Source of the DNA: Geodermatophilus sp. DF01-2
GTDB taxonomy: Bacteria; Actinomycetota; Actinomycetes; Mycobacteriales; Geodermatophilaceae
Direction of reading: 5' to 3'
DNA length: 64,000 bases
Assembly: GCF_004571065.1 (NCBI RefSeq)
Contig: NZ_SPQN01000006.1
Span: 43,369-107,368, forward strand
A model generated the notes under the pieces. The model worked only from the letters and a program-made list of their open reading frames with translations. It was not told the DNA's origin and searched no databases. A program made the translations under genes and the position numbers. Of the stretch, positions 1-64,000 are shown in pieces (positions within the stretch are counted from its first letter, which is position 1; each line of letters begins with the position of its first letter).

Positions 1-378
1 GAGGTCGCTGGCGCAGGCCAGCGACAGGCCGAGGCCGAAGGCGCCGCCTTCCACCGCGCTGACGATCGGTGTCGCGGTGGTCACCATGTGCCGGGCGATC
101 TCGTTGACCAGCTGGAGGCGCCGGTGCGCCACCTCGGGGTCCGGGGACATCGACCGGATGTCGCCACCGGCCGAGAACACCGCGCCGGCCCCGGTGAGGA
201 CGACGGCGCGGCAGCCCGGGTCGTCGGCTGCGCGGCGCAGCTGCTCGAGGAAGGCGATCCGGTCGTCGAGATCGAGGGCGTTGCGGCGCTCGGGGCGGTT
301 GAGCCGCAGCAGTCGGACGGTGCGGTGCTCCTCGACGAGCACGGCGGGGGCCTCGGACGAGGCCGCCCCGGCGGTCAC
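1..378 (-). CDS. Enoyl-CoA hydratase/isomerase family protein (3' part outside the window)
   Basis: Crotonase-fold enzyme expected to hydrate or isomerise an enoyl-CoA ester in the cytoplasm. Only the first 126 residues are present. The GTG start at 378 overlaps the stop of the acyl-CoA dehydrogenase by 4 bp (GTGA), so the two are translationally coupled. Visible family marks are the N-terminal strand with NRPERRNAL, the oxyanion-hole segment FSAGGDI, and VEGGAFGLGLSLACASDL, which matches the G-x-x-x-G-x-G helix of crotonases. The substrate cannot be told from this fragment. The neighbours (dehydrogenase, CoA-transferase) suggest one step of a beta-oxidation-like route. Confidence 0.88.
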   Translation of the reverse strand, partial: MTAGAASSEAPAVLVEEHRTVRLLRLNRPERRNALDLDDRIAFLEQLRRAADDPGCRAVVLTGAGAVFSAGGDIRSMSPDPEVAHRRLQLVNEIARHMVTTATPIVSAVEGGAFGLGLSLACASDL

Positions 379-1523
379 TTCGCGGCCCCCCGGAGGAGTT
401 GCCTGGCGATGATGACCCGCTGCACCTCGCTGGTGCCCTCGTAGAGGCGGAACAGCCGGGCGTCGCGGTAGAAGCGCTCCACCGGGACCGAGCGCATGTA
501 GCCGAGGCCGCCGTGCACCTGCACCGCGCGGTCGGCAACCCGGTCCACCATCTCGGTGCAGAAGAGCTTGCAGCTCGACGGCGCCAGCCGCTGGTCCGTG
601 CCGTCGTCGTAGGTGCGCGCCGCCTCCATGACCATGGCGCGCCCCGCGTAGGTCTCGGTCTGCGAGTCGGCCAGCATCGCCTGCACCAGCTGGAACTCCG
701 CGATCGGCCGCCCACCCTGCTTGGTCGTGGCGGCGTACGTGACGCTCTCGTCGACCAGCCGCTGGGCCAGCCCGACGCACAGCGCGGCGATGTGGAGCCG
801 CCCTTTGGCCAGCGAGCGCATCGCCGCACCGAACCCCGCGCCTTCGACCCCGCCGACGAGGTCCTCGGCCGATACCCGGACGTCGTCGAAGAAGACCTCT
901 GCGGTGACCGCGCCGCGCTGGCCCATCTTGGCATCCTTCGGCCCGATCGTGACGCCGTCGGCCCGGGCGTCGACCGCGAGGACCGAGATCCCTTGGGTGC
1001 CCTGCGTGGCCTCGCCGGTGCGCGCGAAGACCATGAACAGGTCCGCGTCGGGTGCGTTGGTGATGAACCGCTTCTGACCGTTGACCACGTAGTGGTCGCC
1101 GTCGCGGACCGCCCGGGTGCGCAGACCGCTCGGGTCGGACCCGGCCTCAGGCTCGGTGAGGGCGAACGACGCCACGAGCTCCCCGGCCGCGAGCCGGGGG
1201 AGGTAGCGCTGCTTCTGCTCCTCGGTGCCGAAGTTGACCAGCACCTGGCCGGCGATCCCGTTGTTGGTGCCGAACATGGAGCGGAAGGACGGGGTGGTCC
1301 AGCCCAGCTCCATGGCCAGCCGGACCTCCTCCTGCATGGACAGGCCCATGCCGCCGTGCTCCTCGGGGATCGCGTAGCCGAACAGCCCCATGTCCGCGGC
1401 CTGCTTGCGGAGCCGGTCGGGGATCCTGTCGGTCTCCTCGATCTCGTCCTCGGCGGGCACCACCTCGCGGCGGACGAAGGTGCGGACGGCGCCGAGGACG
1501 GCCTCGAAGTCTTCGTTGTCCAT
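375..1523 (-). CDS. Acyl-CoA dehydrogenase
   Basis: FAD enzyme of 382 aa that introduces a 2,3-double bond into an acyl-CoA, passing electrons to ETF. Length is normal for the family. The N-terminal helical domain, the middle beta domain with FALTEPEAGSDPSGLRT and KRFITNAPDADLFMVFAR, and the C-terminal helical domain are all present. LYEGTSEVQR near the end carries the Glu used as catalytic base in MCAD-type enzymes. The ATG at 1523 has AGGAGA 6 nt upstream. It lies between the class III CoA-transferase upstream and the enoyl-CoA hydratase downstream, consistent with activation followed by oxidation of one acid. Substrate unknown. Confidence 0.93.
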   Translation of the reverse strand: MDNEDFEAVLGAVRTFVRREVVPAEDEIEETDRIPDRLRKQAADMGLFGYAIPEEHGGMGLSMQEEVRLAMELGWTTPSFRSMFGTNNGIAGQVLVNFGTEEQKQRYLPRLAAGELVASFALTEPEAGSDPSGLRTRAVRDGDHYVVNGQKRFITNAPDADLFMVFARTGEATQGTQGISVLAVDARADGVTIGPKDAKMGQRGAVTAEVFFDDVRVSAEDLVGGVEGAGFGAAMRSLAKGRLHIAALCVGLAQRLVDESVTYAATTKQGGRPIAEFQLVQAMLADSQTETYAGRAMVMEAARTYDDGTDQRLAPSSCKLFCTEMVDRVADRAVQVHGGLGYMRSVPVERFYRDARLFRLYEGTSEVQRVIIARQLLRGAAK

Positions 1524-1561
1524 GGTCGGTCTCCTGGGTCGAGAAGTCGGTCGGAGGCGGA

Positions 1562-2809
1562 TCAGGCAGAGGGTGCGGGCCGGGCGTCGAGAGGCTCGGC
1601 CGGTACCGGGCGGCCGGCCGCGCCGGTGGCGCAGAGGTGCTCGATGTCGGCGGCGGTGTAGCCGAGCTCGGACAGCACCCCGTGCGTGTGCTCACCGAGG
1701 TCCGGGATGCCGCCCATGGCCAGCTCCACGTCGGAGAAGGTCATCGGCGGCAGGATGGCGCGGACCGGGCCGGCGGGAGTGCCCACCTCGCGCCACCGGT
1801 CGCGGGCGCGCAGCTGGGGGTGCTCGATCAGCCCCTGCATGTCGTTGAGCTGCGCCGCGGGCACCCCCGCCTCGGCCAGGCGCGCGTCGAGGTCGGCCGT
1901 CGACCACCTCCGGGTCTCGTTCGCAACCGCCTCGTCGCACTCGCCGCGGTTGGCCACCCGCAGGACGTTGGTGCGCAGCCGGGGGTGCTCGGCCAGGTCG
2001 GGTCGGTCGAACACGTCGACGACGAGCCGCTGCCACCCCCGGTCGTTCTGCACTCCGATGAGGATCTGCCCGTCCCGGGTGGGATAGGCGTCGTAGGGCG
2101 CGATCGAGGCGTGGCTCAGGCCCATGCGCGGGAGCTGCCGCCCGGCGTACATCTGCATGTACATCGGGTGGCCGAGCCACTCGGCGGTGGCGTCGAACAT
2201 CGACACGTCGACCGTGGCGCCCTCACCGGTCCGCTCCCGGCGGAACAGCGCGGCCAGCACGGAGTTGGTGGCGTAGAGGCCGGCGGCGATGTCGGCGCTG
2301 GGCACGCCGGTCTTGGTGGCGGCGTCCGGGGTGCCGGTGATCGAGACCAGGCCCGACTCCGCCTGGATCAGCATGTCGTAGGCCTTGCGGTCGCGCCGGG
2401 GGCCGTCGGTCCCGTAGCCGGAGATGTTCACGACCACGAGGCGGGGATGTGCGGCCCGCAGGGTCTCGGCGTCGAACCCGAGGCGGGCGGCCGCCCCGGG
2501 TGCGGAGTTCTGCAGGAAGACGTCGGCGCGGGCGACGAGCGCCCGGGCCACCGCCAGGCCCTCGTCGGTCTTGAGGTCGAGGGCGACGGACTCCTTGCCC
2601 CGGTTCAGCCAGACGAAGTGCGAGGCGAGCCCGTGGACGGCGCCGTCGTAGTTGCGGGCGAAGTCGCCCTCGCCCACACGTTCGATCTTGATGACGCGGG
2701 CGCCGAGGTCGCCCAGGTGGCGGGTGGCCAGCGGAGCGGCCACGGCCTGCTCGAGCGCCACCACGGTGACCCCGGCCAAGGGGAGGGGCGGCGGTGGAAC
2801 GGCGGTCAT
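1562..2809 (-). CDS. Class III CoA-transferase (CaiB/BaiF family)
   Basis: Protein of 415 aa predicted to move CoA from an acyl-CoA donor to a carboxylic acid, generating the substrate for the dehydrogenase that follows 38 bp downstream. PLAGVTVVALEQAVAAPLAT, HLGDLGARVIKIERVGEGDFAR and the LNRGKESVALDLK segment are hallmarks of the family. VFLQNSAPGAAARLGFDAE fits the region around the catalytic Asp. I chose the ATG at 2809 because family proteins begin just before the PLAGVTV motif. The frame stays open further upstream, but into the divergent LysR gene. Expression is probably controlled by that LysR protein. Confidence 0.9.
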   Translation of the reverse strand: MTAVPPPPLPLAGVTVVALEQAVAAPLATRHLGDLGARVIKIERVGEGDFARNYDGAVHGLASHFVWLNRGKESVALDLKTDEGLAVARALVARADVFLQNSAPGAAARLGFDAETLRAAHPRLVVVNISGYGTDGPRRDRKAYDMLIQAESGLVSITGTPDAATKTGVPSADIAAGLYATNSVLAALFRRERTGEGATVDVSMFDATAEWLGHPMYMQMYAGRQLPRMGLSHASIAPYDAYPTRDGQILIGVQNDRGWQRLVVDVFDRPDLAEHPRLRTNVLRVANRGECDEAVANETRRWSTADLDARLAEAGVPAAQLNDMQGLIEHPQLRARDRWREVGTPAGPVRAILPPMTFSDVELAMGGIPDLGEHTHGVLSELGYTAADIEHLCATGAAGRPVPAEPLDARPAPSA

Positions 2810-2862
2810 GGCCTCAACATGGCGGACCGATTGCGCGAAGTCCAATACCCAATCGCCGGCCG

Positions 2863-2879
2863 ACTGATGCTCCGTCAGT
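2863..2879. promoter_or_regulatory. Candidate LysR operator (ACTGA-N7-TCAGT)
   Basis: A perfect inverted repeat ACTGA-TGCTCCG-TCAGT sits in the 82-bp gap between the divergent CoA-transferase and LysR genes, immediately before the LysR start. Its inner bases fit the T-N11-A LysR box (T2865, A2877). The position suits autoregulation of the LysR gene plus control of the divergent operon. Assignment is inference from symmetry and place. Confidence 0.5.
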
Positions 2880-2891
2880 TCATGATGCGGT

Positions 2892-3794
2892 ATGGATCTG
2901 CACCAGTTGGAGGCGTTTCTCGCCGTCGCCGAGGAGCTGCACTTCGGCCGCGCCGCCGAGCGGCTGCACATGGCCCAGCCGCCGTTGAGTCGGATGATCA
3001 AGCAACTGGAACGCGACCTGGGTGCCGTGCTCTTCGAGCGCACCACGCGCAGTGTCCGGCTGACCTCCGCGGGGGAGGCGCTGATCAAGCCGGCCCAGGA
3101 GGTCCTCGAGGGCTGCCGGCTGGTGCGCTCGGCGGTCCGGGGAGCGGGCCAGGGCGAGACCGGCCGGGTCCGGCTGGGCTTCGCGGGGCCGTCGTCCTAC
3201 CTGCTGGTGGGCCAGCTCGCCCGCCTGGTACGGCAGCGTCAGCCCGGCATCGAGCTCAACCTGCAGAGCGTCACCTACGCCTACGAGGCGCTGCGGCTGG
3301 TGATCGAGGGATCGATGGACCTGGCCCTGGTGCGCTTCGCGGTGGAGCCCCCCGGCATCGCCTCCCGCGTCGTGGCCGAGGAGCACTACGTCCTCGTCGT
3401 TCCCGAGGGGCACCGGCTGGCCGGCCGGAGCGAGGTCAGCATGGCCGATTGCCGCGACGAGGCGTTCGTGGCACTGCCGGCCGATCCCGGCTCGAGCGTC
3501 CGCGACGCGTTCGTCCGGGCCTGCTACGAGGTCGGGTTCGCGCCCAACATCGTGCAGGTGGCGCCGGACTCGTGGACGGTGATGGCCCTGGTCGCCGCCG
3601 GGGTCGGCGTCACGTGGAGCATCGACACCGCACTGGCCAACATGCGCACCGACGGCATCGTGGTCGTGCCGCTGGCGGAAGGGCGGGAGCCCTCGTATGC
3701 CCGCCTGGCGTGGCGGGCCAAGGACGACAACCCCGCGCTCCGGGAGGTCCTGCGGGCGTCGGAGGACGCGCTGCCCTCCCCGGCCGTGGACTAG
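2892..3794 (+). CDS. LysR-family transcriptional regulator
   Basis: Protein of 300 aa. Residues 1-60 form the winged helix-turn-helix typical of LysR proteins (DLHQLEAFLAVAEELHFGRA, then AQPPLSRMIKQLERDLGAVL, then LTSAGEAL). Residues about 90-295 are the periplasmic-binding-protein-like effector domain (GRVRLGFAGPSSYLLVGQLA). It diverges from the CoA-transferase operon with an inverted repeat between them, so it probably activates that operon in response to an acid or acyl-CoA. It ends in TAG, and the CTAG at 3791-3794 also provides the stop of the convergent thioesterase gene. Confidence 0.93.
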   Translation: MDLHQLEAFLAVAEELHFGRAAERLHMAQPPLSRMIKQLERDLGAVLFERTTRSVRLTSAGEALIKPAQEVLEGCRLVRSAVRGAGQGETGRVRLGFAGPSSYLLVGQLARLVRQRQPGIELNLQSVTYAYEALRLVIEGSMDLALVRFAVEPPGIASRVVAEEHYVLVVPEGHRLAGRSEVSMADCRDEAFVALPADPGSSVRDAFVRACYEVGFAPNIVQVAPDSWTVMALVAAGVGVTWSIDTALANMRTDGIVVVPLAEGREPSYARLAWRAKDDNPALREVLRASEDALPSPAVD

Positions 3795-4687
3795 GCCAGC
3801 CGGACGAGCCCGAGCTGGCTGGCCGAGACGACGTGGCGGCCCTCCCGGTCGAAGATCTCTCCCGTACCGAGGGTCCGACCGTGGGCCACCGCCTGGATCC
3901 GGCTGTCGAACTGGTGCCAGGCCGAGAAGTCGGGATGCCGGTGCCAGGTCAGCGTGTGCGTGAGGCTGAGGATGCGACTGCCGGGAGCGTGCCGGCGTGA
4001 TCCGAGGGCGCGGAAGGCCCCCTCGAGGATGCTCATGTCGGTCACGTAGGCGACGACGGCGGCTCGGACCACCTCGTCGTCGGGCAGTTCCCCGGTCGTT
4101 CGCAACCACGCGGTCTGGTGGTCCTGCGGCGGCTCCACCACCTCGAGGTACGGCGGGACCGCAGCGTGCCGGAACGACACCGGGCGCTCCGTCCGCCACC
4201 ACGCCGGCACCCGCTCGTCGTCCCCGAAGCGGTCGGCGAGCTCGGGCAGCTCCTCGGGTGGCGGGGCCGGGAGCGGCCGTGCCGGATGGTGCACCGGGAG
4301 GTCCTCCCGCGTCGTTCCCCACCGGGAGAGGGCGGTGAACCGCTCGGTCCCGTCCTGGGCCAGGAGGGTCGAGCGCCGGGTCGACATGGAGGCCGAGTCG
4401 GTGAGGCGCTCGACCCGCCAGTGCAGCGGCTCGTTCGTGGGGACGCCGGCGAGGAAGTCGGCCTGGAGGCTCAGTGCGCGGTGACCACCGGGCACGGTGC
4501 GTCCGGCCGCGGCGACGGCCTGGGCGAGCTGGAGTCCGCCGAAGACCCGGTCGGCGGGGTGCCGCTGCGGCCGGCCGAGGAAGTGATCGGCATCCGGGGC
4601 GCCCGGCTGGCGCTGCAGTGCGAGCAGATCGAGGAGCTGATCCAGGGTCACGGCGGCAGGGCGCGTCTGGCGAACGGGTGCGGACAC
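3791..4687 (-). CDS. Acyl-CoA thioesterase, TesB-like double hotdog
   Basis: Protein of 298 aa that should hydrolyse acyl-CoA esters. The N-terminal half contains the hotdog signature VFGGLQLAQAVAAAGRTV followed by HRALSLQADFLAGV. The C-terminal half contains VVAYVTDMSILEGAFRALG and LTHTLTWHRHPDFSAWHQFD, close to the Asp/Thr/Gln region of TesB (acyl-CoA thioesterase II). Length is normal. The gene converges on the LysR gene and shares its 4-bp CTAG end. Its stop is TAG, showing that amber still terminates translation in this genome. It faces a 450-bp upstream region without genes. Confidence 0.88.
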   Translation of the reverse strand: MSAPVRQTRPAAVTLDQLLDLLALQRQPGAPDADHFLGRPQRHPADRVFGGLQLAQAVAAAGRTVPGGHRALSLQADFLAGVPTNEPLHWRVERLTDSASMSTRRSTLLAQDGTERFTALSRWGTTREDLPVHHPARPLPAPPPEELPELADRFGDDERVPAWWRTERPVSFRHAAVPPYLEVVEPPQDHQTAWLRTTGELPDDEVVRAAVVAYVTDMSILEGAFRALGSRRHAPGSRILSLTHTLTWHRHPDFSAWHQFDSRIQAVAHGRTLGTGEIFDREGRHVVSASQLGLVRLA

Positions 4688-5137
4688 GGGAGCTCCTTCG
4701 GCGGCCGGGTGCCGCAGATCCTAGTGATTGATTCGGGACCGCTGTGCTTCGTGAATCGATTGATGCTGCTCGCTCAATAACCGTGCGTGCAGAAAGTATT
4801 GGACGTCGACCGTCGGCGCTGGGCACAGTGATGACGACCACACCCGGGCGGCACGGGTCCACAGCGTTGCGCCGCACGCCGGACGCGAAGCGACGAGGAG
4901 CCCATGTCGCTGCCTTCGCCAGCCCCCCTGGCGGTCCACATCGCCCTGGCCACCCCGCCGGCCCCGGGCCGCCTTCCGGCACGGTCACGCGGAGGGCGAC
5001 CCCTGTGCGGTTCTCCGGCCGGTCGCCGGTTCGGCGCCGGCCGCCATTCCTGGGCCGGCCGCCGCCCGCGAACCGGCACCTGCCCGGCCCACCCCCGACA
5101 GCCCCGACTCCGACGTCCCGACTGCATCTGGAGAACG
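4688..5137. other. Gene-free divergent region between thioesterase and binding-protein genes
   Basis: About 450 bp between two divergent starts. The half next to the thioesterase is AT-richer than its surroundings and contains a near-perfect inverted repeat, ATTGATTC (4727-4734) and GAATCGAT (4753-4760). This is the most operator-like element here. The rest (4850-5130) is ordinary high-GC sequence; I see no convincing gene in it. Open frames run through from both sides but lack family similarity. Confidence 0.5.
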
Positions 5138-6112
5138 ATGAGATCCCTGCGTGCCCTCGCCGCCCTGCTCGTCGGCGTCTGCCTCGTCCTGGCCGGCTGC
5201 GGCCAGGACGAGGCAGACTCCGCCGCCGCCGGGGAGTACCCCTCGGAGCAGATCCGGCTCCTGGTGCCCTACACCGCCGGCGGCCCCACCGACATCGCCG
5301 CGCGGGCGCTCGCGGCCTACATGGAGGAGGAGCTCGGCACGTCGTTCATCGTGGAGAACCTGCCCGGCGCCTCCGGCGCCACCGCCTACCAGGAGCTCAT
5401 CGCCTCGGAGGCCGACGGTCACACGCTCTCCATGACGGCGTTGCCCACCGCGGTGCTCAACTACCTGATCAACGACGTCGGCTACACCCGCGAGGACTTC
5501 GCCCCGATCGGGGTCGCCACCCAGATCCCCTCGGCGATCCTCGTGCCCGGCGACAGCCCGTACCAGGACCTCGAGTCGCTGTTCGAGGCAGCCCGCGCCA
5601 ATCCCGGCTCCGTCACGGTGGCCACCCCGGGAGCCACCAACACCCACGCCGCCGAGACCATGCGGATCACCGAGCTCTACGACGTGCCGCTGACCGTGGT
5701 CCCGTTCGAGGGCGGGTCCGAGGTCAAGACCGCACTGCTGGGCGGCAACGTGACGGCGGGCTTCACCAACGTGTCGCAGGACATGCTGCCGGCGCTCGAG
5801 TCGGGTGAGATCCGGGCCCTCGCCGTCGGCACCGAGGAACGGCTGGACTACGTCGACGCCCCCACCTTCACGGAGCTGGGGTACCCGGAGCTCACCCAGA
5901 GCACCACGACGTTCGGCCTGATCGCGCCGGCCGGCACCCCCGAGGAGGCGATCCAGGAGCTCGAGGACGCCCTGCGCAGCGCGTCGGAGGACCCCGAGGT
6001 GGTGGAGGCGCTGGACCCGAACTACGTGCCGGAGGAGTTCATCGGCAGCGAGGGCCTCGAGGAGCTGTTCATCGACGTGGAGGAGACCTTCGGCGATGTC
6101 CTGGGGGGCTGA
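5138..6112 (+). CDS. Tripartite tricarboxylate transporter (TctC/Bug) substrate-binding lipoprotein
   Basis: Exported lipoprotein of 324 aa. The start ATG at 5138 is preceded by GAGAA and followed by a lipoprotein signal peptide: RSLRAL basic end, hydrophobic stretch, lipobox LAGC with Cys at about residue 21. The mature part shows the Bug family fold: IRLLVPYTAGGPTDIAARAL, FIVENLPGASGATAYQELI, and VPFEGGSEVKTALLGGNV. Such proteins capture carboxylates for a TctA/TctB permease. No tctA or tctB gene lies nearby, so it is an orphan and may use a permease elsewhere or act in sensing. The next genes encode a CoA-transferase and an MFS carrier. Confidence 0.9.
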   Translation: MRSLRALAALLVGVCLVLAGCGQDEADSAAAGEYPSEQIRLLVPYTAGGPTDIAARALAAYMEEELGTSFIVENLPGASGATAYQELIASEADGHTLSMTALPTAVLNYLINDVGYTREDFAPIGVATQIPSAILVPGDSPYQDLESLFEAARANPGSVTVATPGATNTHAAETMRITELYDVPLTVVPFEGGSEVKTALLGGNVTAGFTNVSQDMLPALESGEIRALAVGTEERLDYVDAPTFTELGYPELTQSTTTFGLIAPAGTPEEAIQELEDALRSASEDPEVVEALDPNYVPEEFIGSEGLEELFIDVEETFGDVLGG

Positions 6113-6122
6113 GACGGCCCCG

Positions 6123-6137
6123 GCCGGCACAGCCGGC
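6123..6137. terminator. Short GC hairpin after the binding-protein gene
   Basis: GCCGGC-ACA-GCCGGC lies 10 bp after the stop of the binding-protein gene, giving a 6-bp stem with a 3-nt loop. No T-run follows, as is usual for actinobacterial hairpin terminators. A weak call, because short GC palindromes are frequent in such DNA. Confidence 0.3.
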
Positions 6138-6262
6138 GGCGAGCGCGCCACGGGCGTTCGCCGGCACGGTGCAGCCCGGCGTACCCGCAGGGATCCGGAC
6201 CGGTCGGCCGGTTCCCGGGTCGGCGCCCTGGTCGGCGCCGGGCCCGGGGGCGGGGGGCCGGC

Positions 6263-7189
6263 GTGGTGAAGCCGGTCAAGACCCGCGGCCTGGCCGATGC
6301 GATCGCGGAGTACGTCGAGGACGGGATGACCGTCGCCCTGGAGGGCTTCGGGCACCTCATCCCGTTCGCGGCGGGGCACGAGATCATCCGGCAGGGCCGT
6401 CGGGACCTGACGCTCTGCCGGATGACGCCGGACCTCATCGCCGACCAGATGATCGCGGCGGGCACGGTGCGCAAGCTGGTGGCGAGCTTCTTCGCCAGCG
6501 GGTCCGCCGGCTCCCTGCACGAGGTGCGGCGGCGGATCGAGCGGCACGACCCCGAGCCGCTCGAGGTGGAGGAGTACAGCCACTACGGGATGTTCTGCCG
6601 CTACCAGGCGGCCGCCTCCGGGCTGCCGTTCTTCCCGCTGCGCTCGTACGCAGGCAGCGACCTGCCCGAGCTCAACCCGCAGATCCGGAAGGTCGAGGAC
6701 CCCTACGGCGGCGCCCCGGTGCACGTGGTGCCGGCCCTGGCCCCCGACGTCACCGTGGTGCACGCCCAGCGGGCCGACCGCTACGGCAACGTCCAGATGT
6801 GGGGGATCGTGGGCGCGCAGCAGGAGGTTGTGTACGCCGCCCGACGGGCGATCGTCACGGTCGAGGAGATCGTCGACGAGGAGGTCGTGCGCTCCGATCC
6901 CAACCGGACGGTCATCCCGGCGCACGCGGTGGACGCGGTCGTGCACTGCCCGGGCGGGGCGCACCCGTCCTACGTCCAGGGCTGCTACGACCGGGACAAC
7001 GCCTTCTACCGGGACTGGACGCCGATCAGCAAGGAGCCCGCGCGGCTGCACGCCTGGCTGGCCGAGTGGGTGTACGGCGTGCCGGACCGGGCGGCCTACC
7101 TGGCCAAGCTCGGGGACCACTGGCCGGCCGCCGTCGCGGTCGGGGAGCGGCTCTCCCAGCCGGTCGACTACGGACGGAGGCTGGCGTGA
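6263..7189 (+). CDS. CoA-transferase subunit A (glutaconate CoA-transferase-like)
   Basis: Protein of 308 aa of the family I CoA-transferase alpha type. Visible marks are KTRGLADAIAEYVEDGMTVALEGFGHLIPFAAG at the N-terminus, which forms the CoA-binding loop region, then LELNPQI-type loops and VTVVHAQRADRYGNVQMWG, the conserved H-x-Q-x-A-D-x-x-G-N segment of GctA-like proteins. GTG at 6263 is preceded by a G-rich ribosome site; GTG at 6266 is an alternative. The beta subunit gene follows with a 4-bp overlap, so they form one heteromeric enzyme. The acid activated is unknown. Confidence 0.87.
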   Translation: MVKPVKTRGLADAIAEYVEDGMTVALEGFGHLIPFAAGHEIIRQGRRDLTLCRMTPDLIADQMIAAGTVRKLVASFFASGSAGSLHEVRRRIERHDPEPLEVEEYSHYGMFCRYQAAASGLPFFPLRSYAGSDLPELNPQIRKVEDPYGGAPVHVVPALAPDVTVVHAQRADRYGNVQMWGIVGAQQEVVYAARRAIVTVEEIVDEEVVRSDPNRTVIPAHAVDAVVHCPGGAHPSYVQGCYDRDNAFYRDWTPISKEPARLHAWLAEWVYGVPDRAAYLAKLGDHWPAAVAVGERLSQPVDYGRRLA

Positions 7190-7986
7190 CCGTCATCCCC
7201 ACCAGCGAGCCCGACGACAGCGTCGCGGTGTCGAGCACGGAGTTCCTGGCGGCGGTCGCGGCCCGTGAGCTGGCCGGCAAGGGACGGGTCTTCGCCGGCG
7301 TGGGGCTGCCCACGCTGGCGGTGGACCTGGCCAAGCGCACGGTCAACCCGTTCCTCGAACTGGTCTACGAGTCCGGCGTCTGCGGAGCGCATCCGGAGGG
7401 GATGGCCGAGGGCATCGCCGACTCGGTGCTCGTGTCGGGCGCCGACGCCGTGGTGAGCATGCAGGCGCTGTTCGGCTACGTGCTGCAGCGCGGCAACGTC
7501 GACGTCGGCTTCCTGGGCGCCGCCCAGGTCGACCGGCACGGCAGCCTCAACACCAGCGTGATCGGCGACTGGCACAAGCCCAAGGTGCGGCTGCCCGGCT
7601 CCGGCGGGGCGGCGGACATCATGCCGAACGCGGGGGAGTGCATCGTGGTGCTCCGCCGGCACGACCCCGGCGCACTCCCGGCGCAGCTGGACTTCTGCAC
7701 CTCCCCGAGCCCGGTGCGTGCCCGGGCGTCCGACCCGCGCGCGGTGCCCCCGGGCCACGGGGTGGCCACGGTGATCACGCCGCTGGGCGTGCTCCGACGG
7801 CCGGACAAGTTCGGCGAGCTGGAGCTCGCGCAGGTGCATCCGGGGGTCTCGGTGCAGCAGGTCCGCGAGAACACCGGCTGGGACCTGGCGGTCGCCCACG
7901 AGGTCACGGAGACGCCCCGACCCACCCGTGAGGACGTGCGGCTGCTGCGGGAGGAGATCGACACCGTCCGCCTCTACCTGCGGTGA
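7186..7986 (+). CDS. CoA-transferase subunit B (glutaconate CoA-transferase-like)
   Basis: Protein of 266 aa starting at a GTG that overlaps the alpha-subunit stop (GTGA). The beta chain carries the catalytic carboxylate in this enzyme family. Here YESG with Glu62 sits where that residue is expected, so it looks competent as a transferase rather than a hydrolase such as IpdB, which lacks the Glu. Other marks are GADAVVSMQALFGYVLQRGNVDVGFLGAAQVDRHGSLN and GSGGAADIMPNAGECIVV. It is followed by an MFS carrier gene in the same direction, suggesting uptake coupled to activation. Confidence 0.87.
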   Translation: MTVIPTSEPDDSVAVSSTEFLAAVAARELAGKGRVFAGVGLPTLAVDLAKRTVNPFLELVYESGVCGAHPEGMAEGIADSVLVSGADAVVSMQALFGYVLQRGNVDVGFLGAAQVDRHGSLNTSVIGDWHKPKVRLPGSGGAADIMPNAGECIVVLRRHDPGALPAQLDFCTSPSPVRARASDPRAVPPGHGVATVITPLGVLRRPDKFGELELAQVHPGVSVQQVRENTGWDLAVAHEVTETPRPTREDVRLLREEIDTVRLYLR

Positions 7987-8011
7987 GCGCCGGCCCGCGC
8001 CGGACGTCGAG

Positions 8012-9367
8012 GTGACGGCACCGGGCCGGCTGCCCTACGTCGTCCTGCTGAGCTGCACGACGCTCGGCACGCTGTCGAGCACGATCATCACCGCGCCGAT
8101 CAACGCGATCGCCGCGGACCTGGACGCGTCGGCGCGGGAGATCGTCTTCGCGGTGAGCTCCTTCACGCTGGCGATGGTGCTCTTCGCCCCGCTGGCCGGC
8201 TGGCTCGGCGAACGGTTCGGCGCCCGGCACTTCCTGGCCGCCTCCCTGGTGCTGATGGCGCTCGCCGGTATCGGGGCGGCGTTGAGCCCCGACCTCTGGG
8301 TGCTCGTGCTGATGCGGGCTCTCCAGGGGGTGGCCTGCTCCGCCGTCCCGGCCGCGGTGCAGCAGACCCTCGGGGCCTTCTGGAGCCATCGGCGGGCCCG
8401 GGTGATGGCCGCCTGGGCGTCGGCCATCGGTGTGGGGCAGGCGCTCGGCCCGCCGTTGGGCGGTCTCGTCGCCGACCTGGCGGGCTGGCGGGCGGTCTTC
8501 GTGACCCACGCCGTGCTCAGCGGTTCGCTCGCGGTGCTGCTGACCCTGTTCGTGCCGGCCGTCCATCGCGGCCGGCCGCCGATGCACGTCGCGGGGATGC
8601 TGACGCTCGTCCTCGGGGTCGGCGGCCTGGTCGGCGGGCTGACCTGGGCCGGCCAGGGCGGCGCCGCCCTCGCCGCCGCGGCGGTGTCCGTCGCCGGCGC
8701 GGGCGCTCTCGCGGTGCACGCGCAGGTCGCCCGGCGCAATCCCCGGGCCCTGGTGGACCCGCGGCTGCTGGTGGAGAAGCGCTATCTGCGCAGCACCGCC
8801 TCGGCCGGGACCGTCATGGCGTGCCTCGGGGTGATGATCGTGGCCACGCCGCTCTACCTCGGCCGGCAGTTCGGCATGAGCCCGAGCCAGATCGGGCTGG
8901 TCACGCTGGCGCTCGCGGCGGCGATGGCGCTGTCGGCGCCGTTGTCGTCTCGCCTGGGTGACCGGATCACGCCGCGCCGGGTCCTGCACGTCGGCCTGGC
9001 CGGGCTGGCCGTCGGGCCGCTGGCGACGGCCGTGGTCCTGGCCGCGCCGACGCGGTCGGTGGCCGTCGGGGGAGCGGTGCTCCTCCTCGCGCTCACCGGG
9101 TGCGCGATCGGGGCGGTGCAGGCGGTGTCCGGCTTCGGCGTGATGCGGTCGCAGGCGGCCGCGCACGGCACCGCGCTCGGCATCCACAACATGATGCGGT
9201 TCGCCGGGCTCGCGGTCGGCTACGCCTGGGTGTCCCTGAGCTACCCGACCGGCCAGCTCGCCCTGGTGTACGGCGGGCCGACCCTGCTGGCGGGCAGCAC
9301 GCTGGCCCTGGTCCTGATCGGCCCGCCCGCGGCGCCGCTGCCCGGCGACGAGATCGCGCTGGCGTGA
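8012..9367 (+). CDS. Major facilitator superfamily transporter
   Basis: Integral membrane protein of about 451 aa with roughly 12 hydrophobic segments. The MFS loop 2-3 motif appears as GWLGERFGARHFLAAS, and a GPPLGGLVADLAGWRAVF segment is similar to drug:H+ antiporters. GTG at 8012 is the latest start that keeps the first transmembrane segment (PYVVLLSCTTLGTLSSTIIT). The frame is open a little further upstream, overlapping the CoA-transferase gene. It lies 25 bp after the CoA-transferase beta gene and is probably co-transcribed. It may import the acid that enzyme activates; substrate not readable. Confidence 0.83.
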   Translation: MTAPGRLPYVVLLSCTTLGTLSSTIITAPINAIAADLDASAREIVFAVSSFTLAMVLFAPLAGWLGERFGARHFLAASLVLMALAGIGAALSPDLWVLVLMRALQGVACSAVPAAVQQTLGAFWSHRRARVMAAWASAIGVGQALGPPLGGLVADLAGWRAVFVTHAVLSGSLAVLLTLFVPAVHRGRPPMHVAGMLTLVLGVGGLVGGLTWAGQGGAALAAAAVSVAGAGALAVHAQVARRNPRALVDPRLLVEKRYLRSTASAGTVMACLGVMIVATPLYLGRQFGMSPSQIGLVTLALAAAMALSAPLSSRLGDRITPRRVLHVGLAGLAVGPLATAVVLAAPTRSVAVGGAVLLLALTGCAIGAVQAVSGFGVMRSQAAAHGTALGIHNMMRFAGLAVGYAWVSLSYPTGQLALVYGGPTLLAGSTLALVLIGPPAAPLPGDEIALA

Positions 9368-9396
9368 GGAGCGGCCGGTCGCGGACGCGCCCGTGG

Positions 9397-10062
9397 TCAG
9401 TCGCCGTCGCCGGCGGCGGCCACGCCCGGGAGGCCGGCGTGCGCGATGAGCAGTTCCCCGGCGTGCGCGATGTGCTTCTCCATCGCCAGCCGGACGGCGT
9501 CGGGATCGGCCAGCCGCAGCCCGTCGAGGATCGCGGCGTGATCGTGCAGCGACGCGTCCGGCCATCCGCCGACCCGGTGGTAGAAGCGCTGCGGGACGTA
9601 CCTGGTGGCGGTGCGCAGCAGCCAGGTGAGTTTCGGCGCTGCGGCGGCCAGGTTCAGCACGCGGTGGAACGCGTGGTTGCACCGTTCGACCTCGTCCAGG
9701 TCGTCGCGAGCGAGGGCCTCGACGAGCTCGGCCTGCAGCGTGCCCAGCCGGTCCAGCTGCTCGGCACCCATCCGGCGGGTGGCGCGAGCGGCGAGCTCGC
9801 CGGCGATCTGCGCCTGGACCCAGAAGAGGTCGCGGACGTCCTCCTCGCTGAGTTCGGCCACCACGAAACCGCGCCGGGGAGCGAGTTCCACGAAACCCTC
9901 GCCGCGCAAGGCGAGCAGGCCCTCGCGGACGGGCGTGGCCGACATGTCGAGCTCCTCGGCCAGCCGCTCGACGCGGAGGAACTCGCCCGCCTTGAGCTGG
10001 CCGGTGAGGACGAGCTCACGGACGTACGCGGCCGCCTCGTCGCTCAGCTGGGGCCGGGCCAT
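9397..10062 (-). CDS. GntR-family (FadR/FCD-type) transcriptional regulator
   Basis: Protein of 221 aa. Residues about 10-70 form the GntR winged helix (VRELVLTGQLKAGEFLRVER, then MSATPVREGLLALRGEGFVE). Residues about 80-210 form an all-helical FCD effector domain with the metal-binding type His residues (ERCNHAFHRVL, HDHAAILDGL, KHIAHAGELL). ATG at 10062 has GAGGAGG a few bases upstream. It diverges from the class III CoA-transferase operon, with an AT-rich palindromic site between them, and is probably its repressor, released by an acyl-CoA or acid. Confidence 0.92.
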   Translation of the reverse strand: MARPQLSDEAAAYVRELVLTGQLKAGEFLRVERLAEELDMSATPVREGLLALRGEGFVELAPRRGFVVAELSEEDVRDLFWVQAQIAGELAARATRRMGAEQLDRLGTLQAELVEALARDDLDEVERCNHAFHRVLNLAAAAPKLTWLLRTATRYVPQRFYHRVGGWPDASLHDHAAILDGLRLADPDAVRLAMEKHIAHAGELLIAHAGLPGVAAAGDGD

Positions 10063-10147
10063 GGCACCTCCTCGGGGACGTCCGCGCCGCAGGGCGGCCG
10101 GGCGCGGGGGTGTGTGCGCCCGCAGACGATAGTGGGCCCCGGTCTCT

Positions 10148-10161
10148 ACATAATATGTTAT
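10148..10161. promoter_or_regulatory. AT-rich candidate GntR operator
   Basis: In the 129-bp divergent gap the sequence ACATA-A-TATGT (10148-10158) is a perfect inverted repeat. It overlaps a second one, ATAA-TATG-TTAT (10150-10161). Such an AT block is conspicuous in DNA of this composition and lies about 30 bp before the CoA-transferase ATG, where a repressor or the -10 region would sit. Linking it to the adjacent GntR protein is inference. Confidence 0.5.
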
Positions 10162-10191
10162 TTGGGTCGTCGTCGCCCGATGTGAGGAGCC

Positions 10192-11460
10192 ATGGTGACC
10201 GAGAGCGTTCCCGCCGGGAGCCCCGCGCCCGGGGACGGCGCGGCCAGGCCGCTGCACGGTCTGCGCGTGGTCGAGCTGTCCAGCTACGTCGCGACGCCGC
10301 TGAGCGGGATGACGCTGGCCCAGCTCGGGGCCGAGGTGATCCGGGTCGAGCCGCTGGGCGGTGGGGCCGACCGCGGGCGGTGGCCGCTGTCGCGGGCGGG
10401 CGTCAGCCTGTACTGGACCGGGCTCAACCGCGGCAAGCGCGCGGTGGAGGTGGACCTGCTGCGGCCCGAGGGGCGCCGGCTGGTCGCCGACCTCGTCGTC
10501 GACGGTGGCGGCATCCTCGTCAGCAACACCGAACGCTGGTCCGACCTCGGGTTCGAGGCCCTCCGGGAGCGCCGGCCCGATGTCGTCCACGTGCAGCTGA
10601 CCGGCCTCCGCGACGGCGGGGCCGCGGTCGACTACACCGTGCAGGCCGGCACCGGCTTTCCCCTGATCACCGGCCCGGACGGGCTCGCGTCACCGGTGAA
10701 CCACGTGCTCCCGGCCTGGGACGTGGCCGCCGGCCTCTACCTGGCCACCGGCCTGCTGGCCGCTGAGCGGCACCGCACGGCCACCGGTACCGGTGTGCAG
10801 GTCCGGGTCGCCCTCGAGGACGTCGCGCTCTCCCTGGCCGGCATCCTCGGGTACCTCGGCGACGCGCAGCTGGGCGGGCCTCGGGCCCGGGACGACAACT
10901 ACGTGTACGGGACCTTCGGCCGCGACTTCGTCAGCAGCGACGGCGTCCGGTTCATGCTCGTGGCGCTCACCGCGCGGCAGTGGTCGGACCTGCTCGAGAT
11001 GACCGGACTGCGCCGGGTCGTCGCCGAGCTCGGCGCCGCCCTGGGGGCGGACTTCGACACCGAGGACGACCGCTACCGCCACCGCACGGTGCTGGCCAGC
11101 CTGCTCGCCGAGTGGTGCGGGCGGCGCTCGTGGGACGAGATCAGCACCGCGCTCGCCCGGACCCGCATCCTCTGGTCGCCCTACCGCAGCTTCACCGACC
11201 TGGCGGCGGACGACGCCCGGCTGCTGCGCGGCAACCCCCTCTTCCAGCCCGTCGAGGAGGAAGGCGTGGGCAGCTACCTCGCCCCCGGCTCACCCATCGT
11301 CGTCGACGGCGCGCCGTCGACGCCGCTACCGGCCCCGGAGGTCGGGGAGCACACGCTGGAGGTGTTCGGCCAGGACCTCGGCCTGCCCGCCGGCGAACTG
11401 CACCGGCTCGCCGAGCACGGCGTGCTGCGGATGCCGGCCCGGAAGGGGATGCCGGTGTGA
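10192..11460 (+). CDS. Class III CoA-transferase (CaiB/BaiF family)
   Basis: Protein of 422 aa, first gene of a seven-gene operon, expected to activate a carboxylic acid by CoA transfer. Family signatures are LHGLRVVELSSYVATPLSGM, AQLGAEVIRVEPLGGGADRGR and GLNRGKRAVEVDLL. The VHVQLTGLRDGGAAVDYTVQ region differs a little from typical members (usually GYG or GPG). ATG at 10192 follows GAGGAGCC. The lyase gene overlaps its stop by 4 bp. It is a second, divergent copy of this family in the window (others at 1562 and 24098), each next to different regulators, implying three different acid substrates. Confidence 0.88.
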   Translation: MVTESVPAGSPAPGDGAARPLHGLRVVELSSYVATPLSGMTLAQLGAEVIRVEPLGGGADRGRWPLSRAGVSLYWTGLNRGKRAVEVDLLRPEGRRLVADLVVDGGGILVSNTERWSDLGFEALRERRPDVVHVQLTGLRDGGAAVDYTVQAGTGFPLITGPDGLASPVNHVLPAWDVAAGLYLATGLLAAERHRTATGTGVQVRVALEDVALSLAGILGYLGDAQLGGPRARDDNYVYGTFGRDFVSSDGVRFMLVALTARQWSDLLEMTGLRRVVAELGAALGADFDTEDDRYRHRTVLASLLAEWCGRRSWDEISTALARTRILWSPYRSFTDLAADDARLLRGNPLFQPVEEEGVGSYLAPGSPIVVDGAPSTPLPAPEVGEHTLEVFGQDLGLPAGELHRLAEHGVLRMPARKGMPV

Positions 11461-12227
11461 GCGCCCACGGCACGGTGCCCGGGCTGGCCCGGACGGCGGT
11501 CACCTGGCTGGGCGTCCCCGGGGACCGGCCCGACCGCTTCCCCGAGGCTGCCGCGGCCGGAGCCGACGTCGTCGTGCTGGACCCCGAGGACGCCGTCGCC
11601 CCGCACGGCAAGGGCACCGCTCGCGCCGAGGTCGCGGCCTGGCAGGGGGACGCGCCCCGGCCGTGCGCGGTCCGGGTGGACGCCGACAGCCCCTCCCCGG
11701 ACGCCGACCTCGCCGCGCTCGCGGCGACCGGGCCGGTGCTGGTGCTGCCGGAGTCGGAGGACCCGGGAGCCGTCGCGGCGGTCGTCGACCGCCTGCCCGC
11801 GGGCTCCTGCGTCGTCCCCGGCGTGGTCCGGCTGGCCTTCGGCAGCTCGGACCTGGCCGCGGAGCTGGGCGTGGACCCCGAGCACGGCCCGGCGATGGCG
11901 AGCGCCCGCGGCGCCCTCGTGCTCGCCTCCGCGGCCGCCGGACTGCCCGGCCCGGTGGACGGCGTGACCGGCGCGGTCGGTGACGCCCAGCGCCTGGCGG
12001 CCGACGTCGCCCGGGCGCGTGCGCTCGACGTCGCCGGAAAGCTCTGCATCCACCCGGTGCAGGTCGGCCCGCTGGCGTCGGCGGAGGAGCTGGCCTGGGC
12101 CGAGCGGGTGCTCGCCGGCGCGGGGAGCAACGGAGTGGCCGTCGTGGACAGGCGCACGGTCGACAAGCCGGTCGTGGAGCGGGCCCGGCGCCTGCTCGCG
12201 GTCGGCCGGACGGAAGGAACAGCATGA
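11457..12227 (+). CDS. HpcH/HpaI aldolase or CitE-like citrate lyase beta family protein
   Basis: Protein of 256 aa of the CitE-like lyases, which cleave or form 3-hydroxyacyl-CoA esters (malyl-CoA, citramalyl-CoA, citryl-CoA). The N-terminal WLGVPGDRPDRFPEA, the metal/acid motif VVLDPEDAV and the C-terminal KLCIHPVQV are characteristic. It is a little shorter than the usual 270-300 aa. GTG at 11457 overlaps the upstream stop, and its own stop overlaps the next ATG (ATGA), so translation is coupled along the operon. Next to a CoA-transferase and dehydrogenase it probably cleaves a hydroxyacyl-CoA intermediate. Confidence 0.85.
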   Translation: MSAHGTVPGLARTAVTWLGVPGDRPDRFPEAAAAGADVVVLDPEDAVAPHGKGTARAEVAAWQGDAPRPCAVRVDADSPSPDADLAALAATGPVLVLPESEDPGAVAAVVDRLPAGSCVVPGVVRLAFGSSDLAAELGVDPEHGPAMASARGALVLASAAAGLPGPVDGVTGAVGDAQRLAADVARARALDVAGKLCIHPVQVGPLASAEELAWAERVLAGAGSNGVAVVDRRTVDKPVVERARRLLAVGRTEGTA

Positions 12228-13387
12228 GCAACCTGACACCCGACGAGCAGGACATGGTCCGCCTGGTCGCGGAGTTCGTCGACCAGCGGGTCAGGCCCCG
12301 CGTGCGGGAGTTCGAGTCGGCCGACACCTATCCCGAGGACTTCATCGAGGAGATGAAGAAGCTCGGCTTCTTCGGCCTCCTCGTGCCGGCCGAGCACGGC
12401 GGGGTCGACGTCAGCGCCGCCTGCTTCGCCCGGGTGACCGAGGAGTTGGCACGCGGCTGGATGAGCCTGGCGGGCGCCATCGGTGGCCACTCCGTCATCA
12501 GCTACCTGCTCTGCACGTACGGCACCGAGGAGCAGCAGCAGAAGTACCTGCCGGCGATGGCCGACGGCCGCATCCGCGCGACCATGGCGCTGACCGAGCC
12601 CTCCGGTGGCAGCGACCTGCAGAACATGCGCACCCACGCCGTCCGGGACGGCGACGACCTGGTCATCACCGGGTCCAAGACCTGGATCTCCAACGCCCAG
12701 CACTCCGGGCTCATCGGGCTGCTCTGCAAGACCGACCGCACGGCTCAGCCCGCCCACAACGGGATGAGCGTGGTGCTGGTCGAGCCCGGCGCGGGCCTGG
12801 AGATCTCCAACAAGATCCCCAAGCTGGGGTACCGCGGGGTGGAGGCGTGCGAGCTCTCCTTCGACCAGATGCGGGTGCCGGCCTCGGCCGTCCTCGGCGG
12901 TGTGCCCGACCAGGGCTGGCGGCACATGATGCGTGGCCTCGAGGTCGGCCGGATCCAGGTCGCGGCACGTGCGGTCGGCGTGGCCCAGGCGGCGTTCGAG
13001 GCGGCCCTGAGCTACGCCCAGGACCGGGAGTCGTTCGGCAAGCCCATCTGGAAGCACCAGTCGGTCGGCAACCTGCTCGCGGACATGGCGACGAAGACGC
13101 GTGCGGCGCGGCTGATGACGCTCGACGCCGCCGAGCAGCTGGACAGCGGGAAGCGCGCCGACCTCGAGGCGGGCATGGCCAAGCTCTTCGCCTCCGAGGT
13201 GGCCATGCAGGTGGCCCTCGACGCCATGCGGGTGCACGGCGGGTACGGCTTCTCCCGCGAGTACGACGTCGAGCGCTACTTCCGCGACGCCCCGCTCATG
13301 ATCCTCGGCGAGGGGACCAACGAGGTCCAGCGCAACGTCATCGCCGCCCAGCTCGTCGCCCGTGACCGCAACCGTGAAGGAGTCTGA
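12224..13387 (+). CDS. Acyl-CoA dehydrogenase
   Basis: FAD enzyme of 387 aa, full length for the family. Motifs in order are IRATMALTEPSGGSDLQNMRT (substrate/FAD loop), LVITGSKTWISNAQHSGLIG, and the C-terminal LILGEGTNEVQRNVIA type end, where GEGT carries the presumed catalytic Glu. The sequence resembles dehydrogenases acting on short or branched acyl-CoAs, and the substrate is unknown. ATG at 12224 overlaps the lyase stop. The SDR gene begins 3 bp after its stop. It likely performs the first oxidation of the CoA ester made by the upstream transferase. Confidence 0.92.
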   Translation: MSNLTPDEQDMVRLVAEFVDQRVRPRVREFESADTYPEDFIEEMKKLGFFGLLVPAEHGGVDVSAACFARVTEELARGWMSLAGAIGGHSVISYLLCTYGTEEQQQKYLPAMADGRIRATMALTEPSGGSDLQNMRTHAVRDGDDLVITGSKTWISNAQHSGLIGLLCKTDRTAQPAHNGMSVVLVEPGAGLEISNKIPKLGYRGVEACELSFDQMRVPASAVLGGVPDQGWRHMMRGLEVGRIQVAARAVGVAQAAFEAALSYAQDRESFGKPIWKHQSVGNLLADMATKTRAARLMTLDAAEQLDSGKRADLEAGMAKLFASEVAMQVALDAMRVHGGYGFSREYDVERYFRDAPLMILGEGTNEVQRNVIAAQLVARDRNREGV

Positions 13388-13390
13388 CCC

Positions 13391-14128
13391 GTGAACCTGC
13401 TCGACCAGCGCACCGCCGTCATCACCGGAGGCGCCCAGGGCATCGGCTACGCCATCGCCGAGACCTTCGTGGCCCACGGCGCCCGGGTGGTCATCGGTGA
13501 CCTCGACGGGGACGCAGCAGGGCTCGCGGCCAAGCGGCTCGGCGAGGACCGGGCCTTGGGCGTCGCCTGCGACGTGGTGAGCGGGGACGACGTGCAGCGC
13601 CTGCTCACCGCCGCGGTCGACGCCTTCGGCTCCGTCGACGTCCTGGTCAACAACGCCGGCGTCACCCGCGACGCCACCATGCGCACCATGACCGAGGAGC
13701 AGTTCGACCAGGTCATCGCCGTCCACCTCAAGGGCTGCTGGCACGGCACGCGCCTGGCCTCGGCGCTCATGCGCGAGCAGAAGTCCGGCGCGATCGTCAA
13801 CATCTCGTCGCTGTCGGGCAAGGTCGGCATGGTCGGCCAGACGAACTACTCGGCCGCCAAGGCCGGGATCGTCGGCCTGACCAAGGCCGCGGCCAAGGAG
13901 ATGGCCCACCACGGGGTGCGGGTCAACGCCATCCAGCCCGGGCTCATCCGGTCGGCCATGACCGAGGCGATGCCGCAGAAGGCCTGGGACCAGAAGATGG
14001 CCGAGATCCCGATGGGCCGCGCCGGCGAGGTCGCCGAGGTGGCCTCGGTGGCGCTCTTCTACGCCTCCGACCTCTCCTCCTACATGACCGGCACGGTGGC
14101 CGAGGTCACCGGTGGCCGCTTCATGTGA
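13391..14128 (+). CDS. Short-chain dehydrogenase/reductase, FabG-like
   Basis: NAD(P)-dependent SDR of 245 aa. It has the cofactor motif [13 protein letters not shown], the NNAG motif ([15 protein letters not shown]), the catalytic Ser in [11 protein letters not shown], and Tyr-x3-Lys in [19 protein letters not shown]. These are all residues expected in an active 3-oxoacyl reductase or 3-hydroxyacyl-CoA dehydrogenase. GTG at 13391. In this operon it most plausibly oxidises a 3-hydroxyacyl-CoA made by the MaoC-like hydratase gene that follows. Confidence 0.93.
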
Positions 14129-14135
14129 GCAGCCG

Positions 14136-15035
14136 GTGACCCCGACGGTGGACTGGGAGCCGCACACGCTGGCCAGCACGGAAGTCGTGGAGGCCGGCCC
14201 GGTGCGGGCCCTGGGCGCGCTGCTGGACGGCGCGACGCCCGTCCCCGCGGTCGGCGCTCCGCTGCCCGCGCTGTGGCACTGGGTGGCCCTTCCGCAGTGG
14301 GCGGCGTCCGCGACGCTGGACCGCGACAGGCACCCCTTCCGCGGCACGTTCCTGCCCCCCGTCGACCTGCCGCGCCGCATGTTCGCCGGCGGTGAGGTGA
14401 CCGTGCACCGGCCGCTGACGGTGGGGGAGGAGGTGCGGCGGGAGTCGCGGGTCGGCTCCGTCCAGGAGAAGAACGGGCGCAGCGGCCGGCTGGTGGTCGT
14501 CGTCGTCGAGACCCGCTTCTCCGGTCTGGACGGAGACCTCCGGGTGGCGGAACGGCAGGACCTGGTGTTCCGGGAGGCGTCGGCCCCGGCCGGCGACCCC
14601 CCGGCGCCCGAGCCGGCCGCGGCCCTGGCCCCGGTCGGCCCGCCGCTGCGCCGGGACGGCGAGGAGGAGTGGTCCCTGGCGACCGATCCCACCCTGCTCA
14701 TGCGGTTCAGCGCGGCGACCGCCAACGCGCACCGCATCCACTACGACTGGCCCTACGCGACCCGGGTCGAGGGCTACCCCGGCCTGGTCGTGCACGGGCC
14801 GCTGATGACGTTGCTGCTCGTCGAGACCCTCCGCGAGGCCGGAGCGCTGCCCGACCGCGTCCTGCTCCGGCACCGCAACCAGGCACCGTTGTTCTGCGGC
14901 CAGCCCGCCACCGTGCGGCACCGGGCCGAGGGGCACGGCGTCGCCGCGACGCTCGAACGCGGCACGAGCGACGCGCCGACCACCTGCACCAGCCTCACCG
15001 CACACTTCCTGGAGAAAGCCGTTCCCCATGCGTGA
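14136..15035 (+). CDS. MaoC-like / FAS1-like hydratase (double hotdog)
   Basis: Protein of about 299 aa similar to mesaconyl-C4-CoA hydratase/HTD2-type proteins. The N-terminal half holds a degenerate hotdog (LPALWHWVALPQ, HPFRGTFLPPVDLPRRMFAG). The C-terminal half carries the hydratase-2 motif RFSAATANAHRIHYDWPYA, with the Asn/His/Asp arrangement of MaoC enzymes, then GYPGLVVHGPLM. I chose GTG 14136; an earlier in-frame GTG at 14112 would overlap the SDR gene. It overlaps the thiolase start by 8 bp. Expected role: hydration of an enoyl-CoA within the same pathway. Confidence 0.85.
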   Translation: MTPTVDWEPHTLASTEVVEAGPVRALGALLDGATPVPAVGAPLPALWHWVALPQWAASATLDRDRHPFRGTFLPPVDLPRRMFAGGEVTVHRPLTVGEEVRRESRVGSVQEKNGRSGRLVVVVVETRFSGLDGDLRVAERQDLVFREASAPAGDPPAPEPAAALAPVGPPLRRDGEEEWSLATDPTLLMRFSAATANAHRIHYDWPYATRVEGYPGLVVHGPLMTLLLVETLREAGALPDRVLLRHRNQAPLFCGQPATVRHRAEGHGVAATLERGTSDAPTTCTSLTAHFLEKAVPHA

Positions 15036-16227
15036 AGCAGTCATCTGCCAGCCGGTCCGCACCCCGATCGGCCGGTACGGCGGCATGTTCACGTCCCTCA
15101 CCGCCGTGGACCTGGGCGTCACCGCGCTCACGGGCCTGCTCGAGCGCACGGGGATCGACCCCGAGGAGATCGACGACGTCATCCTCGGCCACTGCAACGG
15201 CAACAGCGAGGCGCCGGCCATCGGCCGGGTGGTCGCTCTCGACTCCGGCCTGCCGGTGACCGTTCCCGGCCAGCACCTCGACCGGCGCTGCGGCTCCGGG
15301 CTGCAGGCGGTGGTCAACGCGGCGATGCAGGTGCAGACCGGTGCGCACGACCTCGTCGTGGCCGGCGGCACGGAGAGCATGAGCAACGCCGCGTACTACT
15401 CCACCGACATGCGCTGGGGCGGTGCGCGCAGCGGCGTGCAGATCCACGACAGTCTCGTGCGGGCCCGCTCGACGGCCGGCGGCCGGTTCCACCCGGTGCC
15501 CGGCGGCATGCTCGAGACCGCGGAGAACCTGCGCCGCGAGTACTCGATCAGCCGCGAGGAACAGGACCGGCTCGCGGTCAGCTCCCACCAGCGCGCCATC
15601 GCCGCGCAGGAGTCCGGCATCTTCGACGAGGAGATCGTCCCCGTCACGGTGAAGAGCCGGAAGGGCGAGGAGGTCGTCGCGCGCGACGAGCACCCCCGGC
15701 CGGAGACGTCGATGGAGTCGCTGGCGAAGCTGCGGCCGATCCTCGGTTCGTCCGACCCGGAGGCGACGGTCACCGCCGGCAACGCCAGCGGGCAGAACGA
15801 CGCCGCCGCGATGTGCATCGTGACGACGCCGCATCGGGCCGAGCAGCTGGGCCTGCGGCCGCTGGTCCGGCTGGTCAGCTGGGCGGTGGCCGGCGTGCCC
15901 CCGCGCACGATGGGCATCGGGCCGGTGCCGGCCTCGCAGGCGGCCCTGGACCGGGCGGGCCTCGGCCTGGCCGACATGGACGTGATCGAGCTCAACGAGG
16001 CCTTCGCCGCCCAGGCGCTCGCGGTGATGCGGGAGTGGAAGTTCACCGACGAGGACCACGAGCGCACCAACGTCCACGGCTCGGGCATCTCGCTGGGACA
16101 CCCCGGCGTACGGATGCTCTCCGCGCTCGCCCGGGAGCTGCACCGCAGGCAGGCGCGCTACGCCCTGGAGACGATGTGCATCGGCGGCGGCCAGGGGATG
16201 GCCGCCGTCTTCGAACGCGTCGCCTGA
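15028..16227 (+). CDS. Acetyl-CoA acetyltransferase / 3-ketoacyl-CoA thiolase
   Basis: Thiolase of 399 aa that cleaves a 3-ketoacyl-CoA, or condenses acetyl-CoA, in the cytoplasm. The nucleophilic Cys88 lies in LDRRCGSGLQAV, the catalytic His in ISLGHPGVRM (about residue 358), and the second Cys in MCIGGGQGMAAVFE (about residue 384). NEAFAAQALAV is also present. Typical of degradative thiolases. ATG at 15028. It completes a beta-oxidation set with the preceding dehydrogenase, hydratase and SDR genes. Confidence 0.94.
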   Translation: MREAVICQPVRTPIGRYGGMFTSLTAVDLGVTALTGLLERTGIDPEEIDDVILGHCNGNSEAPAIGRVVALDSGLPVTVPGQHLDRRCGSGLQAVVNAAMQVQTGAHDLVVAGGTESMSNAAYYSTDMRWGGARSGVQIHDSLVRARSTAGGRFHPVPGGMLETAENLRREYSISREEQDRLAVSSHQRAIAAQESGIFDEEIVPVTVKSRKGEEVVARDEHPRPETSMESLAKLRPILGSSDPEATVTAGNASGQNDAAAMCIVTTPHRAEQLGLRPLVRLVSWAVAGVPPRTMGIGPVPASQAALDRAGLGLADMDVIELNEAFAAQALAVMREWKFTDEDHERTNVHGSGISLGHPGVRMLSALARELHRRQARYALETMCIGGGQGMAAVFERVA

Positions 16228-16322
16228 CCCGCGCCCGTCTCCCGCCCCTTCCGTGCCCGGCCGAAGCCGCAGGCCGCACCCAGCCGGCTCGCACGTCGGC
16301 CCCCGTTCGACAGGAGTTCCCC

Positions 16323-17376
16323 GTGCGCATCGGCATGCCCATCTCCTACAGCGACGGCTTCGCCCGCACCGCCGCCGTCATCCCCGAGTACGAGAGCGCG
16401 GGCCTCGACGTCGTCTACGTGGCCGAGGCCTACTCCTTCGACGCGGTCAGCCAGCTCGGCTACCTCGCCGCACGGACGACGACGGTCGAGCTCGTCTCCG
16501 GCATCCTCAACATCTACTCGCGGACGCCGTCGCTGCTGGCGATGACCGCCGCCGGCCTCGACCACGTCTCCGGGGGCCGCTTCACCCTGGGCATCGGCGC
16601 CTCGGGCCCGCAGGTGGTCGAAGGCTTCCACGGCGTGCCCTACACGGCTCCGCTGGCGCGGACCCGGGAGGTCGTGGAGATCTGCCGCGCGGTGTGGCGG
16701 CGCGAACGGCTCGACCACCACGGGACGCACGTCGACGTTCCGCTCACGCCCGAACGCGTCGGCAGCGGGCTGGGCAAGCCGCTGAAGCTGATCAACGAGC
16801 CGGTCCGGCCACGGATCCCGATGCTGCTGGCCGCCATCGGGCCGAAGAACGTGGCGCTCGCCGCGGAGCTGTTCGAGGCCTGGGAGCCGGTGTTCTTCCT
16901 GCCGGAGGCCAGCGCGGAGGCGTTCGGGCCGGCGCTGGCGGAGGGCGCGGCCCGGCGCGACCCGGAGCTCGGGCCGCTCCAGATCGTCGCCGACACGCGG
17001 CTGCTGATCACCGACGACCCCGCCGCCGAAGCCGCCGCGCTCGAGCAGGTACGGGCCAACCTGGCGCTCTACGTCGGGGGGCATGGGCGCCCGCGGGAAG
17101 AACTTCTACAACGACCTGGCCGTGCGCTACGGGTTCGCCGGGCAGGCGGCCACGGTGCAGGACCTCTACCTGGGCGGCCGCAAGGAGGAGGCAGCGGCGG
17201 CCCTGCCGGAGGAGCTGGTGCGCGGCATCTCCCTCGTCGGGCCCCGCGGCCACGTCGCCGAGCGGGTCGCCGCCTTCCGCGAGGCCGGGGTCACCACGCT
17301 CAACGCCACGCCGCTGGCCGCCGACCACGCCGACCGGCTCCGGTCGATCGAGATCCTCAAGGAGCTGGCCTCCTGA
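16323..17376 (+). pseudogene. LLM-class flavin (F420-type) oxidoreductase, frameshifted at a G6 run
   Basis: Bacterial-luciferase-like monooxygenase/reductase. The first frame runs from GTG 16323 (AGGAG 8 nt upstream) with RIGMPISYSDGF, VVYVAEAYSFDAVSQLGYLAARTTTVELVSG, and GRFTLGIGASGPQVVEGFHG, to residue about 251. The match then moves to the +1 frame from 17083 (GARGKNFYNDLAVRYGF to the stop at 17376). The shift falls in six consecutive G (17076-17081). With five G the two parts join as LYVGG-MGARGKNF, giving a 350-residue protein of normal length. Either a real frameshift or a homopolymer sequencing error; the rest of the gene shows no decay. It is the last gene of the operon. Confidence 0.82.
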
Positions 17377-17431
17377 CCCGCACCGGTTCCGCTGCGGCGG
17401 TCCCATAGGCGGCACCTATCGGTCGGTCGGA

Positions 17432-18307
17432 TCAGCGCCCCGTCTTTGACCCAGCCCGGATCTCGGGCACCGTGTCGCGCACCTCGACACCGGAGAGCTC
17501 CCGCTCGGCGATGGCGCGGTGCAGCAACGTGGCTCCGACACCGGCCATGACCAGCCCCCAGACGGCTTGCCGGTGGGCCGAGCGGACGACGACGTTGGCG
17601 GCGGCGCATTCGACGGCCTCGTCGATCGCGGAACGGTTCGACGGGACAGGGGAGTGCAGGACCAGGGGCAGCTCCGCCACCGCCGCCAAGAAAACCGGGT
17701 CGGGCAGCTGCTCGGCCAGGGCGGGCGGGAGCACCAGGGCGATCCGCTGGGTTCCGAACGTGCGCGATTCGAGGGACTCACTGCGCACCGGCAGCTCGGT
17801 GAAGCCGATCTCGGCGCGGCCCTGGCGCACAGCGTTCTCGACGTCGACGGGGCCGCCGGGGTCGGAAACGTGGACCTGGATGCCCGGATGGCGCCGTCGC
17901 AGCCGGCTGACCAGCTGCGGAAGCGGATCCACCGCCAGGGTGGGCAGTGCGGCGAGCAGGAAACGGGCGGCCTGGAGCCCGCGGACGGCTTCCACCCGGG
18001 CACGGGCACGGGCGGTGGTCTGCAACACCCGGCGGGCCGGCACCTCGAACGCGATCCCGGCCGGGGTGAGCACCATCTGCCGGCCCACCCGGGCGGTGAC
18101 CGGCGGCCGGGAGGTATCCCACGGCCGTAGGGTGAGGTTGCGGACCACCTCGGTGCGGATGACGCCGATCGGCCGGGTGTCACCGCCGGCGCAGGCGTGC
18201 GCGTCCGGCGTGGACAGGTCGGTGACCAGCGCGCTCCCGCCGTCGCCGGTGTCCTGCACCCGGACGTCGGCCTGCTGTTCCCCTTTGTGGCGGCGGCGGC
18301 GTTCCAC
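17432..18307 (-). pseudogene. Chimeric remnant: DUF222 fragment fused to LysR effector domain without HTH
   Basis: Open frame of 291 aa with two unrelated parts. From about residue 76 onward it is a LysR protein beginning at LTPAGIAFEVPARRVL, which in intact members lies at residues 57-72. The effector domain follows (LLAALPTLAVDPLPQLVSRL, then VMAGVGATLLHRAIA). The helix-turn-helix is missing. Residues about 8-72 instead resemble DUF222/HNH (13E12-type) proteins (ADVRVQDTGDGGSALVTDL, GDTRPIGVIRTEVV, LRPWDTSRPPVTA). The junction is near 18080-18092. Loss of DNA binding makes it very likely non-functional as a regulator. Recognition of the DUF222 part is from memory of family sequences. Confidence 0.7.
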
Positions 18308-18311
18308 GGCG

Positions 18312-18540
18312 CCGGACGTCGATGTGGCCCTCGTAGAGCTCGCCCCACACGTCGGGCAGCCGCTCGACGAGGACCAACGATTCCTGGGCCAGCAGGGCGG
18401 CCTCTGCCTCCGTGCAGCTGCGGATCAGGGCCAGTTCCGGCACGGAGCCCTCGGAGACGTCGGCCAGCTCTTCCGGGCGCACCCGGATCGGCACACCGGT
18501 GACCGGTGGCGGGGACCGCGTTCCGAGCACGAAACCATCC
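18312..18540 (-). pseudogene. DUF222/HNH endonuclease-type N-terminal fragment
   Basis: In another minus-strand frame, just upstream of the chimera, the translation reads PIRVRPEELADVSEGSVPEL, then RSCTEAEAALLAQESLVLVE, then RLPDVWGELYEGHIDVR. This matches the N-terminal DUF222 region (EAALLAxE, ERLPxVWxxLxxGxID). After IDVR the similarity jumps to the frame of the neighbouring fragment at 18307, so an internal deletion with frameshift separates the two. Together they are what is left of one DUF222-HNH gene, a family present in many copies in Geodermatophilaceae and mycobacteria. Confidence 0.6.
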
Positions 18541-18604
18541 TGACCTGCGGCTACGACAGTTCCGGGCGCCCGGCGGTGGCCGTCGTCCACCTGCGGCGGG
18601 CAGC

Positions 18605-19354
18605 ATGCCGGGGGTGAGCACCCAGAGCGACCGACACGGACACACCCACCGCCTCGACCTCGCCGACGCCACCGTGCGGGAGTGGGACGCCACCGTCGTG
18701 GCGGCCGATCCCGAGCAGGGCATCGTGCTGGACCGCAGCGCCTTCTACCCGGGCGGTGGCGGGCAGCCGCCGGACGAGGGCGTGCTGCTGTGGGGCGGCG
18801 TCCGCACCCGGATCGCCGGCACCCGCAAGGGCGACGAGCTCTACCTGGTCCCGGTCGAGGGCGACCCGCTGCCGCCGCCGGGCACCGCCGTCCGCGGCGC
18901 CCTGGACGACGAGCGGCGCACCCGGCTCATGCGCACGCACTCCGGGCTGCACGTGCTCACCGGCGTGGTGTTCCGCGACTTCGGCGCGCTGGTCACCGGC
19001 GGCAACATGGAGCCGCTGACCGCGCGGATGGACTTCGACCTGGCCGAGGTGCCGCCGGACTTTAAGGAGCGGGTCGCCGAGGCGGTCAACGCCGAGATCG
19101 CCGCCGACCGCCGCATCGAGGTGAAGACGCTGCCGAGAGGCGAGGCGTTCGCCATCCCCGACATCATCCGGACGGCGACCAACCTGCTGCCGCCCGACAT
19201 CGAGGTGGTGCGCATCGTCGACATCGTCGGCCTCGACACCCAGGCGGACGGCGGCACGCACGTCGCCTCGACGTCGATGGTGGGGCGGATCGAGGTGACC
19301 AAGATGGAGAACAAGGGCCGCGGCTTCCGCCGGCTGCGCATCCGGATCGTCTGA
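18605..19354 (+). CDS. Alanyl-tRNA editing protein (AlaX-like)
   Basis: Stand-alone homologue of the AlaRS editing domain, 249 aa, expected to deacylate Ser- or Gly-tRNA(Ala). The N-terminal domain has SAFYPGGGGQPPDEG, the conserved FYPxxGGQ loop of AlaRS/AlaX proteins. The zinc site has HSGLH (residues 112-116). The second zinc motif reads DGGTHVAST (D215-H219), with Asp where CGGTH is common. ATG at 18605; GTG 18614 is an alternative. It stands alone, facing away from the decayed LysR/DUF222 DNA. Confidence 0.88.
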   Translation: MPGVSTQSDRHGHTHRLDLADATVREWDATVVAADPEQGIVLDRSAFYPGGGGQPPDEGVLLWGGVRTRIAGTRKGDELYLVPVEGDPLPPPGTAVRGALDDERRTRLMRTHSGLHVLTGVVFRDFGALVTGGNMEPLTARMDFDLAEVPPDFKERVAEAVNAEIAADRRIEVKTLPRGEAFAIPDIIRTATNLLPPDIEVVRIVDIVGLDTQADGGTHVASTSMVGRIEVTKMENKGRGFRRLRIRIV

Positions 19355-19537
19355 ACCCGGCCGGCGACCACCACACGGAAGACCTCGTCCGGCCGCCCGT
19401 CAGCACGGCCGGCCGCCCGGTGCCGCCGACCCCACGAGGAGGCAGGAGTCCCGCCCGCCCCTGGTCACCCTTCTGGAACACGAGAGTTCCGGAGGATGCG
19501 TACGGTGCCCCTGCACTCGCAGAACGGGGGACCAGCC

Positions 19538-20284
19538 ATGACACCGACCGACCCAGACGCTCCGAGGACGGCACAGTCCCCACAGACGATCCAGCTGCCG
19601 GTCCAGTCGATCGTCGAGCAGCGCCCCGAGCGTCGTCGCCGATGGCTGCGGTGGGCGGTCCCGCTGCTGGCCTTCCTGTTGGGAGCCTGCGTCGGCGGCG
19701 CCGACGACATGACCGACCCCACGACGACACCGCAGTACATGACCCTGCGGAGCGAGCTCGACACTGCGCAGGACGAGGTCGCGGGGGCCCGGGCGCAGAT
19801 CGAGCAGATCATGGCGGAGGCCGAGGCCCGGGTCCAGCAGCAGATGGCCGGCGTCGAGGCGCGCAGCGCGGAGCTCGACCAGCGCGAGCAGGCCCTGATC
19901 TCTCGCGAGAACACTCCGCGCAACGCCGAGGCTGCTGGATCGTCGCTCGGAAGCACCGACACCGCATCGGCTTCCACCGACCGCGACTGCTCGGACTTCA
20001 CCACCCAGGCCGAGGCCCAGGCGGCCTTCGACGCCGTCCCTGGCGATCCCGAGCGACTGGACGCCGACAACGACGGCATCGCTTGCGAGGACTCGGTGAG
20101 CAGTTCGGGCTCGGCCGCGTCCGGGTCGGCGGCGGTACGCCCGCCGGATGCGCAGGCTCCGGCGAGTACGTACTACGACAACTGCTCCGCGGCACGTGCC
20201 GCCGACGCGGCCCCGGTCCGGGTCGGCGACCCCGGCTACGGCAGGCACCTGGACCGGGACGGCGACGGGGTCGGCTGCGAGTAG
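19538..20284 (+). CDS. Membrane/secreted protein with two Excalibur calcium-binding motifs
   Basis: Protein of 248 aa (ATG 19538, G-rich site upstream; an in-frame ATG at 19496 would add 14 residues). A basic stretch (RPERRRRWLRW) precedes one hydrophobic segment (AVPLLAFLLGACVGG) that could be a membrane anchor or lipoprotein-like signal. A Glu/Gln-rich probable coiled coil follows (about residues 55-120). Two Excalibur-type modules close it: CSDFTTQAEAQAAFDA with DADNDGIACED, and NCSAARAADAAPV with DRDGDGVGCE at the C-terminus. The DxDxDGxxCE ends are the calcium-binding mark. Function unknown; probably cell surface. Stop is TAG. Confidence 0.8.
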   Translation: MTPTDPDAPRTAQSPQTIQLPVQSIVEQRPERRRRWLRWAVPLLAFLLGACVGGADDMTDPTTTPQYMTLRSELDTAQDEVAGARAQIEQIMAEAEARVQQQMAGVEARSAELDQREQALISRENTPRNAEAAGSSLGSTDTASASTDRDCSDFTTQAEAQAAFDAVPGDPERLDADNDGIACEDSVSSSGSAASGSAAVRPPDAQAPASTYYDNCSAARAADAAPVRVGDPGYGRHLDRDGDGVGCE

Positions 20285-20294
20285 CCGGCCCGGG

Positions 20295-20322
20295 AGGTGC
20301 CTTCCGCGCGCGAAAAGCACCT
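20295..20322. terminator. Bidirectional terminator-like palindromic repeat, copy 1
   Basis: AGGTGC (20295-20300) and GCACCT (20317-20322) form a perfect 6-bp stem around a CG-rich loop, 11 bp after the Excalibur stop and 20 bp before the convergent GST-like gene end. A 27-bp sequence matching it at 24 positions occurs at 44220-44246, also between convergent genes. The duplicated placement supports a shared terminator-like repeat family. Confidence 0.55.
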
Positions 20323-20342
20323 CAGCAGCCGTCGGGCCGTCC

Positions 20343-21395
20343 TCAGCGGTGCGGGATGCCGCCGGGGCCGTGGTCGGCAGGGACCTGCTCGTCCTCGGGT
20401 GGCGGGCCGGGCGGCGTCCCGTCGCCGAACGGCGACCCGCCGAGCTCCTCGCGCCCGTGCGGGGTCAGCCAGACCGACGTGTCCGGTCCGGCCGGGACGA
20501 CCTGCGTCGGGTTGATGTCGGTGTGGACGACGTAGTAGTGCTCCTTGATCTGCGGGAAGTCGATCGTGTCGCCGAACCCCGGGGTCTGGAACAGGTCGCG
20601 CGTGTAGGCCCACAGCACCGGCATCTCGGTCAGCTTCGACCGGTTGGTCTTGAAGTGGCCGTGGTAGACGGGGTCGAAGCGGGCCAGTGTGGTGAACAGC
20701 CGGACGTCGGCCTCGGTGATCGTGTCGCCCATCAGGTAGCGCCGGCCCTCCAGCCGCTCCGAGAGCCAGTCCAGCGCGGTGAACAGCCGGTCGTAGGCAT
20801 CGTCGTACGAGTCCTGGGAACCGGCGAACCCGCACCGGTACACCCCGTTGTTGACCTCGGTGTAGACGCGCTGCATGACCTCGTCCATCTCGTCGCGCAG
20901 CTTCTCGGGGTAGAGGTCGGGCGCACCCTCACGGTGGAACGCCGTCCACTCGGTGGAGAGGTCCAGGGTCATCTGCGCGAAGTCGTTGGTGACGACCTGC
21001 TTCGTGGGGACGTCGACGATGGCCGGCACCGTGATGCCGCGGTCGTAGTCGGGGAAGCGGGCGAGGAAGGCCTCCTGCAGCCGCTCGTAGCCCAGCACCG
21101 GGTCGCGCCCACCCGGGTCGAGGTCGAAGGTCCAGGACCGCTCGTCGTGCGTCGGCCCGCACAGGCCCATGGAGATCGCGCCTTCCAGGCCGAGCAGCCG
21201 GCGCACGACGACCGCCCGGTTGGCCCACGGGCAGGCCCGCGCGACCACCAGCCGGTACCGGCCCGCCTCGACCGGCCACCCGCCCGAGCCGTCGGCGGTG
21301 ATCCGGTCGGGAACGTAGTTGGTGTCCCGCCGGAAGTCCCCGCCGTGGGCCTCGCTGTCGGTGACATAGCCCGAGCCGCTGTTCTCATCGCTCAC
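20343..21395 (-). CDS. Glutathionyl-hydroquinone reductase-like GST (Xi class; YqjG/ECM4 family)
   Basis: Protein of 350 aa with a thioredoxin-like N-terminal domain followed by a helical GST domain. The family motif CPWA (RACPWANR, Cys55) replaces the Ser/Tyr of ordinary GSTs. WSTFDLDP-like segments (ERSWTFDLDPGG) and VPAIVD, TNDFAQM, PEKLRDEMDEV and MGDTITEADVRLFTTLARFD match the family. In actinobacteria, which use mycothiol, such proteins are thought to reduce thiol-quinone conjugates with their own low-molecular-weight thiol. The His that usually follows CPWA (CPWAHR) is Asn here. The C-terminal 40 residues are Pro/Gly-rich and extra. Confidence 0.87.
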   Translation of the reverse strand: MSDENSGSGYVTDSEAHGGDFRRDTNYVPDRITADGSGGWPVEAGRYRLVVARACPWANRAVVVRRLLGLEGAISMGLCGPTHDERSWTFDLDPGGRDPVLGYERLQEAFLARFPDYDRGITVPAIVDVPTKQVVTNDFAQMTLDLSTEWTAFHREGAPDLYPEKLRDEMDEVMQRVYTEVNNGVYRCGFAGSQDSYDDAYDRLFTALDWLSERLEGRRYLMGDTITEADVRLFTTLARFDPVYHGHFKTNRSKLTEMPVLWAYTRDLFQTPGFGDTIDFPQIKEHYYVVHTDINPTQVVPAGPDTSVWLTPHGREELGGSPFGDGTPPGPPPEDEQVPADHGPGGIPHR

Positions 21396-21432
21396 GTCCC
21401 CAGCCTGCGGGACGCCGCGTCGGCCCGCAGCG

Positions 21433-21855
21433 TCAGAGCCGGGTGGTCGTCGCCTCGTCCCGCTCCCCGTCGAAGAAGCGGTCGAGCACCTGCCCGAACA
21501 CCGCCGCCTCCGGCTCGGCGACCTCGAACAGGGTCATCGACGAGCGCAGCTTCATCGCGTCGGTCGGTCCGAACACCCGCACCGGGTCGCGGTCGGGCAG
21601 CTCCAGCAGTGCCTGCGCGGACTCGACCAGCCGCGGGCCGAGCACCGGATGGTCGAGGTAGGCCTGCGCCTCGGGGACGCCGGAGATCGCGTACCGCTGC
21701 GCCGTCGGGCTGTGTCCCAGGCCCGAGACCTGCGGGAAGACGAACCACATCCAGTGGCCGCGCTTGGCGCCGGCCCGCAGCTCACCCAGCGCCCGGTCGT
21801 ACACGCCGTCGTCCTGGGCACGCACGAACCGCTCGAGGTCGAAGGGGTCGTTCAC
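21433..21855 (-). CDS. DUF1810 family protein
   Basis: Small protein of 140 aa recognisable as DUF1810: DPFDLERFVRAQDDGVYDRAL, then GHWMWFVFPQVSGLGHSPTA, then FGPTDAMKLRSSMTLF. The family is widespread and often near NUDIX or calpastatin-like annotations, but its biochemical role is not established. Its start overlaps the stop of the S9 peptidase gene by 4 bp (ATGA), so the two are translated from one message. Confidence 0.85.
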   Translation of the reverse strand: MNDPFDLERFVRAQDDGVYDRALGELRAGAKRGHWMWFVFPQVSGLGHSPTAQRYAISGVPEAQAYLDHPVLGPRLVESAQALLELPDRDPVRVFGPTDAMKLRSSMTLFEVAEPEAAVFGQVLDRFFDGERDEATTTRL

Positions 21856-23822
21856 TGCGCCGGGCCGCCCACCGGGTCGGCCCGCCGCGGCGCGGCCAGC
21901 GCCGTGGCCAGGAAGCGCACCATGGTCGCGGTCAGCCGCTTGCGCGAGTCGGCCCGCCGGAACACGTGTCCCTCGCCGTCGAGCTCCAGGTACTCCACCG
22001 ACCGGCCCAGCTCGCGCAGCGCCAGCACGATCTGGTGTGCCTCGCCGATCGGCACGTTGGTGTCGTGCTCACCGTGGACGACCAGCAGGGGGACGTCGAT
22101 GGCGGCGGCGGCACGCAGCGGCGAGATGTCCTCCAGCAGCGCCCGGTCCCGCTCGGGGTGGCCGTACTTCGACACCGCGGCCGCGGCGATCCACGGCTCG
22201 CTGTCCCGGTAGAACGTGACCAGGTCGGACATGCCGCAGATGTCGACGCCCGCGGCGAAGACCCCGGGGGAGAAGGCCAGCGAGGCCAGCGTCAGGTAGC
22301 CGCCGTAGGAGCGGCCGGACACCGCGATGCGGTCGGGGGAGGCGATGCCCCGCTCCACGAGGTGCTCCGCGGCGGCCAGGACGTCGGCGAACGCGGCGTA
22401 CCGCCCCCCGATGTCGTCGGCGTGCACGAACTCCCGGCCGAAGCCCGACGAGCCGCGGATGTTGGGCGCGAAGACGGTGATCCCGGCCGCGGCCAGCGCC
22501 TGGTGCTGCTGGGCGAAGATCGGCCGCTCCTGGTCCTCCGGACCGCCGTGCAGGCTGAGCACGGCCGGTCCCAGGTCCTTCAGGTGGCTGGGCGCCCGGT
22601 ACAGCCAGCCGGTCAACGGCAGGCCGTCGTGGCCGGCGAAGGTCTCCAGCGTCGGGACGACGAGCCGCCGCGCCGGGAGGGGAGGGGCGGAGGTCACCCG
22701 GGTCCAGGCGTGCGTCGTGGTGTCCAGGTGCCACAGCTCCCGCGGGCGCGTCGGCCCCTGCACGCCGAGCACGACGCTCGAGCCGTCGCGGCTGAGCACC
22801 GGGTCGGCGGCCACCAGCCCGGGCAGGCCGGAGATCGGCGTCCGCCCGCCGGTGGTGGTGTCCATGAGCTCCAGCTCGCTGCGCCCGGCCACGTTCCAGA
22901 CCAGCAGGAGGAGCCGGCCGGCGTCGTCGGCGTCGATGAACTCCAGCTCCGCGTCATCCCGGGCGGCCAGGGTCCGCGGCTCGCCGCGCCAGCCGTTCGG
23001 GCCGAACGGCAGCCCGATCAGCTGTCGCCGGGGCAGGCCGACGTCGGAGGCCAGGTACACGTAGACCGGCCCGCCGTGCTCGTCGGGAGCCGGCCGGATG
23101 AGCGCGACCTCGGTGGAGCCGGTCGCGCCGGGGGGCAGCACGCTGAGGTCCTCGTCGGTGAGCCGGTCGACCACGACGACGTACTGCTGCCCGCGCTCGC
23201 CGTCGCGGACGACGATGAACCGCTCCTCCAGCGACACGTCGAGCACGTGGATCAGGTCGCCCTCGGCCAGCGGGTCGAGCCGGCCGGTCGCCGGGTCGGC
23301 CAGGAAGCAGCGGGTCGGCACCCCCTCGGCGGCGCCGGGGAAGGTGACGACGAAGCGGTGCCCGCTGCGGGTCCAGGGCCCGAGCTCGGCGTGGGTCTCG
23401 GCGTCCCCGGCGACCCGGCGGGCGTCGCTGCCGTCGGGCCGCAGCACCCACACCGCCGTCCGGACGCCGCCGTCGGTGGCGACCTCGCAGGTGAGCCAGC
23501 CGCTGTCGGCCGCCCACCGCACGGAGACCACCGGGTCGTCCGAGAGCCGGACGTGCCGCGCCTCGGATCGCGGCCCGTCGAGCACGACGTCCTGGATGTA
23601 GACCTGCGGCACGCCCGAGCGGTCGCTGATGAAGGCGACCTGCCGGGCGTCGGGCGTCATGTTGGGGCCCCAGCTGCCCCAGGCGTCGACGAGCGCGTCG
23701 GCCAGCGCGACCGCGTCCTCGACGGCCGCCGGGCCCTTTGCCCGCGCGGCGTCCGGCAGTGGCGCCTCCGTCTCGCGCGTCGCCTCTCCGCGAGCGGATT
23801 CCAGCGAGCCCCGCGTCGTCAC
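21852..23822 (-). CDS. S9 family (prolyl oligopeptidase/acylaminoacyl) serine peptidase
   Basis: Protein of 656 aa with an N-terminal beta-propeller of WD40/TolB-like repeats (MTPDARQVAFISDRSGVPQV and following) and a C-terminal alpha/beta hydrolase domain. Catalytic residues are visible: Ser505 in GRSYGGYL, Asp587 in HGEHDTNVP, His619 in EGHVF. LHGGPEDQ forms the oxyanion region. GTG at 23822 is chosen because GGAGG lies 9 nt upstream; an earlier start would add a low-complexity segment. No signal peptide is visible, so it should act on peptides in the cytoplasm. Followed by the DUF1810 gene in the same operon. Confidence 0.9.
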   Translation of the reverse strand: MTTRGSLESARGEATRETEAPLPDAARAKGPAAVEDAVALADALVDAWGSWGPNMTPDARQVAFISDRSGVPQVYIQDVVLDGPRSEARHVRLSDDPVVSVRWAADSGWLTCEVATDGGVRTAVWVLRPDGSDARRVAGDAETHAELGPWTRSGHRFVVTFPGAAEGVPTRCFLADPATGRLDPLAEGDLIHVLDVSLEERFIVVRDGERGQQYVVVVDRLTDEDLSVLPPGATGSTEVALIRPAPDEHGGPVYVYLASDVGLPRRQLIGLPFGPNGWRGEPRTLAARDDAELEFIDADDAGRLLLLVWNVAGRSELELMDTTTGGRTPISGLPGLVAADPVLSRDGSSVVLGVQGPTRPRELWHLDTTTHAWTRVTSAPPLPARRLVVPTLETFAGHDGLPLTGWLYRAPSHLKDLGPAVLSLHGGPEDQERPIFAQQHQALAAAGITVFAPNIRGSSGFGREFVHADDIGGRYAAFADVLAAAEHLVERGIASPDRIAVSGRSYGGYLTLASLAFSPGVFAAGVDICGMSDLVTFYRDSEPWIAAAAVSKYGHPERDRALLEDISPLRAAAAIDVPLLVVHGEHDTNVPIGEAHQIVLALRELGRSVEYLELDGEGHVFRRADSRKRLTATMVRFLATALAAPRRADPVGGPAQ

Positions 23823-24097
23823 CGTGCCAGGTCCTCCGTGTTCTGCAGCCGCGTCCCGAGCGGTACCGGCCGCCACAGCACAACCGGTCCGGGCGTTCTC
23901 CGGTGGGGTCCGGCTCGCGTCGCGTGCGCTCCGCCGTCCCCGCTCACGGTACGGGCAGGCGGCGGCTGCGGACCGGCGGGCGCGCTCGGGGACAGGCGCC
24001 GCCGACCGGGGACGACGCCCGCGGGCCCCGGCCGTGGTCGGCGTCGCAGCGCTCTGGCACGCTGCGCCCACCGCCGTCCGCCCGAGGAGGACCGCCC

Positions 24098-25294
24098 GTG
24101 CCGCCGTCGCCCGGCCCGCTCGCGGGGCTGACCGTCGTCGACCTGACGTCGACGTTCCTCGGCCCGTACTGCTCGGTGCTCATGGCCCAGATGGGCGCGC
24201 GGGTCGTCAAGGTGGAGCCTCCGGCCGGCGACATCATCCGCGGTGTCGGCGACGAGCGCGGCTCCGGGCTGGGGCCGGCCTTCCTCACCTTCAACCGCGG
24301 CAAGGAGTCCGTCGTCCTCGACCTGGCGACGCCGGCCGGTCGGGCGGCCCTCGACCTGCTGATCGACGAGGCCGACGTCCTCCTGCACAACATGCGGCCG
24401 AGGGCCGCGGCCCGGCTCGGCATCGACGCCGACACCGTGCTGGCCCGCAACCCGCGGGTCGTCCACTGCGCCGCCGTCGGCTACGGCTCCGGCGGCCCGT
24501 ACCGGGACGAGCCAGCCTACGACGACGTCGTCCAGGGCGTTTCCGGGCTGGCCGCCGTGCAGGGCGGCAGCGGGGAGCCGCAGTACGTGCGCACCCAGGT
24601 GGTCGACAAGACCGTCGGCGTCATGGCGCTGGCCGCCGTGCTCGCCGCCCTGTACGAGCGGTCGGTGTCCGGGCGCGGGCAGGCGGTCGAGGTGCCCATG
24701 TTCGAGTCGATGGCGGGCTTCCTGCTCATGGAGCAGCAGGGCGGCCGGGTGTACGCCGGCTGCACCGACGGCACCGGCTACGCGCGGACGGCGTCGCCCT
24801 ACCGCCGGCCGCACCGCACCGCGGACGGCGTCATCGCGGTGCTGCTCTACACCGACGCGCACTGGCGCGACTTCTTCCGGCTGGTCGATCGGCCCGACCT
24901 CGCCGACGACCCGGAGCTGGGCTCCATCCGCGGGCGCACCCGCCGGATCGACGAGCTCTACCGGCTGGTCGACGACGAGCTCGCCCGCCGTCCCACCGCG
25001 CACTGGCTGGCGGCTCTGCGCGAGCGGCACATCCCGGCCATGCCGGTGAACACCGTCGACGACCTCTTCGACGACGAGCACCTGGCCGCGGTCGGCTTCT
25101 TCGAGGCCGTCGAGCACCCCACCGAGGGCCCGCTGGTGCACGCCCGGCTGCCGTGGACCTTCGGCCGCAGCGGAACGCCGGAGACGCCGGCGGCACCCGC
25201 CCTCGGCCAGCACACGGAGGCGACGCTGCGCCGCCTGGGCCTCGACGCCGGCGCCGCCCGGCCGGTCAGTGGGGGGCGGCCTGCTCCGGAGTGA
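24098..25294 (+). CDS. Class III CoA-transferase (CaiB/BaiF family)
   Basis: Protein of 398 aa. Family marks are PLAGLTVVDLTSTFLGPYCS, AQMGARVVKVEPPAGDIIRG, TFNRGKESVVLDL, DVLLHNMRPRAAARLGID (with the Asn/Asp region of the active site) and AAVGYGSGGPYRDEPAYDDV. GTG at 24098 has GAGGAGG 9 nt upstream. It is monocistronic on the plus strand, and its 3' end overlaps the convergent MFS gene by 29 bp. It may supply CoA esters for the GntR-controlled genes next door, but the link is positional only. Confidence 0.9.
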   Translation: MPPSPGPLAGLTVVDLTSTFLGPYCSVLMAQMGARVVKVEPPAGDIIRGVGDERGSGLGPAFLTFNRGKESVVLDLATPAGRAALDLLIDEADVLLHNMRPRAAARLGIDADTVLARNPRVVHCAAVGYGSGGPYRDEPAYDDVVQGVSGLAAVQGGSGEPQYVRTQVVDKTVGVMALAAVLAALYERSVSGRGQAVEVPMFESMAGFLLMEQQGGRVYAGCTDGTGYARTASPYRRPHRTADGVIAVLLYTDAHWRDFFRLVDRPDLADDPELGSIRGRTRRIDELYRLVDDELARRPTAHWLAALRERHIPAMPVNTVDDLFDDEHLAAVGFFEAVEHPTEGPLVHARLPWTFGRSGTPETPAAPALGQHTEATLRRLGLDAGAARPVSGGRPAPE

Positions 25295-26549
25295 GCCCGC
25301 GGGCGGCGGCCCGCTCGGCGGAGACGATCAGCGCGGCGGCGGCCACCGTGCAGGCCGCGACCGCTCCGAACGCGACGCCGTACCCGGCGGCGCTGATCAG
25401 CGCGCCCGCCGCCACCGGTGCCACCACCCGGCCCACCTGCCCGGCCAGGGCCTGGCCGCCGGAGACCGACGCGAAGACGGCGGTCGGCACGTAGGTGCCC
25501 AGCAGCGCCGGGCGGGCGATGTGGATGACGCCGAACCCCGCGCCGAAGAGCAGCACGAAGAGCACCGTCGACACCGGCTGCGGCAGCGCGAACAGCAGCG
25601 CGACCCCGACCGCCTGCCCCGCGATCAGCGCCGCGGTGACCCGGCCGATCCCCAGCCGCCCGGCCAGCGCGGTGAGCGCCACCCGCCCGGCCACCGACAT
25701 CGCGCCGAGTGCACCGGCGGCCGCCGCGGCCAGCGCCGGCGGCGCACCGCGCTCGAGCAGGTGGGCCACCAGGTGCACGGCGACGGCGGTGATGGCCAGC
25801 ATCTCCAGCGCCGTGGCCAGGGTCAGCCGGCGCACTGCGGGATGCCGCCACGGGCGGGCGGGTGGTGACAGGGCGGGCGCCGGTGCGGGGGCGGGCAGGG
25901 CGGCGGGTCCCGCGGGAGCCGGGTCGGGCACGCCGTCCGGGATCAGGCCGAGGTCGGCCGGGGAGCGCCGCAGCAGCAGCGCCTGCGGCACGGCGCACAG
26001 CGCGAGCAGCCCCGAGAGCACCAGCAGCGCGCTGCGCCATCCGAGGGCGTCGATGAGCGCCTGCGACGTCGGCAGGAAGACCGTGGAGGCGAATCCGGCG
26101 ACCACGGTGAGGGTCAGCAGCGCGGCGCGCCGGTCGCGGCGGAACCACGTGTTGATCACCGCGTAGGCCGGCTCGTACAGCACCGCGGCGCAGGCCAGCC
26201 CGATGCCGGTGAACACCAGGTAGAGCTGCGGCAGGGTGCGCACCTGCGACCAGCCGACGACGCAGGCCGCGCCGAGCAGGCTGCCCGCGGTCATCAGCCA
26301 GCGCGCCCCGTGCCGGTCCAGCCAGCGACCCACGCCGACCGCGGCCGCCCCGGTGACGGCCATGGCCACGGTGAGCGCGCCCGACAGCTGGGCGGTGCTG
26401 GCGCCGAGGTCGCGCTGCATCGGCACGAGGAAGACCGCGAACGAGTAGAAGAGCACCCCGTAGGCGACGGTCTCGGTGACCGCCAGCGCCCACACCATCC
26501 GCCACCCGGGGAAGTCCCGGCGCCGCGCGGCCACACCTCCCGACGGCAT
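25266..26549 (-). CDS. Major facilitator superfamily transporter
   Basis: Membrane protein of 427 aa with about 12 hydrophobic segments: MVWALAVTETVAYGVLFYSF at the start, GRWLDRHGARWLM as the MFS 2-3 loop motif, and SGGQALAGQVGRVVAPVAAG late. It resembles monocarboxylate/oxalate-formate type MFS carriers (OFA-like), though the substrate is not certain. Last gene of a minus-strand unit, GntR, SDR, MFS, and 16 bp from the SDR stop. Confidence 0.87.
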   Translation of the reverse strand: MPSGGVAARRRDFPGWRMVWALAVTETVAYGVLFYSFAVFLVPMQRDLGASTAQLSGALTVAMAVTGAAAVGVGRWLDRHGARWLMTAGSLLGAACVVGWSQVRTLPQLYLVFTGIGLACAAVLYEPAYAVINTWFRRDRRAALLTLTVVAGFASTVFLPTSQALIDALGWRSALLVLSGLLALCAVPQALLLRRSPADLGLIPDGVPDPAPAGPAALPAPAPAPALSPPARPWRHPAVRRLTLATALEMLAITAVAVHLVAHLLERGAPPALAAAAAGALGAMSVAGRVALTALAGRLGIGRVTAALIAGQAVGVALLFALPQPVSTVLFVLLFGAGFGVIHIARPALLGTYVPTAVFASVSGGQALAGQVGRVVAPVAAGALISAAGYGVAFGAVAACTVAAAALIVSAERAAARGLTPEQAAPH

Positions 26550-26565
26550 GGCGGTCAGCGGGACC

Positions 26566-27324
26566 TCACGAGCCGCGGCGGGCGACCCTGCCGGACCCGG
26601 CCTGGTCGACCGGGTAGACCAGGACGTCGGCGACGACGACGTGCGGCGGCCGGTTGGCGATCCAGGTCACCACGTCGGCGACGTCCCCGGCCGACAGCGG
26701 CGTCATTCCCTCGTAGACCGCCTTGGCCGGGGCCTCGTCCCCGTCGAAGCGGACGAGGGAGAACTCGGTCTCGACCATGCCGGGGTCGACCTGGCTGATC
26801 CGTACGCCGCTGCCGAGGACGTCCATCCGCATGCCGCGGGTGATCCGCTCGACGGCGGCCTTGGTCGCGCAGTACACCGCGCCGCCGGGGTAGACCTCGC
26901 GCCCCGCGTTCGACCCGATGTTGATGACGTGCCCGGCGCCGCGCTCGACCATCCCGGGCAGCACGCAGGCCGAGACGTTGAGCAGGCCGCGGACGTTGGT
27001 GTCGAGCATCCGGTCCCAGTCGTCCGGATCGTCGGTGTGGATCGGCCCGCGGCCGGCGGCCAGCCCGGCGTTGTTGACCAGGACGTCGATCGGCGTCCAC
27101 TCCTCGGGCAGCGAGGTCAGCGCGGCCGACACCTGTTCGCGGTCCCGGACGTCCACGGTCAGCGGCAGCACGGCGTCCCCGTGGCCGGCGCGCAGGTCGT
27201 CCAGCCGCTCGGTGCGGCGGGCGGCGGCGACGACCCGGGCGCCCTCGGCCAGGAAGGCCTCGACACAGGCCCGGCCGATGCCGCTCGAGGCCCCGGTCAC
27301 CAGTACGACTCGTCCAGCGGTCAC
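26566..27324 (-). CDS. Short-chain dehydrogenase/reductase (YdfG-like)
   Basis: NADP-type SDR of about 252 aa with TGASSGIGRACVEAF, Arg residues after strand 2 (AARRTERL), [15 protein letters not shown], catalytic Ser in HVINIGSNAG, and Tyr-x3-Lys in AVYCATKAAVERITRG. It is close to serine/3-hydroxy acid dehydrogenases of the YdfG type, so a hydroxy-acid substrate is plausible. I chose GTG 27324, just after GGAGAG. An ATG at 27360 overlapping the GntR stop is an alternative that would couple the genes. Confidence 0.88.
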   Translation of the reverse strand: MTAGRVVLVTGASSGIGRACVEAFLAEGARVVAAARRTERLDDLRAGHGDAVLPLTVDVRDREQVSAALTSLPEEWTPIDVLVNNAGLAAGRGPIHTDDPDDWDRMLDTNVRGLLNVSACVLPGMVERGAGHVINIGSNAGREVYPGGAVYCATKAAVERITRGMRMDVLGSGVRISQVDPGMVETEFSLVRFDGDEAPAKAVYEGMTPLSAGDVADVVTWIANRPPHVVVADVLVYPVDQAGSGRVARRGS

Positions 27325-27352
27325 AGCTCTCCAATGCTCGGGGGGACGGGGA

Positions 27353-28099
27353 TCAAGCATGCGGGGCACGGGCCGCGGCGCCGGCCCGGGACCCCGACGG
27401 CGCCCGGGTACGGCGGAAGGCGACCGGCCCGGGCGGTGCGTCGCCGACCAGCTGGGTGTCGAGGTAGGAGTCGCGGGACTTCTCGACGTGCACGTGCATC
27501 GCGGCGGCGGCCTCCTCGGCCCGGCCGGCCGCGATCAGCTCGGCGACCTCCCGGTGCTCGGCCCACGCCCGCGGGGCGATGCTGCTGACCAGGGGCGCGA
27601 AGAACCAGCGGCTGCGCTGGGAGAGCTGCTCGCCGAACTCCAGCAGGATGTGGTTGCGCGCGGTGAGCAGCACGGTGCGGTGGAAGCGTGCGGTGTGGCC
27701 GGCCATCTGCTGCGAGGGGACGCCGCGCCGCAGGTCGGCGTCGGCCTCGTCGCAGATGCCCAGCAGCGTGGCGGCGTCCTCGGGGGTGCACCGCTGGGCG
27801 GCCAGCTCGGCGGCGGAGCGCTCCACCAGCTCGCGCGCCTCGAAGAACTCGTCCACCTGCTGCCGGGTCGGCTGGTTGACGAACGCCCCGTGGCGCGGCC
27901 GCAGCGTGATCCAGCCGTCGCGGTGCAGCCGCTGCAAGGCCTCGCGCACCGGCCCCCGGCTCACCCCGAGGTCGGCGGCGAGGCGTTCCTCGACCAGGTG
28001 GTCACCGGGCGCAAGCGTCCGGGCGATGAGCAGCTCCTGCAGGCGCCCGTAAACGTGGTCCCGCAGTGGGAGTGCCCGGATGGGCTGGGTCTCGGACAC
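27353..28099 (-). CDS. GntR-family (FCD-type) transcriptional regulator
   Basis: Protein of 248 aa. The winged helix occupies residues about 10-75 (YGRLQELLIARTLAPGDHLV, then DLGVSRGPVREALQRLHRDG). The FCD effector domain is residues about 85-215 (VDEFFEARELVERSAAELAA, GHTARFHRTVLL, AEHREVAELIAAGRAEEA). A low-complexity tail follows. It is transcribed away from the TAXI-TRAP operon and heads the SDR-MFS unit. A symmetrical AT-rich site lies 36-51 bp before its start, so it probably controls both directions. Confidence 0.92.
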   Translation of the reverse strand: MSETQPIRALPLRDHVYGRLQELLIARTLAPGDHLVEERLAADLGVSRGPVREALQRLHRDGWITLRPRHGAFVNQPTRQQVDEFFEARELVERSAAELAAQRCTPEDAATLLGICDEADADLRRGVPSQQMAGHTARFHRTVLLTARNHILLEFGEQLSQRSRWFFAPLVSSIAPRAWAEHREVAELIAAGRAEEAAAAMHVHVEKSRDSYLDTQLVGDAPPGPVAFRRTRAPSGSRAGAAARAPHA

Positions 28100-28134
28100 T
28101 TCTCCTGACCTCCGCGTCGGGCGGGCCGTAACCG

Positions 28135-28150
28135 GTTTGCAATCGTAAAC
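28135..28150. promoter_or_regulatory. Candidate GntR operator (GTTT-N8-AAAC)
   Basis: GTTTGCAATCGTAAAC is an imperfect palindrome (12 of 16 symmetrical positions) in the 182-bp gap between the GntR gene and the divergent TAXI-TRAP operon. It is the only AT-rich patch in that gap, and another related sequence (AAACAGTAGAC) follows it directly. Placement and symmetry suit a repressor site controlling both directions. Confidence 0.45.
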
Positions 28151-28281
28151 AGTAGACAGGCCCGTGTGTGAGTTGCTTCACTCGGCAGACGTCCCACCCG
28201 CACGACACGACTCCCGACAGGGGACGGAGGGCGGCGCCCTCCGTCCCCGTCCGCTCCTCCGCATCGACAGGAAGGCCGACG

Positions 28282-29301
28282 ATGTCCTCCACCCCACCCG
28301 TTGCCCGGCAGCGGCGCTCCCGACTGCTGCTCGGCGCAGGGCTCGCCATGAGCGTCCTCCTCACCGCGTGCGGTGGCGACGACGGCGGCGACACCGCCGC
28401 CGGCGGCGACGAGGGCGCCGCCCAGGAGTTCAACGACGTCCTGACGTTCGCCACCGGTGGCACCGGCGGCGTCTACTACCCCTACGGCGGCGGCATCGGC
28501 AACCTGCTGACCTCCGAGGTCCCCGGCCTCACGGTGACCGTCCAGGAGACCAACGCGTCGGTGGACAACATGCAGCTGCTCCAGTCCGGCCAGGTGCAGC
28601 TCGCCTTCGCCCTCGGCGACGTCGTCGCCGACGCCGCCGCCGGCCAGAACGTCTTCACCGAGCCGCTGGACATCTGCGCGCTCGGCAACATCTACAACAA
28701 CTACGTCCACTTCTTCACGACGGCCGACACGGGCATCACCTCCGTCGAGGACCTCGCGGGCAGGCGCGTCTCGGTCGGCGCGGTGGGGTCGGCCTCCGAG
28801 GTCACCGCCGACCGGATCCTGCAGGCGGCCGGAATCGACCCGCAGGCCGACATCGAACGGGCGCAGCTGGGCGTCGCCGAGACGGTCGCGGCGCTCCAGG
28901 ACGGCACCATCGACGCCGGTGCCTGGTCCGGCGGCCTGCCGACCGGCGCGATCGTCGACCTCGCCAGCACCGACGACCTGGTCCTGCTCGACACCGGCCA
29001 GTACGCCGACGAGCTGGCCGAGCAGTACGGCGACTACTACTTCGCGCTGGACATCCCGGCCGGCACCTACGAGGGCCAGGAGGAACCGGTCTCCAACGTC
29101 GTCTCGCCGAACATCCTCGTCGTCCGGAACGACATGGACGAGGCCCTGCAGGAGGTGATCACCCGGACGATCTTCGAGAACCAGGAGCAGCTGGAGACCG
29201 TGCACCCCGCGGCGGAGGAGCTGGACCCGACGACGGCCGGGGACATCCCGTTCATCGAGACCTGCCCGGGCGCCCAGGCCTACTTCGACTCGGTCAACTG
29301 A
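28282..29301 (+). CDS. TAXI-family TRAP transporter solute-binding lipoprotein
   Basis: Exported binding protein of 339 aa. Signal peptide with twin Arg-rich start (RQRRSRLLLGAGLAMSVLL) and lipobox LTAC, Cys near residue 31, then a Gly/Asp linker. The mature part has the TAXI signature FATGGTGGVYYPYGGGIGNLL, ETNASVDNMQLLQSGQVQLAF, and GRRVSVGAVGSASEVTADRIL. It delivers a small carboxylate to the 4TM/12TM permease two genes on, with the DUF1850 gene between. ATG at 28282. First gene of an eight-gene operon (28282-38126). Confidence 0.93.
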   Translation: MSSTPPVARQRRSRLLLGAGLAMSVLLTACGGDDGGDTAAGGDEGAAQEFNDVLTFATGGTGGVYYPYGGGIGNLLTSEVPGLTVTVQETNASVDNMQLLQSGQVQLAFALGDVVADAAAGQNVFTEPLDICALGNIYNNYVHFFTTADTGITSVEDLAGRRVSVGAVGSASEVTADRILQAAGIDPQADIERAQLGVAETVAALQDGTIDAGAWSGGLPTGAIVDLASTDDLVLLDTGQYADELAEQYGDYYFALDIPAGTYEGQEEPVSNVVSPNILVVRNDMDEALQEVITRTIFENQEQLETVHPAAEELDPTTAGDIPFIETCPGAQAYFDSVN

Positions 29302-29321
29302 CCCGTCGAGGACGCGCCGCC

Positions 29322-29891
29322 GTGCTGCCGGGGTCCGGAGCCCGCTCCGGTCCCGGCAGCACGGCGGTGTCCGACCGGATCCGCCGCCGGTGGCTCCTGC
29401 TCGTCGCGCCCCTGCTCGTCGTCGTCGCCGCGGTGACCGTGACCGCAGCGCTCGCCTTCGGCGGCGACGGGGAGCAGGCTGTCACCGTGCGCACGCCGGA
29501 CGGCGACGTCATCGCCTCCCTCCCCGTGGAAGCCGGCGACCGGTTCGCCGTCAGCTACCGCAACAGCGTCTACACCACCCTCGCCGAGGAGCGGTACCGC
29601 GTGCTCCCCGACGGCAGGTTCGAGCTGGTCGAGCTGGCCGCCGACCAGGTGGCCGTCCTCGAGGAGTACTACGCCGTCCCCGGCGCCCCGCGACCGGCAC
29701 CGCCGGGCGACCGCCGCGCCTACGTGGTGGAGCCCGACCCCACCCGGCCCGCTGTCTTCGAGCGCCTCAACATCGCCGCCACCGACCTCGGTGAGCGCAC
29801 CCTCTGGGTGCCCGGCCACCCGCCGGTCCCCCTGTGGCAACGGGTCGTCAGCGAGAACCCGACCGTGTTACTCGACATCGAGGAGATCTGA
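29322..29891 (+). CDS. DUF1850 domain protein (TRAP-associated)
   Basis: Protein of about 189 aa with one N-terminal hydrophobic segment (WLLLVAPLLVVVAAVTVTAAL) and an extracytoplasmic domain. RFAVSYRNSVYTTLAEERYRV, then FELVELAADQVAVLEEYYAV, is the DUF1850 pattern. The family is regularly found between TAXI binding proteins and TRAP 4TM/12TM fusion permeases, exactly as here, and is presumed to assist the transporter. GTG at 29322 has GAGGA 9 nt upstream; GTG at 29367 is an alternative. Its stop overlaps the permease ATG (TGATG). Confidence 0.85.
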   Translation: MLPGSGARSGPGSTAVSDRIRRRWLLLVAPLLVVVAAVTVTAALAFGGDGEQAVTVRTPDGDVIASLPVEAGDRFAVSYRNSVYTTLAEERYRVLPDGRFELVELAADQVAVLEEYYAVPGAPRPAPPGDRRAYVVEPDPTRPAVFERLNIAATDLGERTLWVPGHPPVPLWQRVVSENPTVLLDIEEI

Positions 29892-32128
29892 TGAAGCTGC
29901 GAGGTCGCGCACGGACCCGCGCGGAGGAAGACCCCCGCGTCGCCGCCTCGTCGAACGGCGCCACCGCCACCGGGGAGCGCCGCAGCGGTGAGGTCGACGC
30001 GGCGACCCTCGACGAGACCGGGCACAGCCGCCCGGTGGACTCCGACGAGATCGACGAGGAGAGGCTGCTCGCCGAGTTCGAGGCGGAGAAGCCGGCCCGT
30101 CACCTCGTGGGCATCCCCGGCTACGTCACCGCGGTCTTCGGTGTCGGGCTCTCGCTGTTCGGGCTGTACTGGGTGTTCAACCCGATGCCCAAGCAGGTCT
30201 ACCTGCCCTACTTCCTGAGCATCGGCCTGTTCCTGACCTTCCTCACCTACCGCGGGTGGGGCCGTTCCACGTCCGACCGGCTGGCCGGCAAGGCCGACCA
30301 TCCCAACGTCCTCGACTGGCTGCTGGCCCTCGTGTCGCTGATCCCGGCCGTCTACATCGTCTGGGACTGGCAGGCGTTCTTCCGGCGCGCGATCCTGCCG
30401 ACGGACCTGGACATCGTCGTCGGGACCCTGCTGATCGTCCTGGTGCTCGAGGCGGCCCGGCGCACGGTCGGGGTGCTGGTGCCGGTGGTGGTCATCGGCT
30501 TCCTCGCCTACGCCTACTTCGGCTCCAGCTTCCCCTCCCCGTTCACCACCGCCGACTTCACGTGGCAGCGGCTGGTGGGGCACAACGTCATGGGCCTGCA
30601 GGGCATCTTCGGTGTCCCGCTCGACGTGGCGGCCACCTACATCATCCTGTTCACGATCTACGGCGCCGTCCTGGCCGCCTCGGGCGCGACGAAGTTCTTC
30701 ATCGACCTGTCCTTCGCCGCGTTCGGGCAGTCGGCCGCCGGCCCCGGCCGGACCGTCACCATGTCCGGCTTCCTCCTGGGCACCGTCTCCGGCTCCGGGG
30801 TGGCCACCACCGTCACCCTGGGCGGCATCGGCTGGCCGCTGCTGCGCAAGGCCGGCTACCCGGCGGAGGCCGGCGGTGGCGTGCTGGCCGCGGCCGGTAT
30901 CGGCGCGATCATGTCCCCGCCGACCCTGGGCGCGGCCGCGTTCATCATCGCCGAGCTGCTGCAGGTCTCCTACCTGGAGGTACTGCTCTGGGCGACGATC
31001 CCGACGATCCTGTACTACCTCGGGATCATCCTGGCGATCGAGATGGACGCCCGCCGGCACGGCACGCACTCGGTCGAGATCGAGACCCAGTCGGCCTGGC
31101 GGCTGCTGCTGCGCTTCGGCTACCACTTCTCGTCGCTGGCCGCGATCGTCTTCTTCCTGGTGCTGGGCTACACGCCGTTCCGCGCGGTCGTCTACGCCAC
31201 CGCGCTGGCCTTCCTGCTCAGCTTCCTCGAGCGGCGGTCCTGGATCACGCCGAAGCGGCTGTGGACCGCGCTGGCGCAGGGCGCGCAGGGCGCGCTGTCG
31301 GTCATCCCGGTCATGGCGGCGGCCGGTCTGATCGTGGGCGTCATGACCCTCACCGGGTTGGCGCTGCGGCTGGCCGGGATCATCGTCGACCTCGCCGGCG
31401 GCAACATCGTCCTGACGGCCGTGTTCTCGGCGATCGTCGTGGTGCTGCTCGGCCTCGCCGTCCCGGTGACCGCGAGCTTCATCATCTCGTTCGTCATCAT
31501 CTCGCCGGCGCTGCAGCAGGTGGGTGTCGAGCCGTTCGCCGCGGCGATGTTCATCTTCTACTACGCGGTGCTCAGCGAGGTCTCCCCGCCGACGGCGCTC
31601 TCGCCCTTCGCGGCGGCGGCCATCACCGGCGGCAAGCCGGTCAGGACCATGTGGCTGACGTGGAAGTACACGCTGCCGGCGTTCCTCGTGCCGTTCATCT
31701 TCGTGCTCTCCCCGAGCGGCGTCGGGCTGCTCTTCGAGGGCGGCTGGCAGACCGTGCTGATCGCGTTCACCACCGCGGTGGCCGCCGTCGCCGCGCTCGC
31801 CGTCGTCACCGGCGCGTGGCTGTTGGGCCCGGCACGCATCCCCGAGCGGGTGCTGTTCCTCGTCGCGGCGATCGCGCTGCTGGTCATGACGCCGACGTTC
31901 ATCGCCGTCGGTGCGGGCTTCCTGGTCGCCGGCTTCGTCGTGCACCTGCTCACCCGCCGCCGGGGCCGGCGCGACGGGGACGGTGCCGACCGGGACGCCG
32001 GATCCCCGACCGCCGGGAGTGCGCCGGCCGACCCGCAGCCGGCGCCTGCGCGACCGGCCTCGGCGCCGTCGGCGTCCCCCGTCGCCAGCACCGCGGTGCC
32101 GGTGGACCGCCCCCGGACGGAGCGGTGA
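29891..32128 (+). CDS. TRAP transporter permease, 4TM/12TM fusion
   Basis: Integral membrane protein of 745 aa. A hydrophilic N-terminal extension of about 70 residues is followed by a DctQ-like four-helix part and a DctM-like large part with many helices. Conserved TRAP large-subunit segments include GPGRTVTMSGFLLGTVSGSG, AAAGIGAIMSPPTLGAAAFI and YYAVLSEVSPPTALSPFAAA. The charged tail of about 60 residues at the C-terminus is cytoplasmic. It forms a Na+- or H+-driven importer with the TAXI protein. The DUF6282 gene overlaps its stop by 4 bp. Confidence 0.94.
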   Translation: MKLRGRARTRAEEDPRVAASSNGATATGERRSGEVDAATLDETGHSRPVDSDEIDEERLLAEFEAEKPARHLVGIPGYVTAVFGVGLSLFGLYWVFNPMPKQVYLPYFLSIGLFLTFLTYRGWGRSTSDRLAGKADHPNVLDWLLALVSLIPAVYIVWDWQAFFRRAILPTDLDIVVGTLLIVLVLEAARRTVGVLVPVVVIGFLAYAYFGSSFPSPFTTADFTWQRLVGHNVMGLQGIFGVPLDVAATYIILFTIYGAVLAASGATKFFIDLSFAAFGQSAAGPGRTVTMSGFLLGTVSGSGVATTVTLGGIGWPLLRKAGYPAEAGGGVLAAAGIGAIMSPPTLGAAAFIIAELLQVSYLEVLLWATIPTILYYLGIILAIEMDARRHGTHSVEIETQSAWRLLLRFGYHFSSLAAIVFFLVLGYTPFRAVVYATALAFLLSFLERRSWITPKRLWTALAQGAQGALSVIPVMAAAGLIVGVMTLTGLALRLAGIIVDLAGGNIVLTAVFSAIVVVLLGLAVPVTASFIISFVIISPALQQVGVEPFAAAMFIFYYAVLSEVSPPTALSPFAAAAITGGKPVRTMWLTWKYTLPAFLVPFIFVLSPSGVGLLFEGGWQTVLIAFTTAVAAVAALAVVTGAWLLGPARIPERVLFLVAAIALLVMTPTFIAVGAGFLVAGFVVHLLTRRRGRRDGDGADRDAGSPTAGSAPADPQPAPARPASAPSASPVASTAVPVDRPRTER

Positions 32129-32976
32129 GTCCGCAGCTCGTCTCCGGCGTCGCCGACCTGCACGTGCACGGGGCACCCAGCCTCGTGCCGCGGCACGGCC
32201 TCGACCACGAGGTCGTCGGGGCGCACGCCCAGGTCGGCGTCGACCTCGCCGTCCTCAAGGCGCACGAGGGGTCGACGGTCGAGCGCGCGGCCCTGGCCGA
32301 CCGGCGGGCGGAGACCGACGGCGTCCGCGTGGTCGGCGGGATCGTGCTCAACTCGCCGGTCGGCGGGGCCAACCCCGACGCGGTGGAGGTGGCCGCCCGG
32401 CTCGGCGGGCGCGTGGTGTGGATGCCGACGGTCTCCGCGCCCGCGCACGTCGCCTCGGCGGCCCGTCCCGAGCTCGCCGTGCACAGGACGCTGTCCTTCC
32501 GGCAGGTCGACGTCCTCGGCGACGACGGCGCCCTGCTGCCCGCCTGGCAGGAGGTGATCGACGTCGTCGCAGCAGCCGACCTGGTGCTGGCCTCGGGCCA
32601 CCTCACCTGCGCCGAGGCGCTGGTGCTCTTCCGCGCCGCGCACGCCGCCGGGGTTCGCCGGATGCTGTTCAACCACCCCCGGATGCCGTTCCTGCGCTGG
32701 GACGACGCCGCCGCGCCCGAGCTCGCCCGACTCGGCGTGGTGCTGGAGCTGGGCATCCTGCCCGACATCCTCACTCCCGACGGGCCGCCGTCGACCACGC
32801 TCGGCGAGGTGTACCCGCACGACCAGCTGGCCTTCGGCGGCGACCTCGGCCACGCCGACCACCCGACGATGGCCCAGGCGCTGCCCGGCTGGCTGGCCGA
32901 CCTGGAGGCGTGCCTGGGCGAGGCCGGCACCGAGCGGGCCCTCACCACCGTCGGCCGGGAGCTGGTGCTCCGGTGA
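32125..32976 (+). CDS. DUF6282 family amidohydrolase-like protein
   Basis: Protein of 283 aa with a TIM-barrel hydrolase look. DLHVHGAPSL near the N-terminus gives the HxH metal motif, LKAHEGSTVERAALADR follows, then GGIVLNSPVGGANPDAVEVA, LASGHLTCAEAL with a His, FNHPRMPF, and FGGDLGHADHPTM with Asp/His near the end. These match DUF6282, a metal-dependent hydrolase group of unknown substrate that often accompanies carboxylate transport operons. GTG 32125 overlaps the permease stop. Confidence 0.82.
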   Translation: MSPQLVSGVADLHVHGAPSLVPRHGLDHEVVGAHAQVGVDLAVLKAHEGSTVERAALADRRAETDGVRVVGGIVLNSPVGGANPDAVEVAARLGGRVVWMPTVSAPAHVASAARPELAVHRTLSFRQVDVLGDDGALLPAWQEVIDVVAAADLVLASGHLTCAEALVLFRAAHAAGVRRMLFNHPRMPFLRWDDAAAPELARLGVVLELGILPDILTPDGPPSTTLGEVYPHDQLAFGGDLGHADHPTMAQALPGWLADLEACLGEAGTERALTTVGRELVLR

Positions 32977-35156
32977 TCCGGGTCGCGCTCCTGCCCGGGG
33001 ACGGCGTCGGCGAGGAGGTGCTCGACGGGCCGACGCGGCTGCTGCGCCGGCTGGCCGGGACCGGCGCGGTCGAGGTCACCGGGCCCTGGCCGGTCGGCGC
33101 CCGCGCCGCGGCGGCGACCGGCGACGTGCTGCCCGCCGAGACGCTGGCCGCGTGCGACGCCGCCGACGCGATCCTGCTCGGCGCGGTGGGGGAGGACCCC
33201 CGCGTGCCGGCCGAGGTGTGCCCGCGCCCGGAGGTCGCGCTGCACCGGTTGCGCGAGTGCTACGACCTGCGCATCTCGGTGCGCGAGATTCCGCTCGGCG
33301 AGGGCCGCGAGCTGGCCGTGGTGCGCAACCTCATCGGCGGCTCGTACGGCGGCGCGGACGACCGGATGCTTCGCGAGGACGGCAGCGAGGCCGCCGACGT
33401 GCTGCGGCTGACCCGGGAGCGGGTCGCCGAGGTCGTGCACATCGCCATCGACGTGCTCGAGCGGCGCTCCGCCGGTCCGCGTGCGGGCGGGCGGCTGGTC
33501 TCGGCGGACAAGGCCAACCTCTACGCGACCGGTCGGCTGTGGCGGCAGGTCGCCGGGGAGGTCGCTCGCGAGCGCGGCGTCGACGTCGAGCACCGATACG
33601 TCGACCGGGCGGCGTTCGAGCTGGGGTCGGGTGCCGCGGTGCCCGACGTCCTGGTCACCGAGGGTCTGCTCGGCGACATCCTCTCCGACCTCGCCGCCGG
33701 CCGGGCCGGCTCGCCGGCGCTGTGCGGCTCGGCCTCGCTGCACCCCGGCGACCCGGTCCGCGGGCGGTGCGTCGGGCTGTTCGAGCCTGCGCACGGCTCG
33801 GCGCCGCGGCGGGCGCTGCGCGACCAGGTCGACCCGCTCGGCGGCTTCCTCGCGCTGGCCGCCCTGCTGCGGCACTTCCCGTCCACCCGGGAGCTCGGTG
33901 AGCGGGTGCGGGCCGCGGTCGACGGAGTGCTGCGGTCGGGCCCGTGGACCTACGACCTGGCGCCGGAGGACACCCCGCCGGCCACGACCACCGCGGTCGC
34001 CGACGCGGTGCTGGCCGCCTTCGACACGCTGGACGACGAGGCGCGGGTCACACCGGTCGCCGTCGAGGAGCCGCCGGTGCGGGTGCCGGCCGACGTGCTC
34101 GCCGGGTGGACCACCGCGGTCCTGACGGCGGTCGGCGTGCGCCGGCACCACGCCCGCGACGTCGCCCGCGTGCTGGGCTACGCCGACCTGTCCGGCATCG
34201 ACTCGCACGGGGTCGCCCGGCTGCCGGCCTACGTGCAGGCGCTGCGGACCGGGGTGATCGCCACCGACGGCGAGCCGACCGTGGTCGCCGGCGAGGGCGC
34301 GGTGGCCCTCGTCGAGGGGCACGGGCTCTTCGGCCACCCGGTGACCACGCTGGCGCTGGCCGAGGCCGTGGACCGTGCCCGGGCGCACGGCGTCGGCTGG
34401 GTGAACGTGCACGGCAGCAGTCACCACGGCGCCAGCGGCGCGTATGCGCACGAGGCGGCCGACCAGGGGTTGGTCGCGCTGGTCGCCACCAACACCGGCC
34501 CGGTCGTCGCGCCCACCGGCGCCGCCCGCCCGTACCTGGGCACCAACCCGCTGGCGCTGGGCGTGCCGGTGGCCGGGGAGGAGCCGCTGGTCTTCGACAT
34601 GGCGACCTCCGCGGTCGCCGCCGGCAAGTTCGAGATCGCGCTGCGGACCGGTCGCCCCGTGCCGCTGGGCTGGGGGGTGGACGCCCAGGGCCGGCCCACG
34701 ACCGACCCGGCCGCGGTCTTCCCCGGCAGGGGCGCGCTGCTGCCGCTGGGCAGCGACCGCGAGCGCTCCAGCCACAAGGGCTACGGGCTGGGCCTGCTGG
34801 TCGAGCTGCTCACCGGGGTGCTCGCCCAGGGCCCGACCGGCCCCGGCGTCGGCAACCTGACTTTCCGGGCCGGCAGCGGACATCCCGATGTCAGCCACCT
34901 AGTCGTGGTGCTCGACCCGGCGCGGCTCGGCGACCCGGCGGAGGTGCGCGGCGGCGCCGCGCGGCTGCTCGCCGGGCTGCGGGCCCTCGCCCCGGTGGAC
35001 CCGGAGCTACCGGTCCGGACGCCGGGACAGCGGGCCGCCGCCGAGCGCGTGCGGCGCCGGGAGCACGGCATCCCGCTGGACCCCGAGACGCACCGGGCCC
35101 TGGAGGCGCTGGCCGGTCAGGTGGGCCGGCCGCTCGGGACGGCCGCCCGTGGCTGA
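32973..35156 (+). CDS. Fusion protein: isopropylmalate/tartrate-type dehydrogenase + Ldh2 malate/lactate dehydrogenase
   Basis: One frame of 727 aa with two complete dehydrogenases. Residues 1-355 are a decarboxylating beta-hydroxyacid dehydrogenase: LLPGDGVGEEVLDGPTRLLR, VRNLIGGSYGG, SADKANLYATGRLW, VTEGLLGDILSDLAAG, FEPAHGSAPRRA. Residues about 369-727 are an Ldh2/sulfolactate-type dehydrogenase: GIDSHGVARLPAYVQAL, GSSHHGASGAYAHEA, YLGTNPLALGVPV, MATSAVAAGKFEIA, SSHKGYGLGLLVELL. No stop separates them; a linker of about 12 residues joins them. An in-frame GTG at 34077 preceded by GAGGAG could also yield the second domain alone. Both use NAD(P) on hydroxy acids, so a two-step oxidation by one chain is plausible. 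It overlaps its neighbours on both sides. Confidence 0.87.
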   Translation: MIRVALLPGDGVGEEVLDGPTRLLRRLAGTGAVEVTGPWPVGARAAAATGDVLPAETLAACDAADAILLGAVGEDPRVPAEVCPRPEVALHRLRECYDLRISVREIPLGEGRELAVVRNLIGGSYGGADDRMLREDGSEAADVLRLTRERVAEVVHIAIDVLERRSAGPRAGGRLVSADKANLYATGRLWRQVAGEVARERGVDVEHRYVDRAAFELGSGAAVPDVLVTEGLLGDILSDLAAGRAGSPALCGSASLHPGDPVRGRCVGLFEPAHGSAPRRALRDQVDPLGGFLALAALLRHFPSTRELGERVRAAVDGVLRSGPWTYDLAPEDTPPATTTAVADAVLAAFDTLDDEARVTPVAVEEPPVRVPADVLAGWTTAVLTAVGVRRHHARDVARVLGYADLSGIDSHGVARLPAYVQALRTGVIATDGEPTVVAGEGAVALVEGHGLFGHPVTTLALAEAVDRARAHGVGWVNVHGSSHHGASGAYAHEAADQGLVALVATNTGPVVAPTGAARPYLGTNPLALGVPVAGEEPLVFDMATSAVAAGKFEIALRTGRPVPLGWGVDAQGRPTTDPAAVFPGRGALLPLGSDRERSSHKGYGLGLLVELLTGVLAQGPTGPGVGNLTFRAGSGHPDVSHLVVVLDPARLGDPAEVRGGAARLLAGLRALAPVDPELPVRTPGQRAAAERVRRREHGIPLDPETHRALEALAGQVGRPLGTAARG

Positions 35157-36522
35157 ACCGGTCCGAGGCGCTGCCCCGGCCGGCGACGGCGACCCGGCCG
35201 GGGATGCGGACGCCGACCCCGACGAACCCGGCCGGCCGCCCGCCGTCGGCGACCGGCCCACCCGGTCCCCGGCGGCGGTGCGCGCCGTCCTGCAGGCGGT
35301 GGCCGTCTCCGTGCTCGGCGTGCTGCCCGCCTTCCTCGTCGGCGCCCTGGCCGTGCAGATCCGCGCCGATCTCGACGTGGGGCTGGCCCTGTTCGGCCTG
35401 GCCGCGGCGACGCTGTTCACCGTCTCCGGCAGCCTCGCCCGGCCCGGCGGCCGGTTGGTGCAGCGGCTGGGGTCGCGCCGCGGCGCCGCCCTGGCCACCG
35501 CGCTGGCCACGACGTCGCTCACCGTGATTGCCCTGGCCGGCTCGCCGGCCGCGCTGATGGCCGGGCTGGCGGTCGGCGGGCTGGGCAACGCGGTGGCCCA
35601 ACCGTCGGCGAACGCGGTGATCTCCGAGCTGGTCACCGACCAGCGGCTGGGCGTCGCGTTCGGCATCAAGCAGTCCGCGATCCCCGCGGCCACGCTGCTC
35701 GGCGGACTCGCCGTCCCCGCGGTGGCGCTCGTGTTCGGCTGGCGGTGGGCGGTCGCCGGCGCCGTCGGCCTCGCCGTCGTCCTGCTGGTGGCCTCCCTGG
35801 CCGGCGGGCGGGACGCCGGGCGGCGGGCCCGTGCGGCGGGCGAGCCCGCCGCCGTCCGCGCGCCGGACAAGGGGCTGCCCCGCGGCGGGCTGGTGGTGCT
35901 CACCGTCGGCGGCTTCCTCGGCTCGGCGGCGGCCACCTCGACCGGGATCTTCCTCGTCGACTCCGCGGTCGCCACCGGGATCCCCGCCGGCCCGGCGGGG
36001 CTGCTGTTCGCCGGCTGCTCGGTGCTCGGGCTGGTCAGCCGGATCGGTTTCGGCTGGTGGGCCGACCGCCACCCCGGGCGCAGCGCCTACCTGTTCATCG
36101 CCAACCTGCTCACCGTCGGGATGCTCGGCTACACCCTGCTGGCCGCGGGCCCCGTGCCGCTCTTCGTCGCCGGCAGCGTGCTGGCCTACGGCGCCGGCTG
36201 GGCGTGGACCGGGCTGTTCCACTTCGCGGTCATCCGCGACAACCGGGGTGCCGCCGCCTCGGTCACCGGCTTCGTGCAGACCGGCCTGTCGTTGGGCGCC
36301 GCCTCCGGGCCGCTGCTGTTCGGCATCGTCGCCCAGGCCGCCTCCTACTCGGCCGCGTGGCTCACGGCGGCGGCGCTGAGCCTGGCCGGCGCGGTCACCG
36401 TCCGGATCAGCCGGCGGATGGTCCGCCGGTCCCGCGGCCTGCCGGTGACCCGGCTGCCCGGACGCCGGCGCCCTGCGTCCCCCACCCACCCCGCCGCCCC
36501 CGACCTGACCGCCCCGACCTGA
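35149..36522 (+). CDS. Major facilitator superfamily transporter
   Basis: Membrane protein of 457 aa with about 12 helices after a hydrophilic N-terminal stretch of about 45 residues. Cyanate/nitrate-like MFS features are GRLVQRLGSRRGAALATALA, NAVAQPSANAVISELV, AFGIKQSAIPAATLLGG and FGWWADRHPGRSAYLF. GTG at 35149 overlaps the dehydrogenase fusion by 8 bp. It is a paralogue of the MFS gene at 38154 on the other strand (shared GLKQAAIPLATLL-type helix), with the RraA and oxidoreductase genes lying between the two. Confidence 0.87.
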   Translation: MAEPVRGAAPAGDGDPAGDADADPDEPGRPPAVGDRPTRSPAAVRAVLQAVAVSVLGVLPAFLVGALAVQIRADLDVGLALFGLAAATLFTVSGSLARPGGRLVQRLGSRRGAALATALATTSLTVIALAGSPAALMAGLAVGGLGNAVAQPSANAVISELVTDQRLGVAFGIKQSAIPAATLLGGLAVPAVALVFGWRWAVAGAVGLAVVLLVASLAGGRDAGRRARAAGEPAAVRAPDKGLPRGGLVVLTVGGFLGSAAATSTGIFLVDSAVATGIPAGPAGLLFAGCSVLGLVSRIGFGWWADRHPGRSAYLFIANLLTVGMLGYTLLAAGPVPLFVAGSVLAYGAGWAWTGLFHFAVIRDNRGAAASVTGFVQTGLSLGAASGPLLFGIVAQAASYSAAWLTAAALSLAGAVTVRISRRMVRRSRGLPVTRLPGRRRPASPTHPAAPDLTAPT

Positions 36523-36543
36523 CCGCCCCGACCCGATCGCCCC
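36502..36543. repeat. Three tandem copies of a 14-bp unit between MFS and RraA genes
   Basis: GACCTGACCGCCCC occurs twice in a row (36502-36515, 36516-36529), followed by the variant GACCCGATCGCCCC (36530-36543). The array begins inside the last codons of the MFS gene and ends just before the RraA ribosome site GAGGAGG. It probably arose by slippage. No other function is visible. Confidence 0.7.
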
Positions 36544-36564
36544 GATCCGAGGAGGACCGCCCCG

Positions 36565-37248
36565 ATGAGCACCTGCCGGCTGCACCCGCCCGGCCCCCGA
36601 CCCGACCCCGCGCTGCTGGAGCGCTGCCGCGCGCTGCCGACGAGCATCCTGTCCGACTCGATGGACCGCGTCGGCGGGCTGCGCGGCCTGCACTGGGTCG
36701 GCGGGGGGCGCTGGCCACGGGTCGCGGGCCCGGCGCTGACCGTGCGCACCCGGCCCGGCGACAACCTCGTCATCCACCGCGCACTCGACCTGGCCGCGCC
36801 CGGCGACGTGCTCGTCGTCGACGCCGGCGGCTCGACCGAGCGCGCGGTGCTCGGCGAGATCATGGCCCGCTACGCCGCGTCCCGGAACCTCGGCGCGATC
36901 GTCGTCGACGGCGCCGTCCGCGACGCCGAGGGCCTCGCCGCGGGCGCCGTGCCGGTCTTCGCCCTCGGCGTCAACCATCTCGGCCCCTACAAGGACGGCC
37001 CCGGCGAGATCGGTGGCCCGGTGACCCTGGGCGGCACCGCCGTGGGGTCAGGTGACGTCGTGGTCGGGGACGGCGACGGCGTCGTCGTCGTCCCGCACGA
37101 GCGACTGGCCGAGGTCGTCGGGCTCGCGCAGGAGCGGCTGGCGTCGGAGGAGGAGCAGTTCGCGGCGATCGCGGCGGGCACGCTCGACCGGTCGTGGGTC
37201 ACCCGGGCCCTGGCCGAGGTGCACGTCGGCAACGAGGTCGTGCAGTGA
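36565..37248 (+). CDS. RraA-like / 4-hydroxy-4-methyl-2-oxoglutarate aldolase family protein
   Basis: Protein of 227 aa of the RraA/HMG-aldolase fold. Motifs are LPTSILSDSMDRVGGLRG, GPALTVRTRPGDNLVIHRAL, GDVLVVDAGGSTERAVLGEIM and the catalytic GAIVVDGAVRDAEGL (Arg/Asp of the active site). GSGDVVVGDGDGVVVVPHER follows. In catabolic clusters such proteins act as divalent-metal oxaloacetate decarboxylase/HMG aldolase. With hydroxy-acid dehydrogenases beside it, cleavage of a branched oxo-acid is plausible. ATG at 36565 with GAGGAGG upstream. Confidence 0.88.
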   Translation: MSTCRLHPPGPRPDPALLERCRALPTSILSDSMDRVGGLRGLHWVGGGRWPRVAGPALTVRTRPGDNLVIHRALDLAAPGDVLVVDAGGSTERAVLGEIMARYAASRNLGAIVVDGAVRDAEGLAAGAVPVFALGVNHLGPYKDGPGEIGGPVTLGGTAVGSGDVVVGDGDGVVVVPHERLAEVVGLAQERLASEEEQFAAIAAGTLDRSWVTRALAEVHVGNEVVQ

Positions 37249-38126
37249 CCCGCCGCTGGGGCCTGATCGGCTTCGGCGAGGCGGGCCGGGTCATCGGTGG
37301 AGCGATCACCGCCTCGGGTGTCGACCTCGCGGTGCACGACCGGGTGCTGCGCGACGCTGCGCGCGGGCCGGCGCTGCGCGAGGCGATCTCCGCCGTCGGG
37401 GCGACCGCCGCCGACGACCTCGCCGCGTTCGCCGATCGCGAGGTGGTGCTCTCACTGGTCACCCCCGCGACCGCGGTGCCGGCGGCCGCCGGGTTCGCGC
37501 CGCACGCACCGTCCGGCGTGCTCTACGTCGACCTGAACTCGACGGCGCCCGCCGGCAAGCACGAGGTCGCCGCGGCGTTGACCGGGGTGCGGGTGGTCGA
37601 CGGCGTGATGACCGGCGGCGGCATCCAGCTCGACGGCGCGAGGATCCCGATCTCGCTCGCGGGACCGGACGCCGCGGAGGCCGCGTCGCTGCTGTCCGCC
37701 GCGGGACTGAACGCCGCCGTCGTCGGTTCCGAGGTCGGCGCCGCGGCCGCGCTGAAGATGCTGCGCAGCGTCGTCATCAAGGGCATGGAGGGGCTCTGGG
37801 TCGAGGCGCTGCTGGCGGCCCGACAGATGGACGTCGTCGAGCCGCTGCTGGCGAACATCGAGGAGACGCTCGACCGCTACTCGGCCCGCGACTTCGCCAC
37901 CATGCTGGTGACCACGCACGTCGGGCACGCCGGCCGGCGCCAGGTCGAGGTGCGGTCGTCGCGCGACACCGTCGCCGGCACCGGGGTGCCGCCCCTGGCG
38001 TCGAGCGGCGTGCTGGCCAGGCACGAGCTGAGCGCGCGCGGGCTGGAGGCGGTCGGCCGGCACCCGGGGGACGTGCCCGCGTCGCTGACCGAGGCGCTGG
38101 AGGTGCTGCGCTCGCTGCCCACCTGA
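37245..38126 (+). CDS. 6-phosphogluconate/3-hydroxyisobutyrate dehydrogenase-like NAD(P) oxidoreductase (DUF1932 C-terminus)
   Basis: Protein of 293 aa. The N-terminal Rossmann part begins WGLIGFGEAGRVIGGAI and continues VVLSLVTPATAVPAAAG and LYVDLNSTAPAGKHEVA, then VDGVMTGGGIQLDGARIP. The C-terminal helical part resembles DUF1932 (LKMLRSVVIKGMEGLWVEAL; the Lys lies where the catalytic Lys of beta-hydroxyacid dehydrogenases sits). GTG at 37245 overlaps the RraA stop. Last gene of the TAXI-TRAP operon; it likely oxidises a hydroxy acid related to the imported substrate. Confidence 0.87.
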   Translation: MTRRWGLIGFGEAGRVIGGAITASGVDLAVHDRVLRDAARGPALREAISAVGATAADDLAAFADREVVLSLVTPATAVPAAAGFAPHAPSGVLYVDLNSTAPAGKHEVAAALTGVRVVDGVMTGGGIQLDGARIPISLAGPDAAEAASLLSAAGLNAAVVGSEVGAAAALKMLRSVVIKGMEGLWVEALLAARQMDVVEPLLANIEETLDRYSARDFATMLVTTHVGHAGRRQVEVRSSRDTVAGTGVPPLASSGVLARHELSARGLEAVGRHPGDVPASLTEALEVLRSLPT

Positions 38127-38153
38127 GCCGCGCGGCCGTGCGCCGCCCGGGGC

Positions 38154-39380
38154 TCAGGTCCGGGCGGCGGCCCGGCGCTGGCGGTGGGCGGCCACCAGCG
38201 CGGGGCGCTCGCGCAGCAGCAGGTGCCGGCCGAGCACGATCACCAGCCCGCCGAGGACGGCGAGGGCCGCGGTCGCGCTCCAGGCGACGGCGTAGGAGCT
38301 GACCGAGACGACCGCACCGAAGGCCAGCGGCCCGAGCGCCGCGCCCATCCCCATGCCGCCCTGGGTGATCGACGTCGCCTGGGCGGCCATGCCGTGGTGC
38401 ATGCGGGTGACCGCGTAGGTCGACAGCCCCGCCCAGGCCCAGCCGGTGCAGTAGCCGACCACCGCGCCGACGGCGATCAGCGACTCGACGCCGGTTCCCA
38501 GCAGCGCGTAGGAGAGCCCGCCCAGCGACATCTGCGCGGCAACGACGAGCAGCCAGCGGGTGCGCACCCGGTCGGCCAACCAGCCGGCCACCACCCGGGC
38601 CAGGGCTCCGACACCGCTGGCCACCGCGGCGATCACGCCGGCGGTGGCCGGGGCGATGCCGCCGGCGACCGCGGTGCTGACGAAGAACGACCCGAGCGCG
38701 TTGCCGGTCGCCGCGCCGAGCATCAGCCCGGCGGCCAGCACGTACAGCGGCGCACGGCGGAACGGCCCGGCCGCCTCCGACGGCGCCGCCGACGACCCGG
38801 CCGACCCCAGCCGCCGCGGGCCGGGCACCGAGAGCACGACCAGCAGCGCCAGGACGGCGCCCAGGCCGAACGCCGTCCGCCAGCCCAGCGGGATGGCCAC
38901 CAGCGGGATCGCCACACCCGCCAGCAGGGTCGCCAGCGGGATCGCCGCCTGCTTGAGGCCGTAGGCCAGGCCCTGCCGGCCGGCCGACACCGAACGGGCG
39001 ATGAGGTCGTTGCTGGCCGGCTGCCCGACGCCGTTGCCCCACCCGGCCACCACGAGCGCGCCGACGAGGACGGCGATGTCGCGGGCGGCCAGCGCGACCA
39101 CGAGCATCGCGACCGCCGCGGTGAGCCCGGAGATCCGGACGACCCGGACGGTGCCGAGCCGCCGCACCAGCGCGCCGGCGAAGAGCGCCGACACCGCGGA
39201 GGTGGCGAAGAACGTCGCGACCAGCAGGCCCAGCAGCGAGGGGCCGACGCCGAGGTCGGCGCGCAGCTGCACCCAGAGCACGCCGACGAGGTAGGCCGGG
39301 AGTACGCCCGCGGTGGTCACCGTGACCGCCGCGGTCGCCGCGCGGGCCGAGCCCGCGGGCCGCTCCCGGCGGTTCCTCAC
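38154..39380 (-). CDS. Major facilitator superfamily transporter
   Basis: Membrane protein of 408 aa with about 12 helices. Segments AGALVRRLGTVRVVRISG, GNGVGQPASNDLIARSVS, AYGLKQAAIPLATLLAG and AGWLADRVRTRWLLV match the MFS protein at 35149, so the two are paralogues. The start is the GTG at 39380. Its end faces the oxidoreductase gene end, 27 bp apart. Upstream lies the L-2-hydroxyglutarate oxidase gene on the same strand, 38 bp away; the two probably form an operon. Confidence 0.86.
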   Translation of the reverse strand: MRNRRERPAGSARAATAAVTVTTAGVLPAYLVGVLWVQLRADLGVGPSLLGLLVATFFATSAVSALFAGALVRRLGTVRVVRISGLTAAVAMLVVALAARDIAVLVGALVVAGWGNGVGQPASNDLIARSVSAGRQGLAYGLKQAAIPLATLLAGVAIPLVAIPLGWRTAFGLGAVLALLVVLSVPGPRRLGSAGSSAAPSEAAGPFRRAPLYVLAAGLMLGAATGNALGSFFVSTAVAGGIAPATAGVIAAVASGVGALARVVAGWLADRVRTRWLLVVAAQMSLGGLSYALLGTGVESLIAVGAVVGYCTGWAWAGLSTYAVTRMHHGMAAQATSITQGGMGMGAALGPLAFGAVVSVSSYAVAWSATAALAVLGGLVIVLGRHLLLRERPALVAAHRQRRAAART

Positions 39381-39418
39381 GACGCCGTGCTCACGACGGT
39401 CTGCTCACGATGGCCTGC

Positions 39419-40630
39419 TCACGACTCGGGGTCCTCCGTCAGCAGCACGTCGACCAGGTGCTCGGCGATCGCCAGCGACGACGTCGCCGCGGGGGAGGGC
39501 GCGTTGCGCACGGCCACCACCGCGCCCCGCCGGGTGATGCGGAAGTCGTCGACCAGGCTGCCGTCGGACTCCAGCGCCTGTGCCCGGATGCCGGCGGTCG
39601 CCGGGACCATGTCCTCGACGGTCAGCTCGGGCACGTAGCGGCGGGCCGCGGCGGTGTAGGCCCGCTTGGACAGCGAGCCGCGCATCTCGGCCAGGCCGGT
39701 CCGCCAGTGCTGCCGGGCGAACCGCCGGAAGCCGGCGAACCGGGCGATCGCGGCCAGCTCCGCGGGCGAGACGTCGCGCCACCGGTAGCCCTCCCGGGCC
39801 AGCGCCAGGACGGCGTTGGGGCCGACCAGCACCTCGCCGTCCACCCGCGGGGTCAGGTGCACGCCGAGGAACGGGTACCGCGGGTCGGGCACCGGGTAGA
39901 CCAGGCCGTTGACCAGCGCCCGCTTCTCCGGCGTGAGCGCGTAGTACTCGCCGCGGAACGGCACGATCCGCGGGGCGTCGTCGTCCCCGGCCAGGCGGGC
40001 CAGCCGGTCGACCTGCAGCCCGGCGCAGAGCACCACCCGGTCGACGACGACCTCCTCGCCGGAGGTGCTGGCGACGACGACCTCCCCGCCGGCGTGCCGC
40101 AGACCGGCCACCTCGAACCCGGTCCGGATCGTGGCGCCGGCCGCGCGGGCGTCCGCGGCGAGCTGCTCGGTGACCGCGACGTAGTCGACGATCGCGGTGG
40201 TCGGCGAGTGCAGCGCGGCGATGCCGGCTACGTGCGGCTCGAGCTCCTGCAGCTCCGCGCGGCCGATCACCCGGACGCCGGGGACGCCGTTGGCGCGGGC
40301 CCGCTCGGCGATGGCGCCCAGCCGCTGCTCCTCGGCGCCGTCGAGCGCGACGAGCACCTTGCCGATCTCGTCGTAGGGCAGGCCGCGCTCGGCGCAGAAC
40401 TCCTTCAGCAGGGCGACCCCGCGGCGGCACAGGGTCGCCTTGAGCGAGCCGGGCTCGTAGTAGAGGCCGGCGTGCACGACGCCCGAGTTGCGGCCGGTCT
40501 GGTGGGCGGCGAGCCGGCCCTCCTTCTCGAGGACGGTCACCACGGAGCCGGGCCGCTGGGCGAGCAGCCGCCGCGCCACCGCCGTCCCGATGATCCCGCC
40601 TCCCACCACGGCGTATCGCTGGACCGGCAT
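39419..40630 (-). CDS. lhgO: L-2-hydroxyglutarate oxidase
   Basis: FAD-dependent oxidase of 403 aa of the DAO superfamily. The N-terminal dinucleotide motif is YAVVGGGIIGTAVARRLL. QTGRNSGVVHAGLYYEPGSLKA is the strongly conserved LhgO signature, and PFRGEYYALTPEKRALVNGLVYPVPDPRYPFLGVHLTP-type sequence follows in order. These marks separate it from other DAO enzymes. It oxidises L-2-hydroxyglutarate to 2-oxoglutarate. ATG at 40630 with GGAGGAC immediately upstream. It diverges from the DapA-like gene; between them is a perfect 14-bp palindrome. Confidence 0.92.
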   Translation of the reverse strand: MPVQRYAVVGGGIIGTAVARRLLAQRPGSVVTVLEKEGRLAAHQTGRNSGVVHAGLYYEPGSLKATLCRRGVALLKEFCAERGLPYDEIGKVLVALDGAEEQRLGAIAERARANGVPGVRVIGRAELQELEPHVAGIAALHSPTTAIVDYVAVTEQLAADARAAGATIRTGFEVAGLRHAGGEVVVASTSGEEVVVDRVVLCAGLQVDRLARLAGDDDAPRIVPFRGEYYALTPEKRALVNGLVYPVPDPRYPFLGVHLTPRVDGEVLVGPNAVLALAREGYRWRDVSPAELAAIARFAGFRRFARQHWRTGLAEMRGSLSKRAYTAAARRYVPELTVEDMVPATAGIRAQALESDGSLVDDFRITRRGAVVAVRNAPSPAATSSLAIAEHLVDVLLTEDPES

Positions 40631-40677
40631 CGTCCTCCGTCCTCCGGTGCACCCGCGAGGCTGCGGGGGCAGGGGTG

Positions 40678-40691
40678 GGGAGCCGGCTCCC
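40678..40691. promoter_or_regulatory. Perfect 14-bp palindrome in divergent gap
   Basis: GGGAGCCGGCTCCC is a perfect palindrome placed in the 143-bp gap between the divergent lhgO and DapA-like genes. The place fits an operator for both genes, but a GC palindrome of this length can also arise by chance in this DNA, and no regulator gene is adjacent. Confidence 0.3.
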
Positions 40692-40773
40692 GGTCGGCGG
40701 CTACGGTGACCCGTGTGATCTCCGTCGCGCCGCCGGCCCCGGGCCGTCGTCCCCGTCCGCAGGGTAGTTCCCG

Positions 40774-41661
40774 ATGACCGCACTCACCGGTGTGCTGCCG
40801 ATCACACTGACCCCGTTCACCGACGACGGCGAGGTCGACGAGGGCAGCATCGACACCCTCGTCGAGGACTACCTCGGCGCCGGGTCGCACGGGCTGACCA
40901 TCCTCGGGATCATGGGCGAGGCCGCCCGCCTGCTCGACGACGAGCGGGAGCGGGTGCTGCGCCGCTACCTGCGGGCCGCCGCCGGCCGGGTGCCGGTCGT
41001 CGCCGGCGTGTCGGCGCGGGCCACCCGCATGGCGCTGGACTACGCCCGCCGCGCGGAGGACGCCGGCGCCGCGGCGGTCATGCTCGCCCCGCCGGACAAC
41101 ACCCGGAACCTCGACCTGGTCTTCGAGCACTTCCGGCTGGTCGCCGAGGCGGTGTCGGTGCCGGTCGTGGTGCAGGACGAGCCGGTCAACACCGGCGTCG
41201 TCATGCCGGCGCCCTTCCTCGTGCGGCTGCTCGACGAGATCGAGGGCTGCCGCTACCTCAAGCTCGAGGAGACGCCGACGCTGCCCAAGATCACCGCGGT
41301 CCGGCGGCAGGCCGAGCAGCCGGTCGGCATCTTCGGCGGTCTCGGTGGGCTCTACCTGTACGAGGAGCTGCTCCGCGGCGCCGACGGCATCATGACCGGC
41401 TTCGGCTTCCCCCAGGTGCTGGTCGGCACCTACGAGCGGTTCGTCGCCGGCGATCGGGCCGGCGCCCAGGAGTTCTTCTTCCGGTACCTGCCGTTGATCC
41501 GCTACGAGGCCCAGCTCGGCGTCGGCGGGGTGACCATCCGCAAGCAGGTCTTCGCCCGGCGCGGCGCCATCGCCTCACCGCACGCCCGCTTCCCGGCCCC
41601 GCCGGTCGACGAGCTGACCCTCGCCGAACTCGACGACCTCATCACGGCCGTCGGCCTGTAG
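40774..41661 (+). CDS. DapA-superfamily (dihydrodipicolinate synthase-like) lyase/aldolase
   Basis: Class I aldolase-type TIM barrel of 295 aa. It has GVLPITLTPFTDDGEVDEGS, GSHGLTILGIMGEAARLLDD and the Schiff-base Lys163 in YLKLEETPT. The tyrosine normally found in the YNxP motif is replaced (VVVQDEPVN, Gln134), so it is not a true dihydrodipicolinate synthase. Members of this kind act on 2-oxo acids, e.g. as lyases or dehydratases. First gene of a four-gene operon with two FAH-family hydrolases and an SDR. Stop is TAG. Confidence 0.87.
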   Translation: MTALTGVLPITLTPFTDDGEVDEGSIDTLVEDYLGAGSHGLTILGIMGEAARLLDDERERVLRRYLRAAAGRVPVVAGVSARATRMALDYARRAEDAGAAAVMLAPPDNTRNLDLVFEHFRLVAEAVSVPVVVQDEPVNTGVVMPAPFLVRLLDEIEGCRYLKLEETPTLPKITAVRRQAEQPVGIFGGLGGLYLYEELLRGADGIMTGFGFPQVLVGTYERFVAGDRAGAQEFFFRYLPLIRYEAQLGVGGVTIRKQVFARRGAIASPHARFPAPPVDELTLAELDDLITAVGL

Positions 41662-41723
41662 TCCCCCCACCCCCGCCGCGGGTCGCTGCCGCGCCCGGGG
41701 CACCGCCTGCGAGAGGACATCCT

Positions 41724-42578
41724 GTGCGACTGACGACGCTACGGCTGGATGGCGCGGAGCCCGGGGCGCTGGTGCGCCCGGGCGGCGCGGTGCCGCTGCC
41801 TGCGCTCAACGAGCGCTGGAGCACCGACTGGCCGGTCACCGTGCAGGAGCTGCTCGAGCGCGGCCGGGTCGGGGAGCTGCGCGACTGGGTGGCCGGGCAG
41901 GACGCCGGCCGGCTCGACGGGTTGGCCCTGCCGCAGGACCGGTTGGTGTACGCGCCGCTCTACCGCCGGCCGCGCAAGATCTGGGGCATCGGGCTGAACT
42001 ACGTCGAGCACGCCGCCGATCTGTCGGAGAAGGCGCCGTCGACCGAGCCGGCGAGCTTCCTCAAGCCCGACACCGCGATCATCGGCCCGGGCGACCCGAT
42101 CCGGATCCCGCCGCAGTCGCAGCGCACCACCGCCGAGGGCGAGCTGGGCGTGGTCATCGGCCGGGAGTGCAAGGACGTCGACGAGGCCGACGCGCCCTCG
42201 GTGGTCGCCGGGTTCACCACGATCGTGGACATGACCGCCGAGGACATTCTCGAGAAGAACCCGCGCTACCTCACCCGCTCGAAGAGCTTCGACACCTTCT
42301 TCAGCTTCGGCCCCGAGCTGGTGACCGTCGACGAGGTGCCCGACGTCGACGCCCTCGAGGTGGCCACGATCCACAACGGGCAGGAGCACCGGCGCAACGT
42401 CGTCTCCAACATGACCTTCCGGCCGTGGTGGCTGGTGGCGTTCCACTCGCGGGTGATGACCCTGCTACCCGGCGACGTCATCTCCACCGGCACGCCGGGT
42501 GCGGTGCACATCCGCTCCGGCGACACCGCCGGTGTGCAGATCACCGGCTTCCGCGACCTCACCAACCCCGTGGCCTGA
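41724..42578 (+). CDS. Fumarylacetoacetate hydrolase family protein (copy 1)
   Basis: Protein of 284 aa. The FAH C-terminal catalytic domain is present: KIWGIGLNYVEHAADL, EPASFLKPDTAIIGPGDPI, EGELGVVIGRECKDVDE (Glu metal ligands), RSKSFDTFFSFGPELV (Lys) and LPGDVISTGTPGAV. Such enzymes hydrolyse C-C bonds of diketo acids, decarboxylate oxaloacetate or hydrate 2-oxo-pentenoates. The extra N-terminal 70 residues match the usual non-catalytic domain. GTG at 41724 with GAGAGGA upstream. Confidence 0.91.
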   Translation: MRLTTLRLDGAEPGALVRPGGAVPLPALNERWSTDWPVTVQELLERGRVGELRDWVAGQDAGRLDGLALPQDRLVYAPLYRRPRKIWGIGLNYVEHAADLSEKAPSTEPASFLKPDTAIIGPGDPIRIPPQSQRTTAEGELGVVIGRECKDVDEADAPSVVAGFTTIVDMTAEDILEKNPRYLTRSKSFDTFFSFGPELVTVDEVPDVDALEVATIHNGQEHRRNVVSNMTFRPWWLVAFHSRVMTLLPGDVISTGTPGAVHIRSGDTAGVQITGFRDLTNPVA

Positions 42579-42609
42579 GCGGCCCCCCGACACGACGGAG
42601 CGCACACCG

Positions 42610-43398
42610 ATGGACCTCGAACTGACCGGCCGGGTCGCCCTGGTCACCGCCGCCTCCAAGGGCCTGGGCCGCGCCACCGCGACGCAGCTCGCCGCCGAGG
42701 GCGCGAAGGTGATGATCTCCAGTCGCGGGGAGGAGCAGCTGGCGAAGACCGCGACGGAGATCGCCGGAGCGACCGGCGCGCAGGTCGAGTACTGCGCCGC
42801 GGACGTCGCCGACGCCGCCGACCTGGCGCGGCTGGTGGAGCAGACGCAGCAGCGCCTCGGCGGGATCGACGTGCTGGTGAACAACGCCGGAGGGCCGCCG
42901 CCCGGCGGGTTCGACGCACTGGACGACGACAGGTGGTACCTGGCGCACGACCTGAACCTGATGAGCACGGTGCGGCTGTTCCGGGCGGTGCTGCCGCACA
43001 TGCGCGAGCAGAGATGGGGCCGGATCGTCACGATCGCGTCGTCGTCGATCAAGCAGCCGATCGAGAACCTGCTGCTGTCGAACACCTACCGGGTGGCGCT
43101 GCTGGGGCTGGCGAAGTCCCTGGCGGTCGAGTTCGCCCCCGAGGGCGTGCTGATCAATACCGTGGGCCCCGGCCGGATCGCCACCGACCGCGTCGCCGGC
43201 CTCGACGCCAACCGCGCCGAGAAGGCCGGCATCTCCGTCGAGGAGGTGCGCGCGCAGGCGGAGAAGGCGATCCCGCTGGGTCGCTACGGCACGGCGGAGG
43301 AGTTCGCGAAGGTCGTCACCTTCCTCGCCTCGGGCGCGAACACCTACACGACCGGCCAGAACTTCCTGGTCGACGGCGGCATGGTCAAGGCGATCTGA
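42610..43398 (+). CDS. SDR family oxidoreductase with altered active site (BKR-like)
   Basis: Protein of 262 aa with TAASKGLGRATATQLAAEGA (cofactor loop), [18 protein letters not shown] and VTIASSSIKQPIENLL (Ser). The usual Tyr-x3-Lys is replaced by LLSNTYRVALLGLAKSLA, lacking Lys at the expected place. This is typical of a subgroup of 3-oxoacyl-reductase-like SDRs whose activity is unclear. The C-terminal GxxNxLVDGG (GQNFLVDGGMVKAI) is normal. It lies between two FAH-family genes, so the operon may treat a dicarboxylic or aromatic-derived keto acid. Confidence 0.88.
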   Translation: MDLELTGRVALVTAASKGLGRATATQLAAEGAKVMISSRGEEQLAKTATEIAGATGAQVEYCAADVADAADLARLVEQTQQRLGGIDVLVNNAGGPPPGGFDALDDDRWYLAHDLNLMSTVRLFRAVLPHMREQRWGRIVTIASSSIKQPIENLLLSNTYRVALLGLAKSLAVEFAPEGVLINTVGPGRIATDRVAGLDANRAEKAGISVEEVRAQAEKAIPLGRYGTAEEFAKVVTFLASGANTYTTGQNFLVDGGMVKAI

Positions 43399-43409
43399 GG
43401 AGCCATCTG

Positions 43410-44186
43410 ATGCGTATCGCCCGCTACACCCCGGCTGCCGGCGGCCCGGCGTCCTACGGCCTGGTCGAGGGAGAGGGGGACGACGCCGTCGTCGTCCGGC
43501 TCGACGGCTCGCCCTTCGACGGTGTCCGGACGACGGACGAGCGGACGCCGCTCTCGCAGGTGCGCCTGCTGGCCCCGGTCGAGCCGAGCAAGGTGCTCTG
43601 CCTGGGCCGCAACTACGCCGAGCACGCCAGGGAGCTGGGCAACGAGGTGCCGGAGATCCCGGTCGTCTTCGCCAAGTTCTCGACCTCGGTGGTGGGGCCG
43701 GCCGCCGAGGTGCCGTATCCGCCCGACACCCAGAACCTCCACTTCGAGGGCGAGCTGGCCGTCGTCATCGGCAGGGAGTGCACCCGCGTGCCGGCCGAGG
43801 GCGTCGCCGACGTCGTCCTCGGTTACACCGTCGCCAACGACCTGACGTTGCGGGACATGCAGCGCGCGGAGAAGCAGTGGACCCGGGCGAAGGGCTTCGA
43901 CCGTTCGTGCCCGCTGGGCCCGTGGGTGGAGACCGACGTCGACCCGGCCGGGCTGCCGCTGCGGACCACCGTCAACGGCGAGGTGCGCCAGGACGGCACG
44001 ACCGCCGACATGCTCCTCGACGTCGCCGCGTGCGTGTCGTGGGTCAGCCAGACCATGACCCTGCTGCCCGGCGACGTGGTGCTCACCGGGACCCCGGCCG
44101 GCGTCGGCGCGCTGCAGGCCGGCGACGAGGTGACCGTGAGCATCGAGGGCATCGGGTCGCTGTCGACCCGCATCGTCGCCGGCTGA
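43410..44186 (+). CDS. Fumarylacetoacetate hydrolase family protein (copy 2)
   Basis: Protein of 258 aa, shorter than copy 1 and diverged from it. It has VLCLGRNYAEHARELGNEVP, PVVFAKFSTSVVGPAAEVPY, FEGELAVVIGRECTRVP (metal-binding Glu residues), WTRAKGFDRSCPLGPW (Lys) and LLPGDVVLTGTPAGVGAL. It resembles 2-hydroxyhepta-2,4-diene-1,7-dioate isomerase / acylpyruvate hydrolase types. ATG at 43410 with GAGGAG upstream; 11 bp after the SDR stop. Last gene of its operon. Confidence 0.91.
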   Translation: MRIARYTPAAGGPASYGLVEGEGDDAVVVRLDGSPFDGVRTTDERTPLSQVRLLAPVEPSKVLCLGRNYAEHARELGNEVPEIPVVFAKFSTSVVGPAAEVPYPPDTQNLHFEGELAVVIGRECTRVPAEGVADVVLGYTVANDLTLRDMQRAEKQWTRAKGFDRSCPLGPWVETDVDPAGLPLRTTVNGEVRQDGTTADMLLDVAACVSWVSQTMTLLPGDVVLTGTPAGVGALQAGDEVTVSIEGIGSLSTRIVAG

Positions 44187-44219
44187 GAGGCGCCGGCCCG
44201 ATCCCGGGGTCCTCCCTCT

Positions 44220-44264
44220 GGTGCCTTGCGCGCGCGACAGGCACCTAGCGCGCGACAGGCACCT
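44220..44264. terminator. Bidirectional terminator-like palindromic repeat, copy 2 with duplicated arm
   Basis: GGTGCCT (44220-44226) and AGGCACC (44239-44245) form a perfect 7-bp stem around a CG-alternating loop between the convergent FAH and TetR genes. The right half, GCGCGCGACAGGCACCT, is repeated directly (44230-44246 and 44248-44264, 18-bp period). The 27-bp unit 44220-44246 matches 20296-20322 at 24 positions. Confidence 0.55.
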
Positions 44265-44279
44265 GAGGGGCCTCGAGGG

Positions 44280-44960
44280 TCAGCTGCGCACGGGCAGTCC
44301 CAGAGACTGCGCCCACAGCCTCGTCATCGTCGCCACCAGGCGCTCCTCCTCGAACCCGCCGTCGAGCACCAGCCAGTAGTGCACCAGCCCGTTGACCATG
44401 GCGACGAGGGCGTGCGCGCTGTACTCGGCGTCGAGGTCGGCGGCGACCAGGCCGTCGCGCTGCAGCTGCTCGATGCTGTGCCGCACGCGGCCGACCATCC
44501 GTTCCCGCGCTGCCTGGCGCAGGGCCCGCACCTCCGGGTCGAACGTGGTCACCTGCTCGAACAGCGCCATGAGCGCGGTGTTCTGCAGGTACATGGCGAC
44601 GAACCGGCGGTTGGCCCGCTCGATGCGGTGCACCGCGGTCTCCTCGGGCCGGCCGTCCGGGGGGCCGTCCTCGCCGCGGGTGCCCATCGAGGCGTAGAGC
44701 TCGTCCATCGTCTCGGCGAGCAGCGCCCGGAAGACGGCGGTCTTGGAGCCGAAGTAGGTGTAGAAGCTGCCGTGCGCCACGCCGGCCGCCGCGGAGATGT
44801 CGGTGACCCGGGCCTCGAGGAAGCCGTCGCGCTCGAACACCTCGCGGGCGGCGGCCAGCAGCCGGGCCCGCATCCGGCGGCCGCGCTCGGTCGTCGGGAG
44901 GGCGGCCGGGACGGGCCCGGCCGGCCCGCTCGCCGGTTCCGATGCTGGGGGCACGGACAC
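44280..44960 (-). CDS. TetR-family transcriptional regulator
   Basis: Protein of 226 aa. After a flexible N-terminus of about 22 residues, the HTH domain spans residues about 26-75 (MRARLLAAAREVFERDGFLE, then VTDISAAAGVAHGSFYTYFG). The ligand-binding helical domain follows (FVAMYLQNTALMALFEQVTT and MVNGLVHYWLVLDGGF). The HTH type is common among repressors of acyl-CoA metabolism. It diverges from the acyl-CoA synthetase-selenoprotein operon with a 24-bp palindrome just before its own start, so it very likely represses that operon and itself. Confidence 0.93.
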   Translation of the reverse strand: MSVPPASEPASGPAGPVPAALPTTERGRRMRARLLAAAREVFERDGFLEARVTDISAAAGVAHGSFYTYFGSKTAVFRALLAETMDELYASMGTRGEDGPPDGRPEETAVHRIERANRRFVAMYLQNTALMALFEQVTTFDPEVRALRQAARERMVGRVRHSIEQLQRDGLVAADLDAEYSAHALVAMVNGLVHYWLVLDGGFEEERLVATMTRLWAQSLGLPVRS

Positions 44961-44974
44961 CTCCTGGCCCTGTT

Positions 44975-44998
44975 GTTGACATCGACGTCGGTGTCAAC
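44975..44998. promoter_or_regulatory. 24-bp near-perfect palindrome, probable TetR operator
   Basis: Half-sites GTTGACA (44975-44981) and TGTCAAC (44992-44998) flank the self-complementary core CGACGTCG (44983-44990). Only the pair 44982/44991 breaks the symmetry. The left arm also provides TTGACA, a perfect -35 box for the synthetase operon, with TTAGCT 17 bp on as -10. Binding of the TetR dimer here would block polymerase. Confidence 0.75.
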
Positions 44999-45004
44999 TT
45001 AGCT
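44976..45004 (+). promoter_or_regulatory. Predicted sigma-A-type promoter for the synthetase-selenoprotein operon
   Basis: TTGACA at 44976-44981 and TTAGCT at 44999-45004 are separated by 17 bp, the optimal spacing, and lie 46 bp before the ATG at 45050. The -35 box is embedded in the left half-site of the TetR palindrome, as in many repressible promoters. Confidence 0.5.
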
Positions 45005-45049
45005 GCTGTCCAGCCCACCTGTCGTCCCTCCGAGGAGGCGTTCGCCCCG

Positions 45050-47194
45050 ATGACCGCGCCGACGACGGACCTGCACGACGACGGGCTGCAGGCGCTGCTG
45101 CGGCCCCGGGGGATCGCGCTGCTCGGCATCTCGGGGCGGTCAGAGAACCTGATGTCCCGGCCGCTGCGCTACCTGGTCGAGCACGGCTACGAGGGCGGCA
45201 TCTACCCGGTCAACCCAAACTACGACGAGCTGGTCGGGCAGCGCTGCTACCCGACGCTGGCCGACGTCCCGGGCCCGGTCGACCTGGTGCTCGTGCTGGT
45301 CGCCGCCGACCGGGTGGAGGACGCGATCCGGCAGTCCGCCGCGGTCGGCGCCAAGGCCGCCGTCGTCTACGCCTCCGGGTTCGCCGAGGTCGGTCCGGAG
45401 GGAGTGGCCCTGCAGCAGCGGCTGGCGGCGGTGGCGCGGGACACCGGCGTCCGCGTCGTCGGCCCGAACTGCCAGGGCTTCCTCTACGCGCCCACCGGCG
45501 TGGTGGCCACCTTCACCGCCGCCGCCGACCGGCCGCTGACCTCCGACAGCGGGGTGGCCTACGTCGGGCAGAGCGGCGCCGTCGGCGGCTCGGTGCTCGA
45601 CCTGGCCACCGACATGGGGCTGGGCCTGGCGGCGTGGTTCAGCACCGGCAACCAGGCCGACCTCGATCTTTCCGAGGTGTCGATGCACCTGCTGGCCGAC
45701 CCGACGGTGCGGGTGCTGATGCTCTACGTGGAGGCCACCGGCGACGGCGCGGCCTACGCCGAGCTGGCCCGCCGCGCGCAGGAGGCCGGCAAGTCCCTGG
45801 TGGTGCTGCGCTCGGGCCGTTCCAGCGCCGGGCGCCGGGCGGTGGCCAGCCACACCGGCTCGATGCTCGGCGACGACGTCGCCTTCGTGCTCACCTCGCA
45901 GAAGTACGGCGTGGTGCTGGTCGACGACATCGACGAGCTGCTCGCGGTCGCCGCGGTACTGGCCGCCGGCAGGCCGGCGGAGGGGCCGCGGGTCGCCGTC
46001 GTCACCACCTCGGGCGGGGCCGGCAGCCTGGCCGCCGACCAGTGCGAGGACGTCGGCCTGCAGCTGCCCGAGCTGTCGGCCGCGACCCAGGCGCGGCTGC
46101 GCCCGCTGATCCCGGCCTTCGGCGCCCTGGCCAACCCGGTCGACGTCACCGCGCAGCTGTTCAACCGGGGCGCGCACGCCTTCGGCGACGTCTGCCGGAT
46201 CATCGCCGAGGACGACGCGGTCGACGTCGTCGCCGTCCTGGTGACGATGGTCGTCGGGGACGCCGGCGCCCGGCTGGCCGAGGACCTCGTCACGACCGCC
46301 GCCCAGCTGTCCTGCCCACTGCTGGTCGGGTGGATCGCCGGGCAGGAGCTCACCGTCGAGGGCCGCCAGGTGTTCCGCGAGGCCGGCGTCCCGGTGTTCG
46401 GCTCGGTCGGCGACCTGGCCCGCGTCGCCGCGCGGCTGGCCCCGCCGCGGCACCGGGGCACCCCCCCGCCGCTGCCCGCGGCGCCCGACGTCCCGGCCGG
46501 CGAGGTGCGCGCGCTGCTCGAGGCCCCGGTGGTGGACGGCGCGGCGCTGCTGCGGGCGATCGGCATCGCGCAGCCGTCGTCCACGCTCGTGACCACCCCG
46601 GAGGCGGCGCGCGAGGCGGTCGCCGCGCTCCCCGGCCCGGGCGTGCTCAAGCTGGCCGCCGCGGACCTGGCGCACAAGAGCGAGGTCGGCGGGGTGCGGG
46701 TCGGCGTCGGCCCCGACGAGGCCGCCGCCGTCTTTTCCGAGCTCATGGACGCCGCGCAGCGGCACCACGTCCCCGGCGTGGAGGGCGTGCACGTGCAGGA
46801 GCTCGTCCCGCCGGGCACCGAGCTCATCCTCGCCGTGACCGCCGGGCGGGACGGCTTCCCGCCGGTGGCCACGGTCGGCCTGGGCGGGGTCACCACCGAG
46901 CTGTACCGCGACCTCGCCTCGGCGCTGGCGCCGGTGGAGCCTGCGGAGGCGTGGGCCATGCTGCGCCGCCTGCGCGCCTGGCCGCTGCTGGCCGGCTTCC
47001 GCGGCGCCGAGCCCGCCGACGTGCCGGCCGCGGTCGACGCGGTGGTGCGGCTGTCGCAGGCCGCGGTGGCCGCCGGCGACCGGCTGGCCGAGTTCGAGGT
47101 CAACCCGCTCATCGTCGCGCCGCGCGGGCGGGGCGCCACCGCCGTCGACGTCCTGGTGCGCACCACCGGCTCGCGGGAGCCGGTCGGCGAGTAG
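45050..47194 (+). CDS. Acetate-CoA ligase family protein (ADP-forming acyl-CoA synthetase, alpha-beta fusion)
   Basis: Protein of 714 aa that should couple acyl-CoA formation to nucleotide triphosphate hydrolysis by way of a phosphohistidine. Parts in order: CoA-binding domain (LLRPRGIALLGISGRSENLM), succinyl-CoA-ligase-like domain (GVAYVGQSGAVGGSVLDLAT, SHTGSMLGDD with the presumed phospho-His), and a C-terminal ATP-grasp domain from about residue 490 (VLKLAAADLAHKSEVGGVRVG, FEVNPLIVAPRG). GAGGAGG lies 13 nt before the ATG. First gene of the TetR-controlled operon; it probably activates the acid processed by the dehydrogenases behind it. Stop is TAG. Confidence 0.9.
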   Translation: MTAPTTDLHDDGLQALLRPRGIALLGISGRSENLMSRPLRYLVEHGYEGGIYPVNPNYDELVGQRCYPTLADVPGPVDLVLVLVAADRVEDAIRQSAAVGAKAAVVYASGFAEVGPEGVALQQRLAAVARDTGVRVVGPNCQGFLYAPTGVVATFTAAADRPLTSDSGVAYVGQSGAVGGSVLDLATDMGLGLAAWFSTGNQADLDLSEVSMHLLADPTVRVLMLYVEATGDGAAYAELARRAQEAGKSLVVLRSGRSSAGRRAVASHTGSMLGDDVAFVLTSQKYGVVLVDDIDELLAVAAVLAAGRPAEGPRVAVVTTSGGAGSLAADQCEDVGLQLPELSAATQARLRPLIPAFGALANPVDVTAQLFNRGAHAFGDVCRIIAEDDAVDVVAVLVTMVVGDAGARLAEDLVTTAAQLSCPLLVGWIAGQELTVEGRQVFREAGVPVFGSVGDLARVAARLAPPRHRGTPPPLPAAPDVPAGEVRALLEAPVVDGAALLRAIGIAQPSSTLVTTPEAAREAVAALPGPGVLKLAAADLAHKSEVGGVRVGVGPDEAAAVFSELMDAAQRHHVPGVEGVHVQELVPPGTELILAVTAGRDGFPPVATVGLGGVTTELYRDLASALAPVEPAEAWAMLRRLRAWPLLAGFRGAEPADVPAAVDAVVRLSQAAVAAGDRLAEFEVNPLIVAPRGRGATAVDVLVRTTGSREPVGE

Positions 47195-47261
47195 GCAAGC
47201 TCTGCCCCGGGCCCCGAAGGCCCGCATCCCCGAACCCCAGCAGAGAGGCAGGACACCCCCC

Positions 47262-47999
47262 GTGGGACAGATCCAGTTGGAGCGGCACGGCGGCGTCGCC
47301 GTGTTCACGGTCGACTCGCCCGAGGTCAAGAACGGGCTCACCCCGGAGATGGGGCTGCAGCTGTCGGAGCTCTGCGACGAGGTCGACGCCGACCCGGCGA
47401 TCGGCGCGGCCGTCGTCCGCGGCGCCGGCGGCACCTTCTGCTCGGGTGCCGACCGCCGGCGCTGGACGCCGGGCAGCGACCAGGCCGAGGACAAGACCTA
47501 CAAGGAGCTCGGCGCGGTCTACACCGCCTTCCGCCGGGTGGGCACCCTGCAGGTGCCGACGATCGCCGCGGTGCGCGGCGCCGCGGTCGGCGCCGGGATC
47601 AATCTGGCGCTCTCCACCGACCTGCGGATCGTGTCCGAGAACGCCCGGCTGCTCGCCGGGTTCCTGCGGATCGGTCTGCACCCGGGCGGCGGCTACTTCA
47701 CGATCAGCTCCCGGACGGCGGGTCGCGAGGCCACCGCCGCGATGGGCCTGTTCAGCGAGGAGGTCGACGGCGTCCGCGCCGCCGAGATCGGCCTGGCCTG
47801 GAAGGCGGTGCCCGACGACCAGGTCGAGGACCTCGCCCTGGAGCTGGCCGGCCGCGCCGCCAAGGACCCGGAGCTGGCCCGCGAGGCGGTCCGCTCCTTC
47901 CGCACCGAGGCCGGCCCGCCCGGGATCGGCTGGGAGGCCGCGCTGCACTTCGAGCGGGCCACCCAGATGTGGTCCCAGCGGCGGCGCGAGACCGCCTGA
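47262..47999 (+). CDS. Enoyl-CoA hydratase/isomerase family protein
   Basis: Crotonase-fold protein of 245 aa. GGTFCSGADRRRW is the first oxyanion-hole segment, and RGAAVGAGINLALSTDLRI the second. FLRIGLHPGGGYFTISSRTA lacks the Glu common at the start of this helix in classical hydratases, so isomerase, hydrolase or lyase activity is also possible. GTG at 47262 with GAGAGG upstream. 67 bp after the synthetase and 61 bp before the dehydrogenase; a long hairpin lies in the latter gap. Confidence 0.88.
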   Translation: MGQIQLERHGGVAVFTVDSPEVKNGLTPEMGLQLSELCDEVDADPAIGAAVVRGAGGTFCSGADRRRWTPGSDQAEDKTYKELGAVYTAFRRVGTLQVPTIAAVRGAAVGAGINLALSTDLRIVSENARLLAGFLRIGLHPGGGYFTISSRTAGREATAAMGLFSEEVDGVRAAEIGLAWKAVPDDQVEDLALELAGRAAKDPELAREAVRSFRTEAGPPGIGWEAALHFERATQMWSQRRRETA

Positions 48000-48007
48000 C
48001 CCGACCT

Positions 48008-48041
48008 CCCGCCGGGCCGGCGACGAGGCCGGCCCGGCGGG
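48008..48041. terminator. Perfect 14-bp-stem hairpin inside the operon
   Basis: CCCGCCGGGCCGGC (48008-48021) and its exact complement (48028-48041) enclose the loop GACGAG. It stands between the hydratase and dehydrogenase genes, 19 bp before the next ATG. No T-run follows. It could be a partial terminator or a processing/stability element setting lower expression of the downstream genes, including the selenoprotein. Confidence 0.6.
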
Positions 48042-48060
48042 ACACCCCTGGAGGGATGCC

Positions 48061-49194
48061 ATGCAGTTCGCCCCCACCGTGCTCACCCCGGCCGAGGAGG
48101 CGCTGCGCGCGGAGGTGCGCGAGTTCCTCGCCGCCGAGCTGCCCGCCGACCACCGCCCCGCGCTCGGCTTCGCCGGCCGGCACGACCCGCACTTCTCCCG
48201 CACGCTGGCCGAGCGCGGCTGGGTCGGCATGGCGATCCCGCCCGAGTACGGCGGGCACGGGCGCAGCGCCGTCGACCGGTTCATCGTCGCCGAGGAGCTG
48301 CTCGCCGCCGGCGCTCCCATCGGGGCCCACTTCGTCGCCGACCGGCAGACCGCGCCGGCGCTGCTGCACTTCGGCACCGAGGAGCAGCGCCGGCGGTTCC
48401 TCCCCGGCATCGCCGCGGGCGAGGTCTACTTCTCGCTCGGCATGAGCGAGCCCGACTCCGGCTCCGACCTCGCCTCGGTGCGCACCCGCGCCACCCGGAC
48501 CGACGGCGGCTGGACGGTCACCGGCACCAAGGTGTGGACCAGCGAGGCCCACAACAACCACTTCTTCGCAGTCCTCTGCCGGACCTCCCCGATGGAGGAG
48601 GGCAGCAAGCACGCCGGCCTCTCCCAGCTGATCGTCGACCTGCACGCGCCCGGGGTCACCGTCTCGCCGATCCCGTACCTCGACGGCAGCCACCACTTCA
48701 ACGAGGTGGCGCTGGAGGAGGTGTTCGTGCCCGGCGACATGGTGCTCGGCGAGCTGGGCAGCGGCTGGCGGCAGGTGACCAGCGAGCTGGCCTACGAGCG
48801 CAGCGGCCCCGACCGCTGGCTCTCGACCTTCCCGGTGCTGCGCGAGTGGCTGCGCGAGCGCCCCGATCTCACCGACGCCGACGCCGCCGTCCTCGGCCGG
48901 CTGGCCGCCCGCGCCCGCGCGATCCGGCACCTGTCGCTGTCGGTCGCCCGCTCGCTCGACGCCGGGGAGGCGCCGGCGGTCGAGGCGGCGTTGGTCAAGG
49001 AGGTCGGCACCCGCTTCGAGCAGGACCTCGTCGAGGCGCTGCGCGACGCCGCCGAGACCGAGCTCGACCAGGGCTCGGGATCGCTGTTCCGGGCGCTGCT
49101 CGCCGAGGCCGTGCTGACCTCGCCGTCGTACACGCTGCGGGGCGGCACCACCGAGATCCTCCGCTCCGTCGCCGCGAAGGGGTTGGCCTCGTGA
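48061..49194 (+). CDS. Acyl-CoA dehydrogenase, first of a probable heteromeric pair
   Basis: FAD-domain protein of 377 aa. Motifs are VAIPPEYGGHGRSAVD-like (AIPPEYGGHG), SLGMSEPDSGSDLASVRT, WTVTGTKVWTSEAHNNHFFA, and the C-terminal YTLRGGTTEILRSVAAKGL. The RGGT end replaces the EGT/catalytic Glu of MCAD-like enzymes. This is usual in actinobacterial dehydrogenases that work as alpha2beta2 complexes with a neighbouring paralogue (FadE/ChsE type). The next gene encodes such a partner. ATG at 48061 with GGAGGG upstream. Confidence 0.9.
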   Translation: MQFAPTVLTPAEEALRAEVREFLAAELPADHRPALGFAGRHDPHFSRTLAERGWVGMAIPPEYGGHGRSAVDRFIVAEELLAAGAPIGAHFVADRQTAPALLHFGTEEQRRRFLPGIAAGEVYFSLGMSEPDSGSDLASVRTRATRTDGGWTVTGTKVWTSEAHNNHFFAVLCRTSPMEEGSKHAGLSQLIVDLHAPGVTVSPIPYLDGSHHFNEVALEEVFVPGDMVLGELGSGWRQVTSELAYERSGPDRWLSTFPVLREWLRERPDLTDADAAVLGRLAARARAIRHLSLSVARSLDAGEAPAVEAALVKEVGTRFEQDLVEALRDAAETELDQGSGSLFRALLAEAVLTSPSYTLRGGTTEILRSVAAKGLAS

Positions 49195-49267
49195 ACGAGT
49201 TTGCGAGTTCACCGGGGAGCACAGCAGCGCCGCGAACGCAGCCGACGAGCGCCAGCGAGGAGGGCAA

Positions 49268-50335
49268 GTGAGCGACGACCGCACGATGCTCACCGAGGTC
49301 GCGACCGGCCTCTTCCGCGACCTGTGCACGCCCGAGGACGTCGTCGCCGCGGAGCCGACCGGCTGGAGCGAGCGGCTGTGGACGGCCCTGAGCGAATCCG
49401 GCTTCCCCGCGGTATCGGTGCCCGAGGAGGCCGGCGGCTCCGGCGGGGACGTCGCCGACGCCTGCGCGCTGCTCACCGTCGCCGGCCGGTTCGCCGCCCC
49501 GGTGCCGCTGGCCGAGACCGGGCTGCTCGGCGGCTGGGCGCTGGCCGCGGCCGGGCTGGAGCTGCCCGAGGGCCCGGTGTCGGTGGCCGTCGACCGGCCG
49601 GACGACGCCGTCGAGCTCACCGGCGGGCGGTTCTCCGCGCGGTTGTCCCGCGTGCCGTGGGGCAGGCGGAGCACCCGGGTGGTCGCGTTCGCCGAGAGCG
49701 GCGGGCAGCGGTTCGTCGTCTCGGCGCCGACCGCGGCCGCGACCGTCACGCCCGGCCGCAACCTCGCCGCCGAGCCGCGCGACACCCTCGTGTGGGACGA
49801 CGTCGAGCTCGCCGACGATGCCCTGGCGCCGGCCCCGACCGGGGTGGACACCGAAGCGCTGCGGCTGCGGGGGGCGCTGGCCCGCTCCGCGCAGATCGCC
49901 GGCGCGCTGGCACGGGTGGCCGAGCTGACCGTCCGCTACACCGGCGAGCGACAGCAGTTCGGCCGCGCAGTGGCCCGCTTCCAGGCGGTGCAGGCGCACC
50001 TGGTGACGATCGCGGAGGAGGCGGAGCTGGCCCGGCTCGCCGTCGAGGTGGCCGCGCTCAACGCCCGACCCGACCCGTCGTTCCCCGACGTCGCGGCGGC
50101 CAAGAGCGCGGCCGGCGAGGCGGCGACGATCGCGGCGCGGGCGTCCCACCAGGCGCACGGCGCGATCGGCATGACCAAGGAGTACGAACTGGGGCAGCTG
50201 TCCCGTCGGCTGTGGTCGTGGCGCGACGAGTTCGGCGGCGAGCGGCACTGGAGCCGGGAGCTGGGCCGGCAGCTGGCCGCCGAGGGTGCCGACGCGCTGT
50301 GGCCCCGGATCTCCACCGGGCTGGTGGGCGCGTGA
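49268..50335 (+). CDS. Acyl-CoA dehydrogenase-like protein, second of the pair
   Basis: Protein of 355 aa, diverged and slightly shorter. Recognisable parts are FPAVSVPEEAGGSGGDVADA, a reduced middle domain, RYTGERQQFGRAVARFQAVQAHLVTIAEEAELA (C-terminal helical domain), and AHGAIGMTKEYELGQLSRRLWSWRDEFG. It keeps the fold of acyl-CoA dehydrogenases but lacks the normal FAD/substrate loop motif. Paired with the preceding gene it should form a heterotetramer. GTG at 49268; the flavoprotein gene overlaps its stop by 4 bp (GTGA). Confidence 0.85.
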   Translation: MSDDRTMLTEVATGLFRDLCTPEDVVAAEPTGWSERLWTALSESGFPAVSVPEEAGGSGGDVADACALLTVAGRFAAPVPLAETGLLGGWALAAAGLELPEGPVSVAVDRPDDAVELTGGRFSARLSRVPWGRRSTRVVAFAESGGQRFVVSAPTAAATVTPGRNLAAEPRDTLVWDDVELADDALAPAPTGVDTEALRLRGALARSAQIAGALARVAELTVRYTGERQQFGRAVARFQAVQAHLVTIAEEAELARLAVEVAALNARPDPSFPDVAAAKSAAGEAATIAARASHQAHGAIGMTKEYELGQLSRRLWSWRDEFGGERHWSRELGRQLAAEGADALWPRISTGLVGA

Positions 50336-51753
50336 CCACCGACTGGGACGTCGTCGTCATCGGCGCCGGCATCGCGGGGTTGACCGCCGCGCGGGTCGCC
50401 GCGGAGCGGGGCCTGCGAGTGGTGGCCCACGACCGGATGAGCCCCGGCGGGCAGCTGGTGAACCTCACCGCGCTGCACGATTTTCCGGTGCCGTCGGGGC
50501 CGGAGCTGATGACCACCCTCACCGCCGCGGCCGAGGCGGCCGGCGTCCGGATCGGATACGCGGAGGTGACCCGGGTGCGCCCGGGGACGCCGGTGCGGCT
50601 GGAGACGTCCGAGGGCGAGGTGACCGCGGAAGTGGTGGTCGTCGCGGCCGGGCTCGGCCCCGGGCGGCTGGGGCTGCCCGGGGAGGAGGCGCTCGTCGGC
50701 CGCGGCATCTCCACCTGCGCCGGCTGCGACGGGCCGCTGTTCCGCGGCCGCCCGGTCGCCGTCGTCGGCGACGACGAGTGGACGGCGGAGGAGGCGCTCG
50801 AGCTGGCCGGCTACGCGTCGGCGGTGACCGTGCTGGTGCCGGGCTCCCCCCGCTGGTCGGCGGAGCGGGCCGAGCGGCTGGCGGCGGTCGAGACGGTCGA
50901 GGTGGTGACCGGTGCGACGGTGACCGCGCTGCGCGGCGAGGGCGTGCTGTCCGGCGTCGCCGTCCGTACCGGGGACGCGGAGCGCGAGCTGGCGGTCGCC
51001 GGGGTGTTCCCGTTCGTCGGCCGCCGCGGGCCCGAGGGCCTGGTCGACGGGCTGCCGACCGACGAGGACGGCCGGCTGGTCCCCGACGACGAGGTCCCCG
51101 GGCTGCTGGTGGCCGGCGACGCGCGGGCCGGCGCGGAGCAGTCACTGGCCGCCGCCGAGGCCGACGGGCGCGCCGCCGGGGAGGCCGCCGCGCAGGCGCT
51201 GGCGGCCACGGCCGGGTCGCTGCGGATCGTCGACCCGACCTACGGCCTGCCGCCGGAGGAGGACGACGCAGCCGTCGTCGCCGGGAGCACGGCGACCTGG
51301 ACCGACGTCGCGCTCTTCACCAACTCCAAGCCGAACGCGACCGAGCTGCTGCGCGGACTGGGCGGGCGGCTGCAGGCGCACTGGGAGCTGCCGGAGCTGG
51401 GCTTCGCGGCCAAGGACAACGCCTCGGTGCCGGCCGACAAGGACACCATCGACTGGCTGTCGCAGCGCTTCAAGATGGTGCTGGTGGCGGTCGGCGACTA
51501 GGGCTCGTGCTCGTCGTGGAGTCTCCACGACTCGGTGGAACTGGAGAAGCGCGGCGTCGCGGCACCGCTGGTGGTGACCGAGACGTTCCTGCCGCTGGTG
51601 CAGGCGCAGGCCCAGGCGCGGCGGGTGACCCCGCGGTTCCTGGTGGTGCCGCACCCGGTCGGCGGGCTGAACGAGGCGGAGCTGGCCGGCCGGATCGACG
51701 GCGCGGCGGCGGAGCTGCTGCGGATGGCCGACGAGGCGAGGGGGCGCCCGTGA
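50332..51753 (+). CDS. Thioredoxin-reductase-like flavoprotein fused to UGSC selenoprotein domain; Sec encoded by in-frame TAG
   Basis: Predicted 473-aa selenoprotein. Residues 1-295 are a thioredoxin reductase-like module: VVVIGAGIAGLTAARVA (FAD), GGQLVN, the redox pair C129-A-G-C132 in CAGCDGPLF, and VAGDARAGAEQSLAAAEADG. Residues about 297-473 are a UGSC-family domain: LFTNSKPNATELLRGLG, then SQRFKMVLVAVGD, TAG at 51499-51501, and GSCSSWSLHDSVELEKRGVA on to TGA at 51751. The TAG stands exactly where U of the UGSC motif belongs (residue 390). The coding frame continues 84 codons, a SECIS-like hairpin follows, and the next gene overlaps the distal TGA by 4 bp. Geodermatophilus and Blastococcus are known to use UAG for Sec. 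Without recoding the protein would end at residue 389. U390/C393 is presumably reduced by its own flavin domain. Confidence 0.9.
51513..51531 (+). promoter_or_regulatory. bSECIS-like hairpin after the TAG Sec codon
   Basis: GTCGTGGA (51513-51520) pairs perfectly with TCCACGAC (51524-51531) around the loop GTC; opening one A-U pair gives AGUCU. The loop starts 19 nt after the TAG and begins with G. This fits the bacterial SECIS rule: apical loop 16-37 nt from the Sec codon, with G among its first two bases. It should bind the Sec-specific elongation factor SelB. Confidence 0.8.
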
Positions 51754-52793
51754 CTGCGGGAGTGCTCGACCTGCCCGGGGTCACGGAGGAGAGCTGGCAG
51801 GAGGAGGCGTACCGCCGCGGCTGGGGCGACGGGCTGCCGCTGGTGGCCCCGACCCCGGCCCGGGTGGAGGCGGCGCTGGCCGCGCTCGACGGCATCGACC
51901 TGGAGTTGGGGCCGCTGCCGCCGTCCGGGCTGGCGCCGAGCCGGGAGAGCTTCGCAGCGAACGCGGTGATGGCCGGCTGCCGGCCCGCGGACCTGCCGGT
52001 GGTGCTCGCCGCCGTCCGCGCGCTGCAGGCGCCCGAGTACAACCTGCACGGCGTGCTGGCCACGACCCACCCGTGCGCGCCGATGGTCGTGGTCAACGGC
52101 CCGGTGCGCGGCGAGCTGGGGATCAACTCGAGCGCCAACTGCCTCGGGCAGGGCACGCGGGCCAACGCCGTCATCGGCCGGGCGGTGCAGCTGGTCACCA
52201 CGCACATCGGCGGTGCACGGCCGGGGGTCATGGACCGGGCGACGCAGGGCGGGCCGGCGAAGTACTCGTTCTGCTTCGGGGAGAACGAGGAGGAGAGCCC
52301 GTTCCCGCCCTTCTCGGTGCGCCGCGGCTACGCGCCGGGGGAGTCGGTGGTGACGGTCGCGGCCACCGAGGGTCCGCACAACGTCAACGACCACGGCGGG
52401 ACGACGGCCGAGGACCTGCTGCTCACCATCGCCGGGACGATGGCCCAGCCGGGGTCGAACAACGTGTACGTAAAGGGGCCGCACTTCCTGGTACTGGGCC
52501 CGGAGCACGCGGCGACGTTCGCCCGCGACGGGTGGACGGCGGAGGCGGTGCGGGACGCGCTGTGGGAGCGGGCGCGGATCCCGGTGTCGCAGGTGTCGGA
52601 GGCCAACCGGCGCCAGTTCGAGGACTGGGGCGTGGTACCCGACGGCGACGCGTTCACCGTCAGCACCGGCCCGGAGATGCTGCACGTGCTGGTGGCCGGG
52701 GGAGCGGGGAAGCACTCGGTGTGGATCCCGTCGTTCGGCGCGACCGCGGCGGTGTCGCGCCCGGTGCCCCGCTCGCCCGTGAACCGTGCCTGA
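51750..52793 (+). CDS. Uncharacterised protein, paralogue 1, linked to the UGSC selenoprotein
   Basis: Protein of 347 aa that I do not recognise by function. GTG at 51750 overlaps the selenoprotein stop, so it is translated together with it. Features are RGWGDGLPLVAPTPARVEA near the start, MAGCRPADLPVVLAAVRAL, YNLHGVLATTHPCAPMVVVN, SANCLGQGTRANAVIGRAVQ, GGARPGVMDRATQGGPAKYS and FCFGENEEE. It is soluble, with no signal peptide or membrane segment. The Cys residues (AGCRP, HPC, ANC, SFC) could take part in redox or metal chemistry. The next gene encodes a homologue with the same motif order, so the two probably form a heteromer working with the selenoprotein. Confidence 0.85.
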   Translation: MTAGVLDLPGVTEESWQEEAYRRGWGDGLPLVAPTPARVEAALAALDGIDLELGPLPPSGLAPSRESFAANAVMAGCRPADLPVVLAAVRALQAPEYNLHGVLATTHPCAPMVVVNGPVRGELGINSSANCLGQGTRANAVIGRAVQLVTTHIGGARPGVMDRATQGGPAKYSFCFGENEEESPFPPFSVRRGYAPGESVVTVAATEGPHNVNDHGGTTAEDLLLTIAGTMAQPGSNNVYVKGPHFLVLGPEHAATFARDGWTAEAVRDALWERARIPVSQVSEANRRQFEDWGVVPDGDAFTVSTGPEMLHVLVAGGAGKHSVWIPSFGATAAVSRPVPRSPVNRA

Positions 52794-53805
52794 CCTGCCG
52801 CTGTTCGGTCCGGACGCCGACCCGGCGGAGGCGCTGGCCGACCTGCTCGCCGCCGGGCTCGGCGACGGGCTGCCGGTGGTGCCGCCGTCGGCGGCCCGGC
52901 TGGCTGCCATGGTGGCCGGGGTCGGCGGTCCGGACGCCGTCCTCGGCCAGGTGCCGCCGCTGTTCGGTGACCTGACCGTGCGGGCGGTGGCCTGGTACGC
53001 GGTGCTGGCCGGGTGCCGGCCGGCCGAGCTGCCGGTGGTGGTGGCCGCGGCGCGGGCCGCGCTGGAGCCGGAGTTCAACCTGCTCGGCATCGCGACCACG
53101 ACCGGATCGCCCGCGGTGGCGGTGCTGGTGCACGGGCCGGTCGCGTCGTCGCTGGGGCTGACGCCCGTCGGCGGGCTGGGGCCGGGAGCGCGGGCCAACG
53201 CCTGCGTCGGGCGGGCGGTGGCGCTGGCGCTGGCCGGCATCGGCGGCGCGCGGGCCGGCCTGACCGACATGGCGACGATCGGACAGCCGGGGAAGTACAC
53301 GTTCTGCACCGCCTCGCTGCCGGGGCCGTTCCCGCCCCTGGCCGCTGGGGACGCGGTGACCGTCGTCGGGGCGAGCGGGGTGGTGGAGGTGCTGCCCGCC
53401 TCCGGGTACCGGACACCCGCCGAGGTGCTCGCGCCCGCCGCCGCGGCGTTGGCCGGGGTCGCGCTGGCCGCGGGTGACCCGACCCGCTTCCGGGACGGCG
53501 AGCAGTTCCTGCTGCTGCCGCCCGAGCTGGCCGGGTTCCTCGACGCGCACGGCTGGGCCGGGGAGCGAGCGGCGGAGTTCCTGTTCGCGGAGGGCAACGC
53601 CCTGCTGGCCGCGGCTGCCGCACGGCTGTCCGAGGTGTCCTCGGCCTACGCGGCGGGTGACCTGCGGGTGGCCGCCTCGGCGGACGACGTCCGGGTCGTC
53701 GTCACCGGCGGTCTGGGCGTCAAGATGGCCCTGTTGCCCACCTGGATGGGCGGCACCCGCTCGGTCACAGCCGCCGTCCGCGCGTTGCATGACCTGACCC
53801 CGTGA
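52786..53805 (+). CDS. Uncharacterised protein, paralogue 2, linked to the UGSC selenoprotein
   Basis: Protein of 339 aa homologous to the preceding gene product: LGDGLPVVPPSAARLAAMVA, LAGCRPAELPVVVAAARAAL, FNLLGIATTTGSPAVAVLVH, GARANACVGRAVALALAGIG, GGARAGLTDMATIGQPGKYT and FCTASLPGPFPP. Two Cys of paralogue 1 (in HPC and ANC) are not kept at the same place, while AGCRP and the FC after the KYT/KYS motif are shared. The C-terminal part continues with VRVVVTGGLGVKMALLPTWM. GTG at 52786 overlaps the upstream gene by 8 bp. Last gene of the operon. Function unknown. Confidence 0.83.
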   Translation: MPDLPLFGPDADPAEALADLLAAGLGDGLPVVPPSAARLAAMVAGVGGPDAVLGQVPPLFGDLTVRAVAWYAVLAGCRPAELPVVVAAARAALEPEFNLLGIATTTGSPAVAVLVHGPVASSLGLTPVGGLGPGARANACVGRAVALALAGIGGARAGLTDMATIGQPGKYTFCTASLPGPFPPLAAGDAVTVVGASGVVEVLPASGYRTPAEVLAPAAAALAGVALAAGDPTRFRDGEQFLLLPPELAGFLDAHGWAGERAAEFLFAEGNALLAAAAARLSEVSSAYAAGDLRVAASADDVRVVVTGGLGVKMALLPTWMGGTRSVTAAVRALHDLTP

Positions 53806-53850
53806 CGGGCAGTTCCCTCTGGGACGACGACCGAGTCGAGGAGGGCACGG

Positions 53851-54084
53851 ATGCGTAGGACACGGCGGTGGCTGGCCGGAACGGTGCTGGCGGTCGGCCT
53901 GGGGCTGACCGGCTGCGCGGCGGGCGAGGAGGCGGACCCGCCGGGCGACGCGGTGCCGGGCGAGGAGGCCGACACCGCGGAGGACCCGGATCCGGTCGAT
54001 GGCGGCGAGGAGGACCCGGACGGCATCGATCCCGGAACCGGTGGCATCGACGACGACGACGACACGGACGACAACAGCAACTGA
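53851..54084 (+). CDS. Small acidic lipoprotein
   Basis: Predicted 77-aa lipoprotein: RRTRRWLAGTVLAVGLGLTGC gives a signal peptide with lipobox LTGC (Cys22). Everything after it is Asp/Glu/Pro/Gly-rich with a run of Asp near the end. GGAGG-like bases lie before the ATG at 53851. No domain is recognisable; the mature part is probably disordered and anchored on the outer face of the membrane. It stands alone beside the flank of the Wadjet region. Confidence 0.6.
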   Translation: MRRTRRWLAGTVLAVGLGLTGCAAGEEADPPGDAVPGEEADTAEDPDPVDGGEEDPDGIDPGTGGIDDDDDTDDNSN

Positions 54085-54498
54085 GTTCACCCGGCGGGCT
54101 CCGCGGCGCCGGGCGCCGCACCGGCCGGCGGGCCGCTCCGGCGGCGACCCGTCCCGGCGCGGCCTGGTCATCTGCGAGCCCCCGCCGCGGTCATGGGCGA
54201 CCGCAGACGCGGCATTCCCCGTCCTGCGTGCGGATGTAGTGGTCGAGCGGTCCAGGGCGGAGTCGCCGGCCCCGACGAGGAGCCGCCGATCGCCGGGACG
54301 ACGACCCGTCAGCAGGCCGGCGGTCGTGACGCAGGTGACCGTCACCAGGATCGCGCGTCGCCGGGGTCGGTGCCTGCCGCGCCGACGGGTGTCGGGAAGG
54401 GCGGCGGCCGAGCGCGAGTGAAGAGGGCACCGGAACCTCTGCGGGAGGTGGCGTCGTCACGTGGCCACCGTGGCGGCCGGTGCGGTCAGGACGACGAG
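54085..54498. other. Gene-free left flank of the Wadjet region
   Basis: About 414 bp between the small lipoprotein and jetD. It holds a direct repeat copy (54103-54152) whose first 17 bases are a near-palindrome (GCGGCGCC-G-GGCGCCGC, a possible terminator). On the minus strand at 54191-54253 there is a short coding-like stretch reading GPLDHYIRTQDGECRVCGRP then stop. Its DGECRVCGRP resembles the Zn/HNH start of homing-type nucleases. The rest shows nothing recognisable. Confidence 0.5.
54103..54152 (+). repeat. Imperfect direct repeat flanking the Wadjet locus, left copy
   Basis: About 50 bp starting GCGGCGCCGG that match 61938-61987 at roughly 43 positions, including a stretch of 44 with 40 identities. 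The copies are 7.8 kb apart, in the same orientation, and enclose jetABCD plus the toxin-antitoxin genes. The sequence contains a hairpin that could act as a terminator after the lipoprotein gene. Confidence 0.55.
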
Positions 54499-55698
54499 TC
54501 ATCCCCAGGCGCCGACATGTCGGCAGGACAGCGCGGGGTCGACCAGCGAGAGCCGCACCCGCTCCTGCTCCAGCCGCACCGATGGTCCGAGCGCGTCGGT
54601 GACCAGGTCGGTGTAGAGCTCGGCCTCGTCGTCGGTCAGCCGGTCGAGCCGTTCGGCGGTCGGACTGGCCTCGCGGACCCACTGGGTCGGGTGGGCGAGC
54701 AGTGTGGCGCGGTCCATGAGCAGGGAGCGGGCGTGCGGGAAAGCGGCGCGCAGCCGGTCGAGGATGGCGAAGCCGTGGGTGTCGATGTCGCCCCAGTAGC
54801 GGAGATCGCGGTCGACCAGCCAGCGCAGCGGCGCCAGTCGGCCGGCCGCGTAGCCGCCGCCGAAAACCACCGCGGTGCCGGGCCGAGCCGGTATCGCCAG
54901 GTAGGTGATCTCGTTCTCCACGACCACGACGGTGTCCGCAGCCAGCGGCGCGCCCGTCAGCTCCTCGACGCGGACGGCGATCTCGGTGAACGGCCCGCCG
55001 TGTCCGGGAGGGAGCCGCACGCGGACGTGGTCGGGCTTGCTGCGGAATCCGTGCCGGCCGGCGAAGTCCGACCGCGGACGGCCGGCATCGATCCGTTCCG
55101 GGGAGAGCTGGCGTTCCAGCAGATCGGTCAGCAGGCCGCGGTTCGCCTCGACGAACTTGGTGTCGACCCCGGGGACGTCGATCTCGCGCAGGTAGCTGCC
55201 CGGGCGGGCCTCCCGGTCGATCCAGAGCACGGTGGTGAGCAGCAGGTCCCAGTCGTCCGCGGCGACGAGGACGCGCATCGGGTGCGCGGTCATCCACTGG
55301 GCCAGCGCCGGCGCCCGCGTACGGGTTGCGGCCAGCCGGGCGTCGAACGCCTCGACGTCACGGCGCACGCCGAGCACGGCGACCAGGTCGGTCCAGCTGT
55401 CGACGGCGACGCGCGCCGGTAGCCGGTTGACCCCGATCAGTCGACCACCGACCGGCGCCTCCGCCACCCGCACGCCCCGAGGGACCGCCGTCCAGCCGGC
55501 CCGCCAGGCGCGGACCTCGTCGAAGCGGTCGCCGATGTCGCGCGGCCCGGGTCCGCGGATGGGCAGGTCCAGCGGCGCGAAGGGCTGGCCCGAGGCGTGG
55601 GCGGTGAGGAAGTCGCCGCGGTCCCACCGGCGGCGCAGCCGGTCGCGGACGCCGGGCCACGTCGTCCACTCCGGCCGTTGCTGCGCCCGCGCCGGCAC
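54499..55698 (-). CDS. jetD: Wadjet anti-plasmid system protein JetD (DUF3322/DUF2220, Toprim nuclease)
   Basis: Protein of 399 aa. It is the nuclease subunit that cuts circular DNA extruded by JetABC. The N-terminal DUF3322 arm starts WPGVRDRLRRRWDRGDFLTA and continues RAWRAGWTAVPRGVRV. The C-terminal Toprim-like domain has VVENEITYLAIP (acidic Glu261/Glu263) and YWGDIDTHGFAILDRL (Asp304/Asp306), the paired acidic metal-binding sites. GTG start one base after the jetC stop; last gene of the operon. Length is normal. Confidence 0.9.
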   Translation of the reverse strand: MPARAQQRPEWTTWPGVRDRLRRRWDRGDFLTAHASGQPFAPLDLPIRGPGPRDIGDRFDEVRAWRAGWTAVPRGVRVAEAPVGGRLIGVNRLPARVAVDSWTDLVAVLGVRRDVEAFDARLAATRTRAPALAQWMTAHPMRVLVAADDWDLLLTTVLWIDREARPGSYLREIDVPGVDTKFVEANRGLLTDLLERQLSPERIDAGRPRSDFAGRHGFRSKPDHVRVRLPPGHGGPFTEIAVRVEELTGAPLAADTVVVVENEITYLAIPARPGTAVVFGGGYAAGRLAPLRWLVDRDLRYWGDIDTHGFAILDRLRAAFPHARSLLMDRATLLAHPTQWVREASPTAERLDRLTDDEAELYTDLVTDALGPSVRLEQERVRLSLVDPALSCRHVGAWG

Positions 55699-55699
55699 G

Positions 55700-58600
55700 T
55701 CAGCGTCCGCCGCCGGCGGCCCGGCGCAGCGCCTGCTGCTCGCGGTACTCCTCGATGGTCAGGCTCTGCAGCCGCGAGTAGTTGCCCGCCGGGTTGTCGA
55801 CGAAGCCGACGGCGGCCACGTGCGGCTCGATCACGTGGATCTTCTGCAGCGGCGTGACGATGAGCAGCTGCAGCCCGAGCCGGGTGAACAGGGTGAGCGC
55901 GAAGCGGGTGGACTCGTCGGAGCCGCGGCCGAAGGCCTCGTCGATGACGACGAATCGGAAGGTCTTCGATCGGGCGGCGGCCGGGTCGAGCCGGAACTGG
56001 TAGGCAAGCGAGGCGGCGAGGATGGTGTAGGCGAGCTTCTCCTTCTGCCCGCCGGACTTCCCGCCGGAGTCGCTGTAGGTCTCGTGCTCGGCGTCGTCCT
56101 CCCGCCAGCGCTCCGAGGCGGTGAAGACGAACCAGTTGCGGACGTCGGTGACGAAGCGGGCCCACTGGCGGTCGGTGTCGGCGTGGCCCGGGCGGCCGCG
56201 GAGCCGCTCGACGATCGCCTGCACCTGCAGGAAGCGCTGCTCGGAGTACTGGTCGTCGCCGTCGGCGAGCGCGTCGTCGGTGCAGGCCCGCAGGTCCCGC
56301 TTGAAGTCCTTCACGTCGGGGCGGGGGGTCGGCTGGGAGTCCAGGCGGATGTAGCGGCCGGGGTTGTAGTCGATGTCGACCAGTGAGGCGTTGATGGTGG
56401 CCACCCGCTGGGTGATGAGCTCGGCGCGCCGGTTGAGCTCGGCGAGGAAGCCGGCGATGTCGCGGATGGTGTTCTCGTTCAGGTACTGCTTGAAGGTGGC
56501 CTCGAAGCGGGGCAGGTCGTCGCCGGTCAGCCGGGCGTGCAGGGCCCGGAACTCGCCCGTGGCGGCGATGGAGGCGTCCATCTCGGCGGTCTCGGTGGGG
56601 TGGTCGCGGCGGAAGTCGGCCATCTTCCGCACCAACCGGGTCTCGGCGTTCGCCTGCCGCGTAGCCCGGTGCTCCCGCTCCCGGGTGAGCTGCCGGGAGA
56701 GGGTCTCCTCCAGTGCGTCGACCTCGTCGAGGGAGTCGGGCGGCCCGCCGTCGCCGCGCAGGGCCGCGGCTCGCGCGTCGAGTGCGGCCAGGTGGTCGGC
56801 CGGCACGGAGGCCGCGGCCTCGAGCCGGGCGGCGACGGCGGCGGCCCGCTGTTCGGCCTCGGTCAGTTCGCTGCGGTGCCCGCCGCGCCGCTGTTCGCAG
56901 GCCGACCGCTGCTCGTCGGCGAGCGTGATGGCCTCGCGCACCGCGCCGAGCTCGCGGTCGATCCGGTCCAGCACGCCGGAGGCGGCCAGCAACCGCTCGC
57001 GCTCGGCGGCGAGGTCGGCGATCCGCCGGACGCACGCCTCCCAGTCCAGCTCGGCCCAGCTGTCGAAGACGTCGAGCTTGCTCAGCGTGCGGTCCCGCTC
57101 CGTCGCGGTGTCGTACCCGGCCCGGGTCCGCGTGCGCTCCTCGGCCAGCCGGTTGAGCCGCTCCTGCACGGTCTGCGCCTGGGCGAGCAGCGCCCGGACC
57201 TTGTCCTCGTTGGTCCAGCCGAGCACGTAGGAGCGGCGGTCGTCGATGCGGGTGGCGTCGTTCTTCTCGTGCCGGCCGCCCGGCTCCTTGACCTGACCGG
57301 CGCGGGTGACCGCCTTCGGGGTGCGCTGGAACTCCTCGATGGAGACCACGCACTCGTGGTCGGCCCGCCGGGCGAGCTGGGCCTCGACCCACGACGCCAG
57401 CGGCGAGTCCTTCACCTCCAGCCTGGCGGCCAGCGACCCGGCCGACGGCAGCGCCGGAACGGCGGACATGCGGGCGGGAACGCGGTAGTACACCAGCCGG
57501 GCGCCCAGATGGTGGGCGTCGATCCAGCGGGAAACCACCGGGTAGTGCTCATCAGGCACCAGCAGGGAGAGGGCGAAGCCGCGCAGCAGCCGCTCGGCGG
57601 CGCCCTCCCACTCCCGGTGGGCTTCGCCGACCTGGATCAGCTCGCCGGCGAAAGGGAGCGCGGCACCGGGGACGCCGAGTTCGGTGACCAGCCGCTGCCG
57701 CAGCTCCAGGCTCTGCCGCGGCAGGCTGCTGCTGCGGCCCCGGAGGCTGGCCAGCTCGGCGCGCAGGTCGTCGGACTCGGTGCGCAGGCCGTCCTCGGCG
57801 ACGGCGAGCTCGCTGAGCCGGTTCTGCGCGTCGGCGGCGACGGTCGCCGCGCGCCGGCCGGCCTCGGCGACCTCGGCCCGCCGGGCGGCGAAGGTTCCCT
57901 CGTCGGCGACCGGGTCCAGTCCGGCGGCGGCGAGCAGTCCGGCGAAGGTCGAGGCCTTGGCGCGACGGGCGTCGCGGACCCGCTCCTCGACCGCGACGAG
58001 CTCGTCGATGCGGGCCAGCCGGTCGCCCCCGTGACCCGCGCGCTCGACGATCAGCTGCCCTTCCCGCGAACGGGAGCGGGTGAGGTCGTCGGCGAGCCGG
58101 GCGAGCTCCCGGTCGTCGTCCTCGACCGCCTGGCGCAGCCGCTCGATGCGGCGGGCCAGCAGGCCGGCGCGCAGCCGGGCGGTGTGCACCGGCAACGCGT
58201 CGCGCTGGGCGCCGAGCGCGGCGATCTCGCCACCGAGCCGCTCGTGCGTGTCGGCGTCGGCGAGCAGGGGGCGCAGCTGCTCCAGCTGGCTGCGGGCGCG
58301 GACGACGGATTCGTGCGCCCGGGTCAGGTCGTCGAAGTGGGCGACCAGCCGGTCGATCCAGCCGGCGGCGTCGAACGGCTCCAGCATGTGGCTGCGGACG
58401 AAGCCGTTGAGGTCGCTGACCGCCTTCATCGACACGGTCTGGTGGAACAGCTCGAGCGCCTGCTCGGAGTCGATGCCCAGGCGGCGGCGGTAGTCGCGGC
58501 CGTAGTCGGGGAATGCGCCGAACACGCCGATTCCGGGCTGCTTCCGCAGCCGGCGCCTGAGCGCGGCGACGTCGGTGCCGAAGTCGGCGAAGTCGGCGGC

Positions 58601-59098
58601 GATGGACAGGTCGCGGTCGGCGGTGACGTAGAAGCGGTCGGGCTGGCCGGCCTCGCCGTCCCCCAGCCAGAAGACCTGCGCGAGGGTGACCGTGGCGCCG
58701 TAGCCGGCGTTGGCGAACACGGCCAGCAGCACCGAGTAGGTGCTCCCGCTGCGCAGGCCGACCTGGCGGGTGCTGCCGGTGGCCTCGTTGCGCTCGGAGC
58801 GCCAGTGGCCCTGCACGTAGGAGCGCAGGCTGCGTTCGCGGGTGTCGGCGCCGGCGGCCTTGTTGTAGGAGATGCGTTGGGCGGGCAGGAGCAGGGTGGT
58901 GACGGCGTCGACGACGGTGGACTTGCCGGAGCCGATGTCGCCGGTGAGCAGGGTGTTGGCGCCGCCGGCGCGCAGCGTCCAGACGCGACGGTCGAACGTC
59001 CCCCAGTTGAGCAGTTCCAGGCGGTCGAGCCGGAACCCGGACGGCGGGGCGTCGCCGGCCGGGTCGCCGTCGAGGGCGAGGGAGACGGGTGTGGTCAC
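55700..59098 (-). CDS. jetC: Wadjet anti-plasmid system SMC-like ATPase JetC
   Basis: Protein of 1132 aa, MukB/SMC-like motor of the Wadjet condensin. Walker A GDIGSGKS is at residues 53-60 after LELLNWGTFDRRVWTLR. Two long coiled-coil arms surround a hinge-like middle region (about residues 470-650, VPGAALPFAGELIQVGEAHR and following). The ABC signature is SDSGGKSGGQKEKL (1009-1022) and Walker B VVIDEAFGRG (from 1050). GTG at 59098 overlaps the jetB stop by 4 bp. All motifs needed for ATP hydrolysis are intact, so the system looks functional. Confidence 0.93.
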   Translation of the reverse strand: MTTPVSLALDGDPAGDAPPSGFRLDRLELLNWGTFDRRVWTLRAGGANTLLTGDIGSGKSTVVDAVTTLLLPAQRISYNKAAGADTRERSLRSYVQGHWRSERNEATGSTRQVGLRSGSTYSVLLAVFANAGYGATVTLAQVFWLGDGEAGQPDRFYVTADRDLSIAADFADFGTDVAALRRRLRKQPGIGVFGAFPDYGRDYRRRLGIDSEQALELFHQTVSMKAVSDLNGFVRSHMLEPFDAAGWIDRLVAHFDDLTRAHESVVRARSQLEQLRPLLADADTHERLGGEIAALGAQRDALPVHTARLRAGLLARRIERLRQAVEDDDRELARLADDLTRSRSREGQLIVERAGHGGDRLARIDELVAVEERVRDARRAKASTFAGLLAAAGLDPVADEGTFAARRAEVAEAGRRAATVAADAQNRLSELAVAEDGLRTESDDLRAELASLRGRSSSLPRQSLELRQRLVTELGVPGAALPFAGELIQVGEAHREWEGAAERLLRGFALSLLVPDEHYPVVSRWIDAHHLGARLVYYRVPARMSAVPALPSAGSLAARLEVKDSPLASWVEAQLARRADHECVVSIEEFQRTPKAVTRAGQVKEPGGRHEKNDATRIDDRRSYVLGWTNEDKVRALLAQAQTVQERLNRLAEERTRTRAGYDTATERDRTLSKLDVFDSWAELDWEACVRRIADLAAERERLLAASGVLDRIDRELGAVREAITLADEQRSACEQRRGGHRSELTEAEQRAAAVAARLEAAASVPADHLAALDARAAALRGDGGPPDSLDEVDALEETLSRQLTREREHRATRQANAETRLVRKMADFRRDHPTETAEMDASIAATGEFRALHARLTGDDLPRFEATFKQYLNENTIRDIAGFLAELNRRAELITQRVATINASLVDIDYNPGRYIRLDSQPTPRPDVKDFKRDLRACTDDALADGDDQYSEQRFLQVQAIVERLRGRPGHADTDRQWARFVTDVRNWFVFTASERWREDDAEHETYSDSGGKSGGQKEKLAYTILAASLAYQFRLDPAAARSKTFRFVVIDEAFGRGSDESTRFALTLFTRLGLQLLIVTPLQKIHVIEPHVAAVGFVDNPAGNYSRLQSLTIEEYREQQALRRAAGGGR

Positions 59099-59730
59099 GG
59101 TGCGCGGCCTCCCTCGTCGTCGGCAGCGGGATCCGGCTCCCCGCGCAGCCCTGCCGCGTAGGCGGCGAGCCGGGCGTCGAAGTCGGCCAGCCACTGGGCG
59201 TCGACGAACGCCTTGAGGATGCGGCGCACCTCCAGCGCGCCGTCCGCCCCCGGGACCCGACGGAGGAAGCCGAGCTCGACGATCTTGGTGATGTGCTGGT
59301 CGACCTGGTCGACGAGGCGGGCCTCGTTGCTGGTGGCCGGCAGGAAGACCCGCAGCATCGCCACGATCTGCTCGCGGGTGAGGACGAGCCGGCTGCCGGC
59401 GTCGGTGGCGTCGAACTCGGCCAGCCGGCGCCGCAGCAGGGCGAGCAGCAGGCTGACGTGGAAGGACAGCGAGCGGCGGGCGACGAGCCGCGGGACGGCG
59501 GGAGCTCCGTCGGGCGCGGCGTCGTCCCGCTGCCGGAGGAAGGCGTAGCCCTCGGCCTCGTCGACCACCGGGACGAGGCCGATGGCGGCCATGTAGTCAC
59601 GCAGCTGGAACTGCAACGGCAGCAGGTGGCGCCACACCTGCTCGTGGGTGTCGCGGTAGACCACGCCCTTCATCAGGGAGGTGGCGACCAGCGGCAGGTC
59701 GAGCTCGGAGCGCGCGGGCGGTGCGGTCAT
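59095..59730 (-). CDS. jetB: Wadjet anti-plasmid system protein JetB (DUF4194)
   Basis: Protein of 211 aa, MukE-like kite subunit. Family segments are SLMKGVVYRDTHEQVWRHLL, FQLRDYMAAIGLVPVVDEAE, GYAFLRQRDD, RLVARRSLSFHVSLLLALLR and VDQHITKIVELGFLRRVPG (winged-helix). ATG at 59730. Its stop overlaps the jetC start. It lies 126 bp after the toxin gene, an unusually long gap for this operon type, where jetA and jetB normally adjoin. Confidence 0.9.
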   Translation of the reverse strand: MTAPPARSELDLPLVATSLMKGVVYRDTHEQVWRHLLPLQFQLRDYMAAIGLVPVVDEAEGYAFLRQRDDAAPDGAPAVPRLVARRSLSFHVSLLLALLRRRLAEFDATDAGSRLVLTREQIVAMLRVFLPATSNEARLVDQVDQHITKIVELGFLRRVPGADGALEVRRILKAFVDAQWLADFDARLAAYAAGLRGEPDPAADDEGGRAP

Positions 59731-59856
59731 GCGGTGGCTCCCTCGGTGACGGCTGGACCGCTGCCGACGCTAGCGAGAGGCGCCGACAGAACCGGGCACA
59801 GCCTCGCGTGTCGATGTGCGAGGGCGTGTCGCCGCGGCGGGACCGGCCACCTCGCC

Positions 59857-60156
59857 TCAGTACAGATCGAAGGCGGCGTGGATCGCCTCGGTCAGCGCCT
59901 CCTCCTGGTCGGGCAGCAGGAAGCCGATCTGCCGGCCGAGGGCCGAGCTCGGCACCGTGGTCACGCTGTCGCAGCTGACCACGCTGCGGTGGTCCAGTCC
60001 GTTGGCCGCGCCGACGGGCACCTCGGTCGACAGCCCGCGGATCGTGCTGGTGATCGGTGCGACGGTCACCCGGGACAGCCGTGGCCGGACCAGCTCCCGG
60101 GTGAGGACGAGCACCGGACGGGCTTTGTCGAGATGAGCCGCGTGGATCGGCCTCAT
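59857..60156 (-). CDS. MazF/PemK-family toxin
   Basis: Protein of 99 aa of the type II endoribonuclease toxins. The family core is visible: KARPVLVLTRELV (strand 2), VTVAPITSTIRGLSTEVPV (the conserved PITSxxRG segment with catalytic Arg/Thr), GLDHRSVVSCDSVTTVPSS and LGRQIGFLLPDQEEAL. The N-terminal RGEIW strand common in MazF is shortened to IHAAHLD. ATG overlaps the antitoxin stop by 4 bp. It is embedded between jetA and jetB on the same strand. Confidence 0.87.
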   Translation of the reverse strand: MRPIHAAHLDKARPVLVLTRELVRPRLSRVTVAPITSTIRGLSTEVPVGAANGLDHRSVVSCDSVTTVPSSALGRQIGFLLPDQEEALTEAIHAAFDLY

Positions 60157-60392
60157 CGATCCAGTTCATCCATCCGGACCCGTGCGGCGAAGCCGGCGAG
60201 GGCGTCGAGGTCGGGATCGCCCGGGGCGGTGGCAAGGATCTCGGCGTCGCGGGCGGCTACTTCTCTGCGCCGTTCACGTTCGAGGGCGCGGGTCACCACC
60301 GCGGCCCGGCTGGGCGCGCGCCCGCGCGCGACGAGGGTGTCGATGAACTCGACGATGTCGTCGGGTAGGCGTACCGCGATCTGCTTGCTCAT
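60153..60392 (-). CDS. Ribbon-helix-helix antitoxin (MazE-like)
   Basis: Protein of 79 aa. The N-terminal ribbon-helix-helix reads KQIAVRLPDDIVEFIDTLVA then PSRAAVVTRALERERRREVA. The acidic C-terminal tail (LATAPGDPDLDALAGF, VRMDELDR) would wrap around the toxin. ATG at 60392, only 4 bp after the jetA stop; its own stop overlaps the toxin ATG. The RHH should also bind DNA and autoregulate, yet no separate promoter space exists before it, so its transcription probably depends on the jet operon or on a site inside jetA. Confidence 0.87.
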   Translation of the reverse strand: MSKQIAVRLPDDIVEFIDTLVARGRAPSRAAVVTRALERERRREVAARDAEILATAPGDPDLDALAGFAARVRMDELDR

Positions 60393-60396
60393 CCCT

Positions 60397-61878
60397 TCAC
60401 GGTACCGATTTGGGATGCAGGTTGGTACCGGATGGCTGTTGCGGCCCGGTCCGGCGGGCGTAGGTGACCCGGGGCACGGTGGCGCGGCGGGCGAGGCCGC
60501 CGCCGTCCAGCCACTCGACCCGCTCTGGGGTGTCGTCGAAGACCACGTCGAAGGCCGGGTCGCTGAGCGCCAAGTAGGTGACCAGCTCGGCCAGGCCCTG
60601 CTCCAGCGGGTGCTCGCGGACCAGTGCGGTCAGGCCGACCTGCGGCCGTTGCAGCAGCGCGCGGCGGACGTGCGCGGTGAGCGGCGCCGGGTCGACGTGG
60701 ACCTGGGCGAAGAGAGCGGCGGAGTCGAAGTCGTCGTCCCCGCTCTCCAGGCCGGTGCTGTCGACGGCGGCCTTGGCCGGCGGGCTGTACAGGGGACGTT
60801 CCATCGGCAGGACGACGGTGGGGGCGAGCGCGTCCATCTCACCGGTCAGCTCGACGCGGCGCTCCTCGCGCAGCTCCAGGGCGGAGGTCTCGATGCTGCG
60901 CAGGATGTCCATGACCCGGCGGTTCTCCAGCCAGACCCGGTCGTCGAGGTAGCGGCGCAACTGCTCGGACAAGGTGCGGACGGTGGCCTGGGTGCGCTCG
61001 CCGGCGGCCAGCCACTCGTGGTGCACGGCGCGCAGGCGGTCGTCGGCGTCGTCCAGCGCGGGCAGCTCGTGGACGCGGCGGAGCAGCTCGGTGAGCTCCT
61101 CCTGGCGCGTGGGGGAGAGCAGGAAGTCGTAGAAGGCGTGGAAGCTCTTCCCCTGGTCGGAGTCGGCGATGCTGGCGCGGCCCTCGACGACCTGCTCCAG
61201 CAGCCCGCCCTTGGCGCCGTCCCAGGTGGTGATCTGCTCGCGCAGGTCCCGGTCGAGGGCTCGGAAGTTGCCCTCGACCTCGCGGAAGTCGGCGAGCAGC
61301 TCCCGGGCGGTGGCGGCGAACTGCTGGTAGCGGTCGCGTTGGGCGGCCGGGTCCATGACCGTGACCTCACCTCTGCGGACCCGAGCGATCTCGTCGTCGA
61401 TCTGCTGTCGGCGGCGTTCGAGCTCGGCGAGGCGGGCGTCGGGGTCGGTCTCGGTGCCGTAGGCCATCTGGCGGAGCAGCTCGACGACGGTGTTGAGCCG
61501 GGACTCGGTGCCGACGAAGGTGCGGGCACGCAGCGACGCGCACCAGGCGACCGCCTTCTCCGTGGCCGGGGTGGCGTCGAAGTGCGGCTCGTCGGAGCCG
61601 GCCGGGTAGTACTTGCGCAGCCAGCCGGCGTCGGGCGCGGCCCAGTCGTCGAGGTACGCGCGCGGCGTGCGGGGGAACGGCGGCGGGTCCGTGCCCTCGT
61701 TCATCGCGTGGAGGACGTCGTCCAACCGCTCGGCGAGCTCGCCGGCGGGGATGCCCCGGACGTTGCCCTCGACGAAGACCTCGCCGAGGAAGCCGATGAT
61801 CAGCGGCGCATGGTCGGCCCGGAGCAGGCGCCACGCCGAGCTGTGCCGCTGGAGCGCTGCCACGTCGTCGTAGTGCAC
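60397..61878 (-). CDS. jetA: Wadjet anti-plasmid system protein JetA (DUF3375)
   Basis: Protein of 493 aa, MukF-like kleisin of the Wadjet complex. Family start YDDVAALQRHSSAWRLLRAD then HAPLIIGFLGEVFVEGN; later GWLRKYYPAGSDEPHFDATP, TEKAVAWCASLRARTFVGTE, SRLNTVVELLRQMAYGTETD, helical middle, and LAELVTYLALSDPAFDVVFD (winged helix) near the end. GTG at 61878 with GGGAG 7 nt upstream; an earlier start would only add low-complexity sequence. First gene of the minus-strand operon. Confidence 0.91.
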   Translation of the reverse strand: MHYDDVAALQRHSSAWRLLRADHAPLIIGFLGEVFVEGNVRGIPAGELAERLDDVLHAMNEGTDPPPFPRTPRAYLDDWAAPDAGWLRKYYPAGSDEPHFDATPATEKAVAWCASLRARTFVGTESRLNTVVELLRQMAYGTETDPDARLAELERRRQQIDDEIARVRRGEVTVMDPAAQRDRYQQFAATARELLADFREVEGNFRALDRDLREQITTWDGAKGGLLEQVVEGRASIADSDQGKSFHAFYDFLLSPTRQEELTELLRRVHELPALDDADDRLRAVHHEWLAAGERTQATVRTLSEQLRRYLDDRVWLENRRVMDILRSIETSALELREERRVELTGEMDALAPTVVLPMERPLYSPPAKAAVDSTGLESGDDDFDSAALFAQVHVDPAPLTAHVRRALLQRPQVGLTALVREHPLEQGLAELVTYLALSDPAFDVVFDDTPERVEWLDGGGLARRATVPRVTYARRTGPQQPSGTNLHPKSVP

Positions 61879-61937
61879 TCGGCCGCTCCCTTCCCCTCCG
61901 GTCGGATCGAGACTAGGGAGGGGTGGTGACGGTTCCT

Positions 61938-61987
61938 GCGGCGCCGGGTGCTGCACCGGCCGTCGGGCCGCTGCGGCGGCGGCCCCG
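61938..61987 (+). repeat. Imperfect direct repeat flanking the Wadjet locus, right copy
   Basis: Counterpart of 54103-54152, placed 60 bp before the jetA start and 84 bp after the transglycosylase stop. Differences in the hairpin part (GTGCTGC against GCGCCGC) are mostly C/T changes that keep G-U pairing. A further short match, GGTCRTCTGC, lies beyond both copies (54166 and 62031). Origin as a duplicated target or dispersed element is inference. Confidence 0.55.
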
Positions 61988-62070
61988 CCCGTCGGCGCCC
62001 CCCGTGACGGGCCGAGCACGAGCGTGACGCGGTCGTCTGCCGGCCGAGGCCTCGGGCTGCCGCCCACCGG

Positions 62071-63111
62071 TCAGGCGGTGCCCTCCGCGGCGATCAGGTC
62101 GGCGATCTCCTGCGGCCGCTGCGAGCAGTCGTCGTCCGAGGCCGGCTGGTCGGCGGCGAGCCCGGGGATGCCGGCGTCCTCGACCGGCTGGAAGCCCTGT
62201 GCCTCGATGTGCCGCGGCACCCGTGCCTGGGCGTTGAGCACGTGCGAGCGGGACAGCCAGCCCATGCCATCGGCGACGTCGAAGTCGAGGCCGCCACCGG
62301 GGGCCCGCCGGACGTGGCCCGGGGAAGGCAGCAGCCCGACCAGCTGCACGGCCTGCGCCACCGGGAGGTCCTGGGGCGGGGTGTCGAAGTAGTACCAGCT
62401 CGCTGCGCAGACGCCGTAGATCGTCGGCCCGAACTGGGCGTAGTTGACGTAGAGCTCGAGCATCCGCCGATCGTCGACCGCCAGCGCGAGCTCCGCGGCC
62501 AGCCCGGCCTCGACCGCCTTGCGCCAGGCGCTCATCTCCTGGTTGAGGAACAGGTTCTTGGCGACCTGCTGCGGGATGGTCGAGCCGGACGGGTCCTCCT
62601 GGCCGGCGAGGTGGGCCCGCGCGCGGGCGGACAGCTCGTCCCACGTGACGGCGCCGGAGCGGTAGGGCAGCTGGGCGTCCTCGTGCGCGATGACCGCGGC
62701 GAGGAAGTTGCGGGACACGTGCTCGACCGGCACCGACTGCTGGATCGCGCCGTCGGGGTTGGCCAGCATGAACGCCGTCGCCGGCGGGTCCACCCAGCGC
62801 AGCGAGAGCATGACCAGCGCCTGGACGACGGCCACCGCGGTGAGCACCCGGACGACCCGCCGGACCAGCCTCCGACGGGAGCGGGGCCGTTCCCGTCGGT
62901 CGCGTCGAAACGACCGGCGCGCGGGCTCCTCCGGCGCGGGGCCGTACCCGTCGGGCCCCGCGGCGTCGTCCCACGGGGCGTGCGGCGCGGGGACCCGCGC
63001 GGACGGGTCCACGTCGCCGTGGTCGGGTCGGCCGTCGTCGGCCCCGGCGGAAGGGTGACCTCCGGCGCGGCGGCGGACGGTCGGCCAGCGGTCCGGCCGG
63101 GCGGGGGACAT
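62071..63111 (-). CDS. Monofunctional biosynthetic peptidoglycan transglycosylase (GT51)
   Basis: Protein of 346 aa. A long Pro/Arg-rich cytoplasmic N-terminus of about 85 residues precedes one membrane helix (VLTAVAVVQALVMLSLRWV). The GT51 domain follows: VSRNFLAAVIAHEDAQLPYR (catalytic Glu in HED), GSTIPQQVAKNLFLNQEMSA, RRMLELYVNYAQFGPTIYGV. No penicillin-binding transpeptidase domain follows, so it only polymerises glycan strands from lipid II. A C-terminal extension of about 90 residues has no recognisable domain. Confidence 0.9.
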   Translation of the reverse strand: MSPARPDRWPTVRRRAGGHPSAGADDGRPDHGDVDPSARVPAPHAPWDDAAGPDGYGPAPEEPARRSFRRDRRERPRSRRRLVRRVVRVLTAVAVVQALVMLSLRWVDPPATAFMLANPDGAIQQSVPVEHVSRNFLAAVIAHEDAQLPYRSGAVTWDELSARARAHLAGQEDPSGSTIPQQVAKNLFLNQEMSAWRKAVEAGLAAELALAVDDRRMLELYVNYAQFGPTIYGVCAASWYYFDTPPQDLPVAQAVQLVGLLPSPGHVRRAPGGGLDFDVADGMGWLSRSHVLNAQARVPRHIEAQGFQPVEDAGIPGLAADQPASDDDCSQRPQEIADLIAAEGTA

Positions 63112-63177
63112 GGGGCGGTGCTCTCCTGGTCGACGCGGACCGCCATCGTACGGCCGCGGAGCGTCATGGCCGGGGGG

Positions 63178-63936
63178 TCAGCCGACCAGCCGGGCGAAGA
63201 CGATGACGTTGTCGGCGTAGTCGCCGGTCTCCTCGTCGAAGGAGCCGCCGCAGGTGATCAGCCGCAGGCCGGCGTGGTCCAGGTCGCCGTAGACGGCGTC
63301 GCTGGGAAAGGCGTCCTTCGCGTGCTCCTCGACCCGGTCGACGCGGAAGACGGCGGTGGTGCCGTCGGCGCGGTCGACCTCCACCGTGTCGCCGGCAACC
63401 AGCTCGTGCAGGCCGGCGAAGGCGCCGGGCTCGCCCTCCCAGTCGACGTGCCCGGCCAGGACGGCGGGCCCGAGCTGGCCGGGGGTGGGGCTGCGGTCGT
63501 ACCAGCCGACCGGGTAGGCGCCCGGCGGGACCTCCATGGAGCCGTCCCGCTGCAGGCCCAGCTCCATCACGGCGGAGGTGACGCCGAGCGCGGGGATGCG
63601 GAGGGCCGTGGGCAGGCCGGCCGGCAGCTGCGGAGGGACGGCGACCGGCGCGACGGCCGCCGCCGCGGCTCGGGCCGGCTGCTGCGGCTGCGCCTCGGCG
63701 GTGGCCGGGACGACGCGGTGCACGGACTCGGCCGCGGGGGCTGGTCCGAGGACGACGAGGCCGACCCCGGCCGCGGCCAGGACGACAGAGGTGGCGGTCC
63801 AGGCGCGGGCCGCACGGGGCGCCCGGCGCCGGTGCCGGCCGTAGCGGGTGACCCGGGGCGGACGGGCGAGCAGCGCGTCGACGTCCGCAGGGAATGCTGT
63901 GGGAAGCGGGGGCGGGTACGTCCCGACGATGCGCAC
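63178..63936 (-). CDS. Class F sortase
   Basis: Membrane-anchored transpeptidase of 252 aa typical of actinobacteria. A basic N-terminus (RYGRHRRRAPRAARAW) precedes one transmembrane helix (TATSVVLAAAGVGLVVLG), then an Ala/Pro linker and the sortase barrel: LRIPALGVTSAVMELGL, GWYDRSPTPGQLGPAVLAGH (His163), and LRLITCGGSFD (catalytic Cys229 in TCGG). The usual Arg is probably in VIVFARLVG. GTG at 63936 is the first clear start, but the frame is open to the window edge, so the true start could lie upstream. Confidence 0.9.
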   Translation of the reverse strand: MRIVGTYPPPLPTAFPADVDALLARPPRVTRYGRHRRRAPRAARAWTATSVVLAAAGVGLVVLGPAPAAESVHRVVPATAEAQPQQPARAAAAAVAPVAVPPQLPAGLPTALRIPALGVTSAVMELGLQRDGSMEVPPGAYPVGWYDRSPTPGQLGPAVLAGHVDWEGEPGAFAGLHELVAGDTVEVDRADGTTAVFRVDRVEEHAKDAFPSDAVYGDLDHAGLRLITCGGSFDEETGDYADNVIVFARLVG

Positions 63937-64000
63937 GGCGGCGTCGCCACGCCGCCGGACGGCGAGCGTGCCGCCGGCGGGCGCGGCGCCGCCCGCCCCG

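What the first reader, a model, noticed from the sequence alone, without database searches (positions are those of the whole stretch)
50332..51753. UAG-encoded selenocysteine in a thioredoxin-reductase/UGSC fusion protein
Seen: the flavoprotein frame reaches VAVGD, then TAG (51499-51501), then GSCSSWSLHDSVELEKRG and 70 more in-frame codons to TGA at 51751. UGSC-family proteins have U (or C) exactly at the TAG position. The gene after it overlaps the distal TGA by 4 bp, as expected if ribosomes arrive there. A hairpin at 51513-51531 satisfies the bacterial SECIS rules. Known: UAG-Sec with tRNA-Sec(CUA) was shown experimentally in Geodermatophilus and Blastococcus. Inference: the attached FAD/CxxC module (C129/C132) reduces U390-C393, making a one-chain selenoenzyme. 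The combination of amber Sec with this domain fusion may be undescribed.
Basis: partly seen in the sequence, partly recalled or inferred. Interest (0 to 1): 0.95.

Follow-up and report, generated by a model that had tools for sequence, protein, structure and literature searches.

The report
Amber-coded flavin-selenium fusion enzyme
A Geodermatophilus-like bacterium has a gene with the stop signal UAG exactly where related genes elsewhere have the selenocysteine signal UGA, and it is predicted to read UAG as selenocysteine, which would join a flavin reductase and a selenium protein, separate genes in other bacteria, into one likely electron-passing enzyme that the database entries found show cut short.

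Summary
A TAG at 51499-51501 interrupts an otherwise open frame (50332-51753) joining a thioredoxin-reductase-like flavoprotein to a UGSC domain. The UGSC profile runs across the TAG: 42.8 bits for the part before it, 126.2 when read through. The genome has selA, selB and selD beside one tRNA-Sec gene with anticodon CUA. Its two other UGSC genes and its formate dehydrogenase gene also carry one TAG.

The fusion occurs in 19 of 112 genomes of the family, each with one TAG and a CUA tRNA-Sec. In the ten relatives outside the family where I saw both modules, they are separate genes and the UGSC codon is TGA. A hairpin after the codon is supported by compensatory changes.

Corrections: the flavoprotein lacks the usual NADPH motifs, so 'thioredoxin reductase' is unproven. 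TAG is also an ordinary stop here, and release factor 1 is present. Selenium insertion and electron transfer remain untested. Amber selenocysteine, also in UGSC proteins, was already known; my searches showed no paper on this fusion.

The parts
50332..51753 (+). TrxR-like/UGSC fusion gene, 473 codons with the TAG read as Sec (start GTG, stop TGA)
50332..51216 (+). TrxR-like FAD/CxxC module (residues 1-295; C129, C132)
51217..51750 (+). UGSC domain (residues 296-473; Sec390, C393)
   Evidence: PF24696 126.6 bits when read through
51499..51501 (+). TAG predicted to be decoded as selenocysteine 390
   Evidence: one TAG in 19 of 19 family genomes with the fusion; TGA at the same residue in the relatives outside the family
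51513..51531 (+). SECIS-type hairpin, 8 bp, loop GUC, loop 19 nt after the TAG
51750..52793 (+). partner pA, 347 aa, no Pfam or NCBIfam family; near or fused with UGSC in many bacteria
52786..53805 (+). partner pB, 339 aa, about 36% identical to pA
49268..50335 (+). acyl-CoA dehydrogenase-like gene (acd2), overlaps the fusion gene by 4 bases
48061..49194 (+). acyl-CoA dehydrogenase gene (acd1; start codon inferred)
47262..47999 (+). enoyl-CoA hydratase/isomerase gene (ech)
44942..47194 (+). ADP-forming acyl-CoA synthetase-like gene (acs); ends in an ordinary TAG stop
44283..44960 (-). divergent TetR-type regulator, kept with the operon

Best explanation
The gene encodes a thioredoxin-reductase-like flavoprotein and a UGSC domain in one frame interrupted only by a UAG, which is predicted to be decoded as selenocysteine by the genome's own tRNA-Sec(CUA) and SelB with the help of the hairpin after the codon, so that one 473-residue chain would be made. 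Shown by sequence: the open frame, the conserved UAG, the CUA tRNA-Sec, selABD, the co-varying hairpin, and the split UGA-coded version in other bacteria. Inferred: SelB binds the hairpin and competes with release factor 1, so some ribosomes stop at residue 389 and some continue. Inferred: electrons pass from FAD to the C129/C132 pair and then to the Sec390/C393 pair, the only four Cys/Sec residues of the chain. Inferred: the reduced selenol works with partners pA and pB as a reductase on an organic acid or its CoA ester, since the operon also encodes a CoA synthetase, an enoyl-CoA hydratase and two acyl-CoA dehydrogenases. The electron donor is probably not NADPH, because the NADPH motifs are replaced.
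For: tRNA-Sec: Rfam 66.6 bits, cut-off 47, anticodon CTA, between selA and selD; selB 279, selA 415 and selD 387 bits, all above curated cut-offs.

Codon: one TAG in 19 of 19 family fusions, all 19 with a CUA tRNA-Sec. UGSC in 112 family genomes: 95 matches, 72 with one TAG, 23 with no stop, 0 with TGA. UGSC in a sample of 396 genomes of the phylum: 44 matches outside this genome, 34 with one TGA, 10 with no stop (2 of these below the cut-off), 0 with TAG. Seven genomes with TGA-coded UGSC were tested for tRNA-Sec; all seven have one, with UCA.

Hairpin: 97.2% of cells paired over 44 sequences, 5 of 8 pairs with compensatory changes, 0 of 500 shuffles as high. A model of it finds the three UGSC genes of this genome at E < 1e-13, next match 0.008; the three were in its training set.

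Constraint after the TAG.

Against: No protein-level data. RF1 is present and TAG ends about 5 of 47 likely genes, including selB and acs, so full-length yield could be low. The hairpin's z-score is weak in a longer context, and 3 of the 44 aligned sites (L042, L046, one of L047) fold otherwise by minimum energy. The formate dehydrogenase gene, also with a TAG, is not found by the hairpin model. The NADPH motifs are missing, so the electron source is unknown. pA shows no clear fold match, so the substrate is a guess. Sec390/C393 in 40 of 40 rows is largely by construction, since rows were chosen by the stop-GSC signature; Cys versions exist.
Confidence: 0.82

Rival explanations
1. The TAG is a true stop: the product is a 389-residue flavoprotein and the rest of the UGSC domain is dead sequence.
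For: The 115 listed database proteins (one of them this window's own) have lengths of 300-411 and cover at most 53% of residues 295-473, as if ended at the TAG. RF1 is present, and TAG is used as a stop elsewhere in the genome.
Against: 83 open codons to a TGA at the same place in 14 of 14 loci, with purifying selection about equal to upstream. The UGSC profile and the invariant motif continue across the codon. Same codon position as TGA in the unfused relatives.
Confidence: 0.04
2. Both products are made on purpose: termination gives a flavoprotein without its selenium site and Sec insertion gives the full chain, with the ratio set by selenium supply.
For: RF1 and tRNA-Sec(CUA) must compete. 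The upstream module alone matches complete TrxR chains. In other bacteria the two modules are separate proteins.
Against: The TAG lies inside the UGSC domain, so the short form would carry half a domain (residues 296-389). No measurement.
Confidence: 0.25
3. UAG is read as another amino acid, such as pyrrolysine or a suppressor-inserted residue.
For: ARAGORN labels the CTA tRNA as tRNA-Pyl.
Against: The tRNA exceeds the Rfam tRNA-Sec cut-off (66.6 against 47), sits between selA and selD and folds with a long variable arm, whereas tRNA-Pyl has a three-nucleotide variable arm (PMC7609411 passage). The residue is TGA-coded or Cys in relatives. A search for pylS was not run.
Confidence: 0.02
4. 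Sec is inserted, but the flavoprotein part does not reduce the Sec/Cys pair; the fusion only keeps two subunits together and another donor serves the UGSC domain.
For: NADPH motif GxGxxA lost in 15 of 15 fusion rows; of 6 unfused TrxR-like rows only L030 keeps it, and none shows HRRxxxR in the aligned stretch. Only 19 of the 54 family genomes with UGSC have the fusion, so UGSC can work without it.
Against: FAD motif and CxxC kept. The TrxR-like gene stays next to UGSC where unfused. The four Cys/Sec residues form just two redox pairs.
Confidence: 0.25

Closest known systems
UAG-coded selenoproteins of Geodermatophilaceae (Mukai et al. 2016, as described in PMC5330540; Mukai itself not held)
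   Same: tRNA-Sec with anticodon CUA; FDH and UGSC-motif selenoproteins with UAG; an AhpC with UAG in Blastococcus saxobsidens (passages seen).
   Different: Those passages name no flavoprotein fusion. Whether Mukai's UGSC gene is this fusion could not be read; B. saxobsidens DD2 does have a short-form entry of it (P0101).
UGSC family (PF24696, NF041046) and the UGSC/Unknown_1 fusions of marine metagenomes (PMC2398784, passages seen)
   Same: UGSC domain with U-x-x-C; fusion to a domain of unknown role. pA is fused to UGSC in this genome's second UGSC gene, so Unknown_1 may be pA (not tested).
   Different: Here the added module is a TrxR-like flavoprotein at the N-terminus, and the codon is UAG, not UGA.
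NTRC, a TrxR-thioredoxin fusion of cyanobacteria and chloroplasts (PMC9025218, passages seen)
   Same: A TrxR-type flavoprotein with its redox partner on its C-terminus.
   Different: The partner is a UGSC selenoprotein domain, not thioredoxin; the NADPH motif is missing here.
FFTR and DDOR, NADPH-independent TrxR relatives (PMC9025218, passages seen)
   Same: FAD motif and CxxC kept, NADPH motif GxGxxA absent.
   Different: No selenoprotein domain; the ferredoxin or second-flavin features were not tested here.
Mammalian TrxR selenoproteins (recalled)
   Same: FAD/CxxC flavoprotein passing electrons to a Sec/Cys pair on the same or partner chain.
   Different: Different TrxR class and Sec at the C-terminal tail; a functional parallel only.

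Membership tests
Amber (UAG) selenocysteine recoding | tRNA-Sec with CUA anticodon in the genome | tested here: met
   66.6 bits, cut-off 47, anticodon cta
Amber (UAG) selenocysteine recoding | selA, selB, selD present | tested here: met
   415, 279 and 387 bits, all above curated cut-offs
Amber (UAG) selenocysteine recoding | UAG at the Sec position of conserved selenoprotein families | tested here: met
   3 UGSC genes (codon position seen); FDH-alpha with one TAG in its N-terminal part (exact residue not checked)
Amber (UAG) selenocysteine recoding | Sec found at UAG in the protein | not testable with these tools
   needs mass spectrometry or selenium-75 labelling
Bacterial SECIS (rule recalled: loop 16-37 nt after the codon, G among the first two loop bases) | hairpin geometry and covariation | tested here: met
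   loop GUC 19 nt after the TAG; covariation 0 of 500 shuffles
UGSC family PF24696 | score above Pfam cut-off 25 | tested here: met
   126.2 bits read through
UGSC_fam NF041046 (equivalog) | score above curated cut-off 125 | tested here: not met
   106.4 bits: a relative, not a member of that equivalog
Thioredoxin-disulfide reductase TIGR01292 | score above curated cut-off 343 | tested here: not met
   176.6 bits
Thioredoxin-disulfide reductase TIGR01292 | NADPH motifs GxGxxA and HRRxxxR (second motif recalled) | tested here: not met
   GDDEWTA and VPGSPRW in their places
Thioredoxin-disulfide reductase TIGR01292 | FAD motif GxGxxG and CxxC | tested here: met
   CxxC in 21 of 21 rows; GxGxxG visible in the rows that reach it
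FFTR/DDOR type | TrxR fold without NADPH motif | tested here: met
FFTR/DDOR type | ferredoxin donor or second flavin | not testable with these tools
   needs enzymology or a structure
Pyrrolysine system | pylS present | not tested

The most novel reading that the evidence does not exclude
The operon encodes a new kind of selenium-dependent reductase: an NADPH-independent flavoprotein and an amber-coded selenol on one chain, delivering electrons to a two-subunit partner (pA/pB) that attacks an organic acid or CoA-bound substrate, in the way that glycine and proline reductases work in anaerobes, but in an actinobacterial CoA-linked catabolic pathway. The fusion arose once from the split UGA-coded genes, along with a switch of the Sec codon to UAG.
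Probability: 0.35. Interest if true: 0.85.

Novelty: new variant of a known kind. Interest (0 to 1): 0.7.

Why it matters
It gives a natural before-and-after pair: the same two proteins as separate UGA-coded genes elsewhere and as one UAG-coded gene here, with matching tRNA-Sec anticodons in every genome where I read them (19 CUA, 7 UCA). That makes codon switching of selenocysteine, and competition with release factor 1, directly testable in culturable bacteria. The fusion links the unexplained UGSC selenoproteins to a flavin electron source and to two uncharacterised partner families. It also shows that databases hold this protein cut off at its predicted active site: the 115 entries listed all have the short form.

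Tried and rejected

My mistakes: I translated pA from 51752, the wrong frame; repeat it correctly and also find no family. In some searches the AhpD-like gene of L114 was one base off; searches are correct. In one search I entered handle G690 in place of G689; G690 is no UGSC genome and has no tRNA-Sec match, so I count seven genomes, not eight. In the tree row L175 is unrelated sequence caught by a short pattern, and row L167 is a fusion labelled as unfused; neither was removed. The named-genome scan used peptide patterns that include HDSVELEK, so it favours Sec forms and misses Cys forms. The hairpin model was built from sites that include this genome's three, and the genome search scored 150 of 7441 candidates.

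Literature: the listings of the searches show no title on a TrxR-UGSC fusion; I looked into five papers for UGSC or UAG passages and saw none there. The library holds open-licence papers only, and Mukai 2016 is not in it, so 'undescribed' is not established.

Full report
What is there. The window lies in a 4.45-Mb draft genome (199 contigs, 99.7% complete), closest to Geodermatophilus by its relatives. The frame 50332-51753 holds 473 codons with one TAG at codon 390 and a TGA at the end. Residues 1-295 match FAD/CxxC disulphide reductases; residues 296-473 match the UGSC family, whose other members have a TAG, TGA or Cys codon at that place. The profile hit grows from 42.8 to 126.2 bits when the TAG is read through. 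There is no in-frame ATG, GTG or TTG between residues 281 and 365, so the whole UGSC domain has no obvious start of its own.

The decoding system. Rfam tRNA-Sec hits one gene clearly (66.6 bits, contig C133), with anticodon CTA; the one other match over the cut-off (48.8 bits) is a tRNA-Ser. The gene sits between selA and selD, with selB next to selA; all three proteins pass curated cut-offs. ARAGORN names it tRNA-Pyl because of the CUA anticodon, but it folds with a long variable arm. Release factor 1 is present and TAG ends about 5 of 47 likely genes by a rough composition filter, selB and the operon's first gene among them. So UAG keeps both meanings, and context must decide.

The hairpin. 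An 8-bp stem with loop GUC starts 11 nt after the TAG. Over 44 distinct UGSC sites (19 TAG, 25 TGA) the stem is paired in 97.2% of cells, with compensatory changes in 5 of 8 pairs; no shuffle of 500 and no slid register comes near. Relatedness can inflate the shuffle test, as the tool warns. A covariance model finds the three UGSC genes in this genome far above anything else (E 1.8e-14 or better, then 0.008); those three were part of its training set, and the formate dehydrogenase site is not among its hits. Weaker points: z is -0.5 in a 71-nt context, synonymous re-draws reach the observed energy in 75 of 1000, and 3 of the 44 sites fold otherwise by minimum energy.

Conservation. In 14 named Geodermatophilus, Blastococcus and Modestobacter loci the site is TAG, the 83 codons after it are open, and a TGA follows. 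Selection after the TAG is about as strong as before it (uncorrected proportions). In the family the fusion is in 19 of 112 genomes, in 5 of 12 genera, each with one TAG; all 19 have tRNA-Sec CUA (G000; G005, G020, G021; fifteen). UGSC genes in general are in 54 of 112: 72 of 95 matches with one TAG, 23 without a stop, none with TGA. In a sample of 396 genomes of the phylum, 34 of 44 matches outside this genome carry one TGA, 10 none, and none TAG. Seven genomes with TGA-coded UGSC all have a tRNA-Sec with UCA. Of 30 family tRNA-Sec loci read, the best-scoring ones, 22 are CTA and 8 TCA; seven of the TCA loci belong to three genera known here only from fragmented genomes, and one to G059.

Origin of the fusion. 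Outside the family the modules are separate: stops and a new start lie between them in L027-L030, different frames in L033, L034, L036 and G335, the reverse order in G149, and opposite strands in L032. L031 and L035 show no TrxR-like match in the DNA held. In the UGSC tree the fusions form one clade (100/99), sister to 11 unfused TGA sequences (97/86), with unfused TGA-coded G335 outside both (94/73 for the join). TAG sequences appear in four places among TGA or Cys forms, which fits several UGSC lineages changing codon in this family. The bootstrap had not settled, and the tool flags several long branches as unsure.

Operon. acs, ech, fusion, pA and pB are found in 14 of 14 family loci; tetR in 13 (not L017), acd1 and acd2 in 13 (not L026). 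In the 10 loci L027-L036, pA and pB follow UGSC in all; in L037-L049 pA is found near it in 12 of 13. pA has 3903 matches among the 7994 candidates scored, and the 120 shown carry no Pfam domain; it has no Pfam or NCBIfam hit. Its Cys175 is kept in 25 of 25 aligned rows, Cys109 and Cys131 in 24. Neighbours in other bacteria include a tripartite tricarboxylate transporter (L028) and a CoA transferase (L034).

Known and new. UAG Sec with CUA tRNA-Sec, in FDH and UGSC proteins of this family, and an AhpC case are in print (PMC5330540, passages); natural recoding of other codons to Sec is also reviewed in PMC10778597 (passages). UGSC fusions with another domain are in print (PMC2398784, passages). 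A review of 2026 (PMC13188914, passages) mentions UAG only as an engineering tool and a stop, in the places seen. I found no description of the TrxR-like fusion in the searches listed under Tried and rejected. Verdict: real, a new variant of a known kind, with protein-level proof missing.

Noticed in passing
G059, L114:1169-2154 (contig C17) and L115 (contig C11): One genome of the same genus seems to hold two selenocysteine codes: native selABD with tRNA-Sec CUA and TAG in UGSC and FDH, plus, in a low-GC, transposase-bearing contig end that grades into normal GC, a tRNA-Sec with UCA about 300 bp from an AhpD-like gene with in-frame TGA in a CFYU motif (TIGR01926 112.6 bits read through, cut-off 81.8) and a hairpin after it (weak z, -0.8). 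tblastn with this genome's selA and selB found none on that contig. Assembly contamination is not excluded.
   Followed up: partly
L010, L011 (own genome contigs C101, C153): Two more UGSC genes with one in-frame TAG each; in L010 the UGSC domain is fused to a C-terminal pA-type domain (49% identical to pA).
   Followed up: yes
own genome contig C101:42214-45237: Formate dehydrogenase alpha subunit gene with one in-frame TAG; the N-terminal pieces that the family listing shows have one TAG too (listing cut short).
   Followed up: partly
G079 contig C12:812469-814946: An FDH-alpha piece (profile 208-1004) with one TGA inside, in a genome whose tRNA-Sec is CUA; perhaps a broken copy.
   Followed up: no
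G149, L136 (contig C2:295982-296887): The separate TrxR-like gene of this TGA-coding genome has one TGA inside its match as well; not examined.
   Followed up: no
window 54502-62067 (-): Complete Wadjet type I set JetD, JetC, JetB, JetA next to the operon.
   Followed up: no
window 36565-43395: Likely sugar-acid type catabolic genes: RraA-like, DUF1932, FAD oxidase (DAO), DHDPS-like, FAA hydrolase, short-chain dehydrogenase, with an MFS transporter.
   Followed up: no
L009:7284-9047 (-): The selB gene itself ends in TAG, the codon that its product would help recode.
   Followed up: no
P0163 (Pseudonocardia): A pA protein whose N-terminus looks like the end of a UGSC domain, as if the record starts after an unread Sec codon.
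   Followed up: no
L038, L040: Metagenome bins titled Bordetella parapertussis carry TGA-coded UGSC genes and group with a betaproteobacterial bin; the titles look doubtful.
   Followed up: no
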